This document shows positions 1 through 59,806 of a stretch of 59,806 bases of DNA, in pieces. Both the position numbers and the translations under genes were made by a program. Source of the DNA: Maribacter sp. (GTDB lineage: Bacteria > Bacteroidota > Bacteroidia > Flavobacteriales > Flavobacteriaceae); contig JAHDDP010000020.1 of the NCBI GenBank assembly GCA_020629285.1, positions 1 through 59,806 of the forward strand. Reading direction: 5' to 3'. How positions within the stretch are numbered: the stretch's first letter is position 1; the number at the start of each line of letters is the position of its first letter. The notes under the pieces were generated by a model. That model was not told the DNA's origin, searched no databases, and saw only the letters and a list, made by a program, of their open reading frames with translations.

Positions 1-944
1 ATTGGCAAGTAAGTGAAGTAGGATACGGAATGTGGGGAATGGCCGGTTGGACGGCAAGTGACGATGCCCAATCTGCAAAATCATTAGACTTGGCAGTCGA
101 AAACGGAGTTAATTTTTTTGATACCGCTTGGGGTTACGGAGAAGGTCATAGTGAGGAGTTGCTTGGGGAGTTGGTAAAAAGACATCCTTCTAAAAAGTTG
201 TATACGGCAAGTAAAATTCCACCAAAAAACTTCCAATGGCCAGCAAAACCTGAATATGCTTTTGAGGATTCTTATCCTACAGAACATATTATGGAATACA
301 CCCATAAGACTTTAAAGAATTTAGGGCTGGAGCAAATAGACCTCATGCAATTTCATACCTGGGATGATGTTTGGAGCGAAAGAGAAGAATGGCAACGTGC
401 TATTGAAGATTTAAAGACTTCAGGTAAAGTAGCTGCAATGGGTATTAGTATGAATCGTTGGGAGCCAGAAAATGGAATAAAAGCTCTAAAAACAGGATTG
501 CTAGATGCTGTACAAGTCATTTACAACATATTCGATCAGGCGCCAATAGATAACTTGTTTCCGCTCTGTAAAGAGCTAGATATTGCTACCATAGCACGTG
601 TACCTTTTGATGAGGGTACATTGACCGGTACAATGACGAAAGAAACTACATTCCCTGAAGGCGATTGGCGCGGGACTTACTTTGTGCCGGAAAATCTAAT
701 TTCTTCGGTAGAGCATGCAGATGCTTTACGCCCTTTGATACCTGAAGGTATGACCATGGCAGAAATGGCACTTCGTTTTATTTTGATGAACGATAATGTT
801 TGTACAACCATACCTGGTATGCGTAAGCAGCGTAATGTATTGGCAAATACCGCTACAAGTGATGGTCAATTATTATCTAATAAATTATATGAAGAATTAA
901 AGAAGCATCGTTGGGATAGAGTGCCGACTTCTTGGTCTCAGTAG
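1..944 (+). CDS. Aldo/keto reductase, 5' end cut by window edge
   Basis: NAD(P)H-dependent oxidoreductase of the aldo/keto reductase superfamily (TIM barrel, cytoplasmic). The frame is open to the window edge. Codons before the first ATG at 30 read WQVSEVGYG, the usual AKR N-terminal strand, so the real start lies outside the window and the ATG at 30 is internal. Visible family features are NFFDTAWGYGEGHSEELLGE (catalytic Asp/Tyr region), a Lys in the ASKI segment, and QFHTWDD at the position of the catalytic His. The C-terminal part (TTIPGMRKQRNVLAN) fits the cofactor-binding end. The substrate cannot be predicted. Confidence 0.93.
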   Translation, partial: WQVSEVGYGMWGMAGWTASDDAQSAKSLDLAVENGVNFFDTAWGYGEGHSEELLGELVKRHPSKKLYTASKIPPKNFQWPAKPEYAFEDSYPTEHIMEYTHKTLKNLGLEQIDLMQFHTWDDVWSEREEWQRAIEDLKTSGKVAAMGISMNRWEPENGIKALKTGLLDAVQVIYNIFDQAPIDNLFPLCKELDIATIARVPFDEGTLTGTMTKETTFPEGDWRGTYFVPENLISSVEHADALRPLIPEGMTMAEMALRFILMNDNVCTTIPGMRKQRNVLANTATSDGQLLSNKLYEELKKHRWDRVPTSWSQ

Positions 945-1044
945 GATAATCTTTATCCTGTGTTCTTAGCGTAAATCAATCGTAAATACGTCCCATCATG
1001 TTGATATATAAGCCTTTAATTCAATAATTAAATATCCTTTTCTG

Positions 1045-1605
1045 TTGAATTCCATTGATAAAGCCGTTGATTATTTACGCCTATTTAAAGTTAGGAGTGT
1101 TGGAAATATAAACTACCAAAATATTGCAATTATTGGTTTATTTAGCGGCTGGATTGTATACAACAGTTTAGAAAGAAACTGGATTCCGATTAATTTAATT
1201 ATAGGAATTGTTTTAGTCTCCGCGATAGGCACAAGTATCATTTTTTTTAAATTCTATAGTTCTAAATTAGGACTAGCATGGTCTATTTTTCATAATTTAT
1301 CTATAGGATTATTGGTAACTTTTTTATTTATGAAGAGTAATAATTTTCTTTCTTCGGAACCTATAGTCACTAAAGAATATTATATAACTAATTTATCATT
1401 GGAGCATGGGACAAGTGGAAAACGCAGTTCAAGTGGACTTAAACCAAAAATAACGGTTGAAATAAATGGAATGAGTAAAAATTTTACTCTACATACTTCA
1501 CGATCAAAAAGTGCTACTCATACAAGAAAGGTGATTATCGGAATAAAAAAAGGATTTTGGAATTGCAATATTGTCAAAAGTCTAAAATTGGCGAATGAAG
1601 AGTAA
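1045..1605 (+). CDS. Hypothetical membrane protein, TTG start
   Basis: I do not recognise this protein of 186 residues. Three hydrophobic segments (about residues 24-42, 50-70 and 78-96) are followed by a polar tail of some 85 residues containing a Ser/Lys-rich stretch (GTSGKRSSSG). The frame opens at 1012 and its first plausible start is the TTG at 1045; no ATG is available near the N-terminus. The gene stands alone between the reductase and a hydrolase, with more than 90 bp on its upstream side. Its function is unknown. The small open-frame length and the non-ATG start lower confidence slightly. Confidence 0.6.
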   Translation: MNSIDKAVDYLRLFKVRSVGNINYQNIAIIGLFSGWIVYNSLERNWIPINLIIGIVLVSAIGTSIIFFKFYSSKLGLAWSIFHNLSIGLLVTFLFMKSNNFLSSEPIVTKEYYITNLSLEHGTSGKRSSSGLKPKITVEINGMSKNFTLHTSRSKSATHTRKVIIGIKKGFWNCNIVKSLKLANEE

Positions 1606-1699
1606 AATAACAACAATCTGAAAAGAGAAAATAGATTTGAAGCATAGGATAACGCAATAGAAATTGCCTATTGCTCAACCTTTTAACAGCGCCTCATTT

Positions 1700-2608
1700 A
1701 TGAATAGAGTTTTAATTTCAATATTTTTCTTCTTCTTTTTAAGTTTTGGATTTGCTCAAAAAGGAAAATTGCTTTCTAAAAAAGTTATTGACATGACTGA
1801 TACTCCAGTTTGGAATAGGGTTTCTGAAAATAATATTTTGAAACCTGATTATATTCATTTAGAAAAATTGGATTTCTTCTCTATCACTTATCAAAGTGAC
1901 TCTCTGTTAATAAAAGGTATTTTAGTGGAACCTAAAAAAGAAGGGGTTTATCCTGTTGTAATTTTTAATCGTGGTGGAAATAGAGATTTTGCTCCGCTAA
2001 ACTTATCAACTATAATTAATTATACTTCAAAATTGGCTGAACAAGGGTATGTTATAATAGGAAGTAATTATCGAGAAAAAGATGAGTTTGGTGGCAAAGA
2101 ATTGAATGATGTTTTGAATTTGACGGAAACGGTTAAGGAAATTGAAAAAGCCGATGCAAATTGTATTGGTATGTTCGGGTGGTCAAGAGGAGGTATAATG
2201 ACATACTTAAGCTTAAAAGAGTCATATAAAATTAAAACTGCTATTGTAGGTAATGGGGTTACGGACTTGTTTCAATTGATAAAAGATAGACCTAAAATGG
2301 AAACAGCGGTTTTAGCTGAATGTATTCCAAATTATTATCAGAATAAAGAAGTAGAATTACAAAAACGTTCCGCTATATTTTGGCCGCAAAAATTAAACAA
2401 ACATAGTAGTTTATTAATTATCTCCGGTAAAAATGATAAAAGAGCAAATCAAGATTCTACAACTAAATTCGCAGACAAATTATCAGACTTGAACTATGAT
2501 TTTGAATATCAAGAATTTATAACAGATCACTTTTTCTCAAATAAAAGAAAAGAGCTAGATTATTTAGTCATATCCTGGTTTAATAAACGATTAAAAAACG
2601 CAGATTAA
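1700..2608 (+). CDS. Secreted alpha/beta hydrolase (prolyl-oligopeptidase-like)
   Basis: Predicted exported serine hydrolase of about 302 residues. I chose the ATG at 1700, because it gives a clean signal peptide (MNRVLISIFFFFFLSFGFAQ); the frame also extends upstream through an alternative TTG start at 1664. The nucleophile elbow is GMFGWSRGG (G-x-S-x-G type). A C-terminal SGKNDKRAN segment supplies the likely acid, and TDHFFS the likely His. Family members act as peptidases or esterases, and the substrate here is not predictable. A 7-bp hairpin (GCAATAG/CTATTGC, 1654-1674) lies just upstream of the start. The next gene is convergent. Confidence 0.8.
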   Translation: MNRVLISIFFFFFLSFGFAQKGKLLSKKVIDMTDTPVWNRVSENNILKPDYIHLEKLDFFSITYQSDSLLIKGILVEPKKEGVYPVVIFNRGGNRDFAPLNLSTIINYTSKLAEQGYVIIGSNYREKDEFGGKELNDVLNLTETVKEIEKADANCIGMFGWSRGGIMTYLSLKESYKIKTAIVGNGVTDLFQLIKDRPKMETAVLAECIPNYYQNKEVELQKRSAIFWPQKLNKHSSLLIISGKNDKRANQDSTTKFADKLSDLNYDFEYQEFITDHFFSNKRKELDYLVISWFNKRLKNAD

Positions 2609-2617
2609 ACTTGTTTC

Positions 2618-3043
2618 TTACTTCGCAAACAACTGCCCCATATCTTTAAAAGCTTTAAACTCTAATGCATTGCCAGCTGGATCATAGAAAAACATGGTAG
2701 CCTGTTCACCTACTTTACCTTCAAAACGAACATATGGTTCAATGACGAATTGTACACCTTTGGATTTTAGTTCTTCTGAAAAGCTCTGAAAAGTATCCCA
2801 AGGTAATACTACTCCGTAATGCGGTACGGGCACATCGTGACCGTCAACGGGGTTGTGATGTACGGTTTCGGTTTCGGATTTAGGCTTGTAGTGTATCACC
2901 AATTGATGTCCAAATAAATTGAAATCTACCCAGTGGTCGCTACTACGGCCTTCTTCGCAATTCAATATTTCTCTATAAAAAGTTCTACATTCCGCTAAGT
3001 TGTGTACAGGAATGGCAATGTGGAAAGGTGTTACGTTTTGCAT
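2618..3043 (-). CDS. VOC-family (glyoxalase-like) protein
   Basis: Small protein of 141 residues from the vicinal oxygen chelate superfamily. It begins with [21 protein letters not shown] and ends with [16 protein letters not shown], the characteristic paired beta-alpha-beta-beta-beta modules whose His/Glu residues bind a metal. VOC proteins include glyoxalases, dioxygenases and resistance proteins. This one cannot be assigned to a reaction. It lies 2 bp downstream of the small Lys-rich protein on the same strand, so the two are probably co-transcribed. Confidence 0.85.
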
Positions 3044-3045
3044 AA

Positions 3046-3297
3046 TCAGTTATTTCTTAAGGCTGAAATTAACTCTTTTTTGCTCATTTTGGAACGTCCG
3101 TCAATACCAATTTCTTTAGCTTGGTCATAAAGCTCTTTTTTAGTTCTTTCTTCATAAGTGGAAGCTTTACCACCTTTCTTTCCTGCTTCCTTAGTATTTG
3201 CAATACGTGCAGCTTTTTCTTTACTGTAACCTTTGTCTACTAATGCTTCGTACTGTTCCTCATTTTTTATTTGAGGTATGTTGTTTGACTTTGCCAT
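3046..3297 (-). CDS. Small Rho-N-like basic protein
   Basis: Lys/Glu-rich protein of 83 residues. The C-terminal 40 residues ([32 protein letters not shown]) resemble the Rho termination factor N-terminal fold, a small nucleic-acid-binding helical module. The N-terminal half ([23 protein letters not shown]) resembles small stress-associated proteins annotated DUF7218-like; that name is from memory. A role in DNA or RNA binding is inference. It is followed after 2 bp by the VOC protein. Confidence 0.75.
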
Positions 3298-3354
3298 TTT
3301 TATTTTAAAATTAAATAAAAAGTGACTTTTGGGTGTGCTATATACAATCAGAAA

Positions 3355-4194
3355 TTATCCTTCTAAGAAAGAAACAATCTTTTCGTTTACCCCATCTTGG
3401 TGCATAGAATGCCCTAAGCCTTCCGTACTTACCAATTCACTTCCTTTCCAATGTTTTTGAACATCTACGGAGGCGTGATACGGAGCGATCATATCTAACT
3501 TGTCATGAAAGAGCAAGCCTTTTTTAGTGTTATTTTCAACAAATTTGGAGCTTGAAAATTCTTCTACCGTAAATTGGAATTTGTTGTACACTAAGTCTTT
3601 TAATGCTTTTAAAACCTTATCGTTGAAGCCTAACAGGTTTTTGTAATGTGCTAGTATCTCATGAAATTCTGAGGGAGAACCAATGCTAACTATTTTTTCA
3701 ATGGTTTTGTTTGGATGTAAAGACTCATTGTATAAAACGGTCATGCCACCCATGGAATGCCCAATAACCGTTGTTGGTCTGTATTTGGTTAATACTTGTT
3801 GCACGGTATCGGCATATAACGGTACATGAAGGTTGCCACCTGAGGAATACCCGTGTGCAGGGGCATCAAATGCTATAATATTATAATCTGCATTTTGTAA
3901 TTTTTCTATGAGTTTATGCCAGCGCCAGGTATTGCTTTCCCAGCCATGTACAAGTAATACGGTATCTTTTTTTCCGGGCCAGTTGTATATTTGAATATCA
4001 TTTTTATCCATTGATAACACCTCAAATTTGGCATTATCCAAAAACGTCTTTTGGTTAGGTAGTACACGACCTTTTCTAACCTTAATAAATACTAGAAAAG
4101 CTTTTTTTGCAGCTTTCTTAGGCGAAAACAGTACGAGAAAATTAAGATAGTACCCAATTAACTTAGGGATGAGTTTTTGAAGAAATACAGGCAC
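3355..4194 (-). CDS. Alpha/beta hydrolase
   Basis: Alpha/beta-fold hydrolase of 279 residues. Seen directly: the oxyanion HGW motif (VLLVHGWESN), the nucleophile elbow VIGHSMGG with Ser, a late Asp (LLFHDKLDMIAP) and a terminal His (GLGHSMHQD), which completes the catalytic triad. A hydrophobic basic N-terminus (PKLIGYYLNFLVLFSP) may associate with the membrane. The protein is probably an esterase or lipase, with unknown substrate. It is on the same strand as the lipoprotein upstream, with a gap of about 68 bp. Confidence 0.85.
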   Translation of the reverse strand: MPVFLQKLIPKLIGYYLNFLVLFSPKKAAKKAFLVFIKVRKGRVLPNQKTFLDNAKFEVLSMDKNDIQIYNWPGKKDTVLLVHGWESNTWRWHKLIEKLQNADYNIIAFDAPAHGYSSGGNLHVPLYADTVQQVLTKYRPTTVIGHSMGGMTVLYNESLHPNKTIEKIVSIGSPSEFHEILAHYKNLLGFNDKVLKALKDLVYNKFQFTVEEFSSSKFVENNTKKGLLFHDKLDMIAPYHASVDVQKHWKGSELVSTEGLGHSMHQDGVNEKIVSFLEG

Positions 4195-4262
4195 TTGCTA
4201 AAATTTAAAAATGTAAAAAGAAAATATTCTTCAGATGATTCACCTGAAATGTTAATGAGAAA

Positions 4263-4820
4263 TCAATCCCAACCTACCATCATGTATTTCACTTTTGCTG
4301 CATCTGGTATTTGAACTTCTTCAATATTGCTATTGGCATTATACCTTAGGCTTTCTGGCAATTCTTTTTTGTCTATGGTAAAATAGAGGTCGCTGTCCTT
4401 TAGTAACACCACTACGTTGTTAATGGATGTAATGATTTTTTTAATTGGATAGTTTTCTCTTATCTCCTTAAATGTGCTCAGTTTTGAAATACCCTTGTCC
4501 GTCTTAAATCTTTCGTCATTGATCAATACATTCTGTATGGTTGCAATACTATCGTTGTTAGGTGTAAGGGTTAATAGTAAAGCGCCGGCACCTCTTTCAA
4601 AGATTCTAATTTTACTGGCTCCACTGCCAATTTTAAGTTTCACGGTATCTTGAACCACAGAATCTTTTTCAAAAATCAATTCTACATCTCGGGCTAAACT
4701 TTCTTTGGATAATTTGCCCACCTTATCACCGGAAATTACAAAATCCGTATTTATTTCACCCGCACAATTTATAAGAAGTGCGCAACATAAAATCAATAAA
4801 AGGGTATATTTTAATCTCAT
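4263..4820 (-). CDS. Hypothetical lipoprotein
   Basis: Lipoprotein of 185 residues with a classical signal (MRLKYTLLLILCCALLINC) ending in a lipobox cysteine at about residue 19. The mature part contains no domain I recognise. It is mostly beta-rich and polar (VQDTVKLKIGSG, LLLTLTPNNDSI). It follows the HerA-like ATPase by 3 bp and is probably translated from the same transcript. A functional link is not evident. Confidence 0.75.
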   Translation of the reverse strand: MRLKYTLLLILCCALLINCAGEINTDFVISGDKVGKLSKESLARDVELIFEKDSVVQDTVKLKIGSGASKIRIFERGAGALLLTLTPNNDSIATIQNVLINDERFKTDKGISKLSTFKEIRENYPIKKIITSINNVVVLLKDSDLYFTIDKKELPESLRYNANSNIEEVQIPDAAKVKYMMVGWD

Positions 4821-4823
4821 ATC

Positions 4824-6329
4824 TTATCTCATCACTTTTTTCAACACTCCAAGTACGCCTCTAATAAAAGTAGCACTCGTTAATACTTTTATTACCGGAT
4901 TTTGCCTTGTGCTAGTTCTACTTGATGTTTTTCTAGCAGCCGGTTTATTCTTTTCTTTTTCCGCTAACTTTTCTGCCTTTTCAATCTTTTCGTTCAAGAT
5001 TTCATAAGCACTTTCTCTATCGATGATCTCACCATATTTTTTAACCAATGAAGAACTATTTATAACTTCTGCCAATTCTTTTTTGGTCAACACATCCATG
5101 CGGCTCATAGGTGCTCGCAACAAGGTAGCGGCAAGTGGTGTTGGTCTACCTTTTTCATCTAGGGCAGAAATTAAAGCTTCACCAATACCTAAAGATGTAA
5201 GTACCTCTTTGGTGTCATAATACGCTGACTCCGGATAGTTTTCTGCGGTCAATTTGATCGCTTTTCTATCTCTAGCGGTAAATGCTCTTAAAGCATGTTG
5301 TACTTTTAAACCTAACTGAGATAGTACGTCATTTGGTACATCTGTTGGGTTTTGGGTTACAAAATACAAACCAATACCTTTTGAACGTATCAGTTTAACA
5401 ATACTTTCTATTTGGTCCAACAATGCTTTTGAAGCTTCTTTGAAAATAAGATGCGCCTCATCTATAAAAAGAATCAATTCTGGTTTGTCACTATCTCCCT
5501 GTTCTGGGAAGGTATCGTATATTTCTGCCAAAAGACTCAACATAAATGTCGAGAACAACTTTGGTCTGTCTTGAATATCGGTCAATCTTAAAATATTGAT
5601 ATACCCTTTGCCTTCTTCGTTAATACGGGTTAGGTCATTTACATCAAAAGATTTTTCTCCAAAGAACAGTTCGGCACCTTGCTGTTCCAACTCAATAATT
5701 TTTCTAAGTATGGCACCGGTAGAGCTTGTTGAGATCCGACCATATTCTTTGGTGAAATCCGCTTTCCCTGCTCCGGTAGCGTATTGCAGTACTTTTTTGA
5801 AATCTTTTAAATCTAGCAATGGCATTTTTTGGTCATCGCAGTATTTGAATACTACAGAGACAATACCGGATTGCGTGTCAGAAAGATCAAGAATACGTGA
5901 TAATAAAACAGGGCCGAATTCAGAAACCGTAGCTCTCAATTTTATTCCGTCTTGTTCAGATAACGAAAGTATTTCTACGGGGAAACTACTTGCTTCAAAA
6001 GGGAAACCTATTTTAGCATGGCGTTCATCAATTTTTGCGTGACCGGGACTAGGTTGTGCCAATCCACTTAAATCCCCTTTTAAATCCATTAGCATTACAG
6101 GAATACCCTTATCAGATAAATTTTCTGCCAAAACCTGTAGCGTCTTTGTTTTACCGGTTCCTGTAGCACCAGCAATAAGCCCGTGTCTATTTAATGTTTT
6201 CAACGGAATTTTTACAAAAGCATCTTTAACAGCTTCGCCGTTAAGCATTGCTGCACCCATATTTATGTAGTCTCCTTTTGTGGAATATCCTTTTTCTATA
6301 TGGTCAAAAAAATCTTCGGTACCGGCCAT
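4824..6329 (-). CDS. HerA-like ATPase (DUF853 family)
   Basis: P-loop ATPase of the HerA/FtsK-related DUF853 family, about 501 residues. Walker A is GATGTGKT at residues 54-61 and Walker B is ELILFIDEAHLIF. A conserved VTQNPTDVP segment forms a sensor-like region. The Lys-rich C-terminal tail (AEKLAEKEKNKPAARKTSSR) may bind nucleic acid. The start is taken at the ATG at 6329 (MAGTEDFF), which begins the conserved region; codons up to 6368 remain open but look like leader. Family members are thought to translocate on DNA or act as molecular motors, and the exact role is unsettled. Confidence 0.88.
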   Translation of the reverse strand: MAGTEDFFDHIEKGYSTKGDYINMGAAMLNGEAVKDAFVKIPLKTLNRHGLIAGATGTGKTKTLQVLAENLSDKGIPVMLMDLKGDLSGLAQPSPGHAKIDERHAKIGFPFEASSFPVEILSLSEQDGIKLRATVSEFGPVLLSRILDLSDTQSGIVSVVFKYCDDQKMPLLDLKDFKKVLQYATGAGKADFTKEYGRISTSSTGAILRKIIELEQQGAELFFGEKSFDVNDLTRINEEGKGYINILRLTDIQDRPKLFSTFMLSLLAEIYDTFPEQGDSDKPELILFIDEAHLIFKEASKALLDQIESIVKLIRSKGIGLYFVTQNPTDVPNDVLSQLGLKVQHALRAFTARDRKAIKLTAENYPESAYYDTKEVLTSLGIGEALISALDEKGRPTPLAATLLRAPMSRMDVLTKKELAEVINSSSLVKKYGEIIDRESAYEILNEKIEKAEKLAEKEKNKPAARKTSSRTSTRQNPVIKVLTSATFIRGVLGVLKKVMR

Positions 6330-6488
6330 GTTATATATTTTCGATAAAAATAGGGGATTTTTAACCAAACCAAAAGACTAGACCAGCCTTAAATATCACT
6401 ACTTTTTAACATTTGATGTGCGAACTGTACGTGCCTGAGTACAGAATTTACCGATGCCGACTTCTTATAGAATTAATGAACTAAAACG

Positions 6489-6496
6489 TATCTTTG
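6489..6496 (+). promoter_or_regulatory. Bacteroidota -7 promoter box upstream of queE
   Basis: TATCTTTG matches the Bacteroidota -7 consensus TAnnTTTG. The ATG of queE begins only 4 bases after the box, so transcription would start at or within a base or two of the ATG. This predicts a leaderless mRNA. No good TTTG -33 box is present at the usual distance. Confidence 0.55.
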
Positions 6497-6500
6497 CCGA

Positions 6501-7133
6501 ATGAAAAATGCGGAGGTACTTGAGAAAGTGAATAAAGGGGTGTATTTACCATTAATGGAAGAGTTCTACACCATACAGGGCGAAGGTTTCCATAAAGGGA
6601 CCGCGGCCTACTTTATTCGTGTAGGTGGGTGTGATGTTGGTTGCCATTGGTGCGATGTAAAAGAGAGCTGGAATGCAGAAACGCATCCGCCTACTGCGAT
6701 TGAACAAATTGTTGATAATGCAGCAAAGTATTCTGATACTATTGTTATTACCGGTGGAGAACCTTTGATGTGGGATATGAATCCGATCACAAAAGCATTA
6801 AAGGATAAAGGTCTAAAAACCCATATAGAAACTTCTGGTGCCTACACGCTTTCTGGCGAATGGGATTGGATCTGTCTATCGCCAAAGAAAAACAAATTAC
6901 CTGAAGGTCGTATTTACGACGAAGCTCATGAACTTAAAGTTATTGTGTATAACAAGCATGATTTGATTTTTGCCGAAGAGCAAGCAGCGAAAACCAATGA
7001 GAATTGCATTTTATACCTGCAGCCAGAATGGAGTGTAAGGGATAAGGTAGTGCCAATGATTGTTGATTATGTAATGAACAATCCAAAATGGAAAGTGTCA
7101 TTGCAAACGCATAAGTATTTAAATATTCCTTAA
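6501..7133 (+). CDS. queE: 7-carboxy-7-deazaguanine synthase QueE
   Basis: Radical SAM enzyme of queuosine/7-deazaguanine biosynthesis. It converts 6-carboxy-tetrahydropterin to 7-carboxy-7-deazaguanine. The cluster motif is C44-x3-C48-x2-C51 (GGCDVGCHWCDVK), with EEFYTIQGEG before it as in QueE proteins. VITGGEPLM is the SAM-binding GGE motif, and a late LQPEWS segment follows. The length of 210 residues is normal. No other queuosine genes are adjacent. The very short distance from the -7 box suggests leaderless translation. Confidence 0.95.
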   Translation: MKNAEVLEKVNKGVYLPLMEEFYTIQGEGFHKGTAAYFIRVGGCDVGCHWCDVKESWNAETHPPTAIEQIVDNAAKYSDTIVITGGEPLMWDMNPITKALKDKGLKTHIETSGAYTLSGEWDWICLSPKKNKLPEGRIYDEAHELKVIVYNKHDLIFAEEQAAKTNENCILYLQPEWSVRDKVVPMIVDYVMNNPKWKVSLQTHKYLNIP

Positions 7134-7149
7134 AATATTCTATACCGAA

Positions 7150-8052
7150 TTAACGTCCTCCGTTAGCCTGAATATCCAACAAACATTCAGCATCTAATGG
7201 TACTGTATTTGTAGTTTTAGCGGTACGCAGTTGTAGCAGACTTAACACAGTTGTGCCGGATAACCTGCAACCAGATTTTACACCGTCTTCATATTGCGCA
7301 AGAGTACTTGATTGTAAAGATTTACCTGATGATCCACCAAATTGTAATTCTGCCCGCATTAGGCAAACAGATTGGTTACAATGATTATCAGGAACTAGCT
7401 GACCGTCTTCATTTTCAGATTCAGACTCGTGATTATTTACCATATCAGTACCTAAATTGACTAAGCCGAATAGGTGACCGAATTCATGGTTTAAGGTTGT
7501 GGTTTCTACATCTGCTTCGCTAATAGAAGAACTTAAACTTGCTAAATCTCTTACGGTAGCTTCATGTATAACCATAGAAGTATTGCGGTAAACAGCACCT
7601 AAGGTTACAAGACCGCCTTCTAAATCATCACCTTCTGCCGGTGCATCTGCAAAGTAAATATAGATAGCCAATGTGCTTCCGGTATTAAAGGCTGTTCTAT
7701 TAGAGGTTTCTAAATCTGCAATTTCTTGTAAAGTAAGTTCGTCTTCTGACGGACTGGATAATTCGTTATATACAATCTCAATATCTTCTTTGAATGTATG
7801 TTCTTGTAGATATTCCGTAAAATCTGCCATAGCAGCTTCAGTTGGTTTAAAACCGGTAACGTACGCTATTTCAATTAAAAGTTTGTCATAGGTGTCGTTA
7901 GAAAGAATATCTTTTGCAGAATCTCCTGTTGCCAGTAAGTTAGCAGCCTTGTCAACTTTAGCTTCTGAGCTATCATCATCAGAAGAATTTTTAGAGCATG
8001 AAACGGCAAATGCTACAATAAAAATGAGCAGTAAACTTTTGAACTTATTCAT
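7150..8052 (-). CDS. Lipoprotein zinc metalloprotease
   Basis: Surface or periplasmic lipoprotein with signal MNKFKSLLLIFIVAFAVSC (lipobox Cys at about 19) and an acidic Ser-rich linker (SKNSSDDDSSE). The zinc site is HEFGHLFGLVNLG (HExxHxxG). The third ligand of the metzincin pattern is not at the usual place but may be the His in MVNNHES a few residues on. A later CNQSVCLM cysteine pair matches flavobacterial membrane metalloproteases I recall. The gene is 300 residues long and its substrate is unknown. It is convergent with queE. Confidence 0.8.
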   Translation of the reverse strand: MNKFKSLLLIFIVAFAVSCSKNSSDDDSSEAKVDKAANLLATGDSAKDILSNDTYDKLLIEIAYVTGFKPTEAAMADFTEYLQEHTFKEDIEIVYNELSSPSEDELTLQEIADLETSNRTAFNTGSTLAIYIYFADAPAEGDDLEGGLVTLGAVYRNTSMVIHEATVRDLASLSSSISEADVETTTLNHEFGHLFGLVNLGTDMVNNHESESENEDGQLVPDNHCNQSVCLMRAELQFGGSSGKSLQSSTLAQYEDGVKSGCRLSGTTVLSLLQLRTAKTTNTVPLDAECLLDIQANGGR

Positions 8053-8097
8053 AAAATCGTTTTGTACAAATAGGATAACGAAAAAAAAGGATTGCTA

Positions 8098-8811
8098 TTA
8101 CTTCATATGTGTCAATCTTGCTAAATAGTCGTAATGTTCGCCTTCCATTACAAGTTCACATGTTAAATTACTATAATTTGCCGCTCTTTGTAGGGTATTG
8201 TAGTCTACATATAACCATGGGAAAGATTCACTTTTTTCCTTTTTGTATTCCATTTCAAAGTTTACTTCGCCGTAGTAATTAACGTTATCGGGAATCCAGT
8301 AGCCGCCATCTTCATCATCTTCGAACATGTAAATAATGTCGCTGGAATCTAGTAGAATTTGTCCGCCGTCTTTTAAAAGCGATTTCAATTTAGTAAAGAA
8401 AGGTTCCAATCCGTCTAGCGTACCTGCCAAACCGACGCCGTTCATTAAGATTAGAATGGTATCGAATTGTTCTCCTTCATATTTTAGGAGCTCGGAGTGT
8501 GTAGTGTTTTTTAATCCGCGAAGTGAGCTGACTTCAATTGCGCCTTTAGATGCATCTAGTCCTATAACCTGAAAACCTTTTTCTTGTAAATACAGTCCAT
8601 GGCTACCGGCACCACAACCAATATCTAGCACTTTGCCTTTGCATAGTTGTAGTGCCTTTTGTTCTAGCTCTGGCATTTCTTTAAAACCCCTGAACATATA
8701 AGGTAACGGTAAAACATCATCTTCAAGCAGAGATGAATATGTGGTAATATCTTCGGTATAGTTACCGTTCTGATAATCTAAAAGTGCCGTTCCTAAAATG
8801 TCCTTGTTCAA
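8098..8811 (-). CDS. Class I SAM-dependent methyltransferase
   Basis: Methyltransferase of 237 residues with a Rossmann fold. Motif I is VLDIGCGAGSHGLYL, motif II is VIGLDASKGAI with the acidic ribose-binding residue, and motif IV is FDTILILMNGVGLAG. The substrate is not predictable. It lies 45 bp upstream of the metalloprotease on the same strand and is divergent from the YkgJ-type gene at 8887. Confidence 0.88.
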   Translation of the reverse strand: MNKDILGTALLDYQNGNYTEDITTYSSLLEDDVLPLPYMFRGFKEMPELEQKALQLCKGKVLDIGCGAGSHGLYLQEKGFQVIGLDASKGAIEVSSLRGLKNTTHSELLKYEGEQFDTILILMNGVGLAGTLDGLEPFFTKLKSLLKDGGQILLDSSDIIYMFEDDEDGGYWIPDNVNYYGEVNFEMEYKKEKSESFPWLYVDYNTLQRAANYSNLTCELVMEGEHYDYLARLTHMK

Positions 8812-8886
8812 AATTCTTATATTTCTAGTTACAAAAGTCTCAATTTTTGGTGCTACTTCGCTAGTTTTGGAGAATTAATTTCGAAC

Positions 8887-9378
8887 ATGGAAGAGGTTTT
8901 ACGTGAACTGCCACAAAAGGCAAAAGAAAAACATAACGAGAATAAAAAGTTCTTTGTCAAGCTACGGAAGAAGCCGCCAAAGAATCTGGACTATATCATG
9001 CAAGAACTTCATGAGGCGGAATTTGAACGAACCGATTGTCTTACCTGTGCTAATTGTTGTAAAACAACAGGACCTTTATTTACAAATGCGGATGTGGAGC
9101 GTATATCTAAGTCGTTTAGAATGAAACCACAGAAATTCATTGAAACTTACTTACGCATTGATGAAGAGAACGATTATGTTTTGCAAAAAACGCCCTGTAC
9201 TTTTCTAGAAGCCGATAATTACTGTTCTATTTATGACGTTCGCCCAAAGGCATGTCGCGAGTTTCCTCATACCGATAGAAAGAAGTTTCAGCAAATAAGT
9301 AACCTTACCCTTAAAAACGTAGCTATTTGCCCTGCTGCTTATAATATAGTGGAGGAAATGAAGAAGTTGATAAAGTAA
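8887..9378 (+). CDS. YkgJ-family cysteine cluster protein
   Basis: Protein of 163 residues with the CxxCxxCC pattern (CLTCANCCKTTGP) and a second set of cysteines (TPCTFLEADNYCSIYDVRPKACREFP). This is the layout of the YkgJ/UPF0153 family, thought to bind zinc or an iron-sulfur cluster. The cellular role of the family is not established. It is followed after 24 bp by the DTW-domain gene and may be co-transcribed with it. Confidence 0.88.
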   Translation: MEEVLRELPQKAKEKHNENKKFFVKLRKKPPKNLDYIMQELHEAEFERTDCLTCANCCKTTGPLFTNADVERISKSFRMKPQKFIETYLRIDEENDYVLQKTPCTFLEADNYCSIYDVRPKACREFPHTDRKKFQQISNLTLKNVAICPAAYNIVEEMKKLIK

Positions 9379-9402
9379 GTAGGGAAATAAAAGACATTCA
9401 TA

Positions 9403-10125
9403 TTGCAAACCCAAAATAATAATCCAAGAGTACAGTGTTATAAATGCATGCGGCCATCGAGCACCTGTATTTGTAAACACATTAGAACTGTCGAGACTAA
9501 AACACGTTTCATAATTCTCATGCATCCTAAAGAGTATAAGAAAGAAAAGAATGGAACTGGATGCATGACGAATCTTCAGCTTGAAAATTCAGAGATTATA
9601 GTTGGTGTCGATTTTAGTAATAATGCGCGTGTAAATGAAATATTGACGGCTGAGAAAAGTTCTTTTTTGCTCTACCCAGGTAAAAGAAGTTTTAACCTTT
9701 CTAAAAGAAATGCTTCTGATATAAAATCTTTTATGGAGAATGGTGCCAATTTCTTCATTCTTGATGGTACCTGGCCTTGCGCCCGTAAAATGATCAAGCT
9801 AAGTACGAATTTGCAAAAGTTGAATAGAGTAAGTTTTGATAATAGCATAGCATCTAAATTTATTATCAAGCAGCAACCCGAAGCACTTTGTCTTAGTACT
9901 ATCGAGTCGGTATATACAGTCTTAAATTTGTTGAACAAGGGTGGAGTAGAGCAGTGCGATACTACAGATTTTCTACTTCCTTTTGAAAAGATGATCGAAC
10001 ATCAACTCGACTATATGCTAAACCCGAACAATAAAAATTATAGTTCAGCAGCAAACATAGAAATTGGTCCTAAGACTATGTATAAGACGAATACAGAGAG
10101 AAATGTTGTTTTTGAGTTGGAGTAG
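9403..10125 (+). CDS. DTW-domain tRNA-uridine aminocarboxypropyltransferase
   Basis: DTW-domain protein of the TSR3/TapT group, which transfers the 3-amino-3-carboxypropyl group of SAM to uridine in tRNA. Key features are an N-terminal zinc-ribbon-like CYKCMRPSSTCICK, LMHPKEYKKEKNGTG, and the signature LDGTWPCARKM. The frame starts after a TAA at 9388 and its only reasonable start is the TTG at 9403, since the first ATG lies inside the cysteine motif. The length of 240 residues is typical. Confidence 0.87.
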   Translation: MQTQNNNPRVQCYKCMRPSSTCICKHIRTVETKTRFIILMHPKEYKKEKNGTGCMTNLQLENSEIIVGVDFSNNARVNEILTAEKSSFLLYPGKRSFNLSKRNASDIKSFMENGANFFILDGTWPCARKMIKLSTNLQKLNRVSFDNSIASKFIIKQQPEALCLSTIESVYTVLNLLNKGGVEQCDTTDFLLPFEKMIEHQLDYMLNPNNKNYSSAANIEIGPKTMYKTNTERNVVFELE

Positions 10126-10180
10126 CTACTATAATTTTTTCTATACAACTCAGATAAACTATTTAACCAAAACTATTCTA

Positions 10181-10681
10181 ATGAAACGTGTTTTTAATTT
10201 TTCTTTATCTATGATTAGCTTTTTGTTGACCTATACATCTATTGCACAAGAAGATTTTCGAAATATTGAGGTTGTAAATACGGTGTTTAATGCATTGAAA
10301 GAGCAGAGTGAGAAAGGATATCTAAAAGTATTACCTACAAAAGACGAAGTTGAATATCTTATTCCTATAGTTAAAGAAACTCAACCTAATGAAAATGTTC
10401 CGTCTGTAGATGCTATAATCTTAAACTTTGAAAATAAAGCTATTGAAAACTTAAGAAAAGTAAGTGAGAGAGGTCGCTCGTTCGGAGTTTTGTGGAATGA
10501 TATCATTCTAGAAAAAGTAAGTTTTAAGAGTAACCCTGATAATAATATGCCTATTGAAAGAGGAAGTATAATCTTAGAATGTTCAAGTAAGGACAAGAAG
10601 TTTCTGATTGTTTTGAAAAAAGTATATAAAATACAAGATACTTGGAGGGTGATGGATTCAATAAAATTTACCCTTTTGTAA
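10181..10681 (+). CDS. Hypothetical secreted protein
   Basis: Protein of 166 residues with signal peptide MKRVFNFSLSMISFLLTYTSIAQ. The open frame continues upstream into the 3' end of the DTW gene, but the ATG at 10181 is preferred because it begins the signal. The mature part is alternating helix and strand, with a C-terminal KKVYKIQDTWRVMDSIKF strand pattern seen in small nuclear-transport-factor-2-like or lumazine-binding-like secreted proteins; this resemblance is weak. Function unknown. Confidence 0.7.
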   Translation: MKRVFNFSLSMISFLLTYTSIAQEDFRNIEVVNTVFNALKEQSEKGYLKVLPTKDEVEYLIPIVKETQPNENVPSVDAIILNFENKAIENLRKVSERGRSFGVLWNDIILEKVSFKSNPDNNMPIERGSIILECSSKDKKFLIVLKKVYKIQDTWRVMDSIKFTLL

Positions 10682-10874
10682 TCTATTATGCTTATGCGTA
10701 ATTGACTTGTTATTTCTTAAAATCAAATTTTACAGCTTAAAATTCACTAAAAGTTTATTATATTGAGTGTTTGTTTGCGAATTTGTCAGAAATTACATAT
10801 TTAATTATTGATACTTTAATTTTGTATTGAAGTTCTGTGTCGCAAATTCGTAACTTAAACTACATATCAATATC

Positions 10875-11747
10875 ATGGAACAACTTATAGCATATTTCGA
10901 ATCAATCCCTGCAGCGCACAGATCACTTATTTTGGTTGGTGGGATAACTTTTTTTTGGATACTAGAAGGTATTGTACCCTTATTTAATGGCAGCTATAAT
11001 AAATGGAAACACTCGGTTCCTAATTTCTTTTTTACACTTACTACTATAGTTATTAATTTTCCATTAGCATTTTTATTATTAAAGACTTCTGATTGGGCAG
11101 TTGCAAATGATTTCGGAATTATTAATTGGTTACCAGAAATGCCTTTGTGGGCGTATGTATTTTTAGGTGTTGCTTTATTAGATTTAATAGGAGCTTATTT
11201 GGCCCATCTGGTAGAGCACCGTGTAAAACCACTGTGGATGGTACATTTGGTGCACCATACCGATCATAATGTAGATACTACTACTGCGAATAGACACCAT
11301 CCTTTAGAGAGTTTAATTCGTTACATTTTTACCTTAGTAGGTGTTTTTGTAGTTGGTGCACCTGTAGGTATAATTATGTTGTACCAAAGTCTTTCGGTAG
11401 TATTGTCTCAGTTCAATCATGCCAATATCAAATTGCCAAAAGGGGTAGATAAGGCTATTAGTTATGTACTTATTTCACCAGATATGCATAAAGTACATCA
11501 CCATTATGTATTGCCATATACAGATAGTAATTACGGAAACATATTTTCTTGGTGGGATCGTTTATTCGGTACCTACATGCATTTAGATAGAGAGAAAATC
11601 GTTTATGGTGTAGACACTTTTCCAGATGAGGTTGCAAACGGACAAATTAGTTCATTATTGAAATATCCTTTTGTTGGGTATAGAAAACCAACAACCGATG
11701 GTAGTGACCTTACAGAAATTGTAAATGAACAGCCTTTAGTAAAGTAG
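10875..11747 (+). CDS. Sterol desaturase / fatty acid hydroxylase family protein
   Basis: Integral membrane di-iron oxygenase of 290 residues. The eight-His pattern is visible: HLVEH, HLVHHTDH, NRHHPLE and HKVHHHY. There are four hydrophobic segments at about residues 17-37, 48-68, 86-106 and 150-180. Family members hydroxylate or desaturate lipids such as sterols, carotenoids or fatty acids, and the substrate here is open. The 193-bp upstream region carries TAATTTTG at 10817-10824, a possible -7 box. The 3' end overlaps the convergent NamZ gene by 12 bp. Confidence 0.88.
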   Translation: MEQLIAYFESIPAAHRSLILVGGITFFWILEGIVPLFNGSYNKWKHSVPNFFFTLTTIVINFPLAFLLLKTSDWAVANDFGIINWLPEMPLWAYVFLGVALLDLIGAYLAHLVEHRVKPLWMVHLVHHTDHNVDTTTANRHHPLESLIRYIFTLVGVFVVGAPVGIIMLYQSLSVVLSQFNHANIKLPKGVDKAISYVLISPDMHKVHHHYVLPYTDSNYGNIFSWWDRLFGTYMHLDREKIVYGVDTFPDEVANGQISSLLKYPFVGYRKPTTDGSDLTEIVNEQPLVK

Positions 11748-12974
11748 ATACTTTGCTCTTATCTTTTTAAACTTTTCAATGTCATCTTGCCAAGTCGCTT
11801 TTATTTCGGCATTGGTTGCACCGGCTTCAATTTGTTTTTGAAGTCTATCGTTACCTGCGTGTTTGGTGAACCCGCTAGTTAGAAAGAATTTACTTTTATC
11901 TACGCAATTGGTATAGGCATCTATAATGTAATCCATAGTAACCTCGTTCATACGCTCAGCTTTAGATAAGTCTTTACCGTAGCATAATTTTCCTTCTTCT
12001 TTTGGGTATTTAGAGCCGAAATTTGGCTTTGGAGTATAGGTGAAATCATACACTTTTGAATCTAAAAATGAAGCGCCGTAGCGTTGAAACTGAAACTCTG
12101 TTCCGCGACCGGCATTAATGTTGGTGCCTTCGAACATGCCTAAACTAGGGTATAGCGTAATAGAAGTGTCATTTGGTAAATTAGGAGAAGGTCTGATTGG
12201 TAAGCTATAGAAACTTTCATGTGTCCAGTTTTCTAACGGGATTACGGTTAAGTCGGCTTTCTTATCACCTTCTAACCAATTCTCTTCATTAATCATTTTT
12301 GCATATTCACCAATGGTCATTCCGTATACTAACGGAATTTCCGTCATCCCAAGAAAAGAGGTATTTGCAGCTTCCATGGTTGGTCCGTCTACATAATGTC
12401 CGTTCGGGTTAGGGCGGTCCAAAACTAAAATAGGAATTCCTTTTTCGGCACAAGCTTCCATCACCAATTGCATAGTCGAGATATAGGTATAAAAACGAAC
12501 GCCCACATCCTGTATATCGAATACAACTAAATCTACACCTTCTAATTGCTCTTGACTTGGCTTTCTGTTTTTACCGTGTAATGATATTAAATCTAATCCT
12601 GTTTTAATGTCTTTACTATTGTTTACGTGTTCACCTGCATCAAAATTCCCTCTAAATCCGTGTTCTGGGGCAAATACATGTTTAATATCTATATCTAAAG
12701 AAAGCAGACTATCTACCAAATGTGTATGCCCATCAGATTTAAAAATAACACTGGTCTGGTTAGCGACAATAGCTATTTTTTTTCCTTTAAAAAGCTGTAC
12801 ATATACCTCTGTACGGTTGGCGGCGACCACAATTTCTTTTGCTTCTTGTTCTATTTGAGGTTCATCGGTTGCTGATGTGGTAATGGCTTGCTCTTTGGTT
12901 TCGTTTCCGCAGGTAGCCAATACCAAAAACCATAATAAAACTGTACTTTTGAAATTGGATAAAAATAACATCAT
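11736..12974 (-). CDS. namZ: Lipoprotein exo-beta-N-acetylmuramidase NamZ (DUF1343)
   Basis: Peptidoglycan-recycling enzyme of the NamZ/DUF1343 family, which releases terminal N-acetylmuramic acid from peptidoglycan fragments. The signal MMLFLSNFKSTVLLWFLVLATC ends in a lipobox Cys. Conserved family segments are KKIAIVANQTSVIF, HVFAPEHGFRGNFDAGEH, VVFDIQDVGVRFYTYIST and RPSPNLPNDTSITLYPS. The length of 412 residues is usual. The ATG at 12974 directly abuts the TTG start of the divergent permease gene, so promoter and ribosome binding site must lie inside the neighbour. Confidence 0.9.
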   Translation of the reverse strand: MMLFLSNFKSTVLLWFLVLATCGNETKEQAITTSATDEPQIEQEAKEIVVAANRTEVYVQLFKGKKIAIVANQTSVIFKSDGHTHLVDSLLSLDIDIKHVFAPEHGFRGNFDAGEHVNNSKDIKTGLDLISLHGKNRKPSQEQLEGVDLVVFDIQDVGVRFYTYISTMQLVMEACAEKGIPILVLDRPNPNGHYVDGPTMEAANTSFLGMTEIPLVYGMTIGEYAKMINEENWLEGDKKADLTVIPLENWTHESFYSLPIRPSPNLPNDTSITLYPSLGMFEGTNINAGRGTEFQFQRYGASFLDSKVYDFTYTPKPNFGSKYPKEEGKLCYGKDLSKAERMNEVTMDYIIDAYTNCVDKSKFFLTSGFTKHAGNDRLQKQIEAGATNAEIKATWQDDIEKFKKIRAKYLLY

Positions 12975-14216
12975 TTGAATCTAGAATATTTTATCGCCAA
13001 ACGGCTTATAAAGGGTAAGGAGCATAAAATTAGCATATCTGCACCAATAATAAAAATAGCCATTGCAGCAATTGCAATAGGGGTTATCATGATGTTGGTA
13101 GCCATTGCTACAGGAGGCGGTTTAAAAGAGAAAATACGTGAAAAAGTAACTGCTTTCAACGGTCACGTTCAAATCTATAATTACGATAATAATAATTCTG
13201 AAGTTTCTGTCGTACCCGTGAGTACAGAGCAAGAGTTTTATCCGGACTTCAATATGGTAGATGGTATTGTGCATATACAAGCTGTGGCAACTAAGGCTGG
13301 TATTATCCGTACTGAAGAAACCTTTGAAGGTATTATTGCAAAAGGTGTCGGCAAAGAATATAATTGGGAGCCGTTTGATGAATTTTTAATTGATGGCGTT
13401 TTACCTGATTATTCAGCTGAGTTGAATTCAGATGTGCTTATTTCGAGAATAATGGCAAATCGGTTGAACTTAAAAGTGGGAGATTCTTTCTTTACCTTTT
13501 TCTTGCGGGATGATGCAGCAGATAAAATACCAAATCAAAGAAAATTTACCATTACCGGAATCTACGATAGTGGATTTGAGGAAATTGACGGACTCTATAT
13601 TTTCATAGACATACGCCATATACAGCGCATGAATAAATGGAAAGATACCGAAGTGGGTAATTTTGAAATCTTCCTAAATAGTTTTGATGATATTGATCAA
13701 AAAGCGAATGAAATCTATGGTGAAACAGTAGCCAGTTTAGATACCAAAACCATAAAAGACAAGTACTATAAAATATTTGAATGGATAGGCTTGTTCGATT
13801 TTAATATTGCACTCATAATTGGTATCATGATCATTGTTGGTGGTATAAATATGATTACCGCATTATTGGTTTTAATATTAGAACGGACTCCAATGATCGG
13901 TATTCTAAAAGCGTTGGGCAGTAACAATTGGAGTATTAGAAAGGTGTTTTTGTACAATGCAGCCTACCTTATTGCAGTTGGGTTGTTCTGGGGTAATCTT
14001 ATTGGTCTGGGTGTTATTTTTATCCAAGATAAGTTTCGTGTGTTCAAATTTCCTAACCCGAAAGAATATTACATTGAGTACATACCTGTAAGTATAGATT
14101 TGTGGACTATTCTTCTTTTAAATGCGGGAGTGTTGCTTCTTTGTTTATTGATGCTTTTGATCCCATCATACATTATTACTAGAATTACACCGGTAAAAGC
14201 AATTCGATTCGAGTAG
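12975..14216 (+). CDS. FtsX-like ABC transporter permease (LolC/LolE type)
   Basis: Inner-membrane permease of 413 residues in the MacB/LolCE family, which moves lipoproteins or substrates outward with an ATPase partner. TM1 is at about residues 25-48, followed by a large periplasmic MacB-like domain and then three TM segments at about 270-300, 320-345 and 375-405. The signature ERTPMIGILKALGSNNWSIRK precedes the penultimate helix. An in-frame TAA at 12966 leaves the TTG at 12975 as the only start that keeps the conserved NLEYFIAKRLI terminus. No ATPase gene is adjacent. Confidence 0.9.
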   Translation: MNLEYFIAKRLIKGKEHKISISAPIIKIAIAAIAIGVIMMLVAIATGGGLKEKIREKVTAFNGHVQIYNYDNNNSEVSVVPVSTEQEFYPDFNMVDGIVHIQAVATKAGIIRTEETFEGIIAKGVGKEYNWEPFDEFLIDGVLPDYSAELNSDVLISRIMANRLNLKVGDSFFTFFLRDDAADKIPNQRKFTITGIYDSGFEEIDGLYIFIDIRHIQRMNKWKDTEVGNFEIFLNSFDDIDQKANEIYGETVASLDTKTIKDKYYKIFEWIGLFDFNIALIIGIMIIVGGINMITALLVLILERTPMIGILKALGSNNWSIRKVFLYNAAYLIAVGLFWGNLIGLGVIFIQDKFRVFKFPNPKEYYIEYIPVSIDLWTILLLNAGVLLLCLLMLLIPSYIITRITPVKAIRFE

Positions 14217-14233
14217 TGCTGGGAAGGTTTGGA

Positions 14234-14527
14234 CTATAGATGTTCAATAAAGTTCATTCGTTTTCCAAGAACTCTAACTATATAGATTTCGTTCTCATTT
14301 TCGAATTGATAGAAAATGACGTGGGCTTTATAATTATAGAATTTCAATCCGTTGGCTATGGTAGAAGCATCTTTTGCCAATGTAGGTCTGTCGGATAATT
14401 CAATTAAAAAGTTTTCTAACTCTTGCAAGTAGGTGGTTGCGGGCGATTGTCCAAAAATTTTAATTCCATATTTGTAAATAGCAATTAAATCTCGTTGCGC
14501 TTTTGCAGATAAATTATAGTTTGCCAT
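14234..14527 (-). CDS. parE: ParE/RelE-family toxin
   Basis: Toxin of a type II toxin-antitoxin pair, 97 residues. It has the RelE/ParE fold pattern: YNLSAKAQRDLIAIYKYGIKIFG at the start, then FYNYKAHVIFYQFENENEIYIVRVLGKRMNF at the end. ParE members poison DNA gyrase; others cleave mRNA. It overlaps the antitoxin gene by 14 bp, which supports coupled translation. The C-terminal RVLGKRMNF matches the ParE subgroup better than RelE. Its target has not been tested. Confidence 0.88.
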   Translation of the reverse strand: MANYNLSAKAQRDLIAIYKYGIKIFGQSPATTYLQELENFLIELSDRPTLAKDASTIANGLKFYNYKAHVIFYQFENENEIYIVRVLGKRMNFIEHL

Positions 14528-14756
14528 TATCTACTTGCTCAATAATATCACTGATTTTTAATGAGCTTCTTCCGCTTTGTAAACCTTCATCAATGGCATT
14601 TTTAAGTTCTGCCAATTTCATATTTTCTTGCTGGTCTTTTCTAACTAAATCACGAATATATTCGCTGTCATTCGTATAATCGCCGCTTTCGACTTTTAGC
14701 TTTATCCAATTGTCTTGCTGATCGGTAAAGGTTATAGATTTTCGTATCGTTGCCAT
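14514..14756 (-). CDS. parD: ParD/CopG-family antitoxin
   Basis: Ribbon-helix-helix antitoxin of about 80 residues (MATIRKSITFTDQQDNWIKLKVESGDYTNDSEYIRDLVRKD). The N-terminal half is the DNA-binding ribbon-helix-helix, and the C-terminal part (LQSGRSSLKISDIIEQVDNGKL) should wrap the toxin. I chose the ATG at 14756; the ATG at 14762 would add two residues. An almost ideal operator palindrome lies immediately upstream, which supports autoregulation. Confidence 0.87.
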   Translation of the reverse strand: MATIRKSITFTDQQDNWIKLKVESGDYTNDSEYIRDLVRKDQQENMKLAELKNAIDEGLQSGRSSLKISDIIEQVDNGKL

Positions 14757-14766
14757 AATCATTGAT

Positions 14767-14798
14767 TGTGGTGCAATATAGTAATTATTTGCACCACA
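14767..14798. promoter_or_regulatory. ParDE operator palindrome
   Basis: Perfect inverted repeat TGTGGTGCAA / TTGCACCACA with a 12-bp centre, 5 to 11 bp upstream of the two possible parD starts. Its symmetry, arm length and position fit an autorepression operator for the ribbon-helix-helix antitoxin. Confidence 0.7.
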
Positions 14799-14888
14799 TT
14801 ATGCTTTACTCTGCAACTTAACAGAGTAAGTAGTATATTCTCGCCATACATTAAGGGTTTTTGGTAAATTTGATATAAAACAGACCAC

Positions 14889-16184
14889 ATGCATCAAAAA
14901 CTACTACTTACCCTATTGGCTGTGTTTTTATTGACAGGTGTCAATGCACAGAAACTTTCAAAAAATGAGAAAAAGGTGGTGAAATCTATCGAAAAGAATA
15001 ATGCCGAAGCGATTTCATTTTTAGAAAAAGTCGTGAATATCAATAGCGGTACCTTAAATCTTAAAGGTGTTGAAATGGTTGGGCAAGAATTTGCTACTGC
15101 ATTCACAGATATCGGTTTTGAAAGCACTTGGATACCTATGCCTGAAGAAATGAATAGGGCAGGTCATTTATTTGCAGAAATTAAAGGCACTAAGGGAAAG
15201 AAGTTATTACTAATCGGTCATCTTGATACGGTTTTTGAAGAAGATAGTCCGTTTCAAACTTTTGAAATGGTGAACGATTCTATCGCACATGCACCAGGGG
15301 GTAATGATATGAAAGGTGGCGATGTCATAGTGCTGTATGCACTAAAAGCTCTACAACAAAACGGATTGCTAAATGATGCTCAAATTATTGTTGCCTTTAC
15401 GGGTGATGAAGAAAGTACAGGTAGTCCGTTAGAAAAAAGTAGACACGATTTAATTGAAGCTGCCAAAAGAAGTGACATAGGTTTAGGTTTTGAAAACTCT
15501 ACCGGTTTCAACTATGCAACTGTTGCCCGTAGAGGTTCTTCAGGGTGGAAAGTTGAGGTAGAGGGCAAAAGAGCGCACTCATCTGGTATCTTTAGTGAAG
15601 ACACAGGTGCAGGAGCCATTTTTGAAATGTCTAGAATATTAAACGGATTTTATACAGATGTAAAGGGCGAAGATTTATTAACTTTTAATCCGGGTACTTT
15701 AGTTGGTGGTACTTTTGTGGAATTCGATGAAATGACTAGTAAGGGAACTGTTTTTGGCAAGACTAATGTAGTGGCGCAAAAAGCAGAAGTCCGTGGCGGA
15801 TTACGTTTTATATCCGAAGAACAAAAAGAACGCGCTCGAGAAAACATGCGGGCCATAGTGGCAATTAACTTGCCACATACATCTGCAACAGTAACTTTCA
15901 AAGATAGTTACCCTGCCATGCAACCAACAGAAGGTAATAAGGCGTTACTGACAAAACTGAACAAGGTGAGTTTAGATTTAAAACAAGGTGAGGTTTTGGC
16001 ATACGACCCGGGTAAAAGAGGCGCGGCAGATACTTCTTTTGTGGCGGAGTATGTAGATTGCTTAGACGGATTGGGTACTATGGGTAATGCAGCTCACACT
16101 CCCGAAGAAACAGTGAATTTGAATACTATTGAAGCATTAACGAAAAGAACAGCATTATTAATTTATAGATTGATAAATGAGTAA
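14889..16184 (+). CDS. Secreted M20-family metallopeptidase
   Basis: Exported peptidase of 431 residues related to glutamate carboxypeptidase/CPDG2. It has signal peptide MHQKLLLTLLAVFLLTGVNAQ. Metal-site motifs are LIGHLDTVF (His, Asp), GGNDMKGG (bridging Asp), FTGDEESTG (catalytic Glu-Glu) and a C-terminal NAAHTPEE His. The dimerisation insertion (VEVEGKRAHSS) is present. TAAATTTG at 14865-14872 is a good -7 box, giving a leader of about 13 nt. The stop overlaps the next gene by 8 bp, so this is the head of an operon. Confidence 0.9.
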   Translation: MHQKLLLTLLAVFLLTGVNAQKLSKNEKKVVKSIEKNNAEAISFLEKVVNINSGTLNLKGVEMVGQEFATAFTDIGFESTWIPMPEEMNRAGHLFAEIKGTKGKKLLLIGHLDTVFEEDSPFQTFEMVNDSIAHAPGGNDMKGGDVIVLYALKALQQNGLLNDAQIIVAFTGDEESTGSPLEKSRHDLIEAAKRSDIGLGFENSTGFNYATVARRGSSGWKVEVEGKRAHSSGIFSEDTGAGAIFEMSRILNGFYTDVKGEDLLTFNPGTLVGGTFVEFDEMTSKGTVFGKTNVVAQKAEVRGGLRFISEEQKERARENMRAIVAINLPHTSATVTFKDSYPAMQPTEGNKALLTKLNKVSLDLKQGEVLAYDPGKRGAADTSFVAEYVDCLDGLGTMGNAAHTPEETVNLNTIEALTKRTALLIYRLINE

Positions 16185-16962
16185 TATAACAACATTAAAA
16201 GTAGGTGAACAACAGGTGACAATTGAAGCGGGAGAATTGGTAGGCTACCAAGTTTCTGGTTATGAATTTATGCACCAAAAAGGAAACCCTGGGTGGCGTA
16301 GTGTAGATACTGAAATGTTTCCGTTGATCGGACCAACAAATGAGGCAGATTTTAAAGTGAAAACTCCTAAAGGTTTTGCCACTCAAGATCAGCACGGTCT
16401 ACTTCGTGAAATGAAATATAGGCTGGTAGAAAACTCAGCAAGTAAAGCTGTATTCTCTAAAAAATATGCAGCAAATACTGAGGTGCTGAATTCAAAATAC
16501 CCAAAAAAATCTACCGCAGAGAAATTGAGCTGGCCTTATGATTTTGAGTTTGTAAAGTCGTTTGAATTAAAAGACAATTCCTTGGTGGTTACGTTTTCAA
16601 TTTCTGGTGAAGAGGGCATGCCTTTTATGCTAGGGTATCACCCTGCATTTATGTTGCATAGCAATAATGCTATTATTGCTACCGGAGAACAAAATATCAC
16701 CATACCAGAGGTGATGGAAGTTGGTAGTAGGGCATTACAAGTGCCAAATACCGATGTAATTACTTTAAAAGATGAGAAATCGCTACAAATAACGTCCGAA
16801 GGTTTTAGTCATTTTATGCTTTGGACAGAGGTACCGAATATGGTCTGTATAGAACCAATTACCTTTTATCCGTATGCTGTGGAGCAAGATGATTTAGCTG
16901 AAGGCTTTATGGTATTAAAGAATGAGCCTGCAATTTTTGCTGTAGCGTTAAAACCGGTATAG
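16177..16962 (+). CDS. Aldose 1-epimerase family protein
   Basis: Galactose-mutarotase-like protein of 261 residues. Typical segments are QVSGYEFMHQKGNPGWRSVDTEMFPLIGP near the start, FMLGYHPAFML with the catalytic His region, and FMLWTEVPNMVCIEPITFYP near the end, where the catalytic Glu lies. It interconverts sugar anomers; whether the substrate is free hexose or a hexose 6-phosphate is unclear. It overlaps the M20 peptidase by 8 bp and is probably co-translated with it. Confidence 0.85.
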   Translation: MSNITTLKVGEQQVTIEAGELVGYQVSGYEFMHQKGNPGWRSVDTEMFPLIGPTNEADFKVKTPKGFATQDQHGLLREMKYRLVENSASKAVFSKKYAANTEVLNSKYPKKSTAEKLSWPYDFEFVKSFELKDNSLVVTFSISGEEGMPFMLGYHPAFMLHSNNAIIATGEQNITIPEVMEVGSRALQVPNTDVITLKDEKSLQITSEGFSHFMLWTEVPNMVCIEPITFYPYAVEQDDLAEGFMVLKNEPAIFAVALKPV

Positions 16963-16990
16963 TTTAGAATTCATCACTAAAGGGTAGTGT

Positions 16991-17764
16991 ATGTGTTATG
17001 ATGTAAAAACCAGCTTAGAGACGCAATTAAAAAGGGCAAAGAGAAGTCAAGATTTAAAGGCGATTGAAGAAATCGTCGAAAAACTTGGTCCGTTGACAGA
17101 TTTACCGCTTCATCATGCATCGGGCTTTTCGCATCCTGAGGTTTTAATTTATACAAACGAGGATCCGTTTTATCCTATGGTAGCTACTTGGGGTCTTATT
17201 CCGCATTGGGTGAATAGTGTTGAACAACAAAAGAAAATTTGGAACAGTACCTTGAACGCTCGGGTCGAAACCATTTTTGATAAGCCTTCTTTTAGAGATT
17301 CTGCCAATGAAAAGCGCTGTATTTTTTATGTAGACGGATTTTACGAGCATCACCATTTTAATAATAATACCTATCCGTTTTTCATCCACCGAAAAAATAA
17401 TGAACCATTAGCACTGGCTGCTTTATGGTCTGAGTGGATACATCCTGAGCATGGTGGTATCATCAATTCATTCTCAATTGTAACCACAAAAGGTAATGGT
17501 ATGATGGCTAAAATTCATAACAATCCAAAACTGAAAGAGCCTAGAATGCCTTTAATGCTTTCTGAAGATTTGGAAGAGCAGTGGCTAACTTCATCCGCAG
17601 ATTTTGAAAAAGAACTAAAAGTACTGTTGAACTCTAATAACAATATAGCATTGCAAGCGCATACCGTAGGCAAACTTCGTGGTAAAAGCTATAGAGGAAA
17701 TATAGAATCAGTTACGCAAGAAGTGGTATACAATGAGCTTGAACTGGAAGAACTTGATTTCTAG
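16991..17764 (+). CDS. SOS response-associated peptidase (YedK/HMCES)
   Basis: Abasic-site shield protein of 257 residues. Catalytic Cys2 directly follows the initiator Met (MCYDVKTS). It forms a covalent thiazolidine link with abasic sites in single-stranded DNA. Other signature pieces are ATWGLIPHWV, NARVETIFDKPSFRD, LAALWSEWI (conserved Glu) and the His in KIHNNPKLKEPRMPLML. It may share the operon with the epimerase (gap 28 bp) and the TfoX-like gene (gap 3 bp). Confidence 0.92.
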   Translation: MCYDVKTSLETQLKRAKRSQDLKAIEEIVEKLGPLTDLPLHHASGFSHPEVLIYTNEDPFYPMVATWGLIPHWVNSVEQQKKIWNSTLNARVETIFDKPSFRDSANEKRCIFYVDGFYEHHHFNNNTYPFFIHRKNNEPLALAALWSEWIHPEHGGIINSFSIVTTKGNGMMAKIHNNPKLKEPRMPLMLSEDLEEQWLTSSADFEKELKVLLNSNNNIALQAHTVGKLRGKSYRGNIESVTQEVVYNELELEELDF

Positions 17765-17767
17765 GTT

Positions 17768-18112
17768 ATGGCATATAGTGAGTATTTGGCAGATAGGGTA
17801 AGACCAAGGTTAAAAGGAAAAGGCCTGGTTGAAGAGAAGAAAATGATGGGCGGTCTCACATTCATGGTCAATGGTAAAATGTGTTTGGGCATCATGTTCG
17901 ATAAGAAAACCGAAGAAGATAAATTAATGGTCAGGGTGGGTAAATTGAATTATGAAGAACTACTGAATAAACCTGGTAGCAGACCAATGTACTTTACGGG
18001 CAAACCCTTGCGCGGTTTTCTATTCGTTGGTCCAGATGGATTTGATGCTGAAGATGATCTTGATTTTTGGGTAGATAAAGCTTTGGAATTTAATAGGCTT
18101 TTGAATGCCTAA
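17768..18112 (+). CDS. TfoX/Sxy N-terminal domain protein
   Basis: Protein of 114 residues with the TfoX N-terminal fold: VEEKKMMGGLTFMVNGKMCLGIMFDKK, then a later PGSRPMYFTGKPLRGFLFV. In gamma-proteobacteria TfoX promotes competence gene expression; the stand-alone N-terminal domain in Bacteroidota has no assigned role. It starts 3 bp after the SOS-associated peptidase, suggesting co-expression. Confidence 0.85.
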   Translation: MAYSEYLADRVRPRLKGKGLVEEKKMMGGLTFMVNGKMCLGIMFDKKTEEDKLMVRVGKLNYEELLNKPGSRPMYFTGKPLRGFLFVGPDGFDAEDDLDFWVDKALEFNRLLNA

Positions 18113-18165
18113 TGTTATCGTTTTAATTTGGCATTAGTGCCCTCTGAATTGATTAAATTTACAAA

Positions 18166-19914
18166 GTGAAAAACATATTCCCTTTTTTGGAATGGGTTTC
18201 AACCTATAAAAAAGCTTACTTCATTAAAGATTTGTTGGCTGGTCTTACCGTGGGTATCGTATTGGTGCCACAAGGTATGGCGTATGCTATGATTGCTGGA
18301 CTTCCACCGGTTCACGGGCTGTATGCCTCTCTGTTGCCTATACTTACATATGCCTTATTGGGTACTTCAAGAAAAATAGCCGTTGGGCCTGTTGCTATGG
18401 ATTCGCTTTTGGTAGCTGTAGGATTAGGAACTTTGGCAATTACAGGTGTAGAAAACTATATTACAATGGTTGTTTTGCTCACCTTAATGGTTGGTGCAAT
18501 TCAGTTTGTTCTAGGGGTGCTTCGTATGGGTTTTCTAGTTAATTTTCTTTCCAAACCTGTTATTAGTGGCTTTACCTCTGCTGCAGCAATAATAATAGTG
18601 CTTAGTCAGCTGAAGCATTTATTAGGTGTTTCGGTCGCAGGAAGTAATAAGATCTACGAGACCATATTTAATATCTTTTATAAACTAGGTGATATCAATT
18701 GGGTAGATTTTAGTATTGGCTTGGTTGGTATAGGCTTGTTGTTGGGCTTTAAAAAGTGGAGTAAAAATATACCCGGAATTTTAATAATAGTAGTGTTGGG
18801 TATAATGGCTGTTTATCTATTTCAATTAGAAGTTTACGGTATAAAGCTGGTTGGTGAAGTTACTAGTGGATTCCCATCCTTTGTTATGCCTTCATTTGAT
18901 GTTGTAGATATGGAAAAATTAGCACCTATTGCCATCGCTTTAGCATTGGTAGGTTATTTAGAGGCAATTTCCATTGGTAAGGCAATAGAAGATAAAACAG
19001 GTGAAGATACCATAGATGCAAATCAAGAATTAATTGCTATTGGTTCTTCAAATATTGTGGGTTCTTTTTTTCAAGGTTATCCGGTAACAGCAAGCTTTTC
19101 TAGATCGGCAATTAGTTATGAAGCTGGTACTAAAACCAACTTGTCCGCAATTTTCAGTGTTGTTTTGGTGGTATTGACATTATTGTTTTTAACTCCTTTG
19201 TTTCAATATTTACCCAATGCTATTTTGGCAAGTATTATTATGGTATCCGTAGTAAAACTTATAGATATTGCCTACTTTAAACATTTATGGCTCAACCGTA
19301 AAGATGAGTTTTTTGTTATGTTGATTACATTTCTAATTACGCTGTTTGTAGGTATTACGCAAGGAATTTTAATTGGGGTTTTATGTTCTTTATTGTTGAT
19401 GGTATATAGAACATCTAAACCGCATTTTGTGGAGATTGGTAACATTGATAATTCCGACTATTACAAAAACGTAATTCGTTTTGCAGATGAGGTGGTAGTG
19501 CGTAATGATCTTTTAATAGTTCGATTTGATTCGCAATTGTACTTTGGTAATTCAGCATATTTTAAAAAGCAGTTATTAAAGCATATCAAAGCAAAGGGAC
19601 CTCAGTTAAAAGGTATTATTTTGAATGCTGAATCCATTAATTATATAGATGCTACTGCAGCAGACATGCTATCAAAGCTCATACACGATATACGTGAAAG
19701 AGGACTTCAATTTTTTATTGCGGGAGCAATAGGACCCACACGAGATATCATTTTTAATACGGGTATAATCAAAGAATTGCAGCGAGAGTTTTTATTTGTA
19801 AAAACGAAAGAAGCCGTTGATTTCTTTGACGACCCAAATGAAATTTCATTATTGGCTGCAAAAGTAGCTTATGAAAATAGTAGAATGGCTAGAGCAAAAA
19901 GAAGCCTAAATTAA
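18166..19914 (+). CDS. SulP-family inorganic anion transporter
   Basis: Inner-membrane SLC26/SulP transporter of 582 residues with about 12 to 14 TM segments and a C-terminal STAS domain (FDSQLYFGNSAYFKKQLL through ADMLSKLIHDIRERG). The SulP signature region GLTVGIVLVPQGMAYAMIAGLPPVHGLYASLLP occupies residues 26 to 58. Substrates of the family are sulfate, bicarbonate or other anions. Translation probably starts at the GTG at 18166. The gene lies upstream of the sulfur-linked MBL-rhodanese gene (54 bp), which favours a sulfur-related anion, by inference only. Confidence 0.92.
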   Translation: MKNIFPFLEWVSTYKKAYFIKDLLAGLTVGIVLVPQGMAYAMIAGLPPVHGLYASLLPILTYALLGTSRKIAVGPVAMDSLLVAVGLGTLAITGVENYITMVVLLTLMVGAIQFVLGVLRMGFLVNFLSKPVISGFTSAAAIIIVLSQLKHLLGVSVAGSNKIYETIFNIFYKLGDINWVDFSIGLVGIGLLLGFKKWSKNIPGILIIVVLGIMAVYLFQLEVYGIKLVGEVTSGFPSFVMPSFDVVDMEKLAPIAIALALVGYLEAISIGKAIEDKTGEDTIDANQELIAIGSSNIVGSFFQGYPVTASFSRSAISYEAGTKTNLSAIFSVVLVVLTLLFLTPLFQYLPNAILASIIMVSVVKLIDIAYFKHLWLNRKDEFFVMLITFLITLFVGITQGILIGVLCSLLLMVYRTSKPHFVEIGNIDNSDYYKNVIRFADEVVVRNDLLIVRFDSQLYFGNSAYFKKQLLKHIKAKGPQLKGIILNAESINYIDATAADMLSKLIHDIRERGLQFFIAGAIGPTRDIIFNTGIIKELQREFLFVKTKEAVDFFDDPNEISLLAAKVAYENSRMARAKRSLN

Positions 19915-19968
19915 ATAAATCTCGTACCTTAAAGGTGAGGAGATATTTTAAAAATAAAAAAGTGTAGA

Positions 19969-21378
19969 ATGAATATAGAACAGATATATACCGGTTGTTT
20001 GGCTCAAGGAGCATATTATATTGAGAGTGATGGTGAAGTAGCTATTATTGATCCATTGCGTGAGGTGAGTCCGTATGTGAAAAGAGCCGAAAATGACAAT
20101 GCAAAAATCAAGTATATTTTTGAAACACATTTCCATGCAGATTTTGTTAGCGGTCATGTAACCTTATCAAAGGAAACTGGTGCGCCTATAATTTACGGTC
20201 CTACCGCAAACCCTTCTTTTGATGCTATTATTGCCGAAGACGGACAAGAATTTAAATTGGGTAAGATTACGTTCAAGGTGTTGCATACACCAGGGCATAC
20301 TATGGAGAGTACGACCTATTTGTTGCGAGATGAAGACGGTAAAGACCATGCGATCTTTTCTGGAGATACCTTGTTTTTGGGTGATGTAGGTAGACCAGAT
20401 CTAGCACAGAAATCTGCAGACATGACGCAAGAGCAATTAGCTGGTACGTTGTTTGATAGTTTACGAACTAAAATTATGCCGTTGGCAGATGATGTTATTG
20501 TCTATCCTGCGCACGGAGCAGGTTCTGCATGTGGTAAGAATATGATGAAGGAAACTGTGGATACCTTGGGCAATCAGAAGAATATGAATTATGCGCTTAG
20601 GGCAGATATGACCAAAGAAGAATTTGTAAAAGAAGTAACCGACGGGTTGTTGCCACCGCCTAAATATTTTCCTTTGAACGTAAAGATGAATAAGGAAGGT
20701 TATGAGGATATTGGTGATGTGCTTGATCGTGGTAATGTTGAGTTGTCACCCAATGAGTTTGAAAAAGCAGCGAACGATACAGAAGCTTTGGTTTTGGATG
20801 TAAGACATCAAGACGAATTTGTAAAAGGTCATATACCGAGGTCTATATTTATCGGACTTAATGGAGATTTTGCTCCGTGGGTGGGTGATTTAATTGCCGA
20901 TACCAAACAACCTTTGTTATTGGTGATACCTGAAGGTAAGGAAGAAGAAGCAATCACCAGATTATCGCGTGTAGGTTTTGATGCTGCTATTGGATATTTA
21001 AAAGGAGGAATTGAAGCTTGGAAAGCGGTAGGTAAGGAAATTGACCAAATAACCTCGATTACTTCATCAGAAGCCAAAGACCTGATCGATAAAGGCAATG
21101 TCGGTATTTTTGATGTTCGTAAAGATGGGGAATACCTAAGTGAGCATTTGGTAGGGGCTGTTCATACACCGTTGAGCGAACTGAACAAGCATTTATCTGA
21201 ATTTCCTGATAAGGGAGAATTCTTGGTACATTGTGCCGGCGGATACCGTTCTGTAATAGCATCCTCTATTTTAAAAAGTAGGGGAATTCACAATCTAATT
21301 GATGTGAAAGGTGGATATGGTGCACTTAAAAATGAAGATTTAGAAAAGACGGATTACGTTTGTCCTACAACCTTATAA
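19969..21378 (+). CDS. MBL-fold persulfide dioxygenase-like protein with two rhodanese domains
   Basis: Protein of 469 residues. The metallo-beta-lactamase domain (residues 1-250) has HFHADFVSGH, HTPGHTMEST and SGDTLFLGDVGRPD, matching ETHE1-like persulfide dioxygenases, which oxidise glutathione or protein persulfide to sulfite. Two rhodanese domains follow. The first (about 270-360) lacks a Cys in its active loop (LLLVIPEGKEE), so it is catalytically dead. The second (about 365-460) has Cys in FLVHCAGGYRS. With the SulP gene just upstream it suggests a small sulfur-handling locus. Confidence 0.9.
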   Translation: MNIEQIYTGCLAQGAYYIESDGEVAIIDPLREVSPYVKRAENDNAKIKYIFETHFHADFVSGHVTLSKETGAPIIYGPTANPSFDAIIAEDGQEFKLGKITFKVLHTPGHTMESTTYLLRDEDGKDHAIFSGDTLFLGDVGRPDLAQKSADMTQEQLAGTLFDSLRTKIMPLADDVIVYPAHGAGSACGKNMMKETVDTLGNQKNMNYALRADMTKEEFVKEVTDGLLPPPKYFPLNVKMNKEGYEDIGDVLDRGNVELSPNEFEKAANDTEALVLDVRHQDEFVKGHIPRSIFIGLNGDFAPWVGDLIADTKQPLLLVIPEGKEEEAITRLSRVGFDAAIGYLKGGIEAWKAVGKEIDQITSITSSEAKDLIDKGNVGIFDVRKDGEYLSEHLVGAVHTPLSELNKHLSEFPDKGEFLVHCAGGYRSVIASSILKSRGIHNLIDVKGGYGALKNEDLEKTDYVCPTTL

Positions 21379-21388
21379 TCACTTCAGG

Positions 21389-22753
21389 TTATAATGCAAA
21401 TACAGCTGTGGGATGATTTCGAACATAGCTTTCAACAATACGCTGGGTCTCCAGCGTATTTTTTTGTGGTGTAATGAACATTTCAAGGTCTTCAATTTGT
21501 TCTATAGCTACATCGGTAGGGGCAAACCCGTAACCAGCATAATTATTCTCTTTGATGACCACAAATCCGTTTTCATCTAATGTTCTTCCATTGGTTTTTA
21601 TGACCAGCGTTGAAGCAACGACTTTTATACTTTGTAAAGCCTCTTGAACGCGTTGGTTGTATTCTTCTACCATTTCTAAGTCAGAACAAATACCTATGCA
21701 CTGCTTTATTTTATAATGCGAGCAAACAGCTACATTTTCTTGTAAATGGCAATACTTTGGGCAAAGCTCAAAAGTGCTGCATAGCGTTTCTAAATACTGT
21801 CTGGCTTCAGTCGGACTATAACAAATAGCAACCGGATTAGGAGTCATCTTTATTTTATTGAACGCAAGATGTATAATGCCTTTTCGGTCTTCATAAGTGA
21901 AAATGCCGTATTGTTGAATAGATCTTTTTTGAGCACTGTTATATTTAGGGTAGTGGTGTTTAATTTCAGCTGATTCTTTCAATAAAGCAATAAGCTCATT
22001 ACCAGTTTCCACAAAATCTAATGATGCGGTTTCTGCACAAAGGGTGATTTCTTTTGTCTTTTTATCGTAGAAATGTCCAAGCACTCGTTTTTTTATGTTC
22101 TTGGCTTTACCCACGTAAATAATTTTTCCCTTTTGGTCCTTAAAATAATATATGCCTGCTGTGGTCGGTAGTTTTAGATATTCCTCTTTTGGTAACCCAG
22201 GAGGTAAAGTAGCCTCTTGAGATTTTGAATTCAAGAATTGTTTAAAAACCGTGTCTGCATTTTCCGCTCTCAATAATTTATGAAACAATAAGACTGTGGC
22301 GTGTGCATCACCTCTGGCGCGGTGTCTATCAGTTAGGGGTATTCCAAGTGCTGCTGTTAATTTTCCTAAACTGTAAGAGTTATAGCCCGGTAATAATTTT
22401 CTGGATAAACGAACCGTACATAATTTCTTTCTAGAGAAGTCATGTCCTAAAAGTTTGAATTCGTTTTTGATGACATTGTAGTCAAAATTGACGCTGTGCG
22501 CTACAAAAATAGTGTCTTTGGTAATTTCTACAATCTGTGGAATAATTTCTTCTAACAATGGAGCATTGCGTACCATGTCATTGTCAATACCTGTAAGTCC
22601 GGTAATAAAAGCAGGTATTTCACATTCCGGATTTACTAAAGAGGTAAACTCATCTATAACTTCATGTCCGTCATATTTAAATACGGAGATTTCGGTAATG
22701 CGATTGCCTTTAATACCGTTTCCGGTAGTTTCTATGTCAATTATCGTGTACAA
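21389..22753 (-). CDS. DnaQ-type exonuclease fused to GIY-YIG nuclease domain
   Basis: Protein of 454 residues. The N-terminal DEDDh 3'-5' exonuclease (residues 1-165) has IIDIETTG as motif ExoI, VAHSVNFDYN as ExoII and HRARGDAHAT as ExoIII. A central GIY-YIG domain (residues about 197-275) has TTAGIYYFKDQKGKIIYVGKAKNIKKR, like UvrC/Cho. The C-terminal region has clustered Cys. Similar fusions in Bacteroidota and actinobacteria are thought to act in DNA repair. The upstream region contains four copies of AGGTTAY in mixed orientation. Confidence 0.92.
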   Translation of the reverse strand: MYTIIDIETTGNGIKGNRITEISVFKYDGHEVIDEFTSLVNPECEIPAFITGLTGIDNDMVRNAPLLEEIIPQIVEITKDTIFVAHSVNFDYNVIKNEFKLLGHDFSRKKLCTVRLSRKLLPGYNSYSLGKLTAALGIPLTDRHRARGDAHATVLLFHKLLRAENADTVFKQFLNSKSQEATLPPGLPKEEYLKLPTTAGIYYFKDQKGKIIYVGKAKNIKKRVLGHFYDKKTKEITLCAETASLDFVETGNELIALLKESAEIKHHYPKYNSAQKRSIQQYGIFTYEDRKGIIHLAFNKIKMTPNPVAICYSPTEARQYLETLCSTFELCPKYCHLQENVAVCSHYKIKQCIGICSDLEMVEEYNQRVQEALQSIKVVASTLVIKTNGRTLDENGFVVIKENNYAGYGFAPTDVAIEQIEDLEMFITPQKNTLETQRIVESYVRNHPTAVFAL

Positions 22754-22809
22754 AAAGAGAAGAATGTATTTAGTACTGCAAAGTTAGTAGAAAATGCAAT
22801 AATATAGGT

Positions 22810-22880
22810 GTAACCTCTTAGGGTTTAAGATAACCTTTAAATGATAATAGGTTATTTAATTATGTAAGTTGAAAGGTTAT
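22810..22880. repeat. Four spaced AGGTTAY copies upstream of the exonuclease gene
   Basis: GTAACCT at 22810-22816, ATAACCT at 22830-22836, AGGTTAT at 22849-22855 and AGGTTAT at 22874-22880. The middle two form a 7-bp inverted repeat. Spacing is about 20, 19 and 25 bp, near two helical turns. They lie 57 to 127 bp upstream of the start of the minus-strand gene at 22753, in a 292-bp gene-free stretch, so they could be a regulator binding cluster. Confidence 0.35.
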
Positions 22881-23045
22881 AGAAAAAGATAGGTGTACCC
22901 TTACTGTGAAATAGTAATAAAAGCAAGAGAATTGCTTTTTAAATATGAGTGTAGTTAGATTTTATCTAACTGTCTATGTGGTAAAATAAAGATTTATCGG
23001 TTAGCTAAAACCAAATAAAATCTATAATTAGTCTAGTGTAATTAA

Positions 23046-23252
23046 TTAATTGCTAACGGCAACTATCTTATCACTGCTCATTACTTCAAAATTATTATTA
23101 TCTGAAGTATTTTTTGTAATTACTTTTTCAGCGTTTTCTCTTACTACATATTCTGAAACAAGATCATAGTCCTTCCCGCAAGAAGATAAACTTAATAGAA
23201 AAACAACAGCTGCTAAAGGGACGAAAAAGGTTTTGGTAGGGTATAATTTCAT
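23046..23252 (-). CDS. Small lipoprotein
   Basis: Lipoprotein of 68 residues: basic start, hydrophobic core and lipobox (FFVPLAAVVFLLSLSSC), followed by about 42 polar residues (KDYDLVSEYVVRENAEKVITKNTSDNNN). No domain is recognised. An 11-bp perfect inverted repeat lies about 110 bp upstream and may be part of its regulation. Small orphan lipoproteins like this are common in flavobacteria. Confidence 0.65.
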   Translation of the reverse strand: MKLYPTKTFFVPLAAVVFLLSLSSCGKDYDLVSEYVVRENAEKVITKNTSDNNNFEVMSSDKIVAVSN

Positions 23253-23362
23253 GTAGTTGGTGGTAAAAATTATCTCGCTATTTTATTAGTGCATTTCGAA
23301 AATATTTAAACTTTATTCATTAACGACGAAAAGTTGGTTTTATTCGATGAAATGCACACAAA

Positions 23363-23389
23363 TGTTATTAACACCCTTTGTTAATAACA
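23363..23389. promoter_or_regulatory. Perfect 11-bp inverted repeat, possible operator or hairpin
   Basis: TGTTATTAACA / TGTTAATAACA with a 5-base centre (ccctt). It lies in the 284-bp gene-free stretch between the small lipoprotein and the small ORF at 23537. There is no T-run directly after it on either strand, so an operator is as likely as a terminator. Confidence 0.4.
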
Positions 23390-23464
23390 ACTGTCGGTAT
23401 ATTTATTAACGTATTAACTTATATGTTGTGTAAGAATAAGTGATATTTTAACAAAAAATTAAAA

Positions 23465-23536
23465 ACCAAGCCCTTCATTTTCGTTGCTTCTCTAGTTCCC
23501 CCGATTTCGATAGGCAATTTCCATGAAGGGCTTGGT
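23465..23536 (-). terminator. Long-stem rho-independent terminator of the small gene at 23537
   Basis: Arms ACCAAGCCCTTCAT (23465-23478) and ATGAAGGGCTTGGT (23523-23536) form a perfect 14-bp stem around a 44-nt loop. On the minus strand the stem is followed by TTTTTAATTTTTTG. The stem begins directly after the TAG of the minus-strand ORF. The loop is unusually long for a simple terminator. Confidence 0.6.
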
Positions 23537-23713
23537 CTAAAAAATATTCAATGACTTTAAAACGTCGGTAGTTTTTTGATGCCCTCTTTTATGATGAAGT
23601 TTAATAATGTGTAATAGTTCAGATTCGGTTAGTTCATAGTTTGTCTTCAGTGTTTTAATTTTTCGCTCTCCCATAAGTGCTAAAATTTGAAGTTCCTCTT
23701 TTTGTCTCTGCAT
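23537..23713 (-). CDS. Small hypothetical protein (58 residues)
   Basis: Short helical, charged protein (MQRQKEELQILALMGERK..., ending KTTDVLKSLNIF). It begins at the ATG at 23713, and a TAG directly abuts a 14-bp terminator stem. ORF plus terminator suggests a true small gene. I do not recognise a family. The predicted pattern is three amphipathic helices with basic patches, such as LHHKRGHQK. A weak purine-rich stretch (ctggaa) precedes the start. Confidence 0.5.
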   Translation of the reverse strand: MQRQKEELQILALMGERKIKTLKTNYELTESELLHIIKLHHKRGHQKTTDVLKSLNIF

Positions 23714-23728
23714 TTTTTTCCAGTTTAG

Positions 23729-23760
23729 ATCCGCCCTCTTGTGGGGGAGGACGGATTTTT
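23729..23760 (+). terminator. Hairpin with T-run, possible terminator or leader attenuator
   Basis: ATCCGCCCTC and GAGGACGGAT pair with one mismatch and are followed by TTTTT on the plus strand. No plus-strand gene ends here. It therefore belongs either to an unrecognised short transcript or to the leader of the secreted-protein/kinase operon that starts at 23979. The rest of 23714-23978 shows nothing I can assign. Confidence 0.4.
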
Positions 23761-23978
23761 ACAACTAACAACTAACTCAAATCACTGTTCTAAATACTGG
23801 TATAAAACTATAGGAAGTCAACTTTCTGAACAATACCCAGTTACGGGTATATTTTAGTGCCAATAGCTTTGATTGATCTTGATTTTTTAGTTCTTTTAAA
23901 GAATATACCGTGTATTAGGTATATTAACCAAGCATTAGTTAGTGCATATTTGAGTCACCAAACCAAACTCTTAATAAA

Positions 23979-24722
23979 ATGAAAATGTTTAAAAAAGTTA
24001 TTTGCTCTGTATTGATTACCGTTAGTTTACTTACGCCCAAATTGAGTGAAGCACAAAACAATGAATCTGTTATGGGCAAAGGTCAAAAGGTCGTAATTAG
24101 CAAAATTAAAAATGATCCTGTACAAGAATATAGTTCTACGATAGACTTAACAGATAACCGCAAACAGCTGATTATGGCTGGGCAAAACTACCAAACCAAT
24201 TATGGTATCTATGCCAAAATAGATATGGCAAAGTCTTCTATGGGTGAAGGTTATAAGACCTTAAAAAATGTTGAGTTCGAAATAGTAAATTATAAACCAA
24301 CGTATTTTATAGGAATAGATTCTATTATAGTCTCAACAACTAAAGCTTTAGATGGTCTCACCTTTAAAATTTATACACGTGCACTTAGCGATAAAACTAC
24401 GTTTAGTTTAAGTGAAAACGAATTGAAAAATATTCATTTTGAAAACGGTAGTTATTTACATTCTGGGAGAATTTTAAATCCAATGTTTCCTAAGATTAAT
24501 GAGTCAGGTTTTCCGGTATTGCTAAATGATGGGCGCATAGCTTGTAAACCAGATAATGGTAAAGCCTTTGATTTTGAATTTTTCTATAAGGATGGTCAAC
24601 TCGTAGTTTCAAAAGAAAATTATGATATCATTAAGCTAAGCGAAGAGACGTATTTAAATGAAATGCCATCAGGTTTACCTGGTTTTAGATGTAAACAAAG
24701 CTTTAATAAAATTGTGTTTTAA
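23979..24722 (+). CDS. Secreted protein co-encoded with two-component system
   Basis: Exported protein of 247 residues with signal peptide MKMFKKVICSVLITVSLLTPKLSEAQ. I recognise no domain; the mature part alternates strands and charged loops. Its stop codon shares one base with the ATG of the histidine kinase (TAATG), so it is translated with it. By position it could be a periplasmic sensor accessory or an input for the kinase, which itself has no obvious periplasmic ligand domain. That role is inference. Confidence 0.7.
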   Translation: MKMFKKVICSVLITVSLLTPKLSEAQNNESVMGKGQKVVISKIKNDPVQEYSSTIDLTDNRKQLIMAGQNYQTNYGIYAKIDMAKSSMGEGYKTLKNVEFEIVNYKPTYFIGIDSIIVSTTKALDGLTFKIYTRALSDKTTFSLSENELKNIHFENGSYLHSGRILNPMFPKINESGFPVLLNDGRIACKPDNGKAFDFEFFYKDGQLVVSKENYDIIKLSEETYLNEMPSGLPGFRCKQSFNKIVF

Positions 24723-26575
24723 TGTTTCGATTTTTTTCACTTTTCATTTTTCTATTTACCTCTATTTTGTGGTCTCAACCTCATGAATTGGAGAAATATT
24801 TTAATGCAACAAAGAGTGAGGATTTTCAATTAGCATTTAGTATTGCGTATAACCAAAATGATCCTGTATGGGAGAATCATTTGGTTTTATTGACTGAATT
24901 GTTATCACAAAAATTGAGTCATTCTAGCTTTAATCAAAACTTAGAATTACATGATGATTTAAACCTCAATTTTATAAAATACTTAATCGCCGGATATCAA
25001 AATGTTTATGCTATAAAGCAGAATGATTTGCAGGCTTTCAAACAATTTTCCCAGGCGCTTAAATTAGCGGAAGAGCTTGAGAATATGGTAATGATTAAGG
25101 CAACTTTATTTGGGATTCTTGATTTGTTTGCTTCTGAAATATTTTTAGGCAGTAAACAGTTTGAACCATATTTAGAAAGATTAATAGAAATAAAAAGTGA
25201 CATGATAGATGAGGCAGCTATAATATTTTACAAATTAATATTTTATTCAAAGGCGGAAGGGAACATGGAGGTTTTAGATACTCAATATTATACGTATTAC
25301 TCCAAATTGGATTCAATTTTTCAGAAAATTCCCAAATCACACAAACTTTGGAGGAAATATTATTTCGAAAAAGCAATTTATCATAAGATTGAAGGCAATT
25401 ATCAAAGAGCGGAAGATTTTTTATTAAAAGCGGATAGTGTAGTTTCTATAAATAAGTATTTAAAAAACTTTAAATCTGATATTGCATGGCATATTTCACA
25501 ATTAAAAATGATGAATAATCAGATGTCCGATTCTAAATTATTTTTAGAATTAGCTAAAAATACTTCAACTAAGTTAAGGGATACATTTTACAACGACCGT
25601 TTAGCATCACTCATCTTCCAAAAAGAGGGCAACTATGATTCTGCCTATCATTACTTAAGAAAATCGGTAGATATCGAATATGAATTAGGCTATAAGAACA
25701 ACACCTTAGAGTCTTCTATTTTAACTGTACAAAACCAAACTGACAAATTAAAGTTAGATAAGTTGGAATTAGAATCTTCCAATAACAGATTTAGAAATTG
25801 GGCAATACTTTTAGGGATGCTTTTTATTCTTGGTTCGGTAATCGGTGTTCTGGCTCAAAAAAATACCAAACGAAAGCAATTATTGGCAGAACAGGAAAAG
25901 AATCTAGAGCAAGAAAAAGTTTCTAATTTAATCAAAGAACAAGAGTTGGTTGCAATTGATGCCATGATAGAGGGGCAAGAAAAAGAACGGCAACGGGTTG
26001 CCAATGAACTTCATGATGATCTGGGAAGTTTAATGGCTGCGGTAAAACTTCAGTTCAATTCTTTAGAAGCGGCAGATAAAAAAGGAAATTTAGAAACCTT
26101 TGCAATAACAGAATCGCTCATTGATGAAGCTTATGGTAAAATACGTGCAATTGCCCATGCCAAAAATTCTGGTTTAATTGCTAAACAAGGCTTGTTGCAG
26201 GCCGTTAAACAAATGGCAGAAAAAGTTTCCATTGCTAGTGGAATTTCAATTTTGGTTCATGATCACGGCTTGGATACCCGTTTAGAAAATACCATGGAAC
26301 TTATGCTTTTTCGCATCATTCAAGAATTGATGACCAATGTTATAAAACATGCAGCAGCAAGTGAAATGAACGTACATATTACCAACCATGGCGATACGCT
26401 CAATATTTTGGTAGAAGATAATGGCAAAGGAATGGCATTAGGTGAAAATAGGGTTGATAATACCGGAATGGGACTTAAAAGTATTGATAAGCGCATTGAC
26501 AATTTGCACGGTACTATGGATATAGAATCAGAACTAGGCAAAGGAACAGTAATCATTTTAGATATACCCATATGA
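24722..26575 (+). CDS. Sensor histidine kinase with N-terminal TPR-like region (HisKA_3)
   Basis: Kinase of 617 residues. Signal sequence at 1-18, then a helical repeat (TPR-like) region to about 330, one TM segment at about 359-377 (WAILLGMLFILGSVIGVLA), and a coiled coil. The HisKA_3 dimerisation domain follows, with the phospho-acceptor His in ERQRVANELHDDLGS at about residue 431. HATPase_c motifs are ELMTNVIKHAA (N box) and VEDNGKGMA (G1). The C-terminal GMGLKSIDKRID completes it. NarL-type partner: it overlaps the regulator gene by 4 bp (ATGA). Confidence 0.93.
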   Translation: MFRFFSLFIFLFTSILWSQPHELEKYFNATKSEDFQLAFSIAYNQNDPVWENHLVLLTELLSQKLSHSSFNQNLELHDDLNLNFIKYLIAGYQNVYAIKQNDLQAFKQFSQALKLAEELENMVMIKATLFGILDLFASEIFLGSKQFEPYLERLIEIKSDMIDEAAIIFYKLIFYSKAEGNMEVLDTQYYTYYSKLDSIFQKIPKSHKLWRKYYFEKAIYHKIEGNYQRAEDFLLKADSVVSINKYLKNFKSDIAWHISQLKMMNNQMSDSKLFLELAKNTSTKLRDTFYNDRLASLIFQKEGNYDSAYHYLRKSVDIEYELGYKNNTLESSILTVQNQTDKLKLDKLELESSNNRFRNWAILLGMLFILGSVIGVLAQKNTKRKQLLAEQEKNLEQEKVSNLIKEQELVAIDAMIEGQEKERQRVANELHDDLGSLMAAVKLQFNSLEAADKKGNLETFAITESLIDEAYGKIRAIAHAKNSGLIAKQGLLQAVKQMAEKVSIASGISILVHDHGLDTRLENTMELMLFRIIQELMTNVIKHAAASEMNVHITNHGDTLNILVEDNGKGMALGENRVDNTGMGLKSIDKRIDNLHGTMDIESELGKGTVIILDIPI

Positions 26576-27201
26576 TTAGATTAGCTATTGCAGAAGACCA
26601 CCAAGCACTCATTGATGGCTTAGAGCTGTTGTTAAAATATGAGGAAGATATTAGTATCGTAGGTACGGTAAATGATGGTGAGGCTTTGTTAAATCTTGTA
26701 CGTTTAAAAGAGCCAAATGTTGTTATTACGGATATACGAATGCCAAAGATGGACGGCATACAGGCAACTGCACAGATTAAAAAAAAATTTCCGCATACCA
26801 AGGTGTTGGCTTTTACCATGTTCGATCAAGATGATGCCGTACGCCAAATGTTAGATTCTGGTGCAAATGGATATATTTTAAAGAATACGGCACTAAAAGA
26901 AGTTCTTAAGGCTATAAGGGCGGTCTCAGAAGGTAAAACCTTTTATGACAGCAATATAAATATTTCAGATGCTGAAAATATTGGAGGTAAATCTGCAAAG
27001 GGTTTGTTGACCAAACGACAAACCGAAATTTTGAAACTTATTGCTCAAGGTAAAACGTCTCGCGAAATTAGTGAAGAGCTATTTATTGGCACACATACGG
27101 TAGACACTCACAGAAAGAACATGGCACGTATATTAGGTTTAAAGGGAAAAGGGGAGTTGTTGCGTTATGCAATGGAGAAAAAATATAAATTCAATTATTA
27201 G
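26572..27201 (+). CDS. NarL/LuxR-family response regulator
   Basis: Response regulator of 209 residues. The receiver domain has acidic pocket E8-D9, phospho-acceptor Asp54 in VVITDIRMPKMDG, a conserved Thr in AFTMFDQ and Lys in ILKNTA. The C-terminal LuxR-type helix-turn-helix is LTKRQTEILKLIAQGKTSREISEELFIGTHTVDTHRKN. It is coupled by a 4-bp overlap to the histidine kinase and is the likely transcriptional output of that system. Its targets are unknown. Confidence 0.95.
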   Translation: MIRLAIAEDHQALIDGLELLLKYEEDISIVGTVNDGEALLNLVRLKEPNVVITDIRMPKMDGIQATAQIKKKFPHTKVLAFTMFDQDDAVRQMLDSGANGYILKNTALKEVLKAIRAVSEGKTFYDSNINISDAENIGGKSAKGLLTKRQTEILKLIAQGKTSREISEELFIGTHTVDTHRKNMARILGLKGKGELLRYAMEKKYKFNY

Positions 27202-27333
27202 ATTACCCATTTAAATAATGACCAAATTGAAAATACAAAGAATTTAAACTTACCTTGATGTTTAGATAAACTTGACCTTAATAAATGAATGCATCTTTGC
27301 ATTGAGTTTAGAATAAGTTTGAGTTAGTTGAAT

Positions 27334-27366
27334 AACCGGTACATCCTCATAGTGTATCGGTTTTTT
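27334..27366 (+). terminator. Rho-independent terminator of the kinase/regulator operon
   Basis: AACCGGTACA and TGTATCGGTT pair (one G-U) around a 9-base loop, followed by TTTTTT. It lies 130 bp after the response regulator stop. Confidence 0.75.
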
Positions 27367-27410
27367 ATACTCAAAATGGTAGGTATACTAAAGTAAAAAA
27401 ATAGTTTAGA

Positions 27411-27641
27411 TTAAAGTTGAACTTCGATCTCATTGATTTTAAAAACCTGGATTCTAAGAAGATTTTGAAAAATACGAACTATTTTTTCTTGATTCTTTTC
27501 AGGAATACGACCGCCAATAATCCAGTTTTTTTTAATGTACTTGGTGGTTCCTAAATTAAACTCTGACTTTAACAGTTGTAAAGCTTCCTCACGAGTTTCG
27601 TCGTTCATTTTACTGAACATTTGTCTTATATTTTCGGTCAT
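27411..27641 (-). CDS. Small hypothetical protein
   Basis: Basic protein of 76 residues (MTENIRQMFSKMNDETREEAL..., then KYIKKNWIIGGRIPEKNQEKIVRIFQNLLRIQ). The C-terminal half resembles a helix-rich nucleic-acid-binding module (KKNWIIGGRIPEKNQEKI), but I cannot name a family. It lies between the two-component system and the single-domain regulator on the opposite strand. Function unknown. Confidence 0.55.
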   Translation of the reverse strand: MTENIRQMFSKMNDETREEALQLLKSEFNLGTTKYIKKNWIIGGRIPEKNQEKIVRIFQNLLRIQVFKINEIEVQL

Positions 27642-27933
27642 TGGTGGTTATGGTCGTTTTCAAAAATAAATAAAAAAGTGTGTTATCAAAGTAATTACGA
27701 TAATTAGATAGGTGTTAGTTGAAAATATAATTATATGGTTTTAACTAATATCTAGATTTCAATGGGTGCGTAGCCCAATAGATATTAAGATTAAAGACTA
27801 TTCGTAATACCCTTATTTTAATTTTGAATCTACTTTTCCTTTAATTTTGAAAATTTCTTTGATATATTATTTGTAAGTATTATCTTGTTAATATTATGTT
27901 ATGAGTTTGTTGAATTAATGAAAATCCCCTTTT

Positions 27934-28338
27934 ATGAAATTAGACACAGTTTGTATTATAGATGACGACCCAATTTGTGTTTATGGAACAAAAATTCTTT
28001 TGAATCATAACAATTTTGTGAGCGCTAATATTTTAATTTATGAAGATGGTTATGAAGCTTTGAACAGTTTAACCTCTTTGTTAAAAAGTGGACAGCAACT
28101 GCCTGATATTATTTTACTGGATTTAAATATGCCTGTAATGAACGGTTGGGAGTTTTTAGATAAATTTCAAGAATTAGATTTTCAGAAAAAACCTCAGGTT
28201 TTTATAGTTAGTTCTCATTTTGGTAAAGCGGAGATTGAAAAAGGTAGAAGTTATGAAATGGTTCGCGATTTTATTTCTAAACCTTTAATAGCCAAAAATC
28301 TTACAGATATAATTTCTATGAGTAAGTCGGTAATTTAA
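27934..28338 (+). CDS. Single-domain response regulator (CheY-like receiver)
   Basis: Stand-alone receiver of 134 residues. Acidic residues D10-D11-D12 open the domain (VCIIDDDPICVYG). The phospho-acceptor is Asp63 in IILLDLNMPVMNGW, Ser/Thr is in FIVSSHF, and Lys is in FISKPL. It has no output domain, so it acts by protein contacts, as a phosphorelay intermediate or an anti-regulator. It is the last chromosomal gene before the mobile element. Before insertion it would have been convergent with ssrA. The preceding 292 bp hold no other gene that I can see. Confidence 0.88.
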   Translation: MKLDTVCIIDDDPICVYGTKILLNHNNFVSANILIYEDGYEALNSLTSLLKSGQQLPDIILLDLNMPVMNGWEFLDKFQELDFQKKPQVFIVSSHFGKAEIEKGRSYEMVRDFISKPLIAKNLTDIISMSKSVI

Positions 28339-28459
28339 TGCATATGATTTAGGTACTTATGGAGTCGTAGACGACCAATCATTATTGAAAGTAATTTTAG
28401 ACCTTTATGGAAAAGTTAAAGTATTTGCAAAGACCTTCGAATTCAAATGAATATAACGG

Positions 28460-28485
28460 AAAAAACCACCCAAAAGGTGGTTTTT
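28460..28485 (-). terminator. Original ssrA terminator, displaced by the mobile element
   Basis: AAAAAACCACC and GGTGGTTTTT form a stem around CAAAA. Read on the minus strand it directly follows the 14-bp copy of the ssrA 3' end at 28489-28502. Before integration this would have been the tmRNA terminator. It now stands about 18.6 kb from ssrA. Confidence 0.7.
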
Positions 28486-28488
28486 ATT

Positions 28489-28502
28489 AGTGGAGCCGGA
28501 GG
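28489..28502. other. attL: left direct repeat (copy of ssrA 3' end)
   Basis: AGTGGAGCCGGAGG, identical to 47071-47084, which is the 3' end of the tmRNA acceptor region. Only the last 14 bp are duplicated, as expected for the crossover core of a tyrosine-recombinase element. Confidence 0.85.
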
Positions 28503-28551
28503 CTATTCCCCTTTATAGTTTTAGATAATCAGTTTTAATGTGTATGTTTCT

Positions 28552-28579
28552 AAAAAACAGATATTTATGTCTGTTTTTT
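28552..28579. repeat. Perfect 10-bp hairpin near the left end
   Basis: AAAAAACAGA and TCTGTTTTTT around an 8-base loop, followed by another ATCTGTTT at 28583-28590. It lies between attL and the integrase arm sites. It could be a terminator insulating the integrase from chromosomal read-through, or an excisionase-type site. Confidence 0.45.
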
Positions 28580-28622
28580 ATATCTGTTTATAACTTTTTT
28601 CAATAAAGAGATATAACATTTT

Positions 28623-28644
28623 TGTCAACGATTTTGTCAACGCA
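28623..28644. repeat. Left copy of 22-bp terminal repeat (paired TTGTCAACG sites)
   Basis: Two TTGTCAACG units at 12-bp period. The whole 22-bp block recurs exactly and in the same orientation at 47008-47029. It lies 28 bp upstream of the integrase ATG and about 120 bp inside attL. Probable arm-type binding site for the integrase. Confidence 0.65.
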
Positions 28645-28671
28645 TTAATTAACTGTAATTATTTAAAAATT

Positions 28672-29907
28672 ATGAAATATTCATTTTATCTCAGAAAATC
28701 CAAATCAGAAACTGCAACTTTAATTATGTTTTCTTGTTATTTCAATCAAGAAAAAAAGAAGTTTGTTTACTCTACTCAAAAATCAATTCTTCCATCACAC
28801 TGGGATTTTAATAATAAAAGACCAAATAAATCAGGAAAATTTGTTTGTAAAAACCAACCCGCTATTTCTAAAAGAATAAGAGATTTTGAAGATGCTTTTC
28901 AACTAATTAAGTCTAGGTCAGAACTTGGGGAATTGGAGTTTGATAGTAGTATGTTAAAAGAACACTTTGATAAAGTATTTGAGCGAGTAAGTAAAGCAAG
29001 TTCTTTCTTTGAAGTTTACGATAAGTTTACTCAGGAAAAAATCAAATTGAAAGAGTGGAAAGAGTCTACTGTCAAACGGTATACCAATATTAAAAATTTA
29101 TTGATAAAATTTGAAGATGTATATAATTACAAACTCACTTTTGGGAAAATCAACAAGAAGTTCTTTACCGAATTTACAGATTTCTCTTATGAATATAGGA
29201 ACCATTGTACGAATACTTTTAGCCGGAATGTGGGTCTTTTTAAGACTTTTATGTTTTGGTCATTGAATAACGGTTATGCTTATAACGAGTCTTTCAAGAA
29301 TTTTAAAAAACCAAAACGTGTTTTAACCCGACAAGAGGTACTTAATTTAGAACAGTTACTAGAAATCTATAATAAGACTTTTGAAACAGAGCATTTAGAA
29401 AATGTTGCGGACACTTTTATTTTTCAATGTCTAACAGGAATGAGATTTGGTGAGCTCAAACTGATAAATAAAAGAGTTATTACCCCAAATGATTGCATAT
29501 TACTAAAAGAAGAAAAGGATAGTATAAAAGTTACGAGGCTTATACCAATGTCTAAGTTGGCTTCATCGATACTGAAAAAATATAATTATGAATTACCCCT
29601 TATATCTAATCAAAACCAAAATAAGGCTGTTAAAGAAGTTGTAGCTAAAATAGGTCTGTCTCATGATGTAGAATACTCTAGAACAAAAGGAGTTGTTCAA
29701 GAAAGATTTATTAAACCTTTTAATAAAAGGATTGCCACACATACAGCAAGAAGAAGCTTTATAACAATTATGCGAAATAAGGGAATTGCCGATAAGACTA
29801 TCATGAGTATTACTGGACACACCGACATAAAATCATTTAATCAATATCATCAAGTGGATAATACAGCTCGAATAAATGCTATAAATTCGGTTTTTGACAA
29901 TTATTAA
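28672..29907 (+). CDS. int: Tyrosine recombinase / integrase of the element
   Basis: Site-specific recombinase of 411 residues in the Bacteroidota phage-integrase family. It has an N-terminal arm-binding domain (residues about 1-90), a SAM-like core-binding domain (about 100-205) and a C-terminal catalytic domain. Catalytic residues visible are Arg in TGMRFGEL, His-x-x-Arg in HTARRSF, His in ITGHTD and the nucleophile Tyr in FNQYHQ. It integrates the element at the ssrA 3' end, shown by adjacent attL. Arm sites overlap its probable promoter, so it may repress itself. Confidence 0.94.
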   Translation: MKYSFYLRKSKSETATLIMFSCYFNQEKKKFVYSTQKSILPSHWDFNNKRPNKSGKFVCKNQPAISKRIRDFEDAFQLIKSRSELGELEFDSSMLKEHFDKVFERVSKASSFFEVYDKFTQEKIKLKEWKESTVKRYTNIKNLLIKFEDVYNYKLTFGKINKKFFTEFTDFSYEYRNHCTNTFSRNVGLFKTFMFWSLNNGYAYNESFKNFKKPKRVLTRQEVLNLEQLLEIYNKTFETEHLENVADTFIFQCLTGMRFGELKLINKRVITPNDCILLKEEKDSIKVTRLIPMSKLASSILKKYNYELPLISNQNQNKAVKEVVAKIGLSHDVEYSRTKGVVQERFIKPFNKRIATHTARRSFITIMRNKGIADKTIMSITGHTDIKSFNQYHQVDNTARINAINSVFDNY

Positions 29908-29920
29908 TTATATGCAAAAG

Positions 29921-29966
29921 CGTATAAAATTAGAATAAACACAATTTTTATACGTTTAAGCGTATA
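29921..29966. repeat. Hairpin and AAGCGTATA repeats after the integrase gene
   Basis: CGTATAAAA and TTTTTATACG form a hairpin (29921-29954) that may end the integrase transcript. AAGCGTATA occurs at 29918-29926 and 29958-29966. A 14-bp block TAAAATTAGAATAA at 29925-29938 recurs exactly at 30185-30198. Otherwise the 331-bp stretch 29908-30238 contains only the Fic promoter and operator. Confidence 0.4.
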
Positions 29967-30155
29967 ATAAGACGTTGGTTTTTTATGAGGTGTTTTGTTT
30001 CATTTAATACTTTCTTGAAATAGTTTTCAATATATTAGAGTGTATAATTTAATCTCAATTATATTTAATAACCACTTGATATTAACGTAATTATGAGTCA
30101 ATGCTTTTAAATTCACTATATTGGTATGCATTTTGATTCATATATTATGCTTTAT

Positions 30156-30182
30156 TACAGTACAACTGTATGATTTACAGTA
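30156..30182. promoter_or_regulatory. Possible operator of the Fic module
   Basis: TACAGT aca ACTGTA (30156-30170) is a perfect 6-bp inverted repeat, with a third half-site TACAGTA at 30176-30182. It lies just upstream of the predicted promoter of the Fic operon. Confidence 0.4.
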
Positions 30183-30204
30183 GTTAAAATTAGAATAAGA
30201 CGTA

Positions 30205-30234
30205 TTGAAGATTTAAAAGTATTTAATACATTTG
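30205..30234 (+). promoter_or_regulatory. Bacteroidota promoter of the Fic operon
   Basis: TTG at 30205-30207, 19 bp, then TACATTTG at 30227-30234, matching TTTG-N19-TAnnTTTG. The ATG at 30239 is only 4 bases later, which predicts a leaderless mRNA. Confidence 0.6.
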
Positions 30235-30238
30235 CCCT

Positions 30239-30451
30239 ATGTTAGTTACAAGACAAGACATATTATCTTTAAAAGAGTTATCGACTACAAAAGATGCTGT
30301 AGCTGTTGATACTATACCCGCTACATTTAAAACTGATTTCCAAATGTTCTTTTTTGGTAAAACATTTTTAAAGAAAGATGATACTTTATTTGCTTATCCT
30401 CATGATATAAAAAAGTGGACACGTTTTATGTTTAATAAATATAATGGGTAA
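30239..30451 (+). CDS. Small partner protein of Fic
   Basis: Protein of 70 residues (MLVTRQDILSLKELSTTKDAV..., ending YPHDIKKWTRFMFNKYNG). It ends 3 bp before the Fic start, so the two are translated together. The Fic protein already has its own inhibitory helix, so this may be a regulator or substrate adaptor rather than a classic FicA-type antitoxin; this is inference. I recall similar small ORFs upstream of Fic genes in Bacteroidota but cannot name a family. Confidence 0.7.
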   Translation: MLVTRQDILSLKELSTTKDAVAVDTIPATFKTDFQMFFFGKTFLKKDDTLFAYPHDIKKWTRFMFNKYNG

Positions 30452-30454
30452 TAC

Positions 30455-31249
30455 ATGTTACCTGATTATTTATTAAAATTTAATAAAGCTCTTTCTGATT
30501 TTCAACAAAAATTTCCAAGACAAGAATGGACTCCAGAATTTAGAAATTCATTAATTAATGATTATTCTTTCTATTCTGCAAGAGTAGAAGATTCTAAACT
30601 TCAATATGGAGATACTATTCGTTTTTTAAATAATGAAACAGTACGGGGTATTAATTTTAATTCTTTGGTAGGTATATCTGACCACCAGTCTGTACTCAAA
30701 AGTCTATTGGATTCATTAGATGGTTTTAGTTTAACAGAGGATAGAATTAAACATATACATCGTTGTTTAATGGATAGTCCAATGGCCTGGGAAGCCGAGT
30801 TTAAGCCAGAATTAGTAGGTAATTACAGAAATGTACCAATAGAGGGTTCTCGAGAACCTTTTTTTGAAAATAAAGTATATGCACCTCATTACAATTTAGA
30901 AGTGATAATGGCTACTTATGTAACTATGTTTAATGGGAGAATCAACGATATTGATAATAATATTGAAGAAAAACACTTATTAACTCGATTAGCATTTTTA
31001 CATAATAAATTCTTAAATGAAATACACCCCTTTGCAGATGGTAATGGTAGAGTATGTAGAATTATTTTAGGGGCAGTTCAGATGTCTAATAACTGCCCAC
31101 CTATATTTCCTGAGATTACATCACAAGAAGAACAAGTGGAATACATAACAACAATTGTAAATTGTGAAAAAGAGAATAATGATAAACTTTTAGTAGCTTA
31201 TTTTGCTGATGGTATGGCAGATTATATGATTAGAAGAATTAATCAATAA
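30455..31249 (+). CDS. fic: Fic-domain protein (AMPylase)
   Basis: Protein of 264 residues. The active site is HPFADGNGRVCR at residues 191-202 (HxFx[D/E]GNGRxxR), so transfer of AMP or another nucleotide to a hydroxyl group of a target protein is expected. The N-terminal inhibitory motif S41-A-R-V-E45 fits the class II pattern S-x-x-x-E, but with Asp where Gly or Asn is usual. It is in an operon with the 70-residue protein and sits among defence genes, so a toxin or abortive-infection role is plausible. Confidence 0.9.
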   Translation: MLPDYLLKFNKALSDFQQKFPRQEWTPEFRNSLINDYSFYSARVEDSKLQYGDTIRFLNNETVRGINFNSLVGISDHQSVLKSLLDSLDGFSLTEDRIKHIHRCLMDSPMAWEAEFKPELVGNYRNVPIEGSREPFFENKVYAPHYNLEVIMATYVTMFNGRINDIDNNIEEKHLLTRLAFLHNKFLNEIHPFADGNGRVCRIILGAVQMSNNCPPIFPEITSQEEQVEYITTIVNCEKENNDKLLVAYFADGMADYMIRRINQ

Positions 31250-31333
31250 TAGAGATAGTCAAAGAAAAATATAAGTATTACAATATTAATAGTATATATA
31301 TTTATAAATAAAACACCAACTATAAGCCATATT

Positions 31334-31843
31334 ATGACGCACCTTACCCTAAAGAACTTTTTTAAATTCCTATCCGTATTTTTTCTTTTAGCAGCAGTAA
31401 TTACTTCCTGTTCAAAAGATTCTGATGAACCGCCAATTGTTGATTCATTAGGTGAAGTAAGATTTGTTCTTACATTGGATGAAGCACCACAAGAGGAATA
31501 TACAATGCAAATTAATATTATTCCATTAACAGACTTTAGTGAAGGTGTAGTTACTGCTACGTATGAAAATACCGACCTCTCTAGAGATACGGCTCTACCT
31601 ATAGGTACTACTGACTTTGATACATCTTCGGCTATACATAACGTGGTCACTACATCTAACGCAAACGGAATGAAAGTAGACCTCCTTTTTCCTTCAGATA
31701 ACTAAAATAAAACGGTAGATTACACCATTCAATTTTATTTTAATGATTCTCTGGAACACAACCAATCTTTTCAGGTAACTTTTAAAGAAGGTAGTGCTAA
31801 TTTTATACAATGGGACTTAGATAAAGGTTTTAAAGTATTTTAA
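31334..31843 (+). pseudogene. Lipoprotein gene interrupted by an in-frame stop
   Basis: Signal and lipobox (FFKFLSVFFLLAAVITSC), a DSDEPP linker, then a beta-rich domain. A TAA at 31703-31705 ends the first part at 123 residues. The same frame then continues for 45 sense codons (NKTVDYTIQFYFND... to DKGFKVF) to a TAA at 31841. The second part is compositionally like a beta-strand continuation, so the intact gene would have coded for about 169 residues. Reading AAA or CAA for TAA would restore it. Either a true pseudogene or a sequencing error. Confidence 0.7.
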
Positions 31844-31993
31844 TATCGGACTTTTTCAGCGATATTGATTCCGGAATTTTCAATTTTTTTTAGCGCTCAT
31901 TGGTATAGAATGTTTGAATTCCAAGAGAATACGTTTTGTATGCATAAATATATAATCTTTTGTAATACAGTGAAATTATATCATTACATGTAT

Positions 31994-32028
31994 AAAAAAG
32001 AAGCAGCCCGCTCAGGCTGCTTTTTTAT
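31994..32028. terminator. Bidirectional terminator between the Fic cargo and drt3b
   Basis: GCAGCC / GGCTGC stem with a 6-base loop, flanked by A-rich and T-rich tails on both sides so that it can terminate in both directions. On the minus strand it ends the drt3 transcript and forms the 3' hairpin of the proposed ncRNA. Confidence 0.8.
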
Positions 32029-32110
32029 GTTCATTCTTCTTTTATCGAAGAGTAAACAGAACGCTAGTGTGTGAACTCCCAAAGAAGTCATTATTTGAGC
32101 GGAGCGTATA
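31998..32110 (-). ncRNA. Candidate DRT3 non-coding RNA
   Basis: A stretch of 113 nt directly after the drt3b stop and ending in a rho-independent terminator; no ORF. It contains CACACAC (32067-32073), flanked by a short GAGT/ACTC pairing. The 5' part has CCGCTCA (32096-32102), perfectly complementary to TGAGCGG formed by the terminator loop and one stem base (32008-32014), which could close the RNA as a pseudoknot. A TCTTC/GAAGA hairpin lies between. As I recall, characterised DRT3 uses an ACACAC template in its ncRNA. The exact ends are guesses. Confidence 0.5.
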
Positions 32111-34144
32111 TCAATAAACTTCTTGACTTTTTTTAGCTTCTATTTCATTACCAAAGTTGAAATTTTCCCATTTTGTAAACCAGAATTTTCTATGCTCAAT
32201 TATTTTTGTTCTCATAGCACCCTGAGATGAGGGTACACCAAAAAGCAAAAATATTTTGTTTTTAAATTTTCTATCCAAAAATGGGCAAGTTAAGATATCA
32301 AAAAATAACATTACTAATTCAGTATGTTTTAATCTATTTTCAAATGAAACAATTTCAATTTTCTCTAATATATACGATTTTAAAATAGATTTCAATTTTT
32401 GATATCTGATTTTATTACCAATATAAAAAAGGGTTACAGTAATGGAAAAATAATGAAGCGGGAAATTACATTGTTTACTTTTCAAGTTAATGCCTAAATA
32501 ATTTGCAAGGGTGTATTCATCTAAACGATATTCTTTCCCAAGTTCATTTAATGCAATTAATAGATATAATGTTTCTATCTGGACATGTTCTTTAATTCTC
32601 TCTTTTTTTAGCACTAGGAATATTTCGTCGTAAATTTTCTTAAAAACTCTATCTTTAAAATCTGGGGTTAAATGTAATTTAGAAAATTGAGTTATTTTAC
32701 TAGTAATAGAACATAATTTTATAGTGCTATTTACTCTAAGATTTACTGTGTAAATAAAAAAGCTTAAATCCAAGAAACCTAATATTAATTGAATATCATT
32801 AACATTAGGTATTTTATTTTCAGTCAAGACTTCCAATAATTTTGTTAATTTATTATCAATACAGCCGAGGGTGAAATTCTGAATGTCTTTATAAGCAATG
32901 TCAGAACTTTTAACTATCAATTTATATTTTGTAATCAGTTTATTAAAGCTTACGTAGTAATCTTGATTTTTATCATCTTTGAGTTTCTCATTGTTTGAGT
33001 TCTTATATGCGAATGATAAATTTTTATCAATTAGATCAGTAATATTTATTTTTGCTTCTGTAATACCAGTTAATATAGGTTTAGTATGGTGTTCGTTTTT
33101 TTGTTCATTAATACCTAATTTATATTCCCTTAATTTTACTCTAAAACGATTGACTACTTCATCTTTTACTACATCTTCATTGTAAAAAACAAAGAAGTCG
33201 TCAACATATCTAAAAATCTCAAATTCTTTTCGATTAGATAATTTTTGGTCTAGGTTAAGTAATTCATATTGAACTTCTTTATCAATTTTTTGAAGAATCA
33301 TCTCTGCGAAAATTCTAGAGAATTCTGGACCTATAATTATTCCGTTGGTCTCACCGTAATTTAAATCTTGCATTAATCTATCGAACTTGCCTCCAAAAGT
33401 ATTGAGGGATAATGGTATTTTGTGTTTTACACACTCCTTGTCAAGTAGAGCCCAGGTTATAGAGTGTGAGTATATACTATCGAAACATTTCGATATGTCA
33501 AACTTAAAGAGCTTATCATATTTTTTTTCACAACGTTGGTATTTGTAAGATTCGTAAAATTTATGAATGTTACTTATTTCTTTATAAGAAAAAAATGTTT
33601 TAAGGTTTTCGTATTCTTTATCAAATTCTTCTGCACCAGATGATTCGTGATCAGCTGCAAGTTTATCATAATGCAATCGATCTTTGAAATATGTGAATTT
33701 TGCGGTTTTAAAAGGTCGTCTTAATGAAAACTCACTTTCATTGCTATAATAAAGTATTAAGTCTTTATTTTTTTCATAGAATTCAGTTACAGCAAGTTGA
33801 TTTTTTGGATGAATTACGCTAAGCTCTCTGAATTCATTTTTCTTATGTGAAATTTTATAATGAAATGGTATAGTCTTTAAAGCTCCTTTAGTTATTTCTA
33901 TAGTTATACTTTTAGCCGTTTCGTTAGTAATTAGTCTTCTTTCTAAATTAAATAGTAATTTTAAAATTGGTTTTATTACTAAGCTTTCGGATTTCCATGA
34001 TATTTTATTGCCATTTAATTCTATTTCGTTTTCTGAGATAAAACTATAAAAGAAACGGTTTGAAAAGGTTGCTGGAATTTCAAATGGTAAGATGTCAGAT
34101 AAAACTACACGTTGTATTTTGTTTGAGATGTTTTTCTTTTTCAT
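32111..34144 (-). CDS. drt3b: Antiviral reverse transcriptase, Drt3b-like
   Basis: Protein of about 677 residues with an RT palm domain in the middle. Motif A is KLFKFDISKCFDSIYSH (Asp near 215), and the motif C box is FRYVDDFFVF (VDD near 315). The N-terminal extension (LSDILPFEIPATFSNRFFY) and the 350-residue C-terminal helical region are outside the RT core, as in the UG8/Drt3b class. The ATG at 34144 shares a base with the TGA of the upstream RT gene (TGATG); a TTG at 34147 is less likely. It should act with Drt3a in anti-phage defence. Confidence 0.8.
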   Translation of the reverse strand: MKKKNISNKIQRVVLSDILPFEIPATFSNRFFYSFISENEIELNGNKISWKSESLVIKPILKLLFNLERRLITNETAKSITIEITKGALKTIPFHYKISHKKNEFRELSVIHPKNQLAVTEFYEKNKDLILYYSNESEFSLRRPFKTAKFTYFKDRLHYDKLAADHESSGAEEFDKEYENLKTFFSYKEISNIHKFYESYKYQRCEKKYDKLFKFDISKCFDSIYSHSITWALLDKECVKHKIPLSLNTFGGKFDRLMQDLNYGETNGIIIGPEFSRIFAEMILQKIDKEVQYELLNLDQKLSNRKEFEIFRYVDDFFVFYNEDVVKDEVVNRFRVKLREYKLGINEQKNEHHTKPILTGITEAKINITDLIDKNLSFAYKNSNNEKLKDDKNQDYYVSFNKLITKYKLIVKSSDIAYKDIQNFTLGCIDNKLTKLLEVLTENKIPNVNDIQLILGFLDLSFFIYTVNLRVNSTIKLCSITSKITQFSKLHLTPDFKDRVFKKIYDEIFLVLKKERIKEHVQIETLYLLIALNELGKEYRLDEYTLANYLGINLKSKQCNFPLHYFSITVTLFYIGNKIRYQKLKSILKSYILEKIEIVSFENRLKHTELVMLFFDILTCPFLDRKFKNKIFLLFGVPSSQGAMRTKIIEHRKFWFTKWENFNFGNEIEAKKSQEVY

Positions 34145-35466
34145 CAATTCCAGATTTTCATAATTTCTTTAAGTTGTTTACCAGTATATGTTGAGAATCT
34201 TCGATTTGCAAATCCTTCAATAAACTCATATTTTGTTAATCTAGCCTTAAGTGAATTTGAACTCAAACTTCTTATATGTCCTTTTAAAATATTATCCAAG
34301 TGAGTGATTTGAGCTGTTTCAGTTAAAAAACTATTGGAGTAATAAATACCTATTAGAATTTGAGATTTATTATTTGCTAGTCTGGTATTACCTGTAAGAA
34401 ATCGAATTCTTTTAACTAAAAGACTTCTGGCTAATTTTTCATCAACAATACTTAGATTTGAATAATTTAAAAAAGAAGATTCAATTCTGCTGATTATTTT
34501 ATTTACTTTTCGAGGCGTTAATTTAGTTTTTACTTTTCCATCTTTTACTTTAAACGTATAACCTAAAAATTCAAAGGAGTGAAGAGTAGCATCAATAATG
34601 TTTTTTTGAAAAGTTTTAGCGGAATTTATACTGATATTTCGATTTTCTTCAATTGATTTTTTTACTTCCTCTAAATAGTTTCGAAACTGATCATTTGGAT
34701 TATTTACGAATAGAATTACAATATCATCTACAAATCGAGCATAAAATATTACACCAGGAATTGCTTTTATAATTTTATCGACTTTACGCATGTATAGCTC
34801 AGCTAAATAAGCGCTAATACCAATTCCTCTTGGCAAGCCTAAACTGTTTCCGGATAAATTTTTATAACTGCGTAAAATCTGCTGAATAATTTTACGGGAC
34901 TTAGGAGATAATAAATTACTTTGATTAATAATATCAAGAATACTTGAATGGTCAATAGATTCATAAAAGTTAGAAATGTCTGTTCTAATTAAAGTCTTTG
35001 GAAATTTGTTACTTAATAATGATATTAATTGCTGAACGATACTGTTTCGATTGGATTGTTTTACTCCAAACAGTTTTGATATATTGTATTGTACTTGTTT
35101 AATAGCAAAAAAATGTTCTGGAATATTGTTGATAGTATATAAATCTTTAGCTCCTGGAATTTGTATAATTTTAAGTGCAATTTTAAATTTATTTTTGCCT
35201 ATGTTGTGACTAATTTGTTCCAGAACTGAGTCAATTTCATGATTCCTGTCTTTTCTAACTTGATCCTTAGCTTCATTAAAAAAAGTTGCGAGAATTTTAT
35301 TTCCTTTTTTATTATAAGCTTTACTTAAGGCACTATATTTTTTTATGTCATTCGTATATTTACGAATAGAAGTAAGATTTAATTTGTCTTCTAAGAAAAG
35401 ACCGTTCCTATTAGAAATATCAAAAATTGTTTTGAAATTATCTTTTGAAAATGATTGGTCTAACAT
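34144..35466 (-). CDS. drt3a: Antiviral reverse transcriptase, Drt3a-like
   Basis: Protein of 440 residues with an RT domain preceded by about 150 residues (MLDQSFSKDNFKTIFDISNRNG...). Motif A is LIRTDISNFYESID (Asp near 162), then SLGLPRGIGISAYLAELYM, and motif C is FYARFVDDIVIL (VDD near 247). There is no maturase or HNH domain, which argues against a group II intron. Size, N-terminus and coupling to a larger second RT match the Drt3a (UG3) gene of DRT type 3. It is the first gene of the pair; 65 bp separate it from the restriction-modification gene. Confidence 0.8.
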   Translation of the reverse strand: MLDQSFSKDNFKTIFDISNRNGLFLEDKLNLTSIRKYTNDIKKYSALSKAYNKKGNKILATFFNEAKDQVRKDRNHEIDSVLEQISHNIGKNKFKIALKIIQIPGAKDLYTINNIPEHFFAIKQVQYNISKLFGVKQSNRNSIVQQLISLLSNKFPKTLIRTDISNFYESIDHSSILDIINQSNLLSPKSRKIIQQILRSYKNLSGNSLGLPRGIGISAYLAELYMRKVDKIIKAIPGVIFYARFVDDIVILFVNNPNDQFRNYLEEVKKSIEENRNISINSAKTFQKNIIDATLHSFEFLGYTFKVKDGKVKTKLTPRKVNKIISRIESSFLNYSNLSIVDEKLARSLLVKRIRFLTGNTRLANNKSQILIGIYYSNSFLTETAQITHLDNILKGHIRSLSSNSLKARLTKYEFIEGFANRRFSTYTGKQLKEIMKIWN

Positions 35467-35531
35467 ATTTTTTTAGATGTGAAAACATTATTTTGTAAAT
35501 TGAAATATATATTTTTTAATAAGTATAAGTT

Positions 35532-38500
35532 TTATTCAATGTCAACTTTATCAATCTCTTTCATTATTCTATCGGTTTCCGTTAGGGCTACTATAATTTT
35601 TTGATAATGTAAAATATCCTCAAACTTTAGTTCTCTTTCCTTTCTGTCTTTTAGCCATTTTTGTGCTGGTTGGTAACCCCCAATGTAAAACTCCCAAGCA
35701 GTAACTGGAACGTTGTCAAAATATTTGCTTTCGTTTATCCAAATTCTACCAAGTTGTTTTTCGGTATCAATTACTTCCCAATCTTTCTTTCCAATTTTTG
35801 TGGTAATGACGTTATGGTCGTTTTCGGCATTTTCTGCCATTTCATAACTTGTGATGTAATTTTCAACATTGTTACTTTCTAACAAATGAATTTTGCGAAG
35901 CTCGCCACCCAAACTTACCAAACTCCAAAACGTTTTCTCGTCCTTTGGATAAGGCACTCTTGGAAAATCTATTTTTAAAAACTCCTTGTACTTTTCTTTG
36001 TAAGTAGGCGAGTGTAATACCGCATAGATGTAATCTAAAATATCTATTGGTGCAAAAGTATTAATAGTTTCTTCTCTTTCGTTAGTAAAAGTTATACTTA
36101 GTTTTTCAGCAATTTCACTTAAAATTTTAACATTTAGATTTGGAGTTCTTTCTGCAGATTGAGAAATGGTTTGTTGTCCGTCGGATTCTGAATATAAGTA
36201 AAGAGGGAAAGTTAAACCTGCTCCGAATTGACCTGCGGTACCTGTGTAATTTATATCAGTTAATCCTTTACTAACGAAAAAACCAAACTTCTCTGTTATG
36301 GCTTGCCTTGGTAACAGAATCGCGAGGTTATCTTTCAACATATGTTTCATCAACCCTCTTCTTGAATCTCCCCTTGGGATAATTTTATTTATTCTTTCAA
36401 CAGGATAATACGCAAATCTTGAATCAAATGGTCGATAATTCACCCTTGTAATATCTTTATAATTTGCATTTTGAAAGTTATTTCTTTGTTCTTCTATTTT
36501 CCAATCTTTAGTTTCATTGAATTGATATTTTTTTAAGATTGAAGAATTATCAAGTTGTTCAATATCAGAAATCATTTCAATAACACTATTAGCACTAAAA
36601 TGATTCTTTACTAATAGGTTATCTTTTCGAAATTTAATACCACTCCCTGAAGTTTTGAACAGTTTACTTAGGTTAATTCCTTTATTATATATTAATCTTT
36701 TCGTATAATCTCTTTGAACAAATACGAAATAAGGCTCTTTATTTTTTAGACTTGTCCAGCTAACACTTTGTAATGAATTCTCGCATAAAAAATCATATTT
36801 AAACTCTCTTTTACCATATAATTCATAATTAAATAATTGCCCTAATTTATTTTTATTTTTCTTTCCTGTTTTTACAAAAATATTTATGGAAACACCTTGC
36901 ATTATATCAAAAACGTTTTGATCTGGGCTGCCATCCGGGCTGACTTCTTTTTTCTTAGCATTACCGTGTAAATCCAAAATGTAAATCTTGTCAAAACACT
37001 CTAATAGGTGCTTACGCATCTTGCGAAAAACAATACCATCAATAAAACTATTATTTGAAATGTAAGCTAAGACTCCACTACCATTTTTCTCAATGTAGTA
37101 CTGACCATAGCGAATGAACTTTACATAATCATCAGAGAGAGAGTTATAACTTTTTTCGTTTAAATCTTTTTTGTAATCAGCAATTAATTTATCAATCCAG
37201 CCATTTTTATTCGTACTGCTAACCGCATAAGGTGGATTTCCAATAACACACATAACAGGTGTATCACGCTTAATGTGGTTTGCTTCATTGGCTTCACTAC
37301 TTAACCAATTAGAAAATAAAGTTCCTGTGTCTTTATGATGTTCTTCTAAAGAGTTGGTCAAGTAAATATTTAACCGTTCGTTTTTAGTGGATTTATAACC
37401 AGTTTCAGTTAGTAACATATCTAATTTTAGATGTGCCATAGCGTAAGAAGCCATTAATAACTCAAAACCATTTAATCTTGGTATTAGGTGTTCTTCTACA
37501 TAACCACTCCAAGCACCTTTCATTGCTTTAAAGTTCTTGTTGTAGATAAACTTTACAACTTCGGCTAAAAACGTTCCTGTTCCTGTTGCTGGGTCAAGTA
37601 TTTGTACTTTGTGAACTTCTTTTTCTGCTTCTCTATATCCTGTTTTAGATCGTTTGTCGTTCGTGGGTACCTTAATTTTAATTTTAGTTTTAGTTGTATC
37701 TGCCAAACCCTGAGGTAAATCAAATTCGGTTTTTAAAATATCGTCAACTGCACGAACTATGAAGTTTACTACAGGTTCTGGTGTGTACCAAACACCTCTT
37801 GCTTTACGTAATTTTGGGTCGTATTCTGCCAAAAACGTTTCGTAGAAATGTATTATAGGGTCATTAGTTTGTGTGCTTTTTCCAAAGTTATGCAAGAGTT
37901 GCTCCACATTTGTTGCTCTAAATACTTCTGCGAGATTATCTACCACCGTAACCATACGATCATCAATATCTGGTCCTGCAATGTATCCAAAAAGTTTACG
38001 TAAAAATGGATTTGATTTTGGGATTAACTCTGCTGCTTCTTGTCTACTAAAATCATCTAAAGTTGGGTCGTGTAAACGAGCTGCAAACATTCCGTAAGCT
38101 AAAGTTTGAGCATAAATATCTGCAAAGCCTTTAGGTTCTAAGTCGTGAATTAATATTTCTTTAAACGTATCATATTGTCCTCTTAGAGAGGTGTTTTCTT
38201 TTGTTTCTTCATCAGATGTAATAGCTCGTTCTAGAATATCTTGAAGTAAACGTGCTTTGCCAGCCATCATCTCTGCCAATTTTTTTGACGATTTGATGGT
38301 TTGACCAATGTGGGTAGAAAAATCTTTTATTAAGTTTTCAAACTTTGAAAAGTTTTTGGAGATTGGCTTAACTGAATTGTTTTCAATTTCTCCTATTTTT
38401 ATTTCATGAACTAATTCTCCGTTTTGAAAGAATTGAAACCAGATGTAGTCTGTAATAATTAAATTGTCAAGTGCTTTTTTGTATCGATCAAATTGTTCTT

Positions 38501-38747
38501 TGTAAGATTTACTGTTAAGGTCTTTTCCAATGTCCTTTGCCTCAATATAACCTACTGGGATTTTTCCTTTTGTGAGTACGTAATCTGGGTTCCCACAGTC
38601 TGTTACGTTTGCAGGTTCATTAGTTATTTCTACACCATGAACTAAAGTTCTAATCAAAGTTTCTAAATCTCCCCTATAGGAATGCTCTCTTGATATTCCT
38701 GATTGGAGTCTTTTACTTACTACTTCTACGTATTCTTTTATTGTCAT
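35532..38747 (-). CDS. Type IIG-like restriction-modification enzyme (nuclease-methylase-specificity)
   Basis: Single chain of 1071 residues. N-terminal PD-(D/E)xK nuclease: GNPDYVL (D55) and GYIEAKDIG (E69-x-K71). N6-adenine methylase core: motif I ILDPATGTGTF (near 382) and motif IV VIGNPPYAVSS (near 502). The C-terminal segment WEFYIGGYQPAQKWLKDRKERELKFEDILHYQ is the LlaBIII/Type ISP specificity-domain signature. Unlike full Type ISP enzymes (about 1500 residues) there is no SF2 helicase, so it should cut near its site without translocation. It modifies and cleaves DNA, and protects against phage. Confidence 0.9.
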   Translation of the reverse strand: MTIKEYVEVVSKRLQSGISREHSYRGDLETLIRTLVHGVEITNEPANVTDCGNPDYVLTKGKIPVGYIEAKDIGKDLNSKSYKEQFDRYKKALDNLIITDYIWFQFFQNGELVHEIKIGEIENNSVKPISKNFSKFENLIKDFSTHIGQTIKSSKKLAEMMAGKARLLQDILERAITSDEETKENTSLRGQYDTFKEILIHDLEPKGFADIYAQTLAYGMFAARLHDPTLDDFSRQEAAELIPKSNPFLRKLFGYIAGPDIDDRMVTVVDNLAEVFRATNVEQLLHNFGKSTQTNDPIIHFYETFLAEYDPKLRKARGVWYTPEPVVNFIVRAVDDILKTEFDLPQGLADTTKTKIKIKVPTNDKRSKTGYREAEKEVHKVQILDPATGTGTFLAEVVKFIYNKNFKAMKGAWSGYVEEHLIPRLNGFELLMASYAMAHLKLDMLLTETGYKSTKNERLNIYLTNSLEEHHKDTGTLFSNWLSSEANEANHIKRDTPVMCVIGNPPYAVSSTNKNGWIDKLIADYKKDLNEKSYNSLSDDYVKFIRYGQYYIEKNGSGVLAYISNNSFIDGIVFRKMRKHLLECFDKIYILDLHGNAKKKEVSPDGSPDQNVFDIMQGVSINIFVKTGKKNKNKLGQLFNYELYGKREFKYDFLCENSLQSVSWTSLKNKEPYFVFVQRDYTKRLIYNKGINLSKLFKTSGSGIKFRKDNLLVKNHFSANSVIEMISDIEQLDNSSILKKYQFNETKDWKIEEQRNNFQNANYKDITRVNYRPFDSRFAYYPVERINKIIPRGDSRRGLMKHMLKDNLAILLPRQAITEKFGFFVSKGLTDINYTGTAGQFGAGLTFPLYLYSESDGQQTISQSAERTPNLNVKILSEIAEKLSITFTNEREETINTFAPIDILDYIYAVLHSPTYKEKYKEFLKIDFPRVPYPKDEKTFWSLVSLGGELRKIHLLESNNVENYITSYEMAENAENDHNVITTKIGKKDWEVIDTEKQLGRIWINESKYFDNVPVTAWEFYIGGYQPAQKWLKDRKERELKFEDILHYQKIIVALTETDRIMKEIDKVDIE

Positions 38748-38997
38748 ATTCTATCTATAGAAAAAATGCAAACTAGTATATAATACTTTATCATTAAGTT
38801 TAAAATTACTTTCAATATTCTGCAAATTATACTTTTCTTTCAATTATGATTACTGTTTCCCGTAAACGTCGACTATCTTTTCAATAAATCATTAGAGTAC
38901 CTCAATTTAGTTAAACAACTTTGTTTTCATTTATAGAATTATATAAATCTATAATTATAGAAGAATTTCTTCTTGGGTCAGAATCAAAACCCAAATC

Positions 38998-39064
38998 TTA
39001 CCAAAACTAATACTATGAAGTGCGAGGGTTTTTATTTCAATAATGATTAATTTAGGATTGGTAA
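38998..39064. repeat. Imperfect inverted repeat upstream of the small membrane ORF
   Basis: TTACCAA (38998-39004) and CTAA (39007-39010) pair with TTAG (39052-39055) and TTGGTAA (39058-39064), with equal 2-base gaps and a 41-base loop. Nearby are TTGGGT/ACCCAA (38973-38994) and the 12-bp palindrome CTATAATTATAG (38949-38960). The 337-bp region 38748-39084 holds no protein gene and must contain the promoter of the restriction enzyme. Confidence 0.4.
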
Positions 39065-39084
39065 AATTTAAAAACTAGGTGTAT

Positions 39085-39201
39085 ATGAAAAGTTCAATTA
39101 CAATTAAGAATGTAGAAAGTAAATTAAACTTTGTTATAGCAGGAGTAGTATTATTTGGAACAGTAGCTTTTGTACTGTTGGTTATAGCTCTATTTAATTA
39201 G
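39085..39201 (+). CDS. Small single-pass membrane peptide (38 residues)
   Basis: ATG to TAG frame for 38 residues: a short basic start (MKSSITIKNVESKLN) then one hydrophobic helix of about 21 residues (FVIAGVVLFGTVAFVLLVIAL). Small single-helix peptides can be toxins, regulators or structural components. The upstream TAGGTG is only a weak ribosome binding site. It is the only plus-strand gene in the right half of the element besides host genes and is convergent with the zinc-ribbon gene. Confidence 0.45.
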   Translation: MKSSITIKNVESKLNFVIAGVVLFGTVAFVLLVIALFN

Positions 39202-39203
39202 AT

Positions 39204-40172
39204 TTAATAATCTCGATTCTCAGGATTAACCAAAAACCTGTTGAGAATATTTGCTATATGCTCCGGTTCTTTATGTATGGGTTTATTTTTAGCAACAATA
39301 ATATCGGATGTTGGTGTTAATGTGAGCCAAGCATCATCATGATCTCTATCCCAGACCCCGTACAAGCACTTTGTGCCTTTTTTGATTACTATATCTTCTT
39401 TGAAGATTATAGTGCCGCTAAACCGTGGTGTATTAGAATTTCGATATGACTTATTTTTCTCCAGATGAAAACTTAACCTTGACCAAGTTTTGTAAGTTTG
39501 ATTCTCGGATTCTGAATGTTCTCTATTTATATGATTTTCTAAAATTTCTCTAAGTTCTTCAGGATAATAAATTTCAACATATTTCTCTGCAAGATTTTCT
39601 TCAATATGAATCAATTCCAAGAGTTTGAATTTTTGAAGAATTACAAAGTGCTCACTGTAAAAGGATAGTGATACCTTATCGGGACAAGTATCTATAATGT
39701 GAATCATAAACTTTGCCTGTTCATCGGTAAACCTTGTTTCTTTATATCTATTGAGTGCCCAGTTGAATTTGCCCTGTCTTTCTATTTTCTGCTGAGCCAA
39801 TTCATGATTTTTCTGTCGTATTTCAATCACCTTTTTTTTAGTTTCTTCCCATTTTAATTTTTGTTTGGTTTTACACTCTTCGCATAAGGGTGAATTTCTC
39901 AGCGAATCTAAAAAATGAGATTGCGAGCTAATAGCAACTTCAGTTAATTTATTGCAGCCAGGGCAAATGCATTCTAAATTAACAAAAGAGTATTCCTTAA
40001 TTATTAAAAACAACTCATGTGAGGTAAGATTATTTTTTCCGGACAGCTGCTTTGGTTTATTTTTAAACGCACTCTCCTTAAAATTCCAATACTGGTTTAT
40101 AAGTTGGAGTCTGTCTTTGTCAGGGTCATTTTTAATGATAACGGTATAAGACACTTCTTGAGTTTTTCCCAT
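39204..40172 (-). CDS. Unknown zinc-ribbon protein of the cargo region
   Basis: Protein of 322 residues if it begins at the ATG at 40172 (MGKTQEVSYTVIIKNDPDKDR). The frame is open 47 codons further upstream, but that part is read out of a nested palindrome and looks spurious. Four Cys (CICPGCN and LCEECK, about residues 69-99) form a zinc ribbon. A Lys-rich helix follows. The C-terminus has FSGTIIFKEDIVIKKGTKCLYGVWDRDHDDAW. I recognise no family. Its setting next to restriction and RT genes suggests defence or element maintenance; inference only. Confidence 0.6.
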   Translation of the reverse strand: MGKTQEVSYTVIIKNDPDKDRLQLINQYWNFKESAFKNKPKQLSGKNNLTSHELFLIIKEYSFVNLECICPGCNKLTEVAISSQSHFLDSLRNSPLCEECKTKQKLKWEETKKKVIEIRQKNHELAQQKIERQGKFNWALNRYKETRFTDEQAKFMIHIIDTCPDKVSLSFYSEHFVILQKFKLLELIHIEENLAEKYVEIYYPEELREILENHINREHSESENQTYKTWSRLSFHLEKNKSYRNSNTPRFSGTIIFKEDIVIKKGTKCLYGVWDRDHDDAWLTLTPTSDIIVAKNKPIHKEPEHIANILNRFLVNPENRDY

Positions 40173-40201
40173 AAAAAAAGCGTGGAACTGACCTGTAGGT
40201 A

Positions 40202-40308
40202 TAGGAGGTATCGCCAGACACCCATTCGCCAAACAAGAACAGCCCACGCTAGAGCGTGGGCGTCTTAGTCTTGATTGTGGCGAATTAAAAAAACTGGCGA
40301 TTTTCCTA
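40202..40308. repeat. Nested long palindrome (five concentric inverted repeats)
   Basis: From outside in: TAGGA/TCCTA, TCGCCAG/CTGGCGA, ATTCGCC/GGCGAAT, CAAGA/TCTTG and GCCCACGCT/AGCGTGGGC, the last with a 2-base loop. Together they can fold a hairpin of about 107 nt. It is GC-richer than its surroundings. The translated minus strand (SPQSRLRRPRSS...) looks like a repeat that I recall being over-annotated in other Bacteroidota, so a mobile or structural repeat is likely. Confidence 0.6.
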
Positions 40309-40392
40309 ACCAAATCAAAAGCTAATCGCTTTTGTATTTTATGATTCTTAAATGTTCCTTATATTTTGATTTAAATTTATAATTGTTACTAT

Positions 40393-40779
40393 TTATTTTT
40401 TAGTAAACTTTTCAGACTTTCCGGCAACATTTATGGACTTGTAATCATCAGATAATTCAAAATACACTTCAGCTCCCATCATATCTACTAAAAATTTATG
40501 ATTTTCAGGATTATATGTTCCAATAACAGTATCGGTTTGTTTATAATCATTAGGACTATTTTTTAAAGACGACTCTTGTATAATATTAAAGTCATTATCG
40601 CTTTTATGAGTAATTAAGATTCTGTAATTCTTATTTTTTGACCTCTTGGTATTATGAGATTCTGAAGCATAATACGCCCCTTCAATGTCATTTAAATTGT
40701 AACCTACGTTATTGCCGCAAGATTGAAAGATTAACATTGATATAATTAAAAAGGATGCAAATTTTGTTACTGGCTTCAT
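40393..40779 (-). CDS. Hypothetical lipoprotein of the element
   Basis: Protein of 128 residues with signal MKPVTKFASFLIISMLIFQSC (lipobox Cys at 21). The mature domain (NDIEGAYYASESHN... YNPENHKFLVDMMGAEVYFEL) has the strand-rich look of small lipocalin-like or copper-resistance-like domains, but I cannot assign a family. It sits between the palindrome and the partition genes on the same strand. Confidence 0.7.
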   Translation of the reverse strand: MKPVTKFASFLIISMLIFQSCGNNVGYNLNDIEGAYYASESHNTKRSKNKNYRILITHKSDNDFNIIQESSLKNSPNDYKQTDTVIGTYNPENHKFLVDMMGAEVYFELSDDYKSINVAGKSEKFTKK

Positions 40780-40834
40780 TTATTTAGGAATTGTTATTGT
40801 TCAAATTTAGCTAAAATTGCGCATTCTAAGTTCG

Positions 40835-41062
40835 TTAAAGATTCAGGTAGTTACGAATACTCTCATTTAAAATAGACTTAATACTCCTATCTTCTTCCAA
40901 AGCTTTAGTCTTCAATTTTCTCAAAACAGTTTTATCTATATAAAATGAAAATTGCTTTTCATTTTTGTCAATAGGTATTTCTGGTACAACCTTTTGTATA
41001 GACTTGTCCGGTTTTGAAGCTCGTGCTTGGGCTATTAAATTATTAAACTCTGTTTTTGACAT
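40835..41062 (-). CDS. Ribbon-helix-helix partner of ParA (ParB-like)
   Basis: Protein of 75 residues. The C-terminal part (KQFSFYIDKTVLRKLKTKALEEDRSIKSILNESIRNYL) is a ribbon-helix-helix pattern; the N-terminal 35 residues are disordered and basic. It follows the ParA gene, so it is probably the centromere-binding partner that couples the element DNA to ParA. Confidence 0.72.
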   Translation of the reverse strand: MSKTEFNNLIAQARASKPDKSIQKVVPEIPIDKNEKQFSFYIDKTVLRKLKTKALEEDRSIKSILNESIRNYLNL

Positions 41063-41111
41063 GATGTAGATTTATATAATTATATAATTCATTATTTATG
41101 TAAATGTGTAT

Positions 41112-41696
41112 TTATATAAGTGATGTTAATACCTCTTTCGTTAAGCTATCAATTTGCCTTTGGGCATTACTATTTGTTGCAACTCCTTTTAACAAAGGAG
41201 ATCTAGTAAATGCTACCAAATCACTTATCATTGTTTGCGCTATTTTTATTTTATGTGAATCAAGGTTATTCAAGATATCTTCAGTAATAGTTGTATTAGC
41301 TTTTACCATGTTCAGGATTATCATGGTATTCTTTTCCTTCAGTTCATCTTTAATAACACTAATAGTGTTATCGATAGCTAACAAATCGAGAATTCCAGCT
41401 TTTGTTGGTACTAATATTAAATCTGCAATTTTGATAAGCCCTTTCAGCTTTGATGATAGGTAAGGAGGTGTATCAATGAAAATGAAATCCAAATTGTTGT
41501 CAGTTGTTAAAATATTTTCATCTGTAGTTATTTGAAACGAATCAACAATTTTTGAAAGCTGTGATAGACTGCCTTGAACATCCGTGTCCAATATAGCTAC
41601 TTTAGAATGTTCACTAAGATTCTGTGAAAGATTATAACACAAGTTACTCTTTCCAACTCCGCCCTTTTGATTCATAATTAAAATGATTTTTGCCAT
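41112..41696 (-). CDS. parA: ParA-family partition ATPase
   Basis: Protein of 194 residues with deviant Walker A KGGVGKSNLCYNLS (first Lys in GGVGK), Walker A' ILDTDVQGSLSQL and Walker B FIFIDTPPYLSS. Small plasmid-type ParA without an N-terminal HTH, so autoregulation must come from the partner protein. It is typical of low-copy plasmids and supports an extrachromosomal phase of the element. It begins 2 bp after the coiled-coil gene. Confidence 0.9.
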   Translation of the reverse strand: MAKIILIMNQKGGVGKSNLCYNLSQNLSEHSKVAILDTDVQGSLSQLSKIVDSFQITTDENILTTDNNLDFIFIDTPPYLSSKLKGLIKIADLILVPTKAGILDLLAIDNTISVIKDELKEKNTMIILNMVKANTTITEDILNNLDSHKIKIAQTMISDLVAFTRSPLLKGVATNSNAQRQIDSLTKEVLTSLI

Positions 41697-41698
41697 AG

Positions 41699-42151
41699 TT
41701 ATTCAGCTTTAGCGTTGCTCCATTTTTGATAAGCTTCGTTAGTTTCTTGGTTGTCCTTCAAAAAGGAATTGAAATGGCTTATAACTTCATCTTGACCTTT
41801 TTCATAATATTCTAGATTAGTTTCGGAAATAGAGTTTAGATTATAAATAGCGAAGCTGGTCAACAAAAAACAACATAAAAGCAAAATGCCAAATAAGATG
41901 ATGATCCAATTAGGGTAATGATTTGACTTCGAAAGCTTTCCTGTCAAGTCGGAAATTTTTTTGCGTTGTTCTACGGATAGTTCTTTCTGTTGTTTAAGAC
42001 TAATGCTTAAAACCGACTTCATTTCCCTTAAATCTGGCGACAGGGGAATAGTTTTTAATTCCTTGGACAACTGTTCCATTTTATGGAGTTGTGTCTTAAA
42101 ATCGCTTAATTCTTCTACTAATAGCTCTGCTAAATCATCAATTTTTGCCAT
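41699..42151 (-). CDS. Coiled-coil membrane protein of the mobilization operon
   Basis: Protein of 150 residues: N-terminal amphipathic helices to about residue 75 (heptad-like LVEELSDFKTQLHKMEQLSKEL), one TM segment (WIIILFGILLLCCFLLTSFAIY), then a charged tail. Related small proteins follow relaxase genes in flavobacterial mobilizable elements, as I recall. It lies 2 bp after the relaxase and may help dock the relaxosome to the helper secretion machine; inference. Confidence 0.65.
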   Translation of the reverse strand: MAKIDDLAELLVEELSDFKTQLHKMEQLSKELKTIPLSPDLREMKSVLSISLKQQKELSVEQRKKISDLTGKLSKSNHYPNWIIILFGILLLCCFLLTSFAIYNLNSISETNLEYYEKGQDEVISHFNSFLKDNQETNEAYQKWSNAKAE

Positions 42152-42153
42152 AA

Positions 42154-43014
42154 TTAAATTCCTATTTCCATTCCCTTTGTTATTACTTGTTTTACAGCCT
42201 TCTTTGCTAAACTTGTCAAGAAATTAGTACTTAGTTCAACCATGCTACCACCTATGCTAACTGCTTTTGCGGAATCTTGAAGAATTTTTCCGCTACTATT
42301 AGTGGCAAGTTCATTTGCAATCTTACCACCGCTCATGGAACGGTGTACTTCACTTCCTTTCAGATTTACCCCATTATATTCGAATCTAAAACCTTGTAAC
42401 CGTCCACCTTTATTTATGCTAGGAATTACTTGTACATTTTTAGAAGCCATTTTTTTGATGTAATCGTCAAAAGTTTTAGGTCGGCTATCTTTCATTACAT
42501 GTTTGTGTATGTTTTGAATTTCTAAACGTAAGTTTTTAAGCTTGTCAAGCTTTTCATTTTGAACCTCTTGCACCGTTTTTAGCCCCATGGATTTGGCTAC
42601 TTTTTCAGCACTAAATGTGGTTCTTTTTCCAATAAAACTATCGTTATATGTTCTGCCATTAAAGTTTATTCTATTGATTATCAAGTGTATATGTTTGCAT
42701 TTTGTATTTGAGTGAGTGAATGCGATTGCTTGATGGTTTGTGAGTTTCATTTCTGTGATAAATTTTTCTGCTATTTCACCAAACTGTTTATCGGTTAATT
42801 TCTGACCATCTTTTATTGTTGGACTTATGATGAAACTCATAGTGTTCTTCTTGCAGTTAACATTCATGTTTTGAATGGTTTTGAATTCATTGGAAATTTC
42901 TTTAGGATTTTCACCTAATAAATTTTGCCTAAGAACAACCGTTGCATCTTTTTCTTGATTCCAACTATAGGCAATGGTATTATTGTTTGAGACTAAATTA
43001 ACTTTGCCTATCAT
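42154..43014 (-). CDS. mobA: Relaxase / mobilization nuclease
   Basis: Protein of 286 residues with the conserved relaxase two-His motif HIHLIINRIN (HxHxxxN, near residue 108), a candidate catalytic Tyr near residue 16 (NTIAYSWNQEKD), and a long basic C-terminal part. It nicks oriT and leads single-stranded transfer by a helper conjugative system. It overlaps the MobC-like gene upstream by 17 bp, so production is coupled. A MOBP-type assignment is my estimate. Confidence 0.9.
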   Translation of the reverse strand: MIGKVNLVSNNNTIAYSWNQEKDATVVLRQNLLGENPKEISNEFKTIQNMNVNCKKNTMSFIISPTIKDGQKLTDKQFGEIAEKFITEMKLTNHQAIAFTHSNTKCKHIHLIINRINFNGRTYNDSFIGKRTTFSAEKVAKSMGLKTVQEVQNEKLDKLKNLRLEIQNIHKHVMKDSRPKTFDDYIKKMASKNVQVIPSINKGGRLQGFRFEYNGVNLKGSEVHRSMSGGKIANELATNSSGKILQDSAKAVSIGGSMVELSTNFLTSLAKKAVKQVITKGMEIGI

Positions 43015-43315
43015 TTTTAAAGTTATTTAAATGATCTTTCATTTCTTTAGCAAGAGCATATACTTCTTCAGTCAATTTTGGATTTTGTTTCCGGTACATA
43101 TTTCCAATTGAAGTAAAATTATTGCTGTATTTAATTAAGGTTTTATAAAACTCAATCTGTTCCTCATTTAGGATTTCAACAACCTTAACATCCAAAGCAG
43201 ACCTTAAACAAAATTCACTGAGAGATAACCCTGCCTTTTTCGCCTTTTTTTTTAGCAGTTTTTTCTCGTATACTCTGCATCTAAATTGAATAAATTCTTT
43301 CTTTGTTTTTTTCAT
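42998..43315 (-). CDS. mobC: MobC-like relaxosome accessory protein
   Basis: Basic protein of 105 residues (FIQFRCRVYEKKLLKKKAKKAGLSLSEFCLRSALD, then YSNNFTSIGNMYRKQ). A ribbon-helix-helix-like DNA-binding N-terminal part followed by the MobC helical segment. It helps the relaxase melt oriT. It is first in the operon with relaxase, TM protein, ParA and the ParB-like protein, each 2 bp or less apart or overlapping except the last. Confidence 0.82.
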   Translation of the reverse strand: MKKTKKEFIQFRCRVYEKKLLKKKAKKAGLSLSEFCLRSALDVKVVEILNEEQIEFYKTLIKYSNNFTSIGNMYRKQNPKLTEEVYALAKEMKDHLNNFKNDRQS

Positions 43316-43342
43316 TTTCTTTTGCGACCATCGGGAGTAAAA

Positions 43343-43374
43343 GCAAGTTTTGTCATGACAATGACACTACTTGC
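43343..43374. other. Candidate oriT upstream of mobC
   Basis: GCAAGT / ACTTGC inverted repeat with 20 bp between, containing the perfect palindrome TGTCATGACA (43351-43360) and ATGACA after it. It sits in the 74-bp gap between the Toprim primase and the MobC-like gene, the usual place for oriT. No nic site can be stated. Confidence 0.4.
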
Positions 43375-43389
43375 CAACTTACTCATTCC

Positions 43390-44232
43390 CTATATTTCAT
43401 TTTTCTTAATCCACCATTCATTTACATCGTTAAATCCTGTATATAAATTTGAACAATCATGAAAAACTGTTTGTTGAGCAGTAAATTTCTGTGCTATTGC
43501 ACGTCCGGTTTTATCCTGGTCTAAATAGAGGTTTATTCTTTTATATTTATCCGTAAAATCATTTAACCTATTAGAAAAAGAACAGGAATTAAGAACCAGT
43601 AAATCAGAGTTTTTCATTAGTGAATTATTCATAGATATCAGAGATAACATATCAAACATTCCCTCGGTAACAGCTAACGAATTATTACCATTGTTGATTA
43701 AGGAAATATCCTTTGGAGAAGAACCCGATTTAAAATATTTGTTTCGTAATTCCCAACCCTCAGAGTTGTTCTTTAATCCTATAGAAAAGTATTTTTTATC
43801 ATTTAAAGTAAAGTGCACTTCTTTGCAAATAGCTCGTGCTGCGGATATAGAAATTTTTCTAGTTTCTAGATAATCTATCAAACCAAAATGTTGAATAGGT
43901 TTTACGCTGTCAATCTTTATACAAGAATTTAATTTTGTCGATGTAAAAGTTTGCTGATGAAAAGAAAAATGAGTTTTATTTTCGGATAAATAATCAAGTG
44001 CATCTTTTACCGAACCTAACATTTTTGATAATAGGTCTATTAAATTACCCCCTAAGCCAATCCCAAAATCATAGAATACATTTTTTTGTTTATTGACTTT
44101 AAAAGAAGGGTCAGATTCATTTCTAAATGGAGATAGAAACCAGGCTTCTTTTTCGGTTTCTCGTATGGGGTTATGACCTAGATTTCTAAGTGTTATTATT
44201 ATGTCTATTTTCTTTGCTTCTACACAGTTCAT
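43390..44232 (-). CDS. Toprim-domain DNA primase of the element
   Basis: Protein of 280 residues. The N-terminal part (AWFLSPFRNESDPSFKVNKQKNVFYDFGIGLGGNLIDLLSKM) is a CHC2-like DNA-binding domain that lacks the zinc cysteines. The Toprim domain follows (SLAVTEGMFDMLSL with catalytic Glu, then INLYLDQDKTGRAIA with DxD). Typical of mobile elements in Bacteroidota, where it primes replication of the excised or transferred strand. It lies next to the iterons. Confidence 0.85.
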   Translation of the reverse strand: MNCVEAKKIDIIITLRNLGHNPIRETEKEAWFLSPFRNESDPSFKVNKQKNVFYDFGIGLGGNLIDLLSKMLGSVKDALDYLSENKTHFSFHQQTFTSTKLNSCIKIDSVKPIQHFGLIDYLETRKISISAARAICKEVHFTLNDKKYFSIGLKNNSEGWELRNKYFKSGSSPKDISLINNGNNSLAVTEGMFDMLSLISMNNSLMKNSDLLVLNSCSFSNRLNDFTDKYKRINLYLDQDKTGRAIAQKFTAQQTVFHDCSNLYTGFNDVNEWWIKKNEI

Positions 44233-44261
44233 ATCTTGTGGAGTTTAATTGTTGATATTTT

Positions 44262-44457
44262 TGATGAAACGATGCCAATCTCTGTTAACTCCAATGTTAA
44301 TAGGGGTTTCCCTGTCATCGTTTTGTCATCGTTTCATCAAACTTGATTTATTTTTTATACTAATCTGTCATCACTTGTATTTTTGATGACAAAATGATGA
44401 CAAAGTGATGACACTCTAATCGTCCATTCTCATTGGGCTAATCGTATTCTGTCATCA
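44262..44457. repeat. Iteron array TGATGACA, candidate replication origin
   Basis: TGTCATCG at 44313 and 44324 (11-bp period); TGTCATCA at 44366; TGATGACA at 44384, 44395 and 44406 (11-bp period); TGTCATCA at 44450; weaker TGATGAAA at 44262. Repeats in both orientations surround an AT-rich stretch (44341-44362). The 205-bp gap between primase and helicase contains nothing else. A replication origin fits best. Confidence 0.6.
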
Positions 44458-45649
44458 AATCATCAAAATTTTCAAGTAAAAAATCCTTTTTTACAGTATA
44501 GTATCTTCCTTTAGTGGTATTTAGTATGATTTCACCGTCTGAAAGGAAGCAGAACTTTTCATATGATTTACTGTTTTCTTGATTCTTTAATTTCCATTCT
44601 TTTTTTAGTATTTTTCTAATATGAGTTTGATCTGTATTTACCCTTGATTTACTTAAAGCTGGTAGAATATCCCCTGAACATAAATTAACTTCTTCCAAAT
44701 CAAATTTCTCCATTACCATAAGACAAATACTGGCAATTTCCTTTTCTACCCGATTACGATTATTCTGTACTAATTTTTTTAGTGCAGCCGTTTTTATTTG
44801 AGTTGGAGTGAACCACATTCTGGTAGTATTATTTGTACTTAGTTTTCTATTTTCTAAAAAATAGAGAAAAGCAGGAATCTCTTTTTTTAATTTGACCAGC
44901 ATGTCTATCTCTTCCGTTTTTATAGTAGGAACTTTAAGTACCCAAAATCGAGTTTCATTGCTGTCTATTTTTATGAAACTATCTTCGTTATTACTGCAAA
45001 GAATAAACTTTCCAAAAAATTCAATTTCTCTTTTATCCTTACCCTTAGCTTCAATCTTATTGATGTTGGTTGTACTTAAATATTTAATACGTTCTGTTAA
45101 TTCCTCTTTATTAAATAGCACTTCATCAATCATTATTAAGAGCATATTAGCCCAATCGGCATTGAACTGACTTCCAAAGCTATCATTGGTTAGGTAGGTT
45201 GCGTTATTCTCGAAAATCATTTTAAGCCATTTCAGAAAAGAACTTTTTCCGGTACTTCTTTGGGTTGATACCAGGCAGAGAATTGGAAGTGTCTGTGTTG
45301 GCTTTAGAAATAAAAGCGATAAATAATCCAATCCTAATTCATAATGATTCCCAAAAATATGTTTCACAAACTTCTTTGATAGTTCGCAATCTCCTTGAAT
45401 TGGATTGTTGCTTAGTTGGTTGTAGGTATTATAAAAGGTTAAATATTGTTTTTTAAAATCTGTATGACTAGGAATACAAGTAAAGCCGTCAAATTTTTCA
45501 ATTTTCGCAAAGTAGTCTTTGCCGTGATCCTGTCTAATGATTTCGGCATTCCAAGAGATTAGTATTTCATTGTAATGACCTGCAATAGTAGGTGCTTTAA
45601 CTGTCTTAAAATAGGATGTACCTACTCTAATATATGGTGTCTCGTTCAT
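44438..45649 (-). CDS. SF3-type primase-helicase (DUF5906-like)
   Basis: Protein of 403 residues with a D5/SF3 helicase core: Walker A in STQRSTGKSSFLKWL, Walker B in MLLIMIDEV, sensor region KFILCSNNEDSFIKI and an arginine in NETRFWVL. The C-terminal 130 residues have a winged-helix-like pattern. It unwinds DNA at the element origin. The final codons overlap the last iteron. Upstream gene: the HTH protein, 95 bp away. Confidence 0.87.
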   Translation of the reverse strand: MNETPYIRVGTSYFKTVKAPTIAGHYNEILISWNAEIIRQDHGKDYFAKIEKFDGFTCIPSHTDFKKQYLTFYNTYNQLSNNPIQGDCELSKKFVKHIFGNHYELGLDYLSLLFLKPTQTLPILCLVSTQRSTGKSSFLKWLKMIFENNATYLTNDSFGSQFNADWANMLLIMIDEVLFNKEELTERIKYLSTTNINKIEAKGKDKREIEFFGKFILCSNNEDSFIKIDSNETRFWVLKVPTIKTEEIDMLVKLKKEIPAFLYFLENRKLSTNNTTRMWFTPTQIKTAALKKLVQNNRNRVEKEIASICLMVMEKFDLEEVNLCSGDILPALSKSRVNTDQTHIRKILKKEWKLKNQENSKSYEKFCFLSDGEIILNTTKGRYYTVKKDFLLENFDDLMTEYD

Positions 45650-45744
45650 ATATAGTGGATTGAAAACCGTATATTTGGACTATACGATTTAAGGTGAAGT
45701 CTTAAGTTGTTTAAAAATTAAAAAGCATAAAATGTTAGCGCATT

Positions 45745-46035
45745 TTATGCTTTTCTTTTATATCGGAATTCTTTCAATGTTTGATCTTCATTGAAAATTT
45801 GATAATGTTGAATCAACTTTTTCTTTGGACCAAAGTCTTCAACTTTTATCCACCCATATTTGATATAGTTGTCTATTGACTGTACAGAGCTTCTACATAA
45901 ATCAGCAGCCTCTTGTCGTGTGTAGTATTTTAAAGTATAATCTTCTTTAGGTGCGTTCTTTATTTCAAGAACTAATTCGGTAAGTTTTGTAAGCTTATTG
46001 TGAATACTTAAAAAGGGATCAGTGTACGTGCTCAT
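45745..46035 (-). CDS. HTH protein, possible excisionase / replication regulator
   Basis: Protein of 96 residues with a MerR/excisionase-type helix-turn-helix (YYTRQEAADLCRSSVQSIDNYIKYGWIKVEDFG) and basic wings. In Bacteroidota mobile elements such proteins lie upstream of the primase-helicase and may act as excision factors or regulators. It lies about 1 kb from attR and can bind near the end; the function is inference. Confidence 0.8.
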   Translation of the reverse strand: MSTYTDPFLSIHNKLTKLTELVLEIKNAPKEDYTLKYYTRQEAADLCRSSVQSIDNYIKYGWIKVEDFGPKKKLIQHYQIFNEDQTLKEFRYKRKA

Positions 46036-46113
46036 ATTATATAGTTTTAGTATTTAATAGAGCAAATCAATCAAAAAGAAATTTTAACCTGTTTAACCTG
46101 TTTGACCTGCGGC

Positions 46114-46926
46114 TTATTTTTTATGAAATATTAGTAATTTACTATAGAATTCAGACTGTTTTAAGGAGATAACCCCCAAATCTTTTATATACTTTTTTTT
46201 AAACGAACTCCAGTTTGTTTTATCTATTTCAAGACTAAGATTGAAATAAGTATTTAATGGTGTATAATAATTAGGACTTAGCTCATCTAAATAACTCTTA
46301 CTATATAATATTTCTTCATAAAAGAACACTATCAATATTAAGCATGCGTGAGTGTGTTTTAAAATTGTTTTACCATTTATTGAATAGCTAGATAATTCAA
46401 ATTGTTTTTTCTTGATGTCAAAATCTTCAAATTCACTGTGAGATTGTAAAAACTCTTGAAATAATTTTATATCGTGGGATACATCATATGAATTTAAACT
46501 TGTTTCTACATTCACTTTAATTTGTGGTAAGGAAGAACTTGTGTCGTAATCTAAAAGAGTTGGCGTTGTACAAATTTCAATTTCCTTATTTAGTTGTATA
46601 CAATCAATCTGCTTTATATCAAGCCATAAACCAAATAGAGCGATTAGTATGATACAACTTAAAAATATTAAATCTATAGTATCATTTCCAGAATTGTAGG
46701 TGATTAATAATTTATAGGAAACTAAAGGGAATAGAAAAGATACAATTGAAAAGAATATTGTTTGATTCACTTTTGTTTTATAACTGTAATAGTCTTTAAA
46801 ATTATCGTAATCGATAGAATCAAAAAGAAATTTTGAAAATTGAATACTTAATCGATTAGAAAAGAACGCTAAATGAATAATTGATATTAATAGAAAAATG
46901 TAGATTAAAAGTAAAAAGGTATTCAT
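46114..46926 (-). CDS. Hypothetical membrane protein at the element's right end
   Basis: Protein of 270 residues with three hydrophobic segments (about residues 2-22, 52-74 and 85-105) followed by a soluble region of 160 residues with no recognised motif. The TM-then-cytosolic-domain layout resembles membrane-anchored effectors in some defence systems, but nothing specific is seen. It is the last gene before attR, a common site for cargo. Confidence 0.6.
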   Translation of the reverse strand: MNTFLLLIYIFLLISIIHLAFFSNRLSIQFSKFLFDSIDYDNFKDYYSYKTKVNQTIFFSIVSFLFPLVSYKLLITYNSGNDTIDLIFLSCIILIALFGLWLDIKQIDCIQLNKEIEICTTPTLLDYDTSSSLPQIKVNVETSLNSYDVSHDIKLFQEFLQSHSEFEDFDIKKKQFELSSYSINGKTILKHTHACLILIVFFYEEILYSKSYLDELSPNYYTPLNTYFNLSLEIDKTNWSSFKKKYIKDLGVISLKQSEFYSKLLIFHKK

Positions 46927-47007
46927 AATCTTAGTATTAATTAGTGCTAATAAACTAAAAATACTAAATTACCATCGTTGTAAGAAACACAACATATCAA
47001 AACAGAT

Positions 47008-47029
47008 TGTCAACGATTTTGTCAACGCA
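47008..47029. repeat. Right copy of 22-bp terminal repeat (paired TTGTCAACG sites)
   Basis: Identical to 28623-28644 and in the same orientation, 42 bp inside attR. Two TTGTCAACG units at 12-bp period. Likely integrase arm sites. Confidence 0.65.
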
Positions 47030-47034
47030 AAATG

Positions 47035-47069
47035 AAAAACCCCGTAAACATTGGTGTTACGAGGTTTTT
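47035..47069 (-). terminator. Replacement ssrA terminator brought by the element
   Basis: On the minus strand, AAAAACCTCGTAA pairs with TTACGGGGTTTTT (one G-U) around a 9-base loop. It starts 2 bp after the att core at the tmRNA 3' end and ends in a T-run. It replaces the original terminator now at 28460. Confidence 0.75.
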
Positions 47070-47070
47070 A

Positions 47071-47084
47071 AGTGGAGCCGGAGG
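47071..47084. other. attR: 14-bp direct repeat within the ssrA 3' end
   Basis: AGTGGAGCCGGAGG, identical to attL at 28489-28502. It covers the 3' acceptor strand of tmRNA, so the gene stays intact after integration. Confidence 0.88.
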
Positions 47085-47469
47085 GATTCGAACCCTCGTC
47101 CAAACAAGCAATTAAAATGCTTTCTACATGCTTAGAATCTGATTGATTTTCGATGTGCACCTGACCAGAAACCGCCCAATACACACTTATCTTCTTAAGA
47201 TTTTGGTGGTGTCGCCAAAGCGAGCGAACACCCTTATGTTGACTTTTCTGGTGCTCCTATAAGAATCGCCATCAACAAGGGCTATTCAGGAACATCTCGC
47301 TTCCCTACCTTGTAGGGACGAGGCTAATCTTACTATAATTCAGATTAAGCGGCAAGAGCGTAATTATTTTCGCCAATTAAAAGTGTGAAAAATGAGATTA
47401 ACGAGCTGTTTCCCAGCGCTCGACATGCTTACATTCCAACTGGTCTCGCTGTCAAAACCGGTCGGCCCC
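47073..47469 (-). ncRNA. ssrA: Transfer-messenger RNA (tmRNA)
   Basis: One-piece tmRNA of about 397 nt. The 5' end is GGGGCCGACC and the 3' acceptor GGCTCC pairs with it; CCA is not fully encoded. The T-arm GGGTTCGAATCCC is visible. The tag reading frame (47345-47374) encodes GENNYALAA followed by TAA, a typical Flavobacteriia tag. It rescues stalled ribosomes. The mobile element is integrated at its 3' end. 5' and 3' ends are within a few bases. Confidence 0.95.
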
Positions 47470-47635
47470 AATATGTAAATGAACTTTAATGTTAAATTGT
47501 AGCTTTATATTAAAAGCAAATAATTAACGGGCAGCAAAGCTAACAAATCTTTAGCAACCACTATAATTTTTATTTGGACACTAAGCCAAGTGTTACTAAT
47601 TGCATAATTTAGTGCAATATTTATACCAAACCCAT

Positions 47636-48832
47636 ATGAAGTTCGGAATCATAAGAGAACGCAAGAATCCGCCAGATAAGCGTGTAGTATTATCGCCAAA
47701 AGCATGTCAAAAAGTCTTAAGTACATATACTAAGGCTGAAATTATTGTAGAACCTTCTTCAATTAGGGCTTATGCAGATGCGGATTATGAAGATTTAGGT
47801 ATCACGGTTGCAGACGAAATGAATGATTGTGAGGTGCTTTTAGGAGTCAAGGAAGTGCCTATTGATGCGTTAATTCCTAATAAAAAATACTTCTTCTTTT
47901 CGCATACCATTAAAAAACAACCTTATAACAGAGACTTGCTTCGTGCTATTTTAGAGAAGAATATAGAAATGTACGATCATGAGGTTATTACCAATAAACA
48001 AGAACAACGCGTTGTTGCTTTTGGTAGATATGCGGGTATTGTTGGGGCGTATAACGGATTTCGTGCATACGGACTCAAATACGATGCTTTTCAATTGCCA
48101 AAGGCAAATGATTTGCCAGACCAACAAGCTTTAATTGAAGAACTTAAAAACATCAAACTCCCAAACTTAAAAGTTTTGCTTACCGGTAGGGGCAGAGTAG
48201 GTAATGGTTCTAGAGAGATGTTAGATGGTATGGGTATGCGTAGGGTAAATGTTACCGAGTATTTAGAAGATACTTTTAATGAACCGGTATATTGTCAAAT
48301 AGATGCTGGTGAATACAATAAACGAAAAGACGGAGTTCGTGGCAATAAAGCCAATTTCTTCGCTCACCCAGAAGAGTATAAATCGAACTTTTTTAGATTT
48401 GCCAAGGTGACCGATTTCTATATAGCCGGCCATTTTTATGGTCAAGGTGCTCCTTATTTATTCACTAGGGAAGATGCTAAACATGAAGATTTCAATATAA
48501 AGGTTGTTGCCGATATCAGTTGTGATATTGATGGACCCGTTGCTTCTACTATTAAACCTTCTACTATTGCTGATCCTATTTATGGTTATAACCCGGTAAC
48601 GGAGACCGAGACAGATTTCAAAAATGCTGACGCAATTGCGGTCATGGCGGTAGATAATTTACCGTGCGAATTGCCTAGAGATGCCAGTGAAGGTTTTGGA
48701 GAAGCTTTCATTAAAAATGTTATTCCGGCTTTTTTTAACAACGATAAAGATGGCGTTCTCGAAAGAGCTAGAATGACCAAAAACGGTAAACTTACCGATA
48801 GGTATAAGTATTTGGAGGACTATGTCTCATGA
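47636..48832 (+). CDS. Saccharopine/alanine dehydrogenase-like NAD(P)-dependent oxidoreductase
   Basis: Protein of 398 residues from the alanine dehydrogenase/saccharopine dehydrogenase superfamily. The N-terminal region KFGIIRERKNPPDKRVVLSPKACQKVL matches the conserved start (R, P and E residues bind substrate). Rossmann motif LLTGRGRVGNGSREML binds NAD(P). VVADISCDIDGPVAST and DNLPCELPRDAS follow as in lysine-forming saccharopine dehydrogenase. I chose the ATG at 47636; the TTG at 47600 adds a meaningless leader. The exact substrate is open. Confidence 0.85.
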   Translation: MKFGIIRERKNPPDKRVVLSPKACQKVLSTYTKAEIIVEPSSIRAYADADYEDLGITVADEMNDCEVLLGVKEVPIDALIPNKKYFFFSHTIKKQPYNRDLLRAILEKNIEMYDHEVITNKQEQRVVAFGRYAGIVGAYNGFRAYGLKYDAFQLPKANDLPDQQALIEELKNIKLPNLKVLLTGRGRVGNGSREMLDGMGMRRVNVTEYLEDTFNEPVYCQIDAGEYNKRKDGVRGNKANFFAHPEEYKSNFFRFAKVTDFYIAGHFYGQGAPYLFTREDAKHEDFNIKVVADISCDIDGPVASTIKPSTIADPIYGYNPVTETETDFKNADAIAVMAVDNLPCELPRDASEGFGEAFIKNVIPAFFNNDKDGVLERARMTKNGKLTDRYKYLEDYVS

Positions 48833-48931
48833 TTACAATAGTTGTAAAATCCACATTTATTATAAATTACACACAATGTTAAGTAATTGTTAAATAAATA
48901 TTATATTGCGCACTTGTAATAAAAAAGTGAC

Positions 48932-49198
48932 ATGAGATTTAATTGGATTTTAAACGATACCGCCGACGATAAATTACATAAATTATGCGTTGATATCGAA
49001 TATAAATTGAGACCTAAAATTGTTAAATTTCTGATATTGAATTTTGATTTTATAGACTGTTGTACAGATTTTTCATGCTTTCATTTCAATGTTGATCTTT
49101 GCACCAATACGGTAACTGTAGATGAACAAACACCATCTTTTTATAGAGAGGCGATAACCTTAAGGTTCGAACAGGAAATAAAAATCCATTTACCTTGA
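48932..49198 (+). CDS. Hypothetical protein (88 residues)
   Basis: Small protein with three Cys (DCCTDFSC) and mixed strand and helix (MRFNWILNDTADDKLHKLCVDIEYK...). No family recognised. It stands alone, with a 99-bp upstream gap and a 106-bp downstream gap. The upstream stretch TATTGCGCACTTGTAATAA may include promoter sequence but no clear TAnnTTTG box. Confidence 0.6.
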   Translation: MRFNWILNDTADDKLHKLCVDIEYKLRPKIVKFLILNFDFIDCCTDFSCFHFNVDLCTNTVTVDEQTPSFYREAITLRFEQEIKIHLP

Positions 49199-49304
49199 AC
49201 TAACTTATTATACAATTTAAAACAGGTACTTTGGCTTAATTACTTATGTCAGGTTTAAGGTACATTTAAAATTAAAGTAATTTTGGTTAAACACTTTGTC
49301 TGTT

Positions 49305-50213
49305 TTAGTTGATCAATGATACTCCAATACCAAAAGTAGTTTGCCTATGGTTGTAGTCAATTAGGGTCTCGCCATAACCATCGAACAATTGAAAGTGGCC
49401 GTTGAAATTTTTATAAATTGGAAAAGACCAATTTATTTGTAAACTACCACGGCTTTTGTCTCCCAAATTTAGAGAGTGTCTGGCAATAGCTCTAAAGCGC
49501 TGTCTGCCCCAGTCATAGGTGATATCGGCTTCGCCACGGCCTATATAGTCAGATATATTTTCGTTGTCATCAATCTTACTTCCAATCCTAATCCAAGGTT
49601 TAAGCATTACCTGCCAGTTGCCTTTTTCAAATCCTGCATGGAAAGCAATACGATTCCAACTTCTAGAAATAGGGTCTGACTGTCCGTTAGATTCATGTAT
49701 GACTGCGGCTCCGATCATTTTAGCGTCGAAACCTAGTATTTTAAATTGAATGGGAAAGTTGGCAATAATTTCAGGCTGATAATTTAATTCGCGAAATGGT
49801 CTTGAACGCTCTGTATTATAAATTTGCCAATAGGCCCTTTGCGAATAACCCATCCATAAATCCATTTTACCATCGAACATACCATGAAAGATTTTGGTTT
49901 TTAGGCTGATCTGAAATTTTGATTCTACAGCATTTAGTTTATTCGGTTCATTCAGAACTTTTGTTGAATTTTCTGCAACAGGAAATTCATTGGGGTTGGT
50001 GGAAAATTTTGCCGCTGTTATATAAATGGGTTTATATGACGTAAGAATGAACGTACCGCGTTGGTGTTCATCATCTAACTCCCATAATTCACTTAAACTT
50101 TTACTGTTCTTGAAATACCAATTTTGGTCATCATTGCCTTGAGAGAAAACATACTGACCTGTAAATATCTGTGTTAATAATAATAATGTTATAATAAATG
50201 ATTGCCTGCCCAT
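49305..50213 (-). CDS. pldA: Outer-membrane phospholipase A
   Basis: Exported beta-barrel enzyme of 302 residues. It has signal MGRQSFIITLLLLTQIFTGQYVFSQ. The catalytic region HESNGQSDPISRSWNRIAF holds the His-Ser pair and Asn of OMPLA. YKPIYITAAKF in the N-terminal part and GYSQRAYWQIYNTERSRPFRELNYQPE fit the family. It hydrolyses phospholipids at the outer membrane outer face and maintains lipid asymmetry. The calcium-dependent dimer requires Arg/Ser in the SRSWNR motif. Confidence 0.9.
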   Translation of the reverse strand: MGRQSFIITLLLLTQIFTGQYVFSQGNDDQNWYFKNSKSLSELWELDDEHQRGTFILTSYKPIYITAAKFSTNPNEFPVAENSTKVLNEPNKLNAVESKFQISLKTKIFHGMFDGKMDLWMGYSQRAYWQIYNTERSRPFRELNYQPEIIANFPIQFKILGFDAKMIGAAVIHESNGQSDPISRSWNRIAFHAGFEKGNWQVMLKPWIRIGSKIDDNENISDYIGRGEADITYDWGRQRFRAIARHSLNLGDKSRGSLQINWSFPIYKNFNGHFQLFDGYGETLIDYNHRQTTFGIGVSLIN

Positions 50214-50262
50214 GGTTTCGATTAATTTTCAAAAATAGACAATAAGCAATAGAATGGTATAT

Positions 50263-50907
50263 TTATCTTTCTCCTCTAAGATAGGGTTTTAATACCCAAA
50301 AAGATACCCAAATGAATGCCCCAAAGCCAATAATCCATAACCACGCATTCCAGAGCAATAAGGATTTAAAAATGCATTGCATTAGTAGTTGTGGTCTAGC
50401 GACAATATCCCATGAGTTAAAACGTAAAAAGCGACCTAAAAAAATTCCAAATCCGCTCAATAGGGAAATTCCCAGTAGCATCATATTAGCCAAAAGGGGA
50501 TGGTTATGTTTACGCAAATAGGAAAACACGTCTATCATAGATAAGACACCTAGTAGCAAACCGCTAAGGGCAAAAATGAACAATATGAGCATATCTAACC
50601 AAATAGTTGCAGCAGAATTGTCTAAATGAATAAGGTCAGTTATGATATATGGACTGTTAGGTAAAAATATCAACCATATAAAAAATAGCGAATAGCGTAA
50701 TATTTTAGATTGTCCCAATCGTACATTGGCAACTAACCGCCTTGAGATAAAAAGAGGAATTGCAGCCAAGAATAAATTCCAGAACATAAATAGGAATTCG
50801 GTTGAACCTGATATGTAAATTCTATAGGCCAACAACACACCAGCCAAGGTAGTGAGCTGTATAATTCTATTTTGATAGATAGAATTTCTGTTAATTATTA
50901 TATTCAT
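50263..50907 (-). CDS. DUF1361 membrane protein
   Basis: Integral membrane protein of 214 residues with about six TM segments. The conserved DUF1361 signature is FFIWLIFLPNSPYIITDLIHL, and GRFLRFNSWDIVARP lies between TM helices. The function of the family is unknown. It follows the phospholipase gene on the same strand (49 bp upstream), so a shared transcript is possible. Confidence 0.88.
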   Translation of the reverse strand: MNIIINRNSIYQNRIIQLTTLAGVLLAYRIYISGSTEFLFMFWNLFLAAIPLFISRRLVANVRLGQSKILRYSLFFIWLIFLPNSPYIITDLIHLDNSAATIWLDMLILFIFALSGLLLGVLSMIDVFSYLRKHNHPLLANMMLLGISLLSGFGIFLGRFLRFNSWDIVARPQLLMQCIFKSLLLWNAWLWIIGFGAFIWVSFWVLKPYLRGER

Positions 50908-51042
50908 GATAATGAGCGATTTGGGGTCTGTTCAATAACGACTTTGATAATAAAATTATTGTAAGAAAAATCTTATTTATTTTTGATTGGAATCCGTTAT
51001 GACATAGGTTGCTAATGAGGTATTAATTTGTATTTTTAGGTT

Positions 51043-51423
51043 ATGAACCCTGCAGAGAATTATATTTTCAATCAACCAGAACCTTATAAAAGTATTTTAA
51101 TGCATTTGCAAATGATGATTGAAACAACTTTGCCAGAGGTTGAACTGAAATTTAAATGGAATATACCTTGTTTTTACGTTGGGAAATCGCCCATTTGTTA
51201 TTTAAATGCATCGCGCAAAAAGCAGTTTGTTGACATTGCTTTTTGGAACTCGGCACACTTAACAAAACATTTGAACGTACTAATTTCTGAAAATAGAAAA
51301 GTAGTACGTTCATTGCGTTATACTACCCTTGAAGATATTGATAACGATATTTTAATTGATGTATTAAAAGATGCTTACTCCGTTCGTAAAAATGGGTTTT
51401 ACAAGCAGAAAGATTTACTTTGA
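51043..51423 (+). CDS. DUF1801 domain protein
   Basis: Protein of 126 residues of the DUF1801/YdhG-like fold: YKSILMHLQMMIETTLPEVELKFKWNIPCFYVGKSPICYLNASRKKQFVDIAFW. A small alpha/beta domain, sometimes linked to iron uptake or to YdhG proteins, but without assigned function. Stands alone. Confidence 0.82.
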   Translation: MNPAENYIFNQPEPYKSILMHLQMMIETTLPEVELKFKWNIPCFYVGKSPICYLNASRKKQFVDIAFWNSAHLTKHLNVLISENRKVVRSLRYTTLEDIDNDILIDVLKDAYSVRKNGFYKQKDLL

Positions 51424-51453
51424 TAGTAAGTAACTGTATTAAGTGCGATTTGT

Positions 51454-51924
51454 TTAATTTAACTCCTTTAGTTTTTGAAGTCTGTTATTTAAATCTGTTG
51501 ATAATTCTAACTGTAATTCTGAAGTCGGGATAAAAACAGTATCGAGTTTTCCTTTTTTATTTTGGATTATTTTTTTGGAATATTCTATTTCAAAATTCAT
51601 TCGAGAATGCTGTGGGTCTTTGCTGGAAAATTCAACTTTATAAATTTTTCCTACCGATATACCATCTAGCCAACTTCCAATGGAACTTCCAAAATATTCT
51701 ATTCCGTTATATTCAAATTTATACTTATAGCTATTTTTACTTGCTTTTTTATAAACAGAGGTTGAATTATATATTTCACCGTAAGATTCCGTGCAGTTTT
51801 GTTCAATATCTTTCTCTTCACTAATATTCTTTAAAAGGGCCCATAAGGCAATAGGTATTAGGGCTAACCAATAATAATCCCTAATTACTTGTACAGTTTT
51901 TTCGAACGTCCCAAACCAATTCAA
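51454..51924 (-). CDS. Hypothetical protein with one TM segment
   Basis: Protein of 156 residues: one TM helix (VIRDYYWLALIPIALWALL, about 13-31) and an extracytoplasmic beta-rich domain (YKYKFEYNGIEYFGSSIGSWLDGISVGKIYKVEFSSKDPQHSRMNFE). This resembles DUF3592-type domains found in small surface proteins; the match is weak. It is not obviously linked to KdsA, which is 37 bp downstream on the same strand. Confidence 0.65.
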   Translation of the reverse strand: MNWFGTFEKTVQVIRDYYWLALIPIALWALLKNISEEKDIEQNCTESYGEIYNSTSVYKKASKNSYKYKFEYNGIEYFGSSIGSWLDGISVGKIYKVEFSSKDPQHSRMNFEIEYSKKIIQNKKGKLDTVFIPTSELQLELSTDLNNRLQKLKELN

Positions 51925-51961
51925 ATTAGATTAAATTTATGATAATACATATAATTACTAT

Positions 51962-52780
51962 CTAAAACTCATTAACAACTGCTCTCAACGCTACTAAATC
52001 TGTCAATAGTTTTTTCATCAATCCTAAATCTAGCATGTTGGCTCCATCACTCTTCGCATTGGCACAATCAAAATGAGTTTCTATAAAAAGTCCGTCAACA
52101 CCTGCGGCAACACCTGCACGTGCCATAGTACCAATCATTGCCGGTCTACCGCCCGTAACACCAGAAGTTTGATTAGGCTGTTGTAACGAATGTGTTACAT
52201 CTAAAACCACAGGTGCAAATTGTTTCATGGTGGGTACACCTCTAAAATCTACGATCATATCTTGGTAACCGAACATGGTACCACGATCAGTAATAATAGC
52301 TTGCTCATTACCAGTTTCGGTAACTTTATTTACGGCATGCTTCATACTCTCAGGACTCATAAATTGTCCTTTTTTGATGTTGACTGTTTTTCCTGTTTGT
52401 GCGGCAGCAACGACTAAATCTGTTTGGCGTGCTAAAAATGCAGGTATCTGTAATACGTCTACATACTCTGCAGCCATTGCAGCATCTTGCTCTGTATGTA
52501 TATCTGTTACTGTGGGTACTTTAAAAGTTTCAGAAACTTTTCTTAGAATTTTCAATGCCTTTTCATCTCCAATACCTGTAAATGAATCCAAACGACTACG
52601 ATTTGCCTTCTTGAAACTGCCTTTAAATACATAAGGTATTTTAAGCTCATCGGTAATAGTAATAATATGCTCTGCAATACGCATCGCCATATCTTCACCT
52701 TCAATGGCACATGGTCCTGAAAGTAGAAAGAAGTTATTACTGTCCGTATGTTTAATTTGGGGTATTAGGGATAGGTTCAT
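51962..52780 (-). CDS. kdsA: 3-deoxy-8-phosphooctulonate synthase KdsA
   Basis: Condenses arabinose 5-phosphate and phosphoenolpyruvate to KDO 8-phosphate, first step of the KDO part of lipopolysaccharide. It has FFLLSGPCAIEGEDMAMRIAEHI at the start, FKGSFKKANRSRLDSFTGIGDEKALKIL with PEP-binding residues, TDRGTMFGYQDMIVDFR and DGLFIETHFDCANAKSDGANML. About 272 residues, normal length. The start is the ATG at 52780. CAAAGATA at 52799-52806 is a minus-strand TAnnTTTG -7 box about 15 nt from the expected leader. Confidence 0.95.
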   Translation of the reverse strand: MNLSLIPQIKHTDSNNFFLLSGPCAIEGEDMAMRIAEHIITITDELKIPYVFKGSFKKANRSRLDSFTGIGDEKALKILRKVSETFKVPTVTDIHTEQDAAMAAEYVDVLQIPAFLARQTDLVVAAAQTGKTVNIKKGQFMSPESMKHAVNKVTETGNEQAIITDRGTMFGYQDMIVDFRGVPTMKQFAPVVLDVTHSLQQPNQTSGVTGGRPAMIGTMARAGVAAGVDGLFIETHFDCANAKSDGANMLDLGLMKKLLTDLVALRAVVNEF

Positions 52781-52863
52781 TCGTCGAATATTTTTAAACA
52801 AAGATACTATTTTAAGAAGCTTACTGTTCTATCAAGATAAGATTGTCGAATCCCCAAATCGAA

Positions 52864-53430
52864 ATGAAAATCAAACAGTTTCTTATTTTAATATTGCTGA
52901 TATGTTTTGCTGGTAAAGTTCATGCTCAGTTTGGTAAAAACTGTGAACTTAGGCAGGTGAAGATCAATCTACTTAATCCTGGTCTTGAATATGAAATGGC
53001 TTTGGGTACCAATACTACCTTTGATATAAAGGCGGGAATTCAAGTTGCTTTAGACCCATTATTGCCAGATGTGTATAGTGAGTTTGGTATTTTTCCTGCA
53101 ATAGCTGGTCAATATCGGTACTATTATAATTTTGAAAAACGTCAGCGTAAAAGAAAACAGATTTATGGCAATTCTGCTAATTATGTGGCACCTGCTGTAG
53201 CGGTATTCTTTCCGGGTTCACGAACCATTGCCAATGAAAATGTAGAAGGGGCTTTCGGATATGCCGGTTTAGTGACTGGTATACAACGTAGTTTTGATTC
53301 TGGATTCAACTTTTCTGTAGATGTAGGTGCAGCTTATTATGACGGACAATTTGAAGGCGGAATTTATCCGGTAGCTAATTTGAGCATCGGGTTTATCATA
53401 AGTGAAAAGCGCTGGTGTGTAGGTCGTTAA
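52864..53430 (+). CDS. Secreted outer-membrane-like protein, paralog 1
   Basis: Protein of 188 residues with signal MKIKQFLILILLICFAGKVHAQ. The following domain (KINLLNPGLEYEMALGTNTTFDIKAG..., then QYRYYYNFEKRQRKRKQIYGNSANYVAP) occurs in two further genes downstream. It resembles a small beta-barrel (DUF3575-like); the name is from memory. Function unknown. The start is the ATG at 52864; the earlier ATG lacks a signal. Confidence 0.75.
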   Translation: MKIKQFLILILLICFAGKVHAQFGKNCELRQVKINLLNPGLEYEMALGTNTTFDIKAGIQVALDPLLPDVYSEFGIFPAIAGQYRYYYNFEKRQRKRKQIYGNSANYVAPAVAVFFPGSRTIANENVEGAFGYAGLVTGIQRSFDSGFNFSVDVGAAYYDGQFEGGIYPVANLSIGFIISEKRWCVGR

Positions 53431-53519
53431 TTACGTAAGTATTTTCTTAATATTTCATTAAATCTAGTGATTACGTTTTTAGAAACATGTAGTTTTAGTT
53501 GCAACATCAATCAAACTAC

Positions 53520-54104
53520 ATGAAAAAAATTACGATAATTCTTCTGTCTTTAACCTTCACGGCAACGCAAGCTCAGATTAGGGATTTCTCTGAAAAAGGT
53601 AACGGACTCGTCAATCTAGAAAGACATCAATTTACAATTAACTTATTAGGTCCTGGTATTCGATATGAATTAGGTCTTTTTAAAAATGTAAGCGCATCAA
53701 CTAGTTTTACTCCAGCTTTTGCTCGCTACCAAGAGGGTTATGCTTTGGGTTATGCCTGGCATACCAGAATTAGATATTACCATAATTTTCAAGAGCGCTT
53801 AGATATTAATAAAAATGTAGTTGGTAACTCTGCAAATTATATTGGCCCTGCACGTAGTGTATTTTGGGAACCTGTGCAGTTTGTTGATAATATCTCTGAT
53901 GGAAATATTGATTATGCCTTTGCTTTCTATGGTGGAGTATATGGTATACAGCGTACCAATAGAAAAGGTTTTAATATAAATGCAGAAGTAGGTTATGGTT
54001 ATTTTGACTCAAAAACTTTGGATAGTGGACATGGCTTTTTGCTGAATGTTAATTTTGGTTGGGTAGCGGCAAAACGAAAATCTAGAAAACCTACGTTTGA
54101 TTAA
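53520..54104 (+). CDS. Secreted outer-membrane-like protein, paralog 2
   Basis: Protein of 194 residues with signal MKKITIILLSLTFTATQAQ. It shares the core with its neighbours: TINLLGPGIRYELGLFKNVSASTSF, TRIRYYHNFQERLDINKNVVGNSANYIGPA, and YGIQRTNRKGFNINAEVGYGYF. Length and spacing match a local duplication. The start at 53520 begins the signal peptide. The role is probably structural or in surface binding; unknown. Confidence 0.75.
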   Translation: MKKITIILLSLTFTATQAQIRDFSEKGNGLVNLERHQFTINLLGPGIRYELGLFKNVSASTSFTPAFARYQEGYALGYAWHTRIRYYHNFQERLDINKNVVGNSANYIGPARSVFWEPVQFVDNISDGNIDYAFAFYGGVYGIQRTNRKGFNINAEVGYGYFDSKTLDSGHGFLLNVNFGWVAAKRKSRKPTFD

Positions 54105-54156
54105 TGTGGTCTGATATTTGATACATACTCCGAATAAATTCTAACCATTTACTATC

Positions 54157-54702
54157 ATGAAAAAAATCATCTTTTTATCCGTTACTCTTTTGTCCGCTTT
54201 CTATGCGAATGCACAATCCAGTAAATTAGTGGAAGACGGACTCTTCAAAATTAACTTGTTGGCGCCAGGTGTATCTTATGAAATAGGTGTCGCAGATAAA
54301 ACTACCTTGAACTTAGAGGCTTTTTTAGGTTTTGCACTTAATGGAGGTTCAGATAGAGAGACCAGTTTTGGGCTTTACCCTGGTCTAGAAGCAGATATCA
54401 GGCAATATGTTAACTTTAGTAGAAGAACAAGAAAAGGAAAGAATATTTCTGGTAATACGGGTAATTACGTTGCATTTTTAAATCAACTTCAATTTGGAAC
54501 GCCAATTATAGGTGATTTGGAATATGCTTCTGACTATTTTTATAATGCGGCAATAGTTTATGGTATGCAGCGTACATATGAAAAAGGATTCTATTGGGGA
54601 TTGGCTTTTGGTCCCGGTATTTTTGTGGATGATTTTTACACAGATGCAGGTATTTTAATTGATATAAGACTAGGTTGGGTCATCGGTGGTAGAAAAAAGT
54701 AG
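54157..54702 (+). CDS. Secreted outer-membrane-like protein, paralog 3
   Basis: Protein of 181 residues with signal MKKIIFLSVTLLSAFYANAQ. Core segments are KINLLAPGVSYEIGVADKTTLNLEAFLG, LEADIRQYVNFSRRTRKGKNISGNTGNYVAF, and YGMQRTYEKGFYWGLAFGPGIF, ending DIRLGWVIGGRKK. The third of a tandem family; similar C-terminal ends suggest beta-barrel strands facing the outer membrane. Function unknown. Confidence 0.75.
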   Translation: MKKIIFLSVTLLSAFYANAQSSKLVEDGLFKINLLAPGVSYEIGVADKTTLNLEAFLGFALNGGSDRETSFGLYPGLEADIRQYVNFSRRTRKGKNISGNTGNYVAFLNQLQFGTPIIGDLEYASDYFYNAAIVYGMQRTYEKGFYWGLAFGPGIFVDDFYTDAGILIDIRLGWVIGGRKK

Positions 54703-54779
54703 TGTAGGCTTATAGAACTCTCTCAAAATCAATAAGATAAAAATAACATAAGTTTAAGTGTGGCTATTATTATTTAAAG

Positions 54780-54787
54780 TATCTTTG
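54780..54787 (+). promoter_or_regulatory. -7 promoter box of typA
   Basis: TATCTTTG matches TAnnTTTG, 21 bases before the ATG at 54809. No good -33 box was found. Confidence 0.55.
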
Positions 54788-54808
54788 CACGCTTAAATAA
54801 GACCTTTT

Positions 54809-56611
54809 ATGTCCACTACTACAAAAAATATTGCGATCATTGCGCACGTTGACCACGGTAAAACGACCTTGGTAGACAAAATAATGTACCACTGTAGCCT
54901 TTTTCGTGAAAACGAGAATACAGGCGATTTAATTTTGGATAATAACGACTTGGAAAGAGAACGTGGTATTACCATTACTTCTAAGAACGTTTCCGTTATT
55001 TATAAGGATACTAAAATAAATATTATCGATACTCCCGGTCACGCCGATTTTGGTGGTGAAGTTGAGCGTGTATTGAATATGGCAGATGGTGTTTTGTTGT
55101 TGGTAGATGCTTTTGAGGGTCCTATGCCACAAACACGTTTTGTACTTCAAAAAGCGATCGACCTTGGTTTAAAGCCTTGTTTGGTAATCAACAAAGTAGA
55201 CAAAGAAAACTGTACTCCAGAAGAAGTGCATGAAAAAGTTTTTGATTTGATGTTCGAGCTGGGTGCGGAAGAGTGGCAGTTAGATTTCCCTACTGTATAT
55301 GGTTCTGCTAAGAACAACTGGATGAGTACCGATTGGCAAAATGAAACGGAAAACATTGAGCCATTGTTAGATATGGTAATTGAGCACATTCCTACTTTTG
55401 AACCAAAAGAAGGAAATACTCAAATGTTGATCACTTCTTTAGATTTCTCTTCATTTACAGGTAGAATCGCTATCGGTAGATTACAAAGAGGAACTTTAAA
55501 GGAAAATCAGCAAATTTCTTTGGTAAAACGCGATGGTACCATCGTTAAATCAAAAATCAAAGAATTGTACGTTTTTGAAGGTCTAGGTCGTAAGAAAGTA
55601 GAAGAGGTTGAAACTGGTGATATTTGTGCTTTGGTTGGTGTTGAAGGTTTTGAAATTGGTGATACCGTTGCCGATATTGAAAACCCAGAAGCTTTGAAGA
55701 CCATTGCAATAGATGAACCTACCATGAGTATGTTGTTTACCATTAACGATAGTCCGTTCTTTGGTAAGGATGGTAAATTCGTTACTTCTCGTCATATTAA
55801 TGATAGACTTCAAAAAGAATTGGAAAAGAACTTGGCGTTACGTGTAAACGAAACCGATAGTGCAGATAAATTCTTGGTATTCGGCCGTGGGGTATTGCAC
55901 CTTTCAGTTTTAATTGAAACAATGCGTCGTGAAGGTTACGAATTACAAATTGGTCAGCCACAAGTTATCATCAAAGAGATCGATGGTGTTAAATGTGAGC
56001 CAGTTGAAGCATTGACTATAGATTTACCAGAAGCTGTTTCTGGAAAAGCTGTTGAGATGGTTTCTATGCGTAAAGGTGAAATGACCAGTATGGAAGCTAA
56101 AGGTGAGCGTATGATCTGTGAGTTTATAATCCCTTCTAGAGGTATTATAGGTCTTCGTAACCAATTGTTGACCGCTACCGCTGGTGAGGCTATTATGGCA
56201 CACCGTTTCTTAGAGTATCAACCAATGAAAGGAGATATTCCACAAAGACAAAATGGTTCTTTGGTTTCTATGGAAACAGGAAAAGCAATTCCTTACTCTA
56301 TAGATAAATTACAAGATCGTGGTAAGTTCTTTGTTGATCCGGGTGAAGATATTTACGAAGGTCAAGTTATAGGTGAAAACTCTCGTGGAGATGATATGAC
56401 CGTGAACATTACAAAGACTAAAAAATTATCTAACGTTCGTTCTTCTGGTGCTGATGATAAAGCTAAGATTGTTCCTGCAATTAAGTTTTCTTTGGAAGAA
56501 GCATTGGAATATATTCAGAAAGATGAGTACGTTGAGGTTACTCCTAAGTTTTTGCGTTTACGTAAAATCTATTTGACGGAGAATGATCGTAAGCGTAATA
56601 AAATAGCATAA
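54809..56611 (+). CDS. typA: GTPase TypA/BipA
   Basis: Translational GTPase of 600 residues that helps ribosome assembly and stress growth. G1 [15 protein letters not shown]2/switch I RGITI, G3 [17 protein letters not shown]4 NKVDKEN. Domains II ([16 protein letters not shown]), III, V-like and the TypA-specific C-terminal domain follow. Full length for the family. Two strong terminators follow it. Confidence 0.96.
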
Positions 56612-56616
56612 GTACT

Positions 56617-56645
56617 AAAGCTCCTTCATTAGGAGCTTTTTTTTT
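56617..56645 (+). terminator. First typA terminator
   Basis: AAAGCTCCT and AGGAGCTTT pair around TTCAT, followed by a run of T. Confidence 0.88.
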
Positions 56646-56659
56646 GCTTTTAGATATAG

Positions 56660-56685
56660 AAACCACCTATTTAGGTGGTTTTTTT
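56660..56685 (+). terminator. Second typA terminator
   Basis: AAACCACCTA and TAGGTGGTTT form a perfect 10-bp stem with a 2-base loop, followed by a run of T. Tandem with the first. The rest of the 295-bp gap to 56906 shows no gene. Confidence 0.85.
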
Positions 56686-56906
56686 GTTTGTAGTGCTCTC
56701 AAGTTCATTTGAAAGTAAAATCTTTAAAGTCTTTACTGGGTTGATATAATGTTAATTAGTGCCATCGTACTAAGAAATATGCAAAAAAAAATGATAGATT
56801 TTCCTACTTTCTCAATAATGCATTCATCCTGCATTTTTCTTCGTTTCTACATAGAATTTTATCTAATTTAAAGTAGAATTTAATCACAACTCAAACTAAC
56901 ATTATT

Positions 56907-57695
56907 ATGCAACTAAAAGGGAAAAATGTGCTCATTACCGGAGGTACTCGGGGTATTGGAAAATGCATGGTCCAACAGCTCATCAAAGAAGGAGTCACTA
57001 ATATTGCGATCATTGCACGGGACAAAAAGAATCTAAAAGATTTATCACTTTCATATCCAGAGGTAAATTTTATTCGCATTGCTGGTGATATAGCTAATAT
57101 TCAGGTTTTACGCGATGCTGCCGCACGTATAGAAGATAAATGGGGTCATTTAGATATATTGATAAATAATGCGGGTATTGTGGCTGCTGGTCCTTTAGAA
57201 GATATACAAGATGAAGATCTCTATGATCAGGTTGCTGTAAACCTTACCGCTGTAATGTTATTGACCAAGTACTGTATTCCGCTTTTAAAATTTTCTGAAG
57301 ATGCATATATTTTAAATATTTCATCAGGACTAGGATTAATAGGTATGCCTTTCTATGCAGTCTACGGAAGCACCAAAGCAGCTATACGTCAGTTTTCAGA
57401 CTCTATGAGAAGGGAATTGGCACCTTTTAAAGTATCGGTTACCTGTGCTTTTCCTACAGCTACAGATACTGAGATGATGCAGAAATTTAAAGGTAGAAAG
57501 ATGGATGCTCCTGAGTATGTTGCAGAGCGGTCACTTGAAGGATTATTTAATAAAGAGATTCAAGTTATTTTTGGAGGTGAAGAACGACTGAAGGAAAATA
57601 TCTTGAATTTTGAAGCACCTGCAGAATTGGATAAGAAGGTTGCCGAGAATTATGAGGAACGTAAAATGGCCAGTTTGGATCATAAAGCCGTATAA
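56907..57695 (+). CDS. SDR family oxidoreductase
   Basis: Short-chain dehydrogenase of 262 residues. Cofactor motif NVLITGGTRGIGKCM (TGxxxGIG), then NNAG in ILINNAGIVAAG, catalytic Ser in LNISSGLGL and YxxxK in YAVYGSTKAA. Usually NADP(H)-dependent; the substrate is unknown. It is followed after 34 bp by the DUF6503-like lipoprotein on the same strand. Confidence 0.93.
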   Translation: MQLKGKNVLITGGTRGIGKCMVQQLIKEGVTNIAIIARDKKNLKDLSLSYPEVNFIRIAGDIANIQVLRDAAARIEDKWGHLDILINNAGIVAAGPLEDIQDEDLYDQVAVNLTAVMLLTKYCIPLLKFSEDAYILNISSGLGLIGMPFYAVYGSTKAAIRQFSDSMRRELAPFKVSVTCAFPTATDTEMMQKFKGRKMDAPEYVAERSLEGLFNKEIQVIFGGEERLKENILNFEAPAELDKKVAENYEERKMASLDHKAV

Positions 57696-57729
57696 TCTAT
57701 ACTGGGAAATTAATAAACGGCGAACAACT

Positions 57730-58629
57730 ATGAAATTACTTTACAAACTATCACTATTATTAGTACTTACAGTTATTGTATCCTGTAAAGAAACTCCTAA
57801 AAAAACAAATGAAACCGCTAAAGAAGTGGTCGTTGAAACCAATGTAATTGCTTACCCTGATTCTTGGGTGTCTTCTAGAGTTTCAAAAGCAAAAGAAAGA
57901 CTAAATAGAACTGAAGCAGGAAAAGTTATTTGGAATGCTATGGAAGCACATGGCGGATTGGATACTTGGTATGCTAACGGACCAATTACCTTTCGTTTCA
58001 ATTATCAGCCTTTAGATGGCAAAACTGCTAGAGATAGTTACCAAACAGTAGATACATGGAGCAATAGATCTGTACATACAAGCGCGACGGATAGTTCTGC
58101 GAAATTTGGTTGGACAGGTGAACAAGCCTGGGTAAAAGCTAAGGACAGTACAGCATTTGCTTATGATACAAAGTTCTGGGCCTTGACACCATTATGGTTT
58201 GTTGGGCATCCTTTTGTGTTAAGTGGGGAAGGGGTTAACTTAGAATTGTTAAAGCCTACAACCTTTAAAGGTCAAGATTACAATGCTGTAAAGGTTACGT
58301 TTGCTGCCGGTACCGGTGATGCGCCAGATGACTATTACATTTTGTATGTTAATAAAGAGACGAATAAAATAGCGGTTATGAGATATATTGTTTCTTACCC
58401 AGAGTATTTTAAAGATGGCGGTCATGCCCCAGAAAAATTCACTGAATTTGTTGGTGAGCAAACTGTAGATGGTATTACCATGCCAGGCGGATTTAAAACG
58501 TACTGGACGGTTAAAGACGATCAACCAGGTGACTACATTACTAAAATTGATTTCACAGATGTGTCTTTTGAATCAGATTTACCAAAAGACTTTTTTGATG
58601 TTCCTGAGGGAGCAAAAATTTTAGAGTAA
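57730..58629 (+). CDS. DUF6503-like lipoprotein
   Basis: Lipoprotein of about 299 residues with signal MKLLYKLSLLLVLTVIVSC (lipobox Cys at 19). The mature domain has AMEAHGGLDTWYANGPITFRF, then GWTGEQAWVKAKDS, and TPLWFVGHPFVLSGEGVNLEL. These match flavobacterial DUF6503 as I recall, a LolA-like fold that might bind lipid. The frame is open upstream but the ATG at 57730 begins the signal peptide. Confidence 0.85.
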   Translation: MKLLYKLSLLLVLTVIVSCKETPKKTNETAKEVVVETNVIAYPDSWVSSRVSKAKERLNRTEAGKVIWNAMEAHGGLDTWYANGPITFRFNYQPLDGKTARDSYQTVDTWSNRSVHTSATDSSAKFGWTGEQAWVKAKDSTAFAYDTKFWALTPLWFVGHPFVLSGEGVNLELLKPTTFKGQDYNAVKVTFAAGTGDAPDDYYILYVNKETNKIAVMRYIVSYPEYFKDGGHAPEKFTEFVGEQTVDGITMPGGFKTYWTVKDDQPGDYITKIDFTDVSFESDLPKDFFDVPEGAKILE

Positions 58630-58666
58630 TAGCTTTAAAATCTAAATGTCTATTAAAGCACAAAAA

Positions 58667-58705
58667 AAATGGTGTATCTAAAAATACTTTTTAGATACAC
58701 CATTT
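58667..58705. terminator. Bidirectional terminator between convergent genes
   Basis: Perfect 18-bp inverted repeat: AAATGGTGTATCTAAAAA and its complement around tac. It has a run of A before and T after in both directions, and lies between the lipoprotein and the last gene. Confidence 0.88.
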
Positions 58706-58728
58706 ATATTTTAAATATGGTTTAAAAT

Positions 58729-59806
58729 TTACTCAGCTGTGCAAGCATCATATGCTTGGCTGTAAGCTAAAAGACCTTCTTTGGTGTTTTTGTATTCGTT
58801 GGCCATAATTTTAGTTTTGACCGCTTCACATTCATTACTCAAGGATGCTAGTTTTTTATTGAAGCCAAAAACAAAATCCTTGCTCATTGTAGAGATACCG
58901 TCCTCGGTATTGGTATACTTTAAAACATATTCTTTGCCCATATGTTCGAACAATGATACCTTGCTTCCTTGGTAAATTGCTTTGGCAAATTTTGGTGCGT
59001 TCGTTTTATCACTGGCAACTGAAGATGCAAAATTTACTACTTCGTAAATATCACCTGTAGTTAATACAATTTGTTTACTGTCTGTTGCAGCAACTTCGTT
59101 GGCCTTGTTATTTTCGTCTAACATTTGTATTGCTGCGCTCGCCTTTGTCAATTCGTCAACAGCTACAGTTGTTTGTATGGTATCGTTTGTAGATGTTATT
59201 AAAAATGCAACTGCCTTCTCAGATTCTTCAGCTGGATCATCTGCATATACAATCTCTATATCTGGCTCGTTAGAAAGGTCTTCGGTAACCACTTCAAAAT
59301 GCCTTGTGGAGATTTCGTTTATCGTAAAATCATTAATTAAATCTTCTGCACTTCTGTTCAGTCGCTTTCCATCTTTTTTGTCATACTCGTTTGCGGTAAG
59401 CAAATCGGCATATTTCTTTACTTTTTCTGGTAAATCTAAATTAAGATAAATTTTTGCAATGTTATAGTAACTGGCATAGCGTACTTTTTTATGTTGCTTG
59501 TCATCTTCATTATATCTTGTAACAACATCATTAAAATATTCGATCCATGGTTGTACTTCTATTAAAAGATCATCAACTGGTTGATCGTACTGCATTTTTG
59601 AGAATATGGCTTTTAACGCTGATGAAGCTTCTTGATGATTAGCAAATTCTGGATGTTTTTTTGTTGCAATTATCCAAAAATGTTGTGCTTGGTTAGAAGT
59701 TACTGGAACATAACCGTATCTATAATTGATTTTGCTATTTGTTTGGTTGACCATGCTATTGCGATGCTTATTACGATATTTATCTCTAATGCTGTAGCGA
59801 TTATTA
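58729..59806 (-). CDS. Hypothetical helical-repeat protein, 5' end cut by window edge
   Basis: At least 358 residues. The frame stays open from the ATG at 59754 to the window edge (reading RYSIRDKYRNKHRNS just before it), so the true start lies outside and the ATG may be internal. The protein has TPR-like helices (YASYYNIAKIYLNLDLPEKVKKYADLL), then an acidic linker and a C-terminal domain (FEHMGKEYVLKYTNTEDG). No family recognised. If the missing N-terminus has a signal, it would be secreted. Confidence 0.7.
   Translation of the reverse strand, partial: NNRYSIRDKYRNKHRNSMVNQTNSKINYRYGYVPVTSNQAQHFWIIATKKHPEFANHQEASSALKAIFSKMQYDQPVDDLLIEVQPWIEYFNDVVTRYNEDDKQHKKVRYASYYNIAKIYLNLDLPEKVKKYADLLTANEYDKKDGKRLNRSAEDLINDFTINEISTRHFEVVTEDLSNEPDIEIVYADDPAEESEKAVAFLITSTNDTIQTTVAVDELTKASAAIQMLDENNKANEVAATDSKQIVLTTGDIYEVVNFASSVASDKTNAPKFAKAIYQGSKVSLFEHMGKEYVLKYTNTEDGISTMSKDFVFGFNKKLASLSNECEAVKTKIMANEYKNTKEGLLAYSQAYDACTAE

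Follow-up and report, generated by a model that had tools for sequence, protein, structure and literature searches.

The locus examined here raises the question of whether the gene-free stretch beside a pair of reverse transcriptase genes encodes a template RNA and, with it, the question of what makes the enzyme halt once a seven-base template has been copied. Within the window, by which we mean the whole 59,806-base stretch of Maribacter DNA that was analysed, positions 31998-32110 of the minus strand very probably encode the ncRNA of a DRT3 anti-phage system, in a compact, pseudoknotted variant that would act as proposed below. This reading is drawn from comparative sequence analysis and is backed directly by the identity of the two proteins, the conservation of the template, the covariation of helices P1, P3 and P4 and of the pseudoknot arms, and the match between RNA layout and Drt3b phylogeny.

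A DRT3 operon and its putative downstream template

In the E. coli DRT3 system, as set out in the cited part of the preprint (Wang et al. 2026; PMC13174585), the ncRNA gene lies 3′ of drt3b, a conserved ACACAC occupies a loop of this RNA, and mutation of this segment abolishes both defence and poly(dTdG) synthesis. Drt3b of that system makes poly(dCdA), primed on Y666 and gated by E22 and R241. The window contains the same set of components, namely Drt3a, Drt3b and a putative ncRNA with ACACAC 3′ of drt3b. On the minus strand, a gene for a type IIG restriction enzyme-methylase (38747-35532) is followed by drt3a (35466-34144; 440 aa) and the adjoining drt3b (34144-32111; 677 aa), the arrangement expected of DRT3 (UG3 + UG8), and beyond drt3b no listed gene occurs until about 31998. 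The first-pass annotation had called the pair DRT3, and this identification holds, as both proteins scored above the curated NCBIfam cut-offs (NF041747 and NF041748; E 1e-113 and 3e-212) and PADLOC assigned them to Drt3a and Drt3b. For Drt3a, the best PADLOC family other than Drt3a itself was UG17.

Counting along an alignment with the 26cz chain and an alignment of 14 Drt3b sequences, we read E22, R71, R241 and Y666 of E. coli Drt3b as E22, R106, R277 and the C-terminal Y677 of the window protein, so that, together with YVDD at 313-316, the gate, priming and catalytic residues of the E. coli protein are all present. In the loci described below, R106, R277 and the aspartates of YVDD are invariant wherever the alignment has a residue at the position. 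At the E22 column, three loci have D and a fourth has R, and these four belong to the long group defined below; Y677 appears to be replaced in a single alignment row (L052). We also looked for altered templates beside altered E22 gates and found that all four such loci keep ACACAC; the locus with R (L022) thus has an ordinary template, and its alignment is uncertain at this column.

The gene-free stretch was noted at first pass as ending in a terminator and holding CACACAC, and both features are in place, with CACACAC at 32073-32067 on the operon strand and a hairpin followed by CTTTTTT at the far end. The motif lies 38 nt after the drt3b stop. Since it reads 5′-CACACAC-3′ on the operon strand and its copy is GTGTGTG, the direction is right for a poly(GT) template. 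The window has one CACACAC whereas shuffles have about three, so it is the placement of the motif, and not its presence, that is informative.

To place the motif among relatives, we assembled 120 loci including the window (L003): 11 from 397 family genomes, 7 from plasmids, 6 from samples of the phylum and the order, 80 from genome contigs (the best of 356 relatives there), and 16 from viral contigs, where a single Drt3b query had found none and an alignment query found all 16. This set is partly redundant, with the same RNA region in, for example, L019 and L029 or L006 and L051, which seem to represent a single species sampled in two collections. In 119 of the 120 loci, the operon strand carries ACACAC no more than 300 nt past the drt3b stop, compared with 69 of 1813 upstream and 17 of 920 further downstream 300-nt windows of the same loci. 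Its sequence, its placement as in the E. coli system and the covariance model match given below all agree in identifying CACACAC as a putative DRT3-type template, as had been supposed. The remaining locus, L023 (3403-3732), encodes a Drt3b-like protein on a branch of length 4.16 and lacks ACACAC both within 300 nt of the stop and in the 4869 bases examined; its gate and priming columns nevertheless agree with Drt3b.

Covariation of the predicted RNA helices

The predicted ncRNA gene is about 113 nt long, with predicted ends at 31998 and 32110 on the minus strand. P1 is formed by ACGCT (32103-32107) and AGCGT (32061-32065), which covary and would close the template loop. A hairpin, GACTTC-TTTG-GGAGTT (32074-32089), ends directly at the 5′ end of the template (32067-32073) and is a candidate template boundary. 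It is followed, beyond the 3′ arm of P1, by the P3 hairpin (32028-32058) and the terminator-like P4 hairpin (32001-32022), which is followed by CTTTTTT; both hairpins covary. The seven-base complement reported at first pass exists as described, with CCGCTCA at 32102-32096, just 3′ of the P1 5′ arm, and TGAGCGG at 32014-32008. TGAGCGG comprises six loop bases and one stem base of P4, and the last pseudoknot pair therefore competes with a terminator pair. Template, candidate boundary hairpin and predicted pseudoknot are seen together as one layout in this RNA. A single-sequence fold had offered another register for P1, in which AGCG pairs with CGCT inside CCGCTCA; this register has zero compensatory changes, and the alignment backs ACGCT/AGCGT.

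Taken singly, the repeat and the complement are weak, as had been judged from the outset. When the 113 nt were dinucleotide-shuffled 5000 times, 0.9% of the shuffles contained ACACAC and 0.2% contained CACACAC, and a perfect seven-base complement to the 10-nt loop region arose in 0.5% of shuffles of the 5′ 44 nt.

We therefore examined whether the two arms change together among relatives. A MAFFT alignment of 24 compact-type sequences, chosen by eye as alignable and so not a random sample, was built with no structural information. Across P1, the pseudoknot, P3 and P4, 92.8% of cells pair while slid controls reach at most 49.4%, and 118 cells are changed on both sides compared with 43.7 in shuffles; one of five measures, further pair types, was not above shuffles (75 of 500 as high). 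For the pseudoknot alone, 92.9% of cells pair (slid controls 37-52%) and 34 cells carry double changes compared with 13.3 in shuffles, with two of the five measures lying within the shuffles, namely pairs with a double change (248 of 500) and further pair types (343 of 500). P4 pairs in 100% of cells.

As a second approach, loops were exchanged among loci. Our script located P1 beside the template, extracted 18 nt spanning the end of the P1 5′ arm, found the 3′ hairpin and scored the pairing with its loop. Of 100 loci with a template at most 100 nt past the stop, 99 yielded both P1 and hairpin (L021 gave no P1), and 47 were left after a filter at <75% identity. The mean pairing score was 14.15 with the own loop and 10.01 with swapped loops; none of 20000 permutations reached the own-loop mean, the highest being 11.82. 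Scores of at least 13 were obtained for 35 of the 47 own pairs and for 15.6% of swapped pairs, leaving 12 of the 47 below 13. The scoring was refined between two script versions after the data had been looked at; the earlier version, which had no P1 step, gave 13.68 and 10.72 over 50 loci, again with 0 of 20000 permutations. The arms are rewritten in several ways, including CTGAC/GTCAG, ACCAATCA/TGATTGGT, CCGACA/TGTCGG, TCATCC/GGATGA, AATCCTC/GAGGATT and CCAACCA/TGGTTGG. These compensatory changes, together with the preference for own over swapped loops, argue that the 5′ part probably pairs with the terminator loop as a pseudoknot, as the first-pass annotation had proposed; the comparison of homologues that it suggested found both ACACAC and the pairing conserved.

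A covariance model (R1), built without the pseudoknot, was run over 91 sources. These were the window together with 90 loci out of the 120; those left aside were 11 near-copies and 19 that were long-type or odd. The model gave 80 matches at E <= 0.1, thereby placing the ncRNA beside drt3b in compact-type loci. One match, in L013, is remote from the template of that locus, and misalignment affects some weak rows. The window matched at 32000-32113 with 92.8 bits and E 1.7e-20, being itself one of the 24 seed sequences; this is the sole match in the window below E 0.04, and the model finds no second copy in the genome assembly (83% complete). By name, 57 of the 80 rows do not belong to the seed, one of which (L019) is the twin of a seed row (L029). 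In these 57, all five core pseudoknot pairs were found in 35, at least four in 40 and fewer than four in 17. Several rows with fewer than four do pair in the cross-locus test and look misaligned, and L014, L043 and L105 pair poorly in both. A search of the 397 family genomes for orphan RNAs returned the window's genome and one weak match (G277, E 0.007), which has no Drt3b in the 3089 bases examined and was judged to be chance. The filters of this search were stricter and missed the RNAs of the 10 other Drt3b genomes, so its outcome leaves room for orphans.

By homology to the E. coli system, the RNA would be transcribed and bound by Drt3a, which would copy CACACAC repeatedly into poly(GT). 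With Tyr677 as the priming residue and guidance from E22 and R277, Drt3b would make poly(AC) with no nucleic-acid template, and the two strands would pair to form a repeat duplex. In the compact RNA, P1 would close the template loop, the hairpin would abut the 5′ end of the template, and the bases that immediately follow the 5′ arm of P1 would pair with the loop of the 3′ terminator hairpin. The pseudoknot would in this way connect the template loop with the 3′ terminus of the RNA and could position or bound the template.

The same features admit other explanations. That the region is simply the 3′ end of an operon with its terminator, the CA run and seven-base match being chance, would be hard to dismiss from one genome, where about three CACACAC are expected in the window and the match has odds of about 0.5%; ACACAC conserved in place and covariation among relatives refute this account, which we consider extremely improbable. 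It is also conceivable that RNA and template are real, and that the arms pair between RNA copies of an oligomer or act as a terminator switch. Articles restating Deng et al. (Science 2026) describe, in the parts cited here, a 6:6:6 E. coli complex with six ncRNAs (PMC13314766, PMC13213688), and covariation is blind to the difference between pairing within one RNA and pairing between copies, with which it is equally compatible. In favour of these alternatives, a base of the terminator stem is also part of one pseudoknot pair, but P4 (100% of cells) and the pseudoknot (92.9%) are kept together, and coexistence fits this better than exclusion. Overall, we regard pairing between copies or a switch as unlikely.

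A decayed DRT3 relic, with an RNA that is present and no longer working, would suit the distribution of the genes, since neither of the two other genomes of the genus in the family sample has Drt3b at E <= 1e-60 and DRT3 is accordingly an accessory gene set here. Against decay, the frames of drt3a and drt3b are both open in the window, none of the named residues is missing, and P1, the pseudoknot, P3 and P4 are retained in the RNA, making a relic very unlikely. A working RNA with an internal pseudoknot remains our preferred reading.

Two Drt3b groups and two RNA layouts

A quick maximum-likelihood tree of 110 Drt3b rows, with three rows of <400 aa and seven identical rows left out, divides into two unmixed sets, 94 rows of the compact type (window included; SH-aLRT 100) and 15 of the long type (SH-aLRT 84). 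The sample is biased towards kin of the window, and the root was set at the midpoint, beside the outlier L023, so that which groups count as clades depends on the root. RNA layout matches Drt3b phylogeny, compact with a pseudoknot on one side and long on the other; L041 was typed compact by its RNA, and its Drt3b falls inside the compact group. Many Bacteroidota and Pseudomonadota share the compact type with the window. In the long type, the distance from stop to template is 118-239 nt and the closing helix has up to 13 pairs. A similar but not identical script gave own and swapped scores of 7.65 and 7.60 for 17 of 18 long-type loci (one with an identical P1 was dropped), with 2447 of 5000 permutations as high, a weak negative in which some choices of P1 and hairpin (L117, for example) are perhaps wrong. 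For the long group, 'no pseudoknot' means no terminator-loop pairing of the compact kind and nothing wider. One long-type locus, L016, has a 9-nt crossing match between an inner segment and the 3′ tail, and the group may hold a pseudoknot of another kind.

The E. coli-type locus L109 illustrates the difference, with its template 128 nt past the stop compared with 38 nt in the window, and a terminator-like hairpin with a GAAA loop and a low pseudoknot score, whereas the terminator loop of the window is predicted to pair back. The E. coli layout, with a long 5′ domain before the template and a short unpaired terminator loop, is not that of the window. PDB entries 9z6y and 9z6z, which we take to be the structures of Deng et al., Science 2026, contain Drt3a and Drt3b homologous to those of the window, a comparison made by protein alone. 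PDB 26cz can be linked to the E. coli DRT3 of Wang et al. 2026 (PMC13174585) by sequence length and residue numbering. The 26cz Drt3b is identical to that of L109 across the 340 aa compared, and the best 14 matches of the 9z6y Drt3b fragment among our loci are all in the long group, so both Drt3b chains with solved structures side with this group. The covariance model of the preprint, in the part cited, was seeded with EcoDRT3 and close subgroup 9 kin and then widened by search (PMC13174585). The DRT3 work considered here builds on E. coli systems with a Drt3b from one group. The other group has a smaller RNA with a predicted pseudoknot that our comparisons did not detect in the group holding the E. 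coli versions studied so far.

We found no description of a DRT3 pseudoknot in the openly licensed literature searched, which is not proof of absence. The word is not used in the cited part of the E. coli DRT3 preprint (PMC13174585), the knots of the DRT1 paper are, in the part cited, protein knots, and the corresponding part of the DRT10 paper names a pseudoknot once, for telomerase RNA (PMC12632851). The DRT2 ncRNA is likewise pseudoknotted, with five pairs and contacts to the RT thumb region in the part cited (PMC12596737), but DRT2 has one RT of another family and another template logic, and the likeness is one of layout. According to the part of the DRT10 paper cited, DRT10 (UG17) also has a short repeat template just 3′ of a boundary stem-loop, and in telomerase RNAs a stem-loop or pseudoknot serves as template boundary (PMC12632851). 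These likenesses are again by layout, and the DRT10 template varies among systems while that of DRT3 is constant.

Thirty-six compact loci have pseudoknot scores of 12 or more. Of these, 28 carry a hairpin scoring at least 9 that separates the pseudoknot arm from the template, and in 22 the hairpin stops no further than 2 nt from the template, counts that have no shuffled control. Five loci with linkers of 10-11 nt (L019, L020, L030, L034 and L068) yielded no three-pair hairpin and kept the pseudoknot, which, with the same lack of a shuffled control, suggests that the pseudoknot may be the constant template boundary. A wider and more doubtful possibility is that the two DRT3 lineages use two RNA machines, of which the compact one would have a telomerase-like core made up of repeat template, boundary hairpin and a pseudoknot locking the template loop to the terminator; the pseudoknot would then be the true boundary, and templating would occur only after termination. 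Each pseudoknot arm can be altered separately, which makes it a testable question what halts the enzyme at the template end and lets it slip back for repeats.

Genomic setting of the operon

DRT3 lies within an element of about 18.6 kb, marked by two copies of a 14-bp repeat (28489-28502 and 47071-47084, the latter coinciding with the 3′ end of tmRNA) and by 23-bp repeats near both ends (28622-28644 and 47007-47029). An Rfam search of the window at gathering thresholds returned tmRNA only. The element encodes tyrosine integrase, relaxase, NikA-like, primase-like and ParA-like proteins, and 28489-47084 is probably a mobilizable integrative element in ssrA with DRT3 as its cargo. Further cargo comprises a Fic protein (30455-31249) and the type IIG restriction enzyme (35532-38747). 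The nearest Drt3b relatives, among the best 80 of 356 in genome contigs, are from Flavobacteriaceae and share at most 69% identity.

To the left of the RNA, the region 31334-31843 holds a short lipoprotein-like frame (31334-31705) that, read by eye, stays open in frame for about 45 codons beyond its stop, and frame and continuation are possibly an interrupted gene. The terminator-like hairpin at 31997-32026 has terminator form on both strands and may also end the small gene converging from the left.
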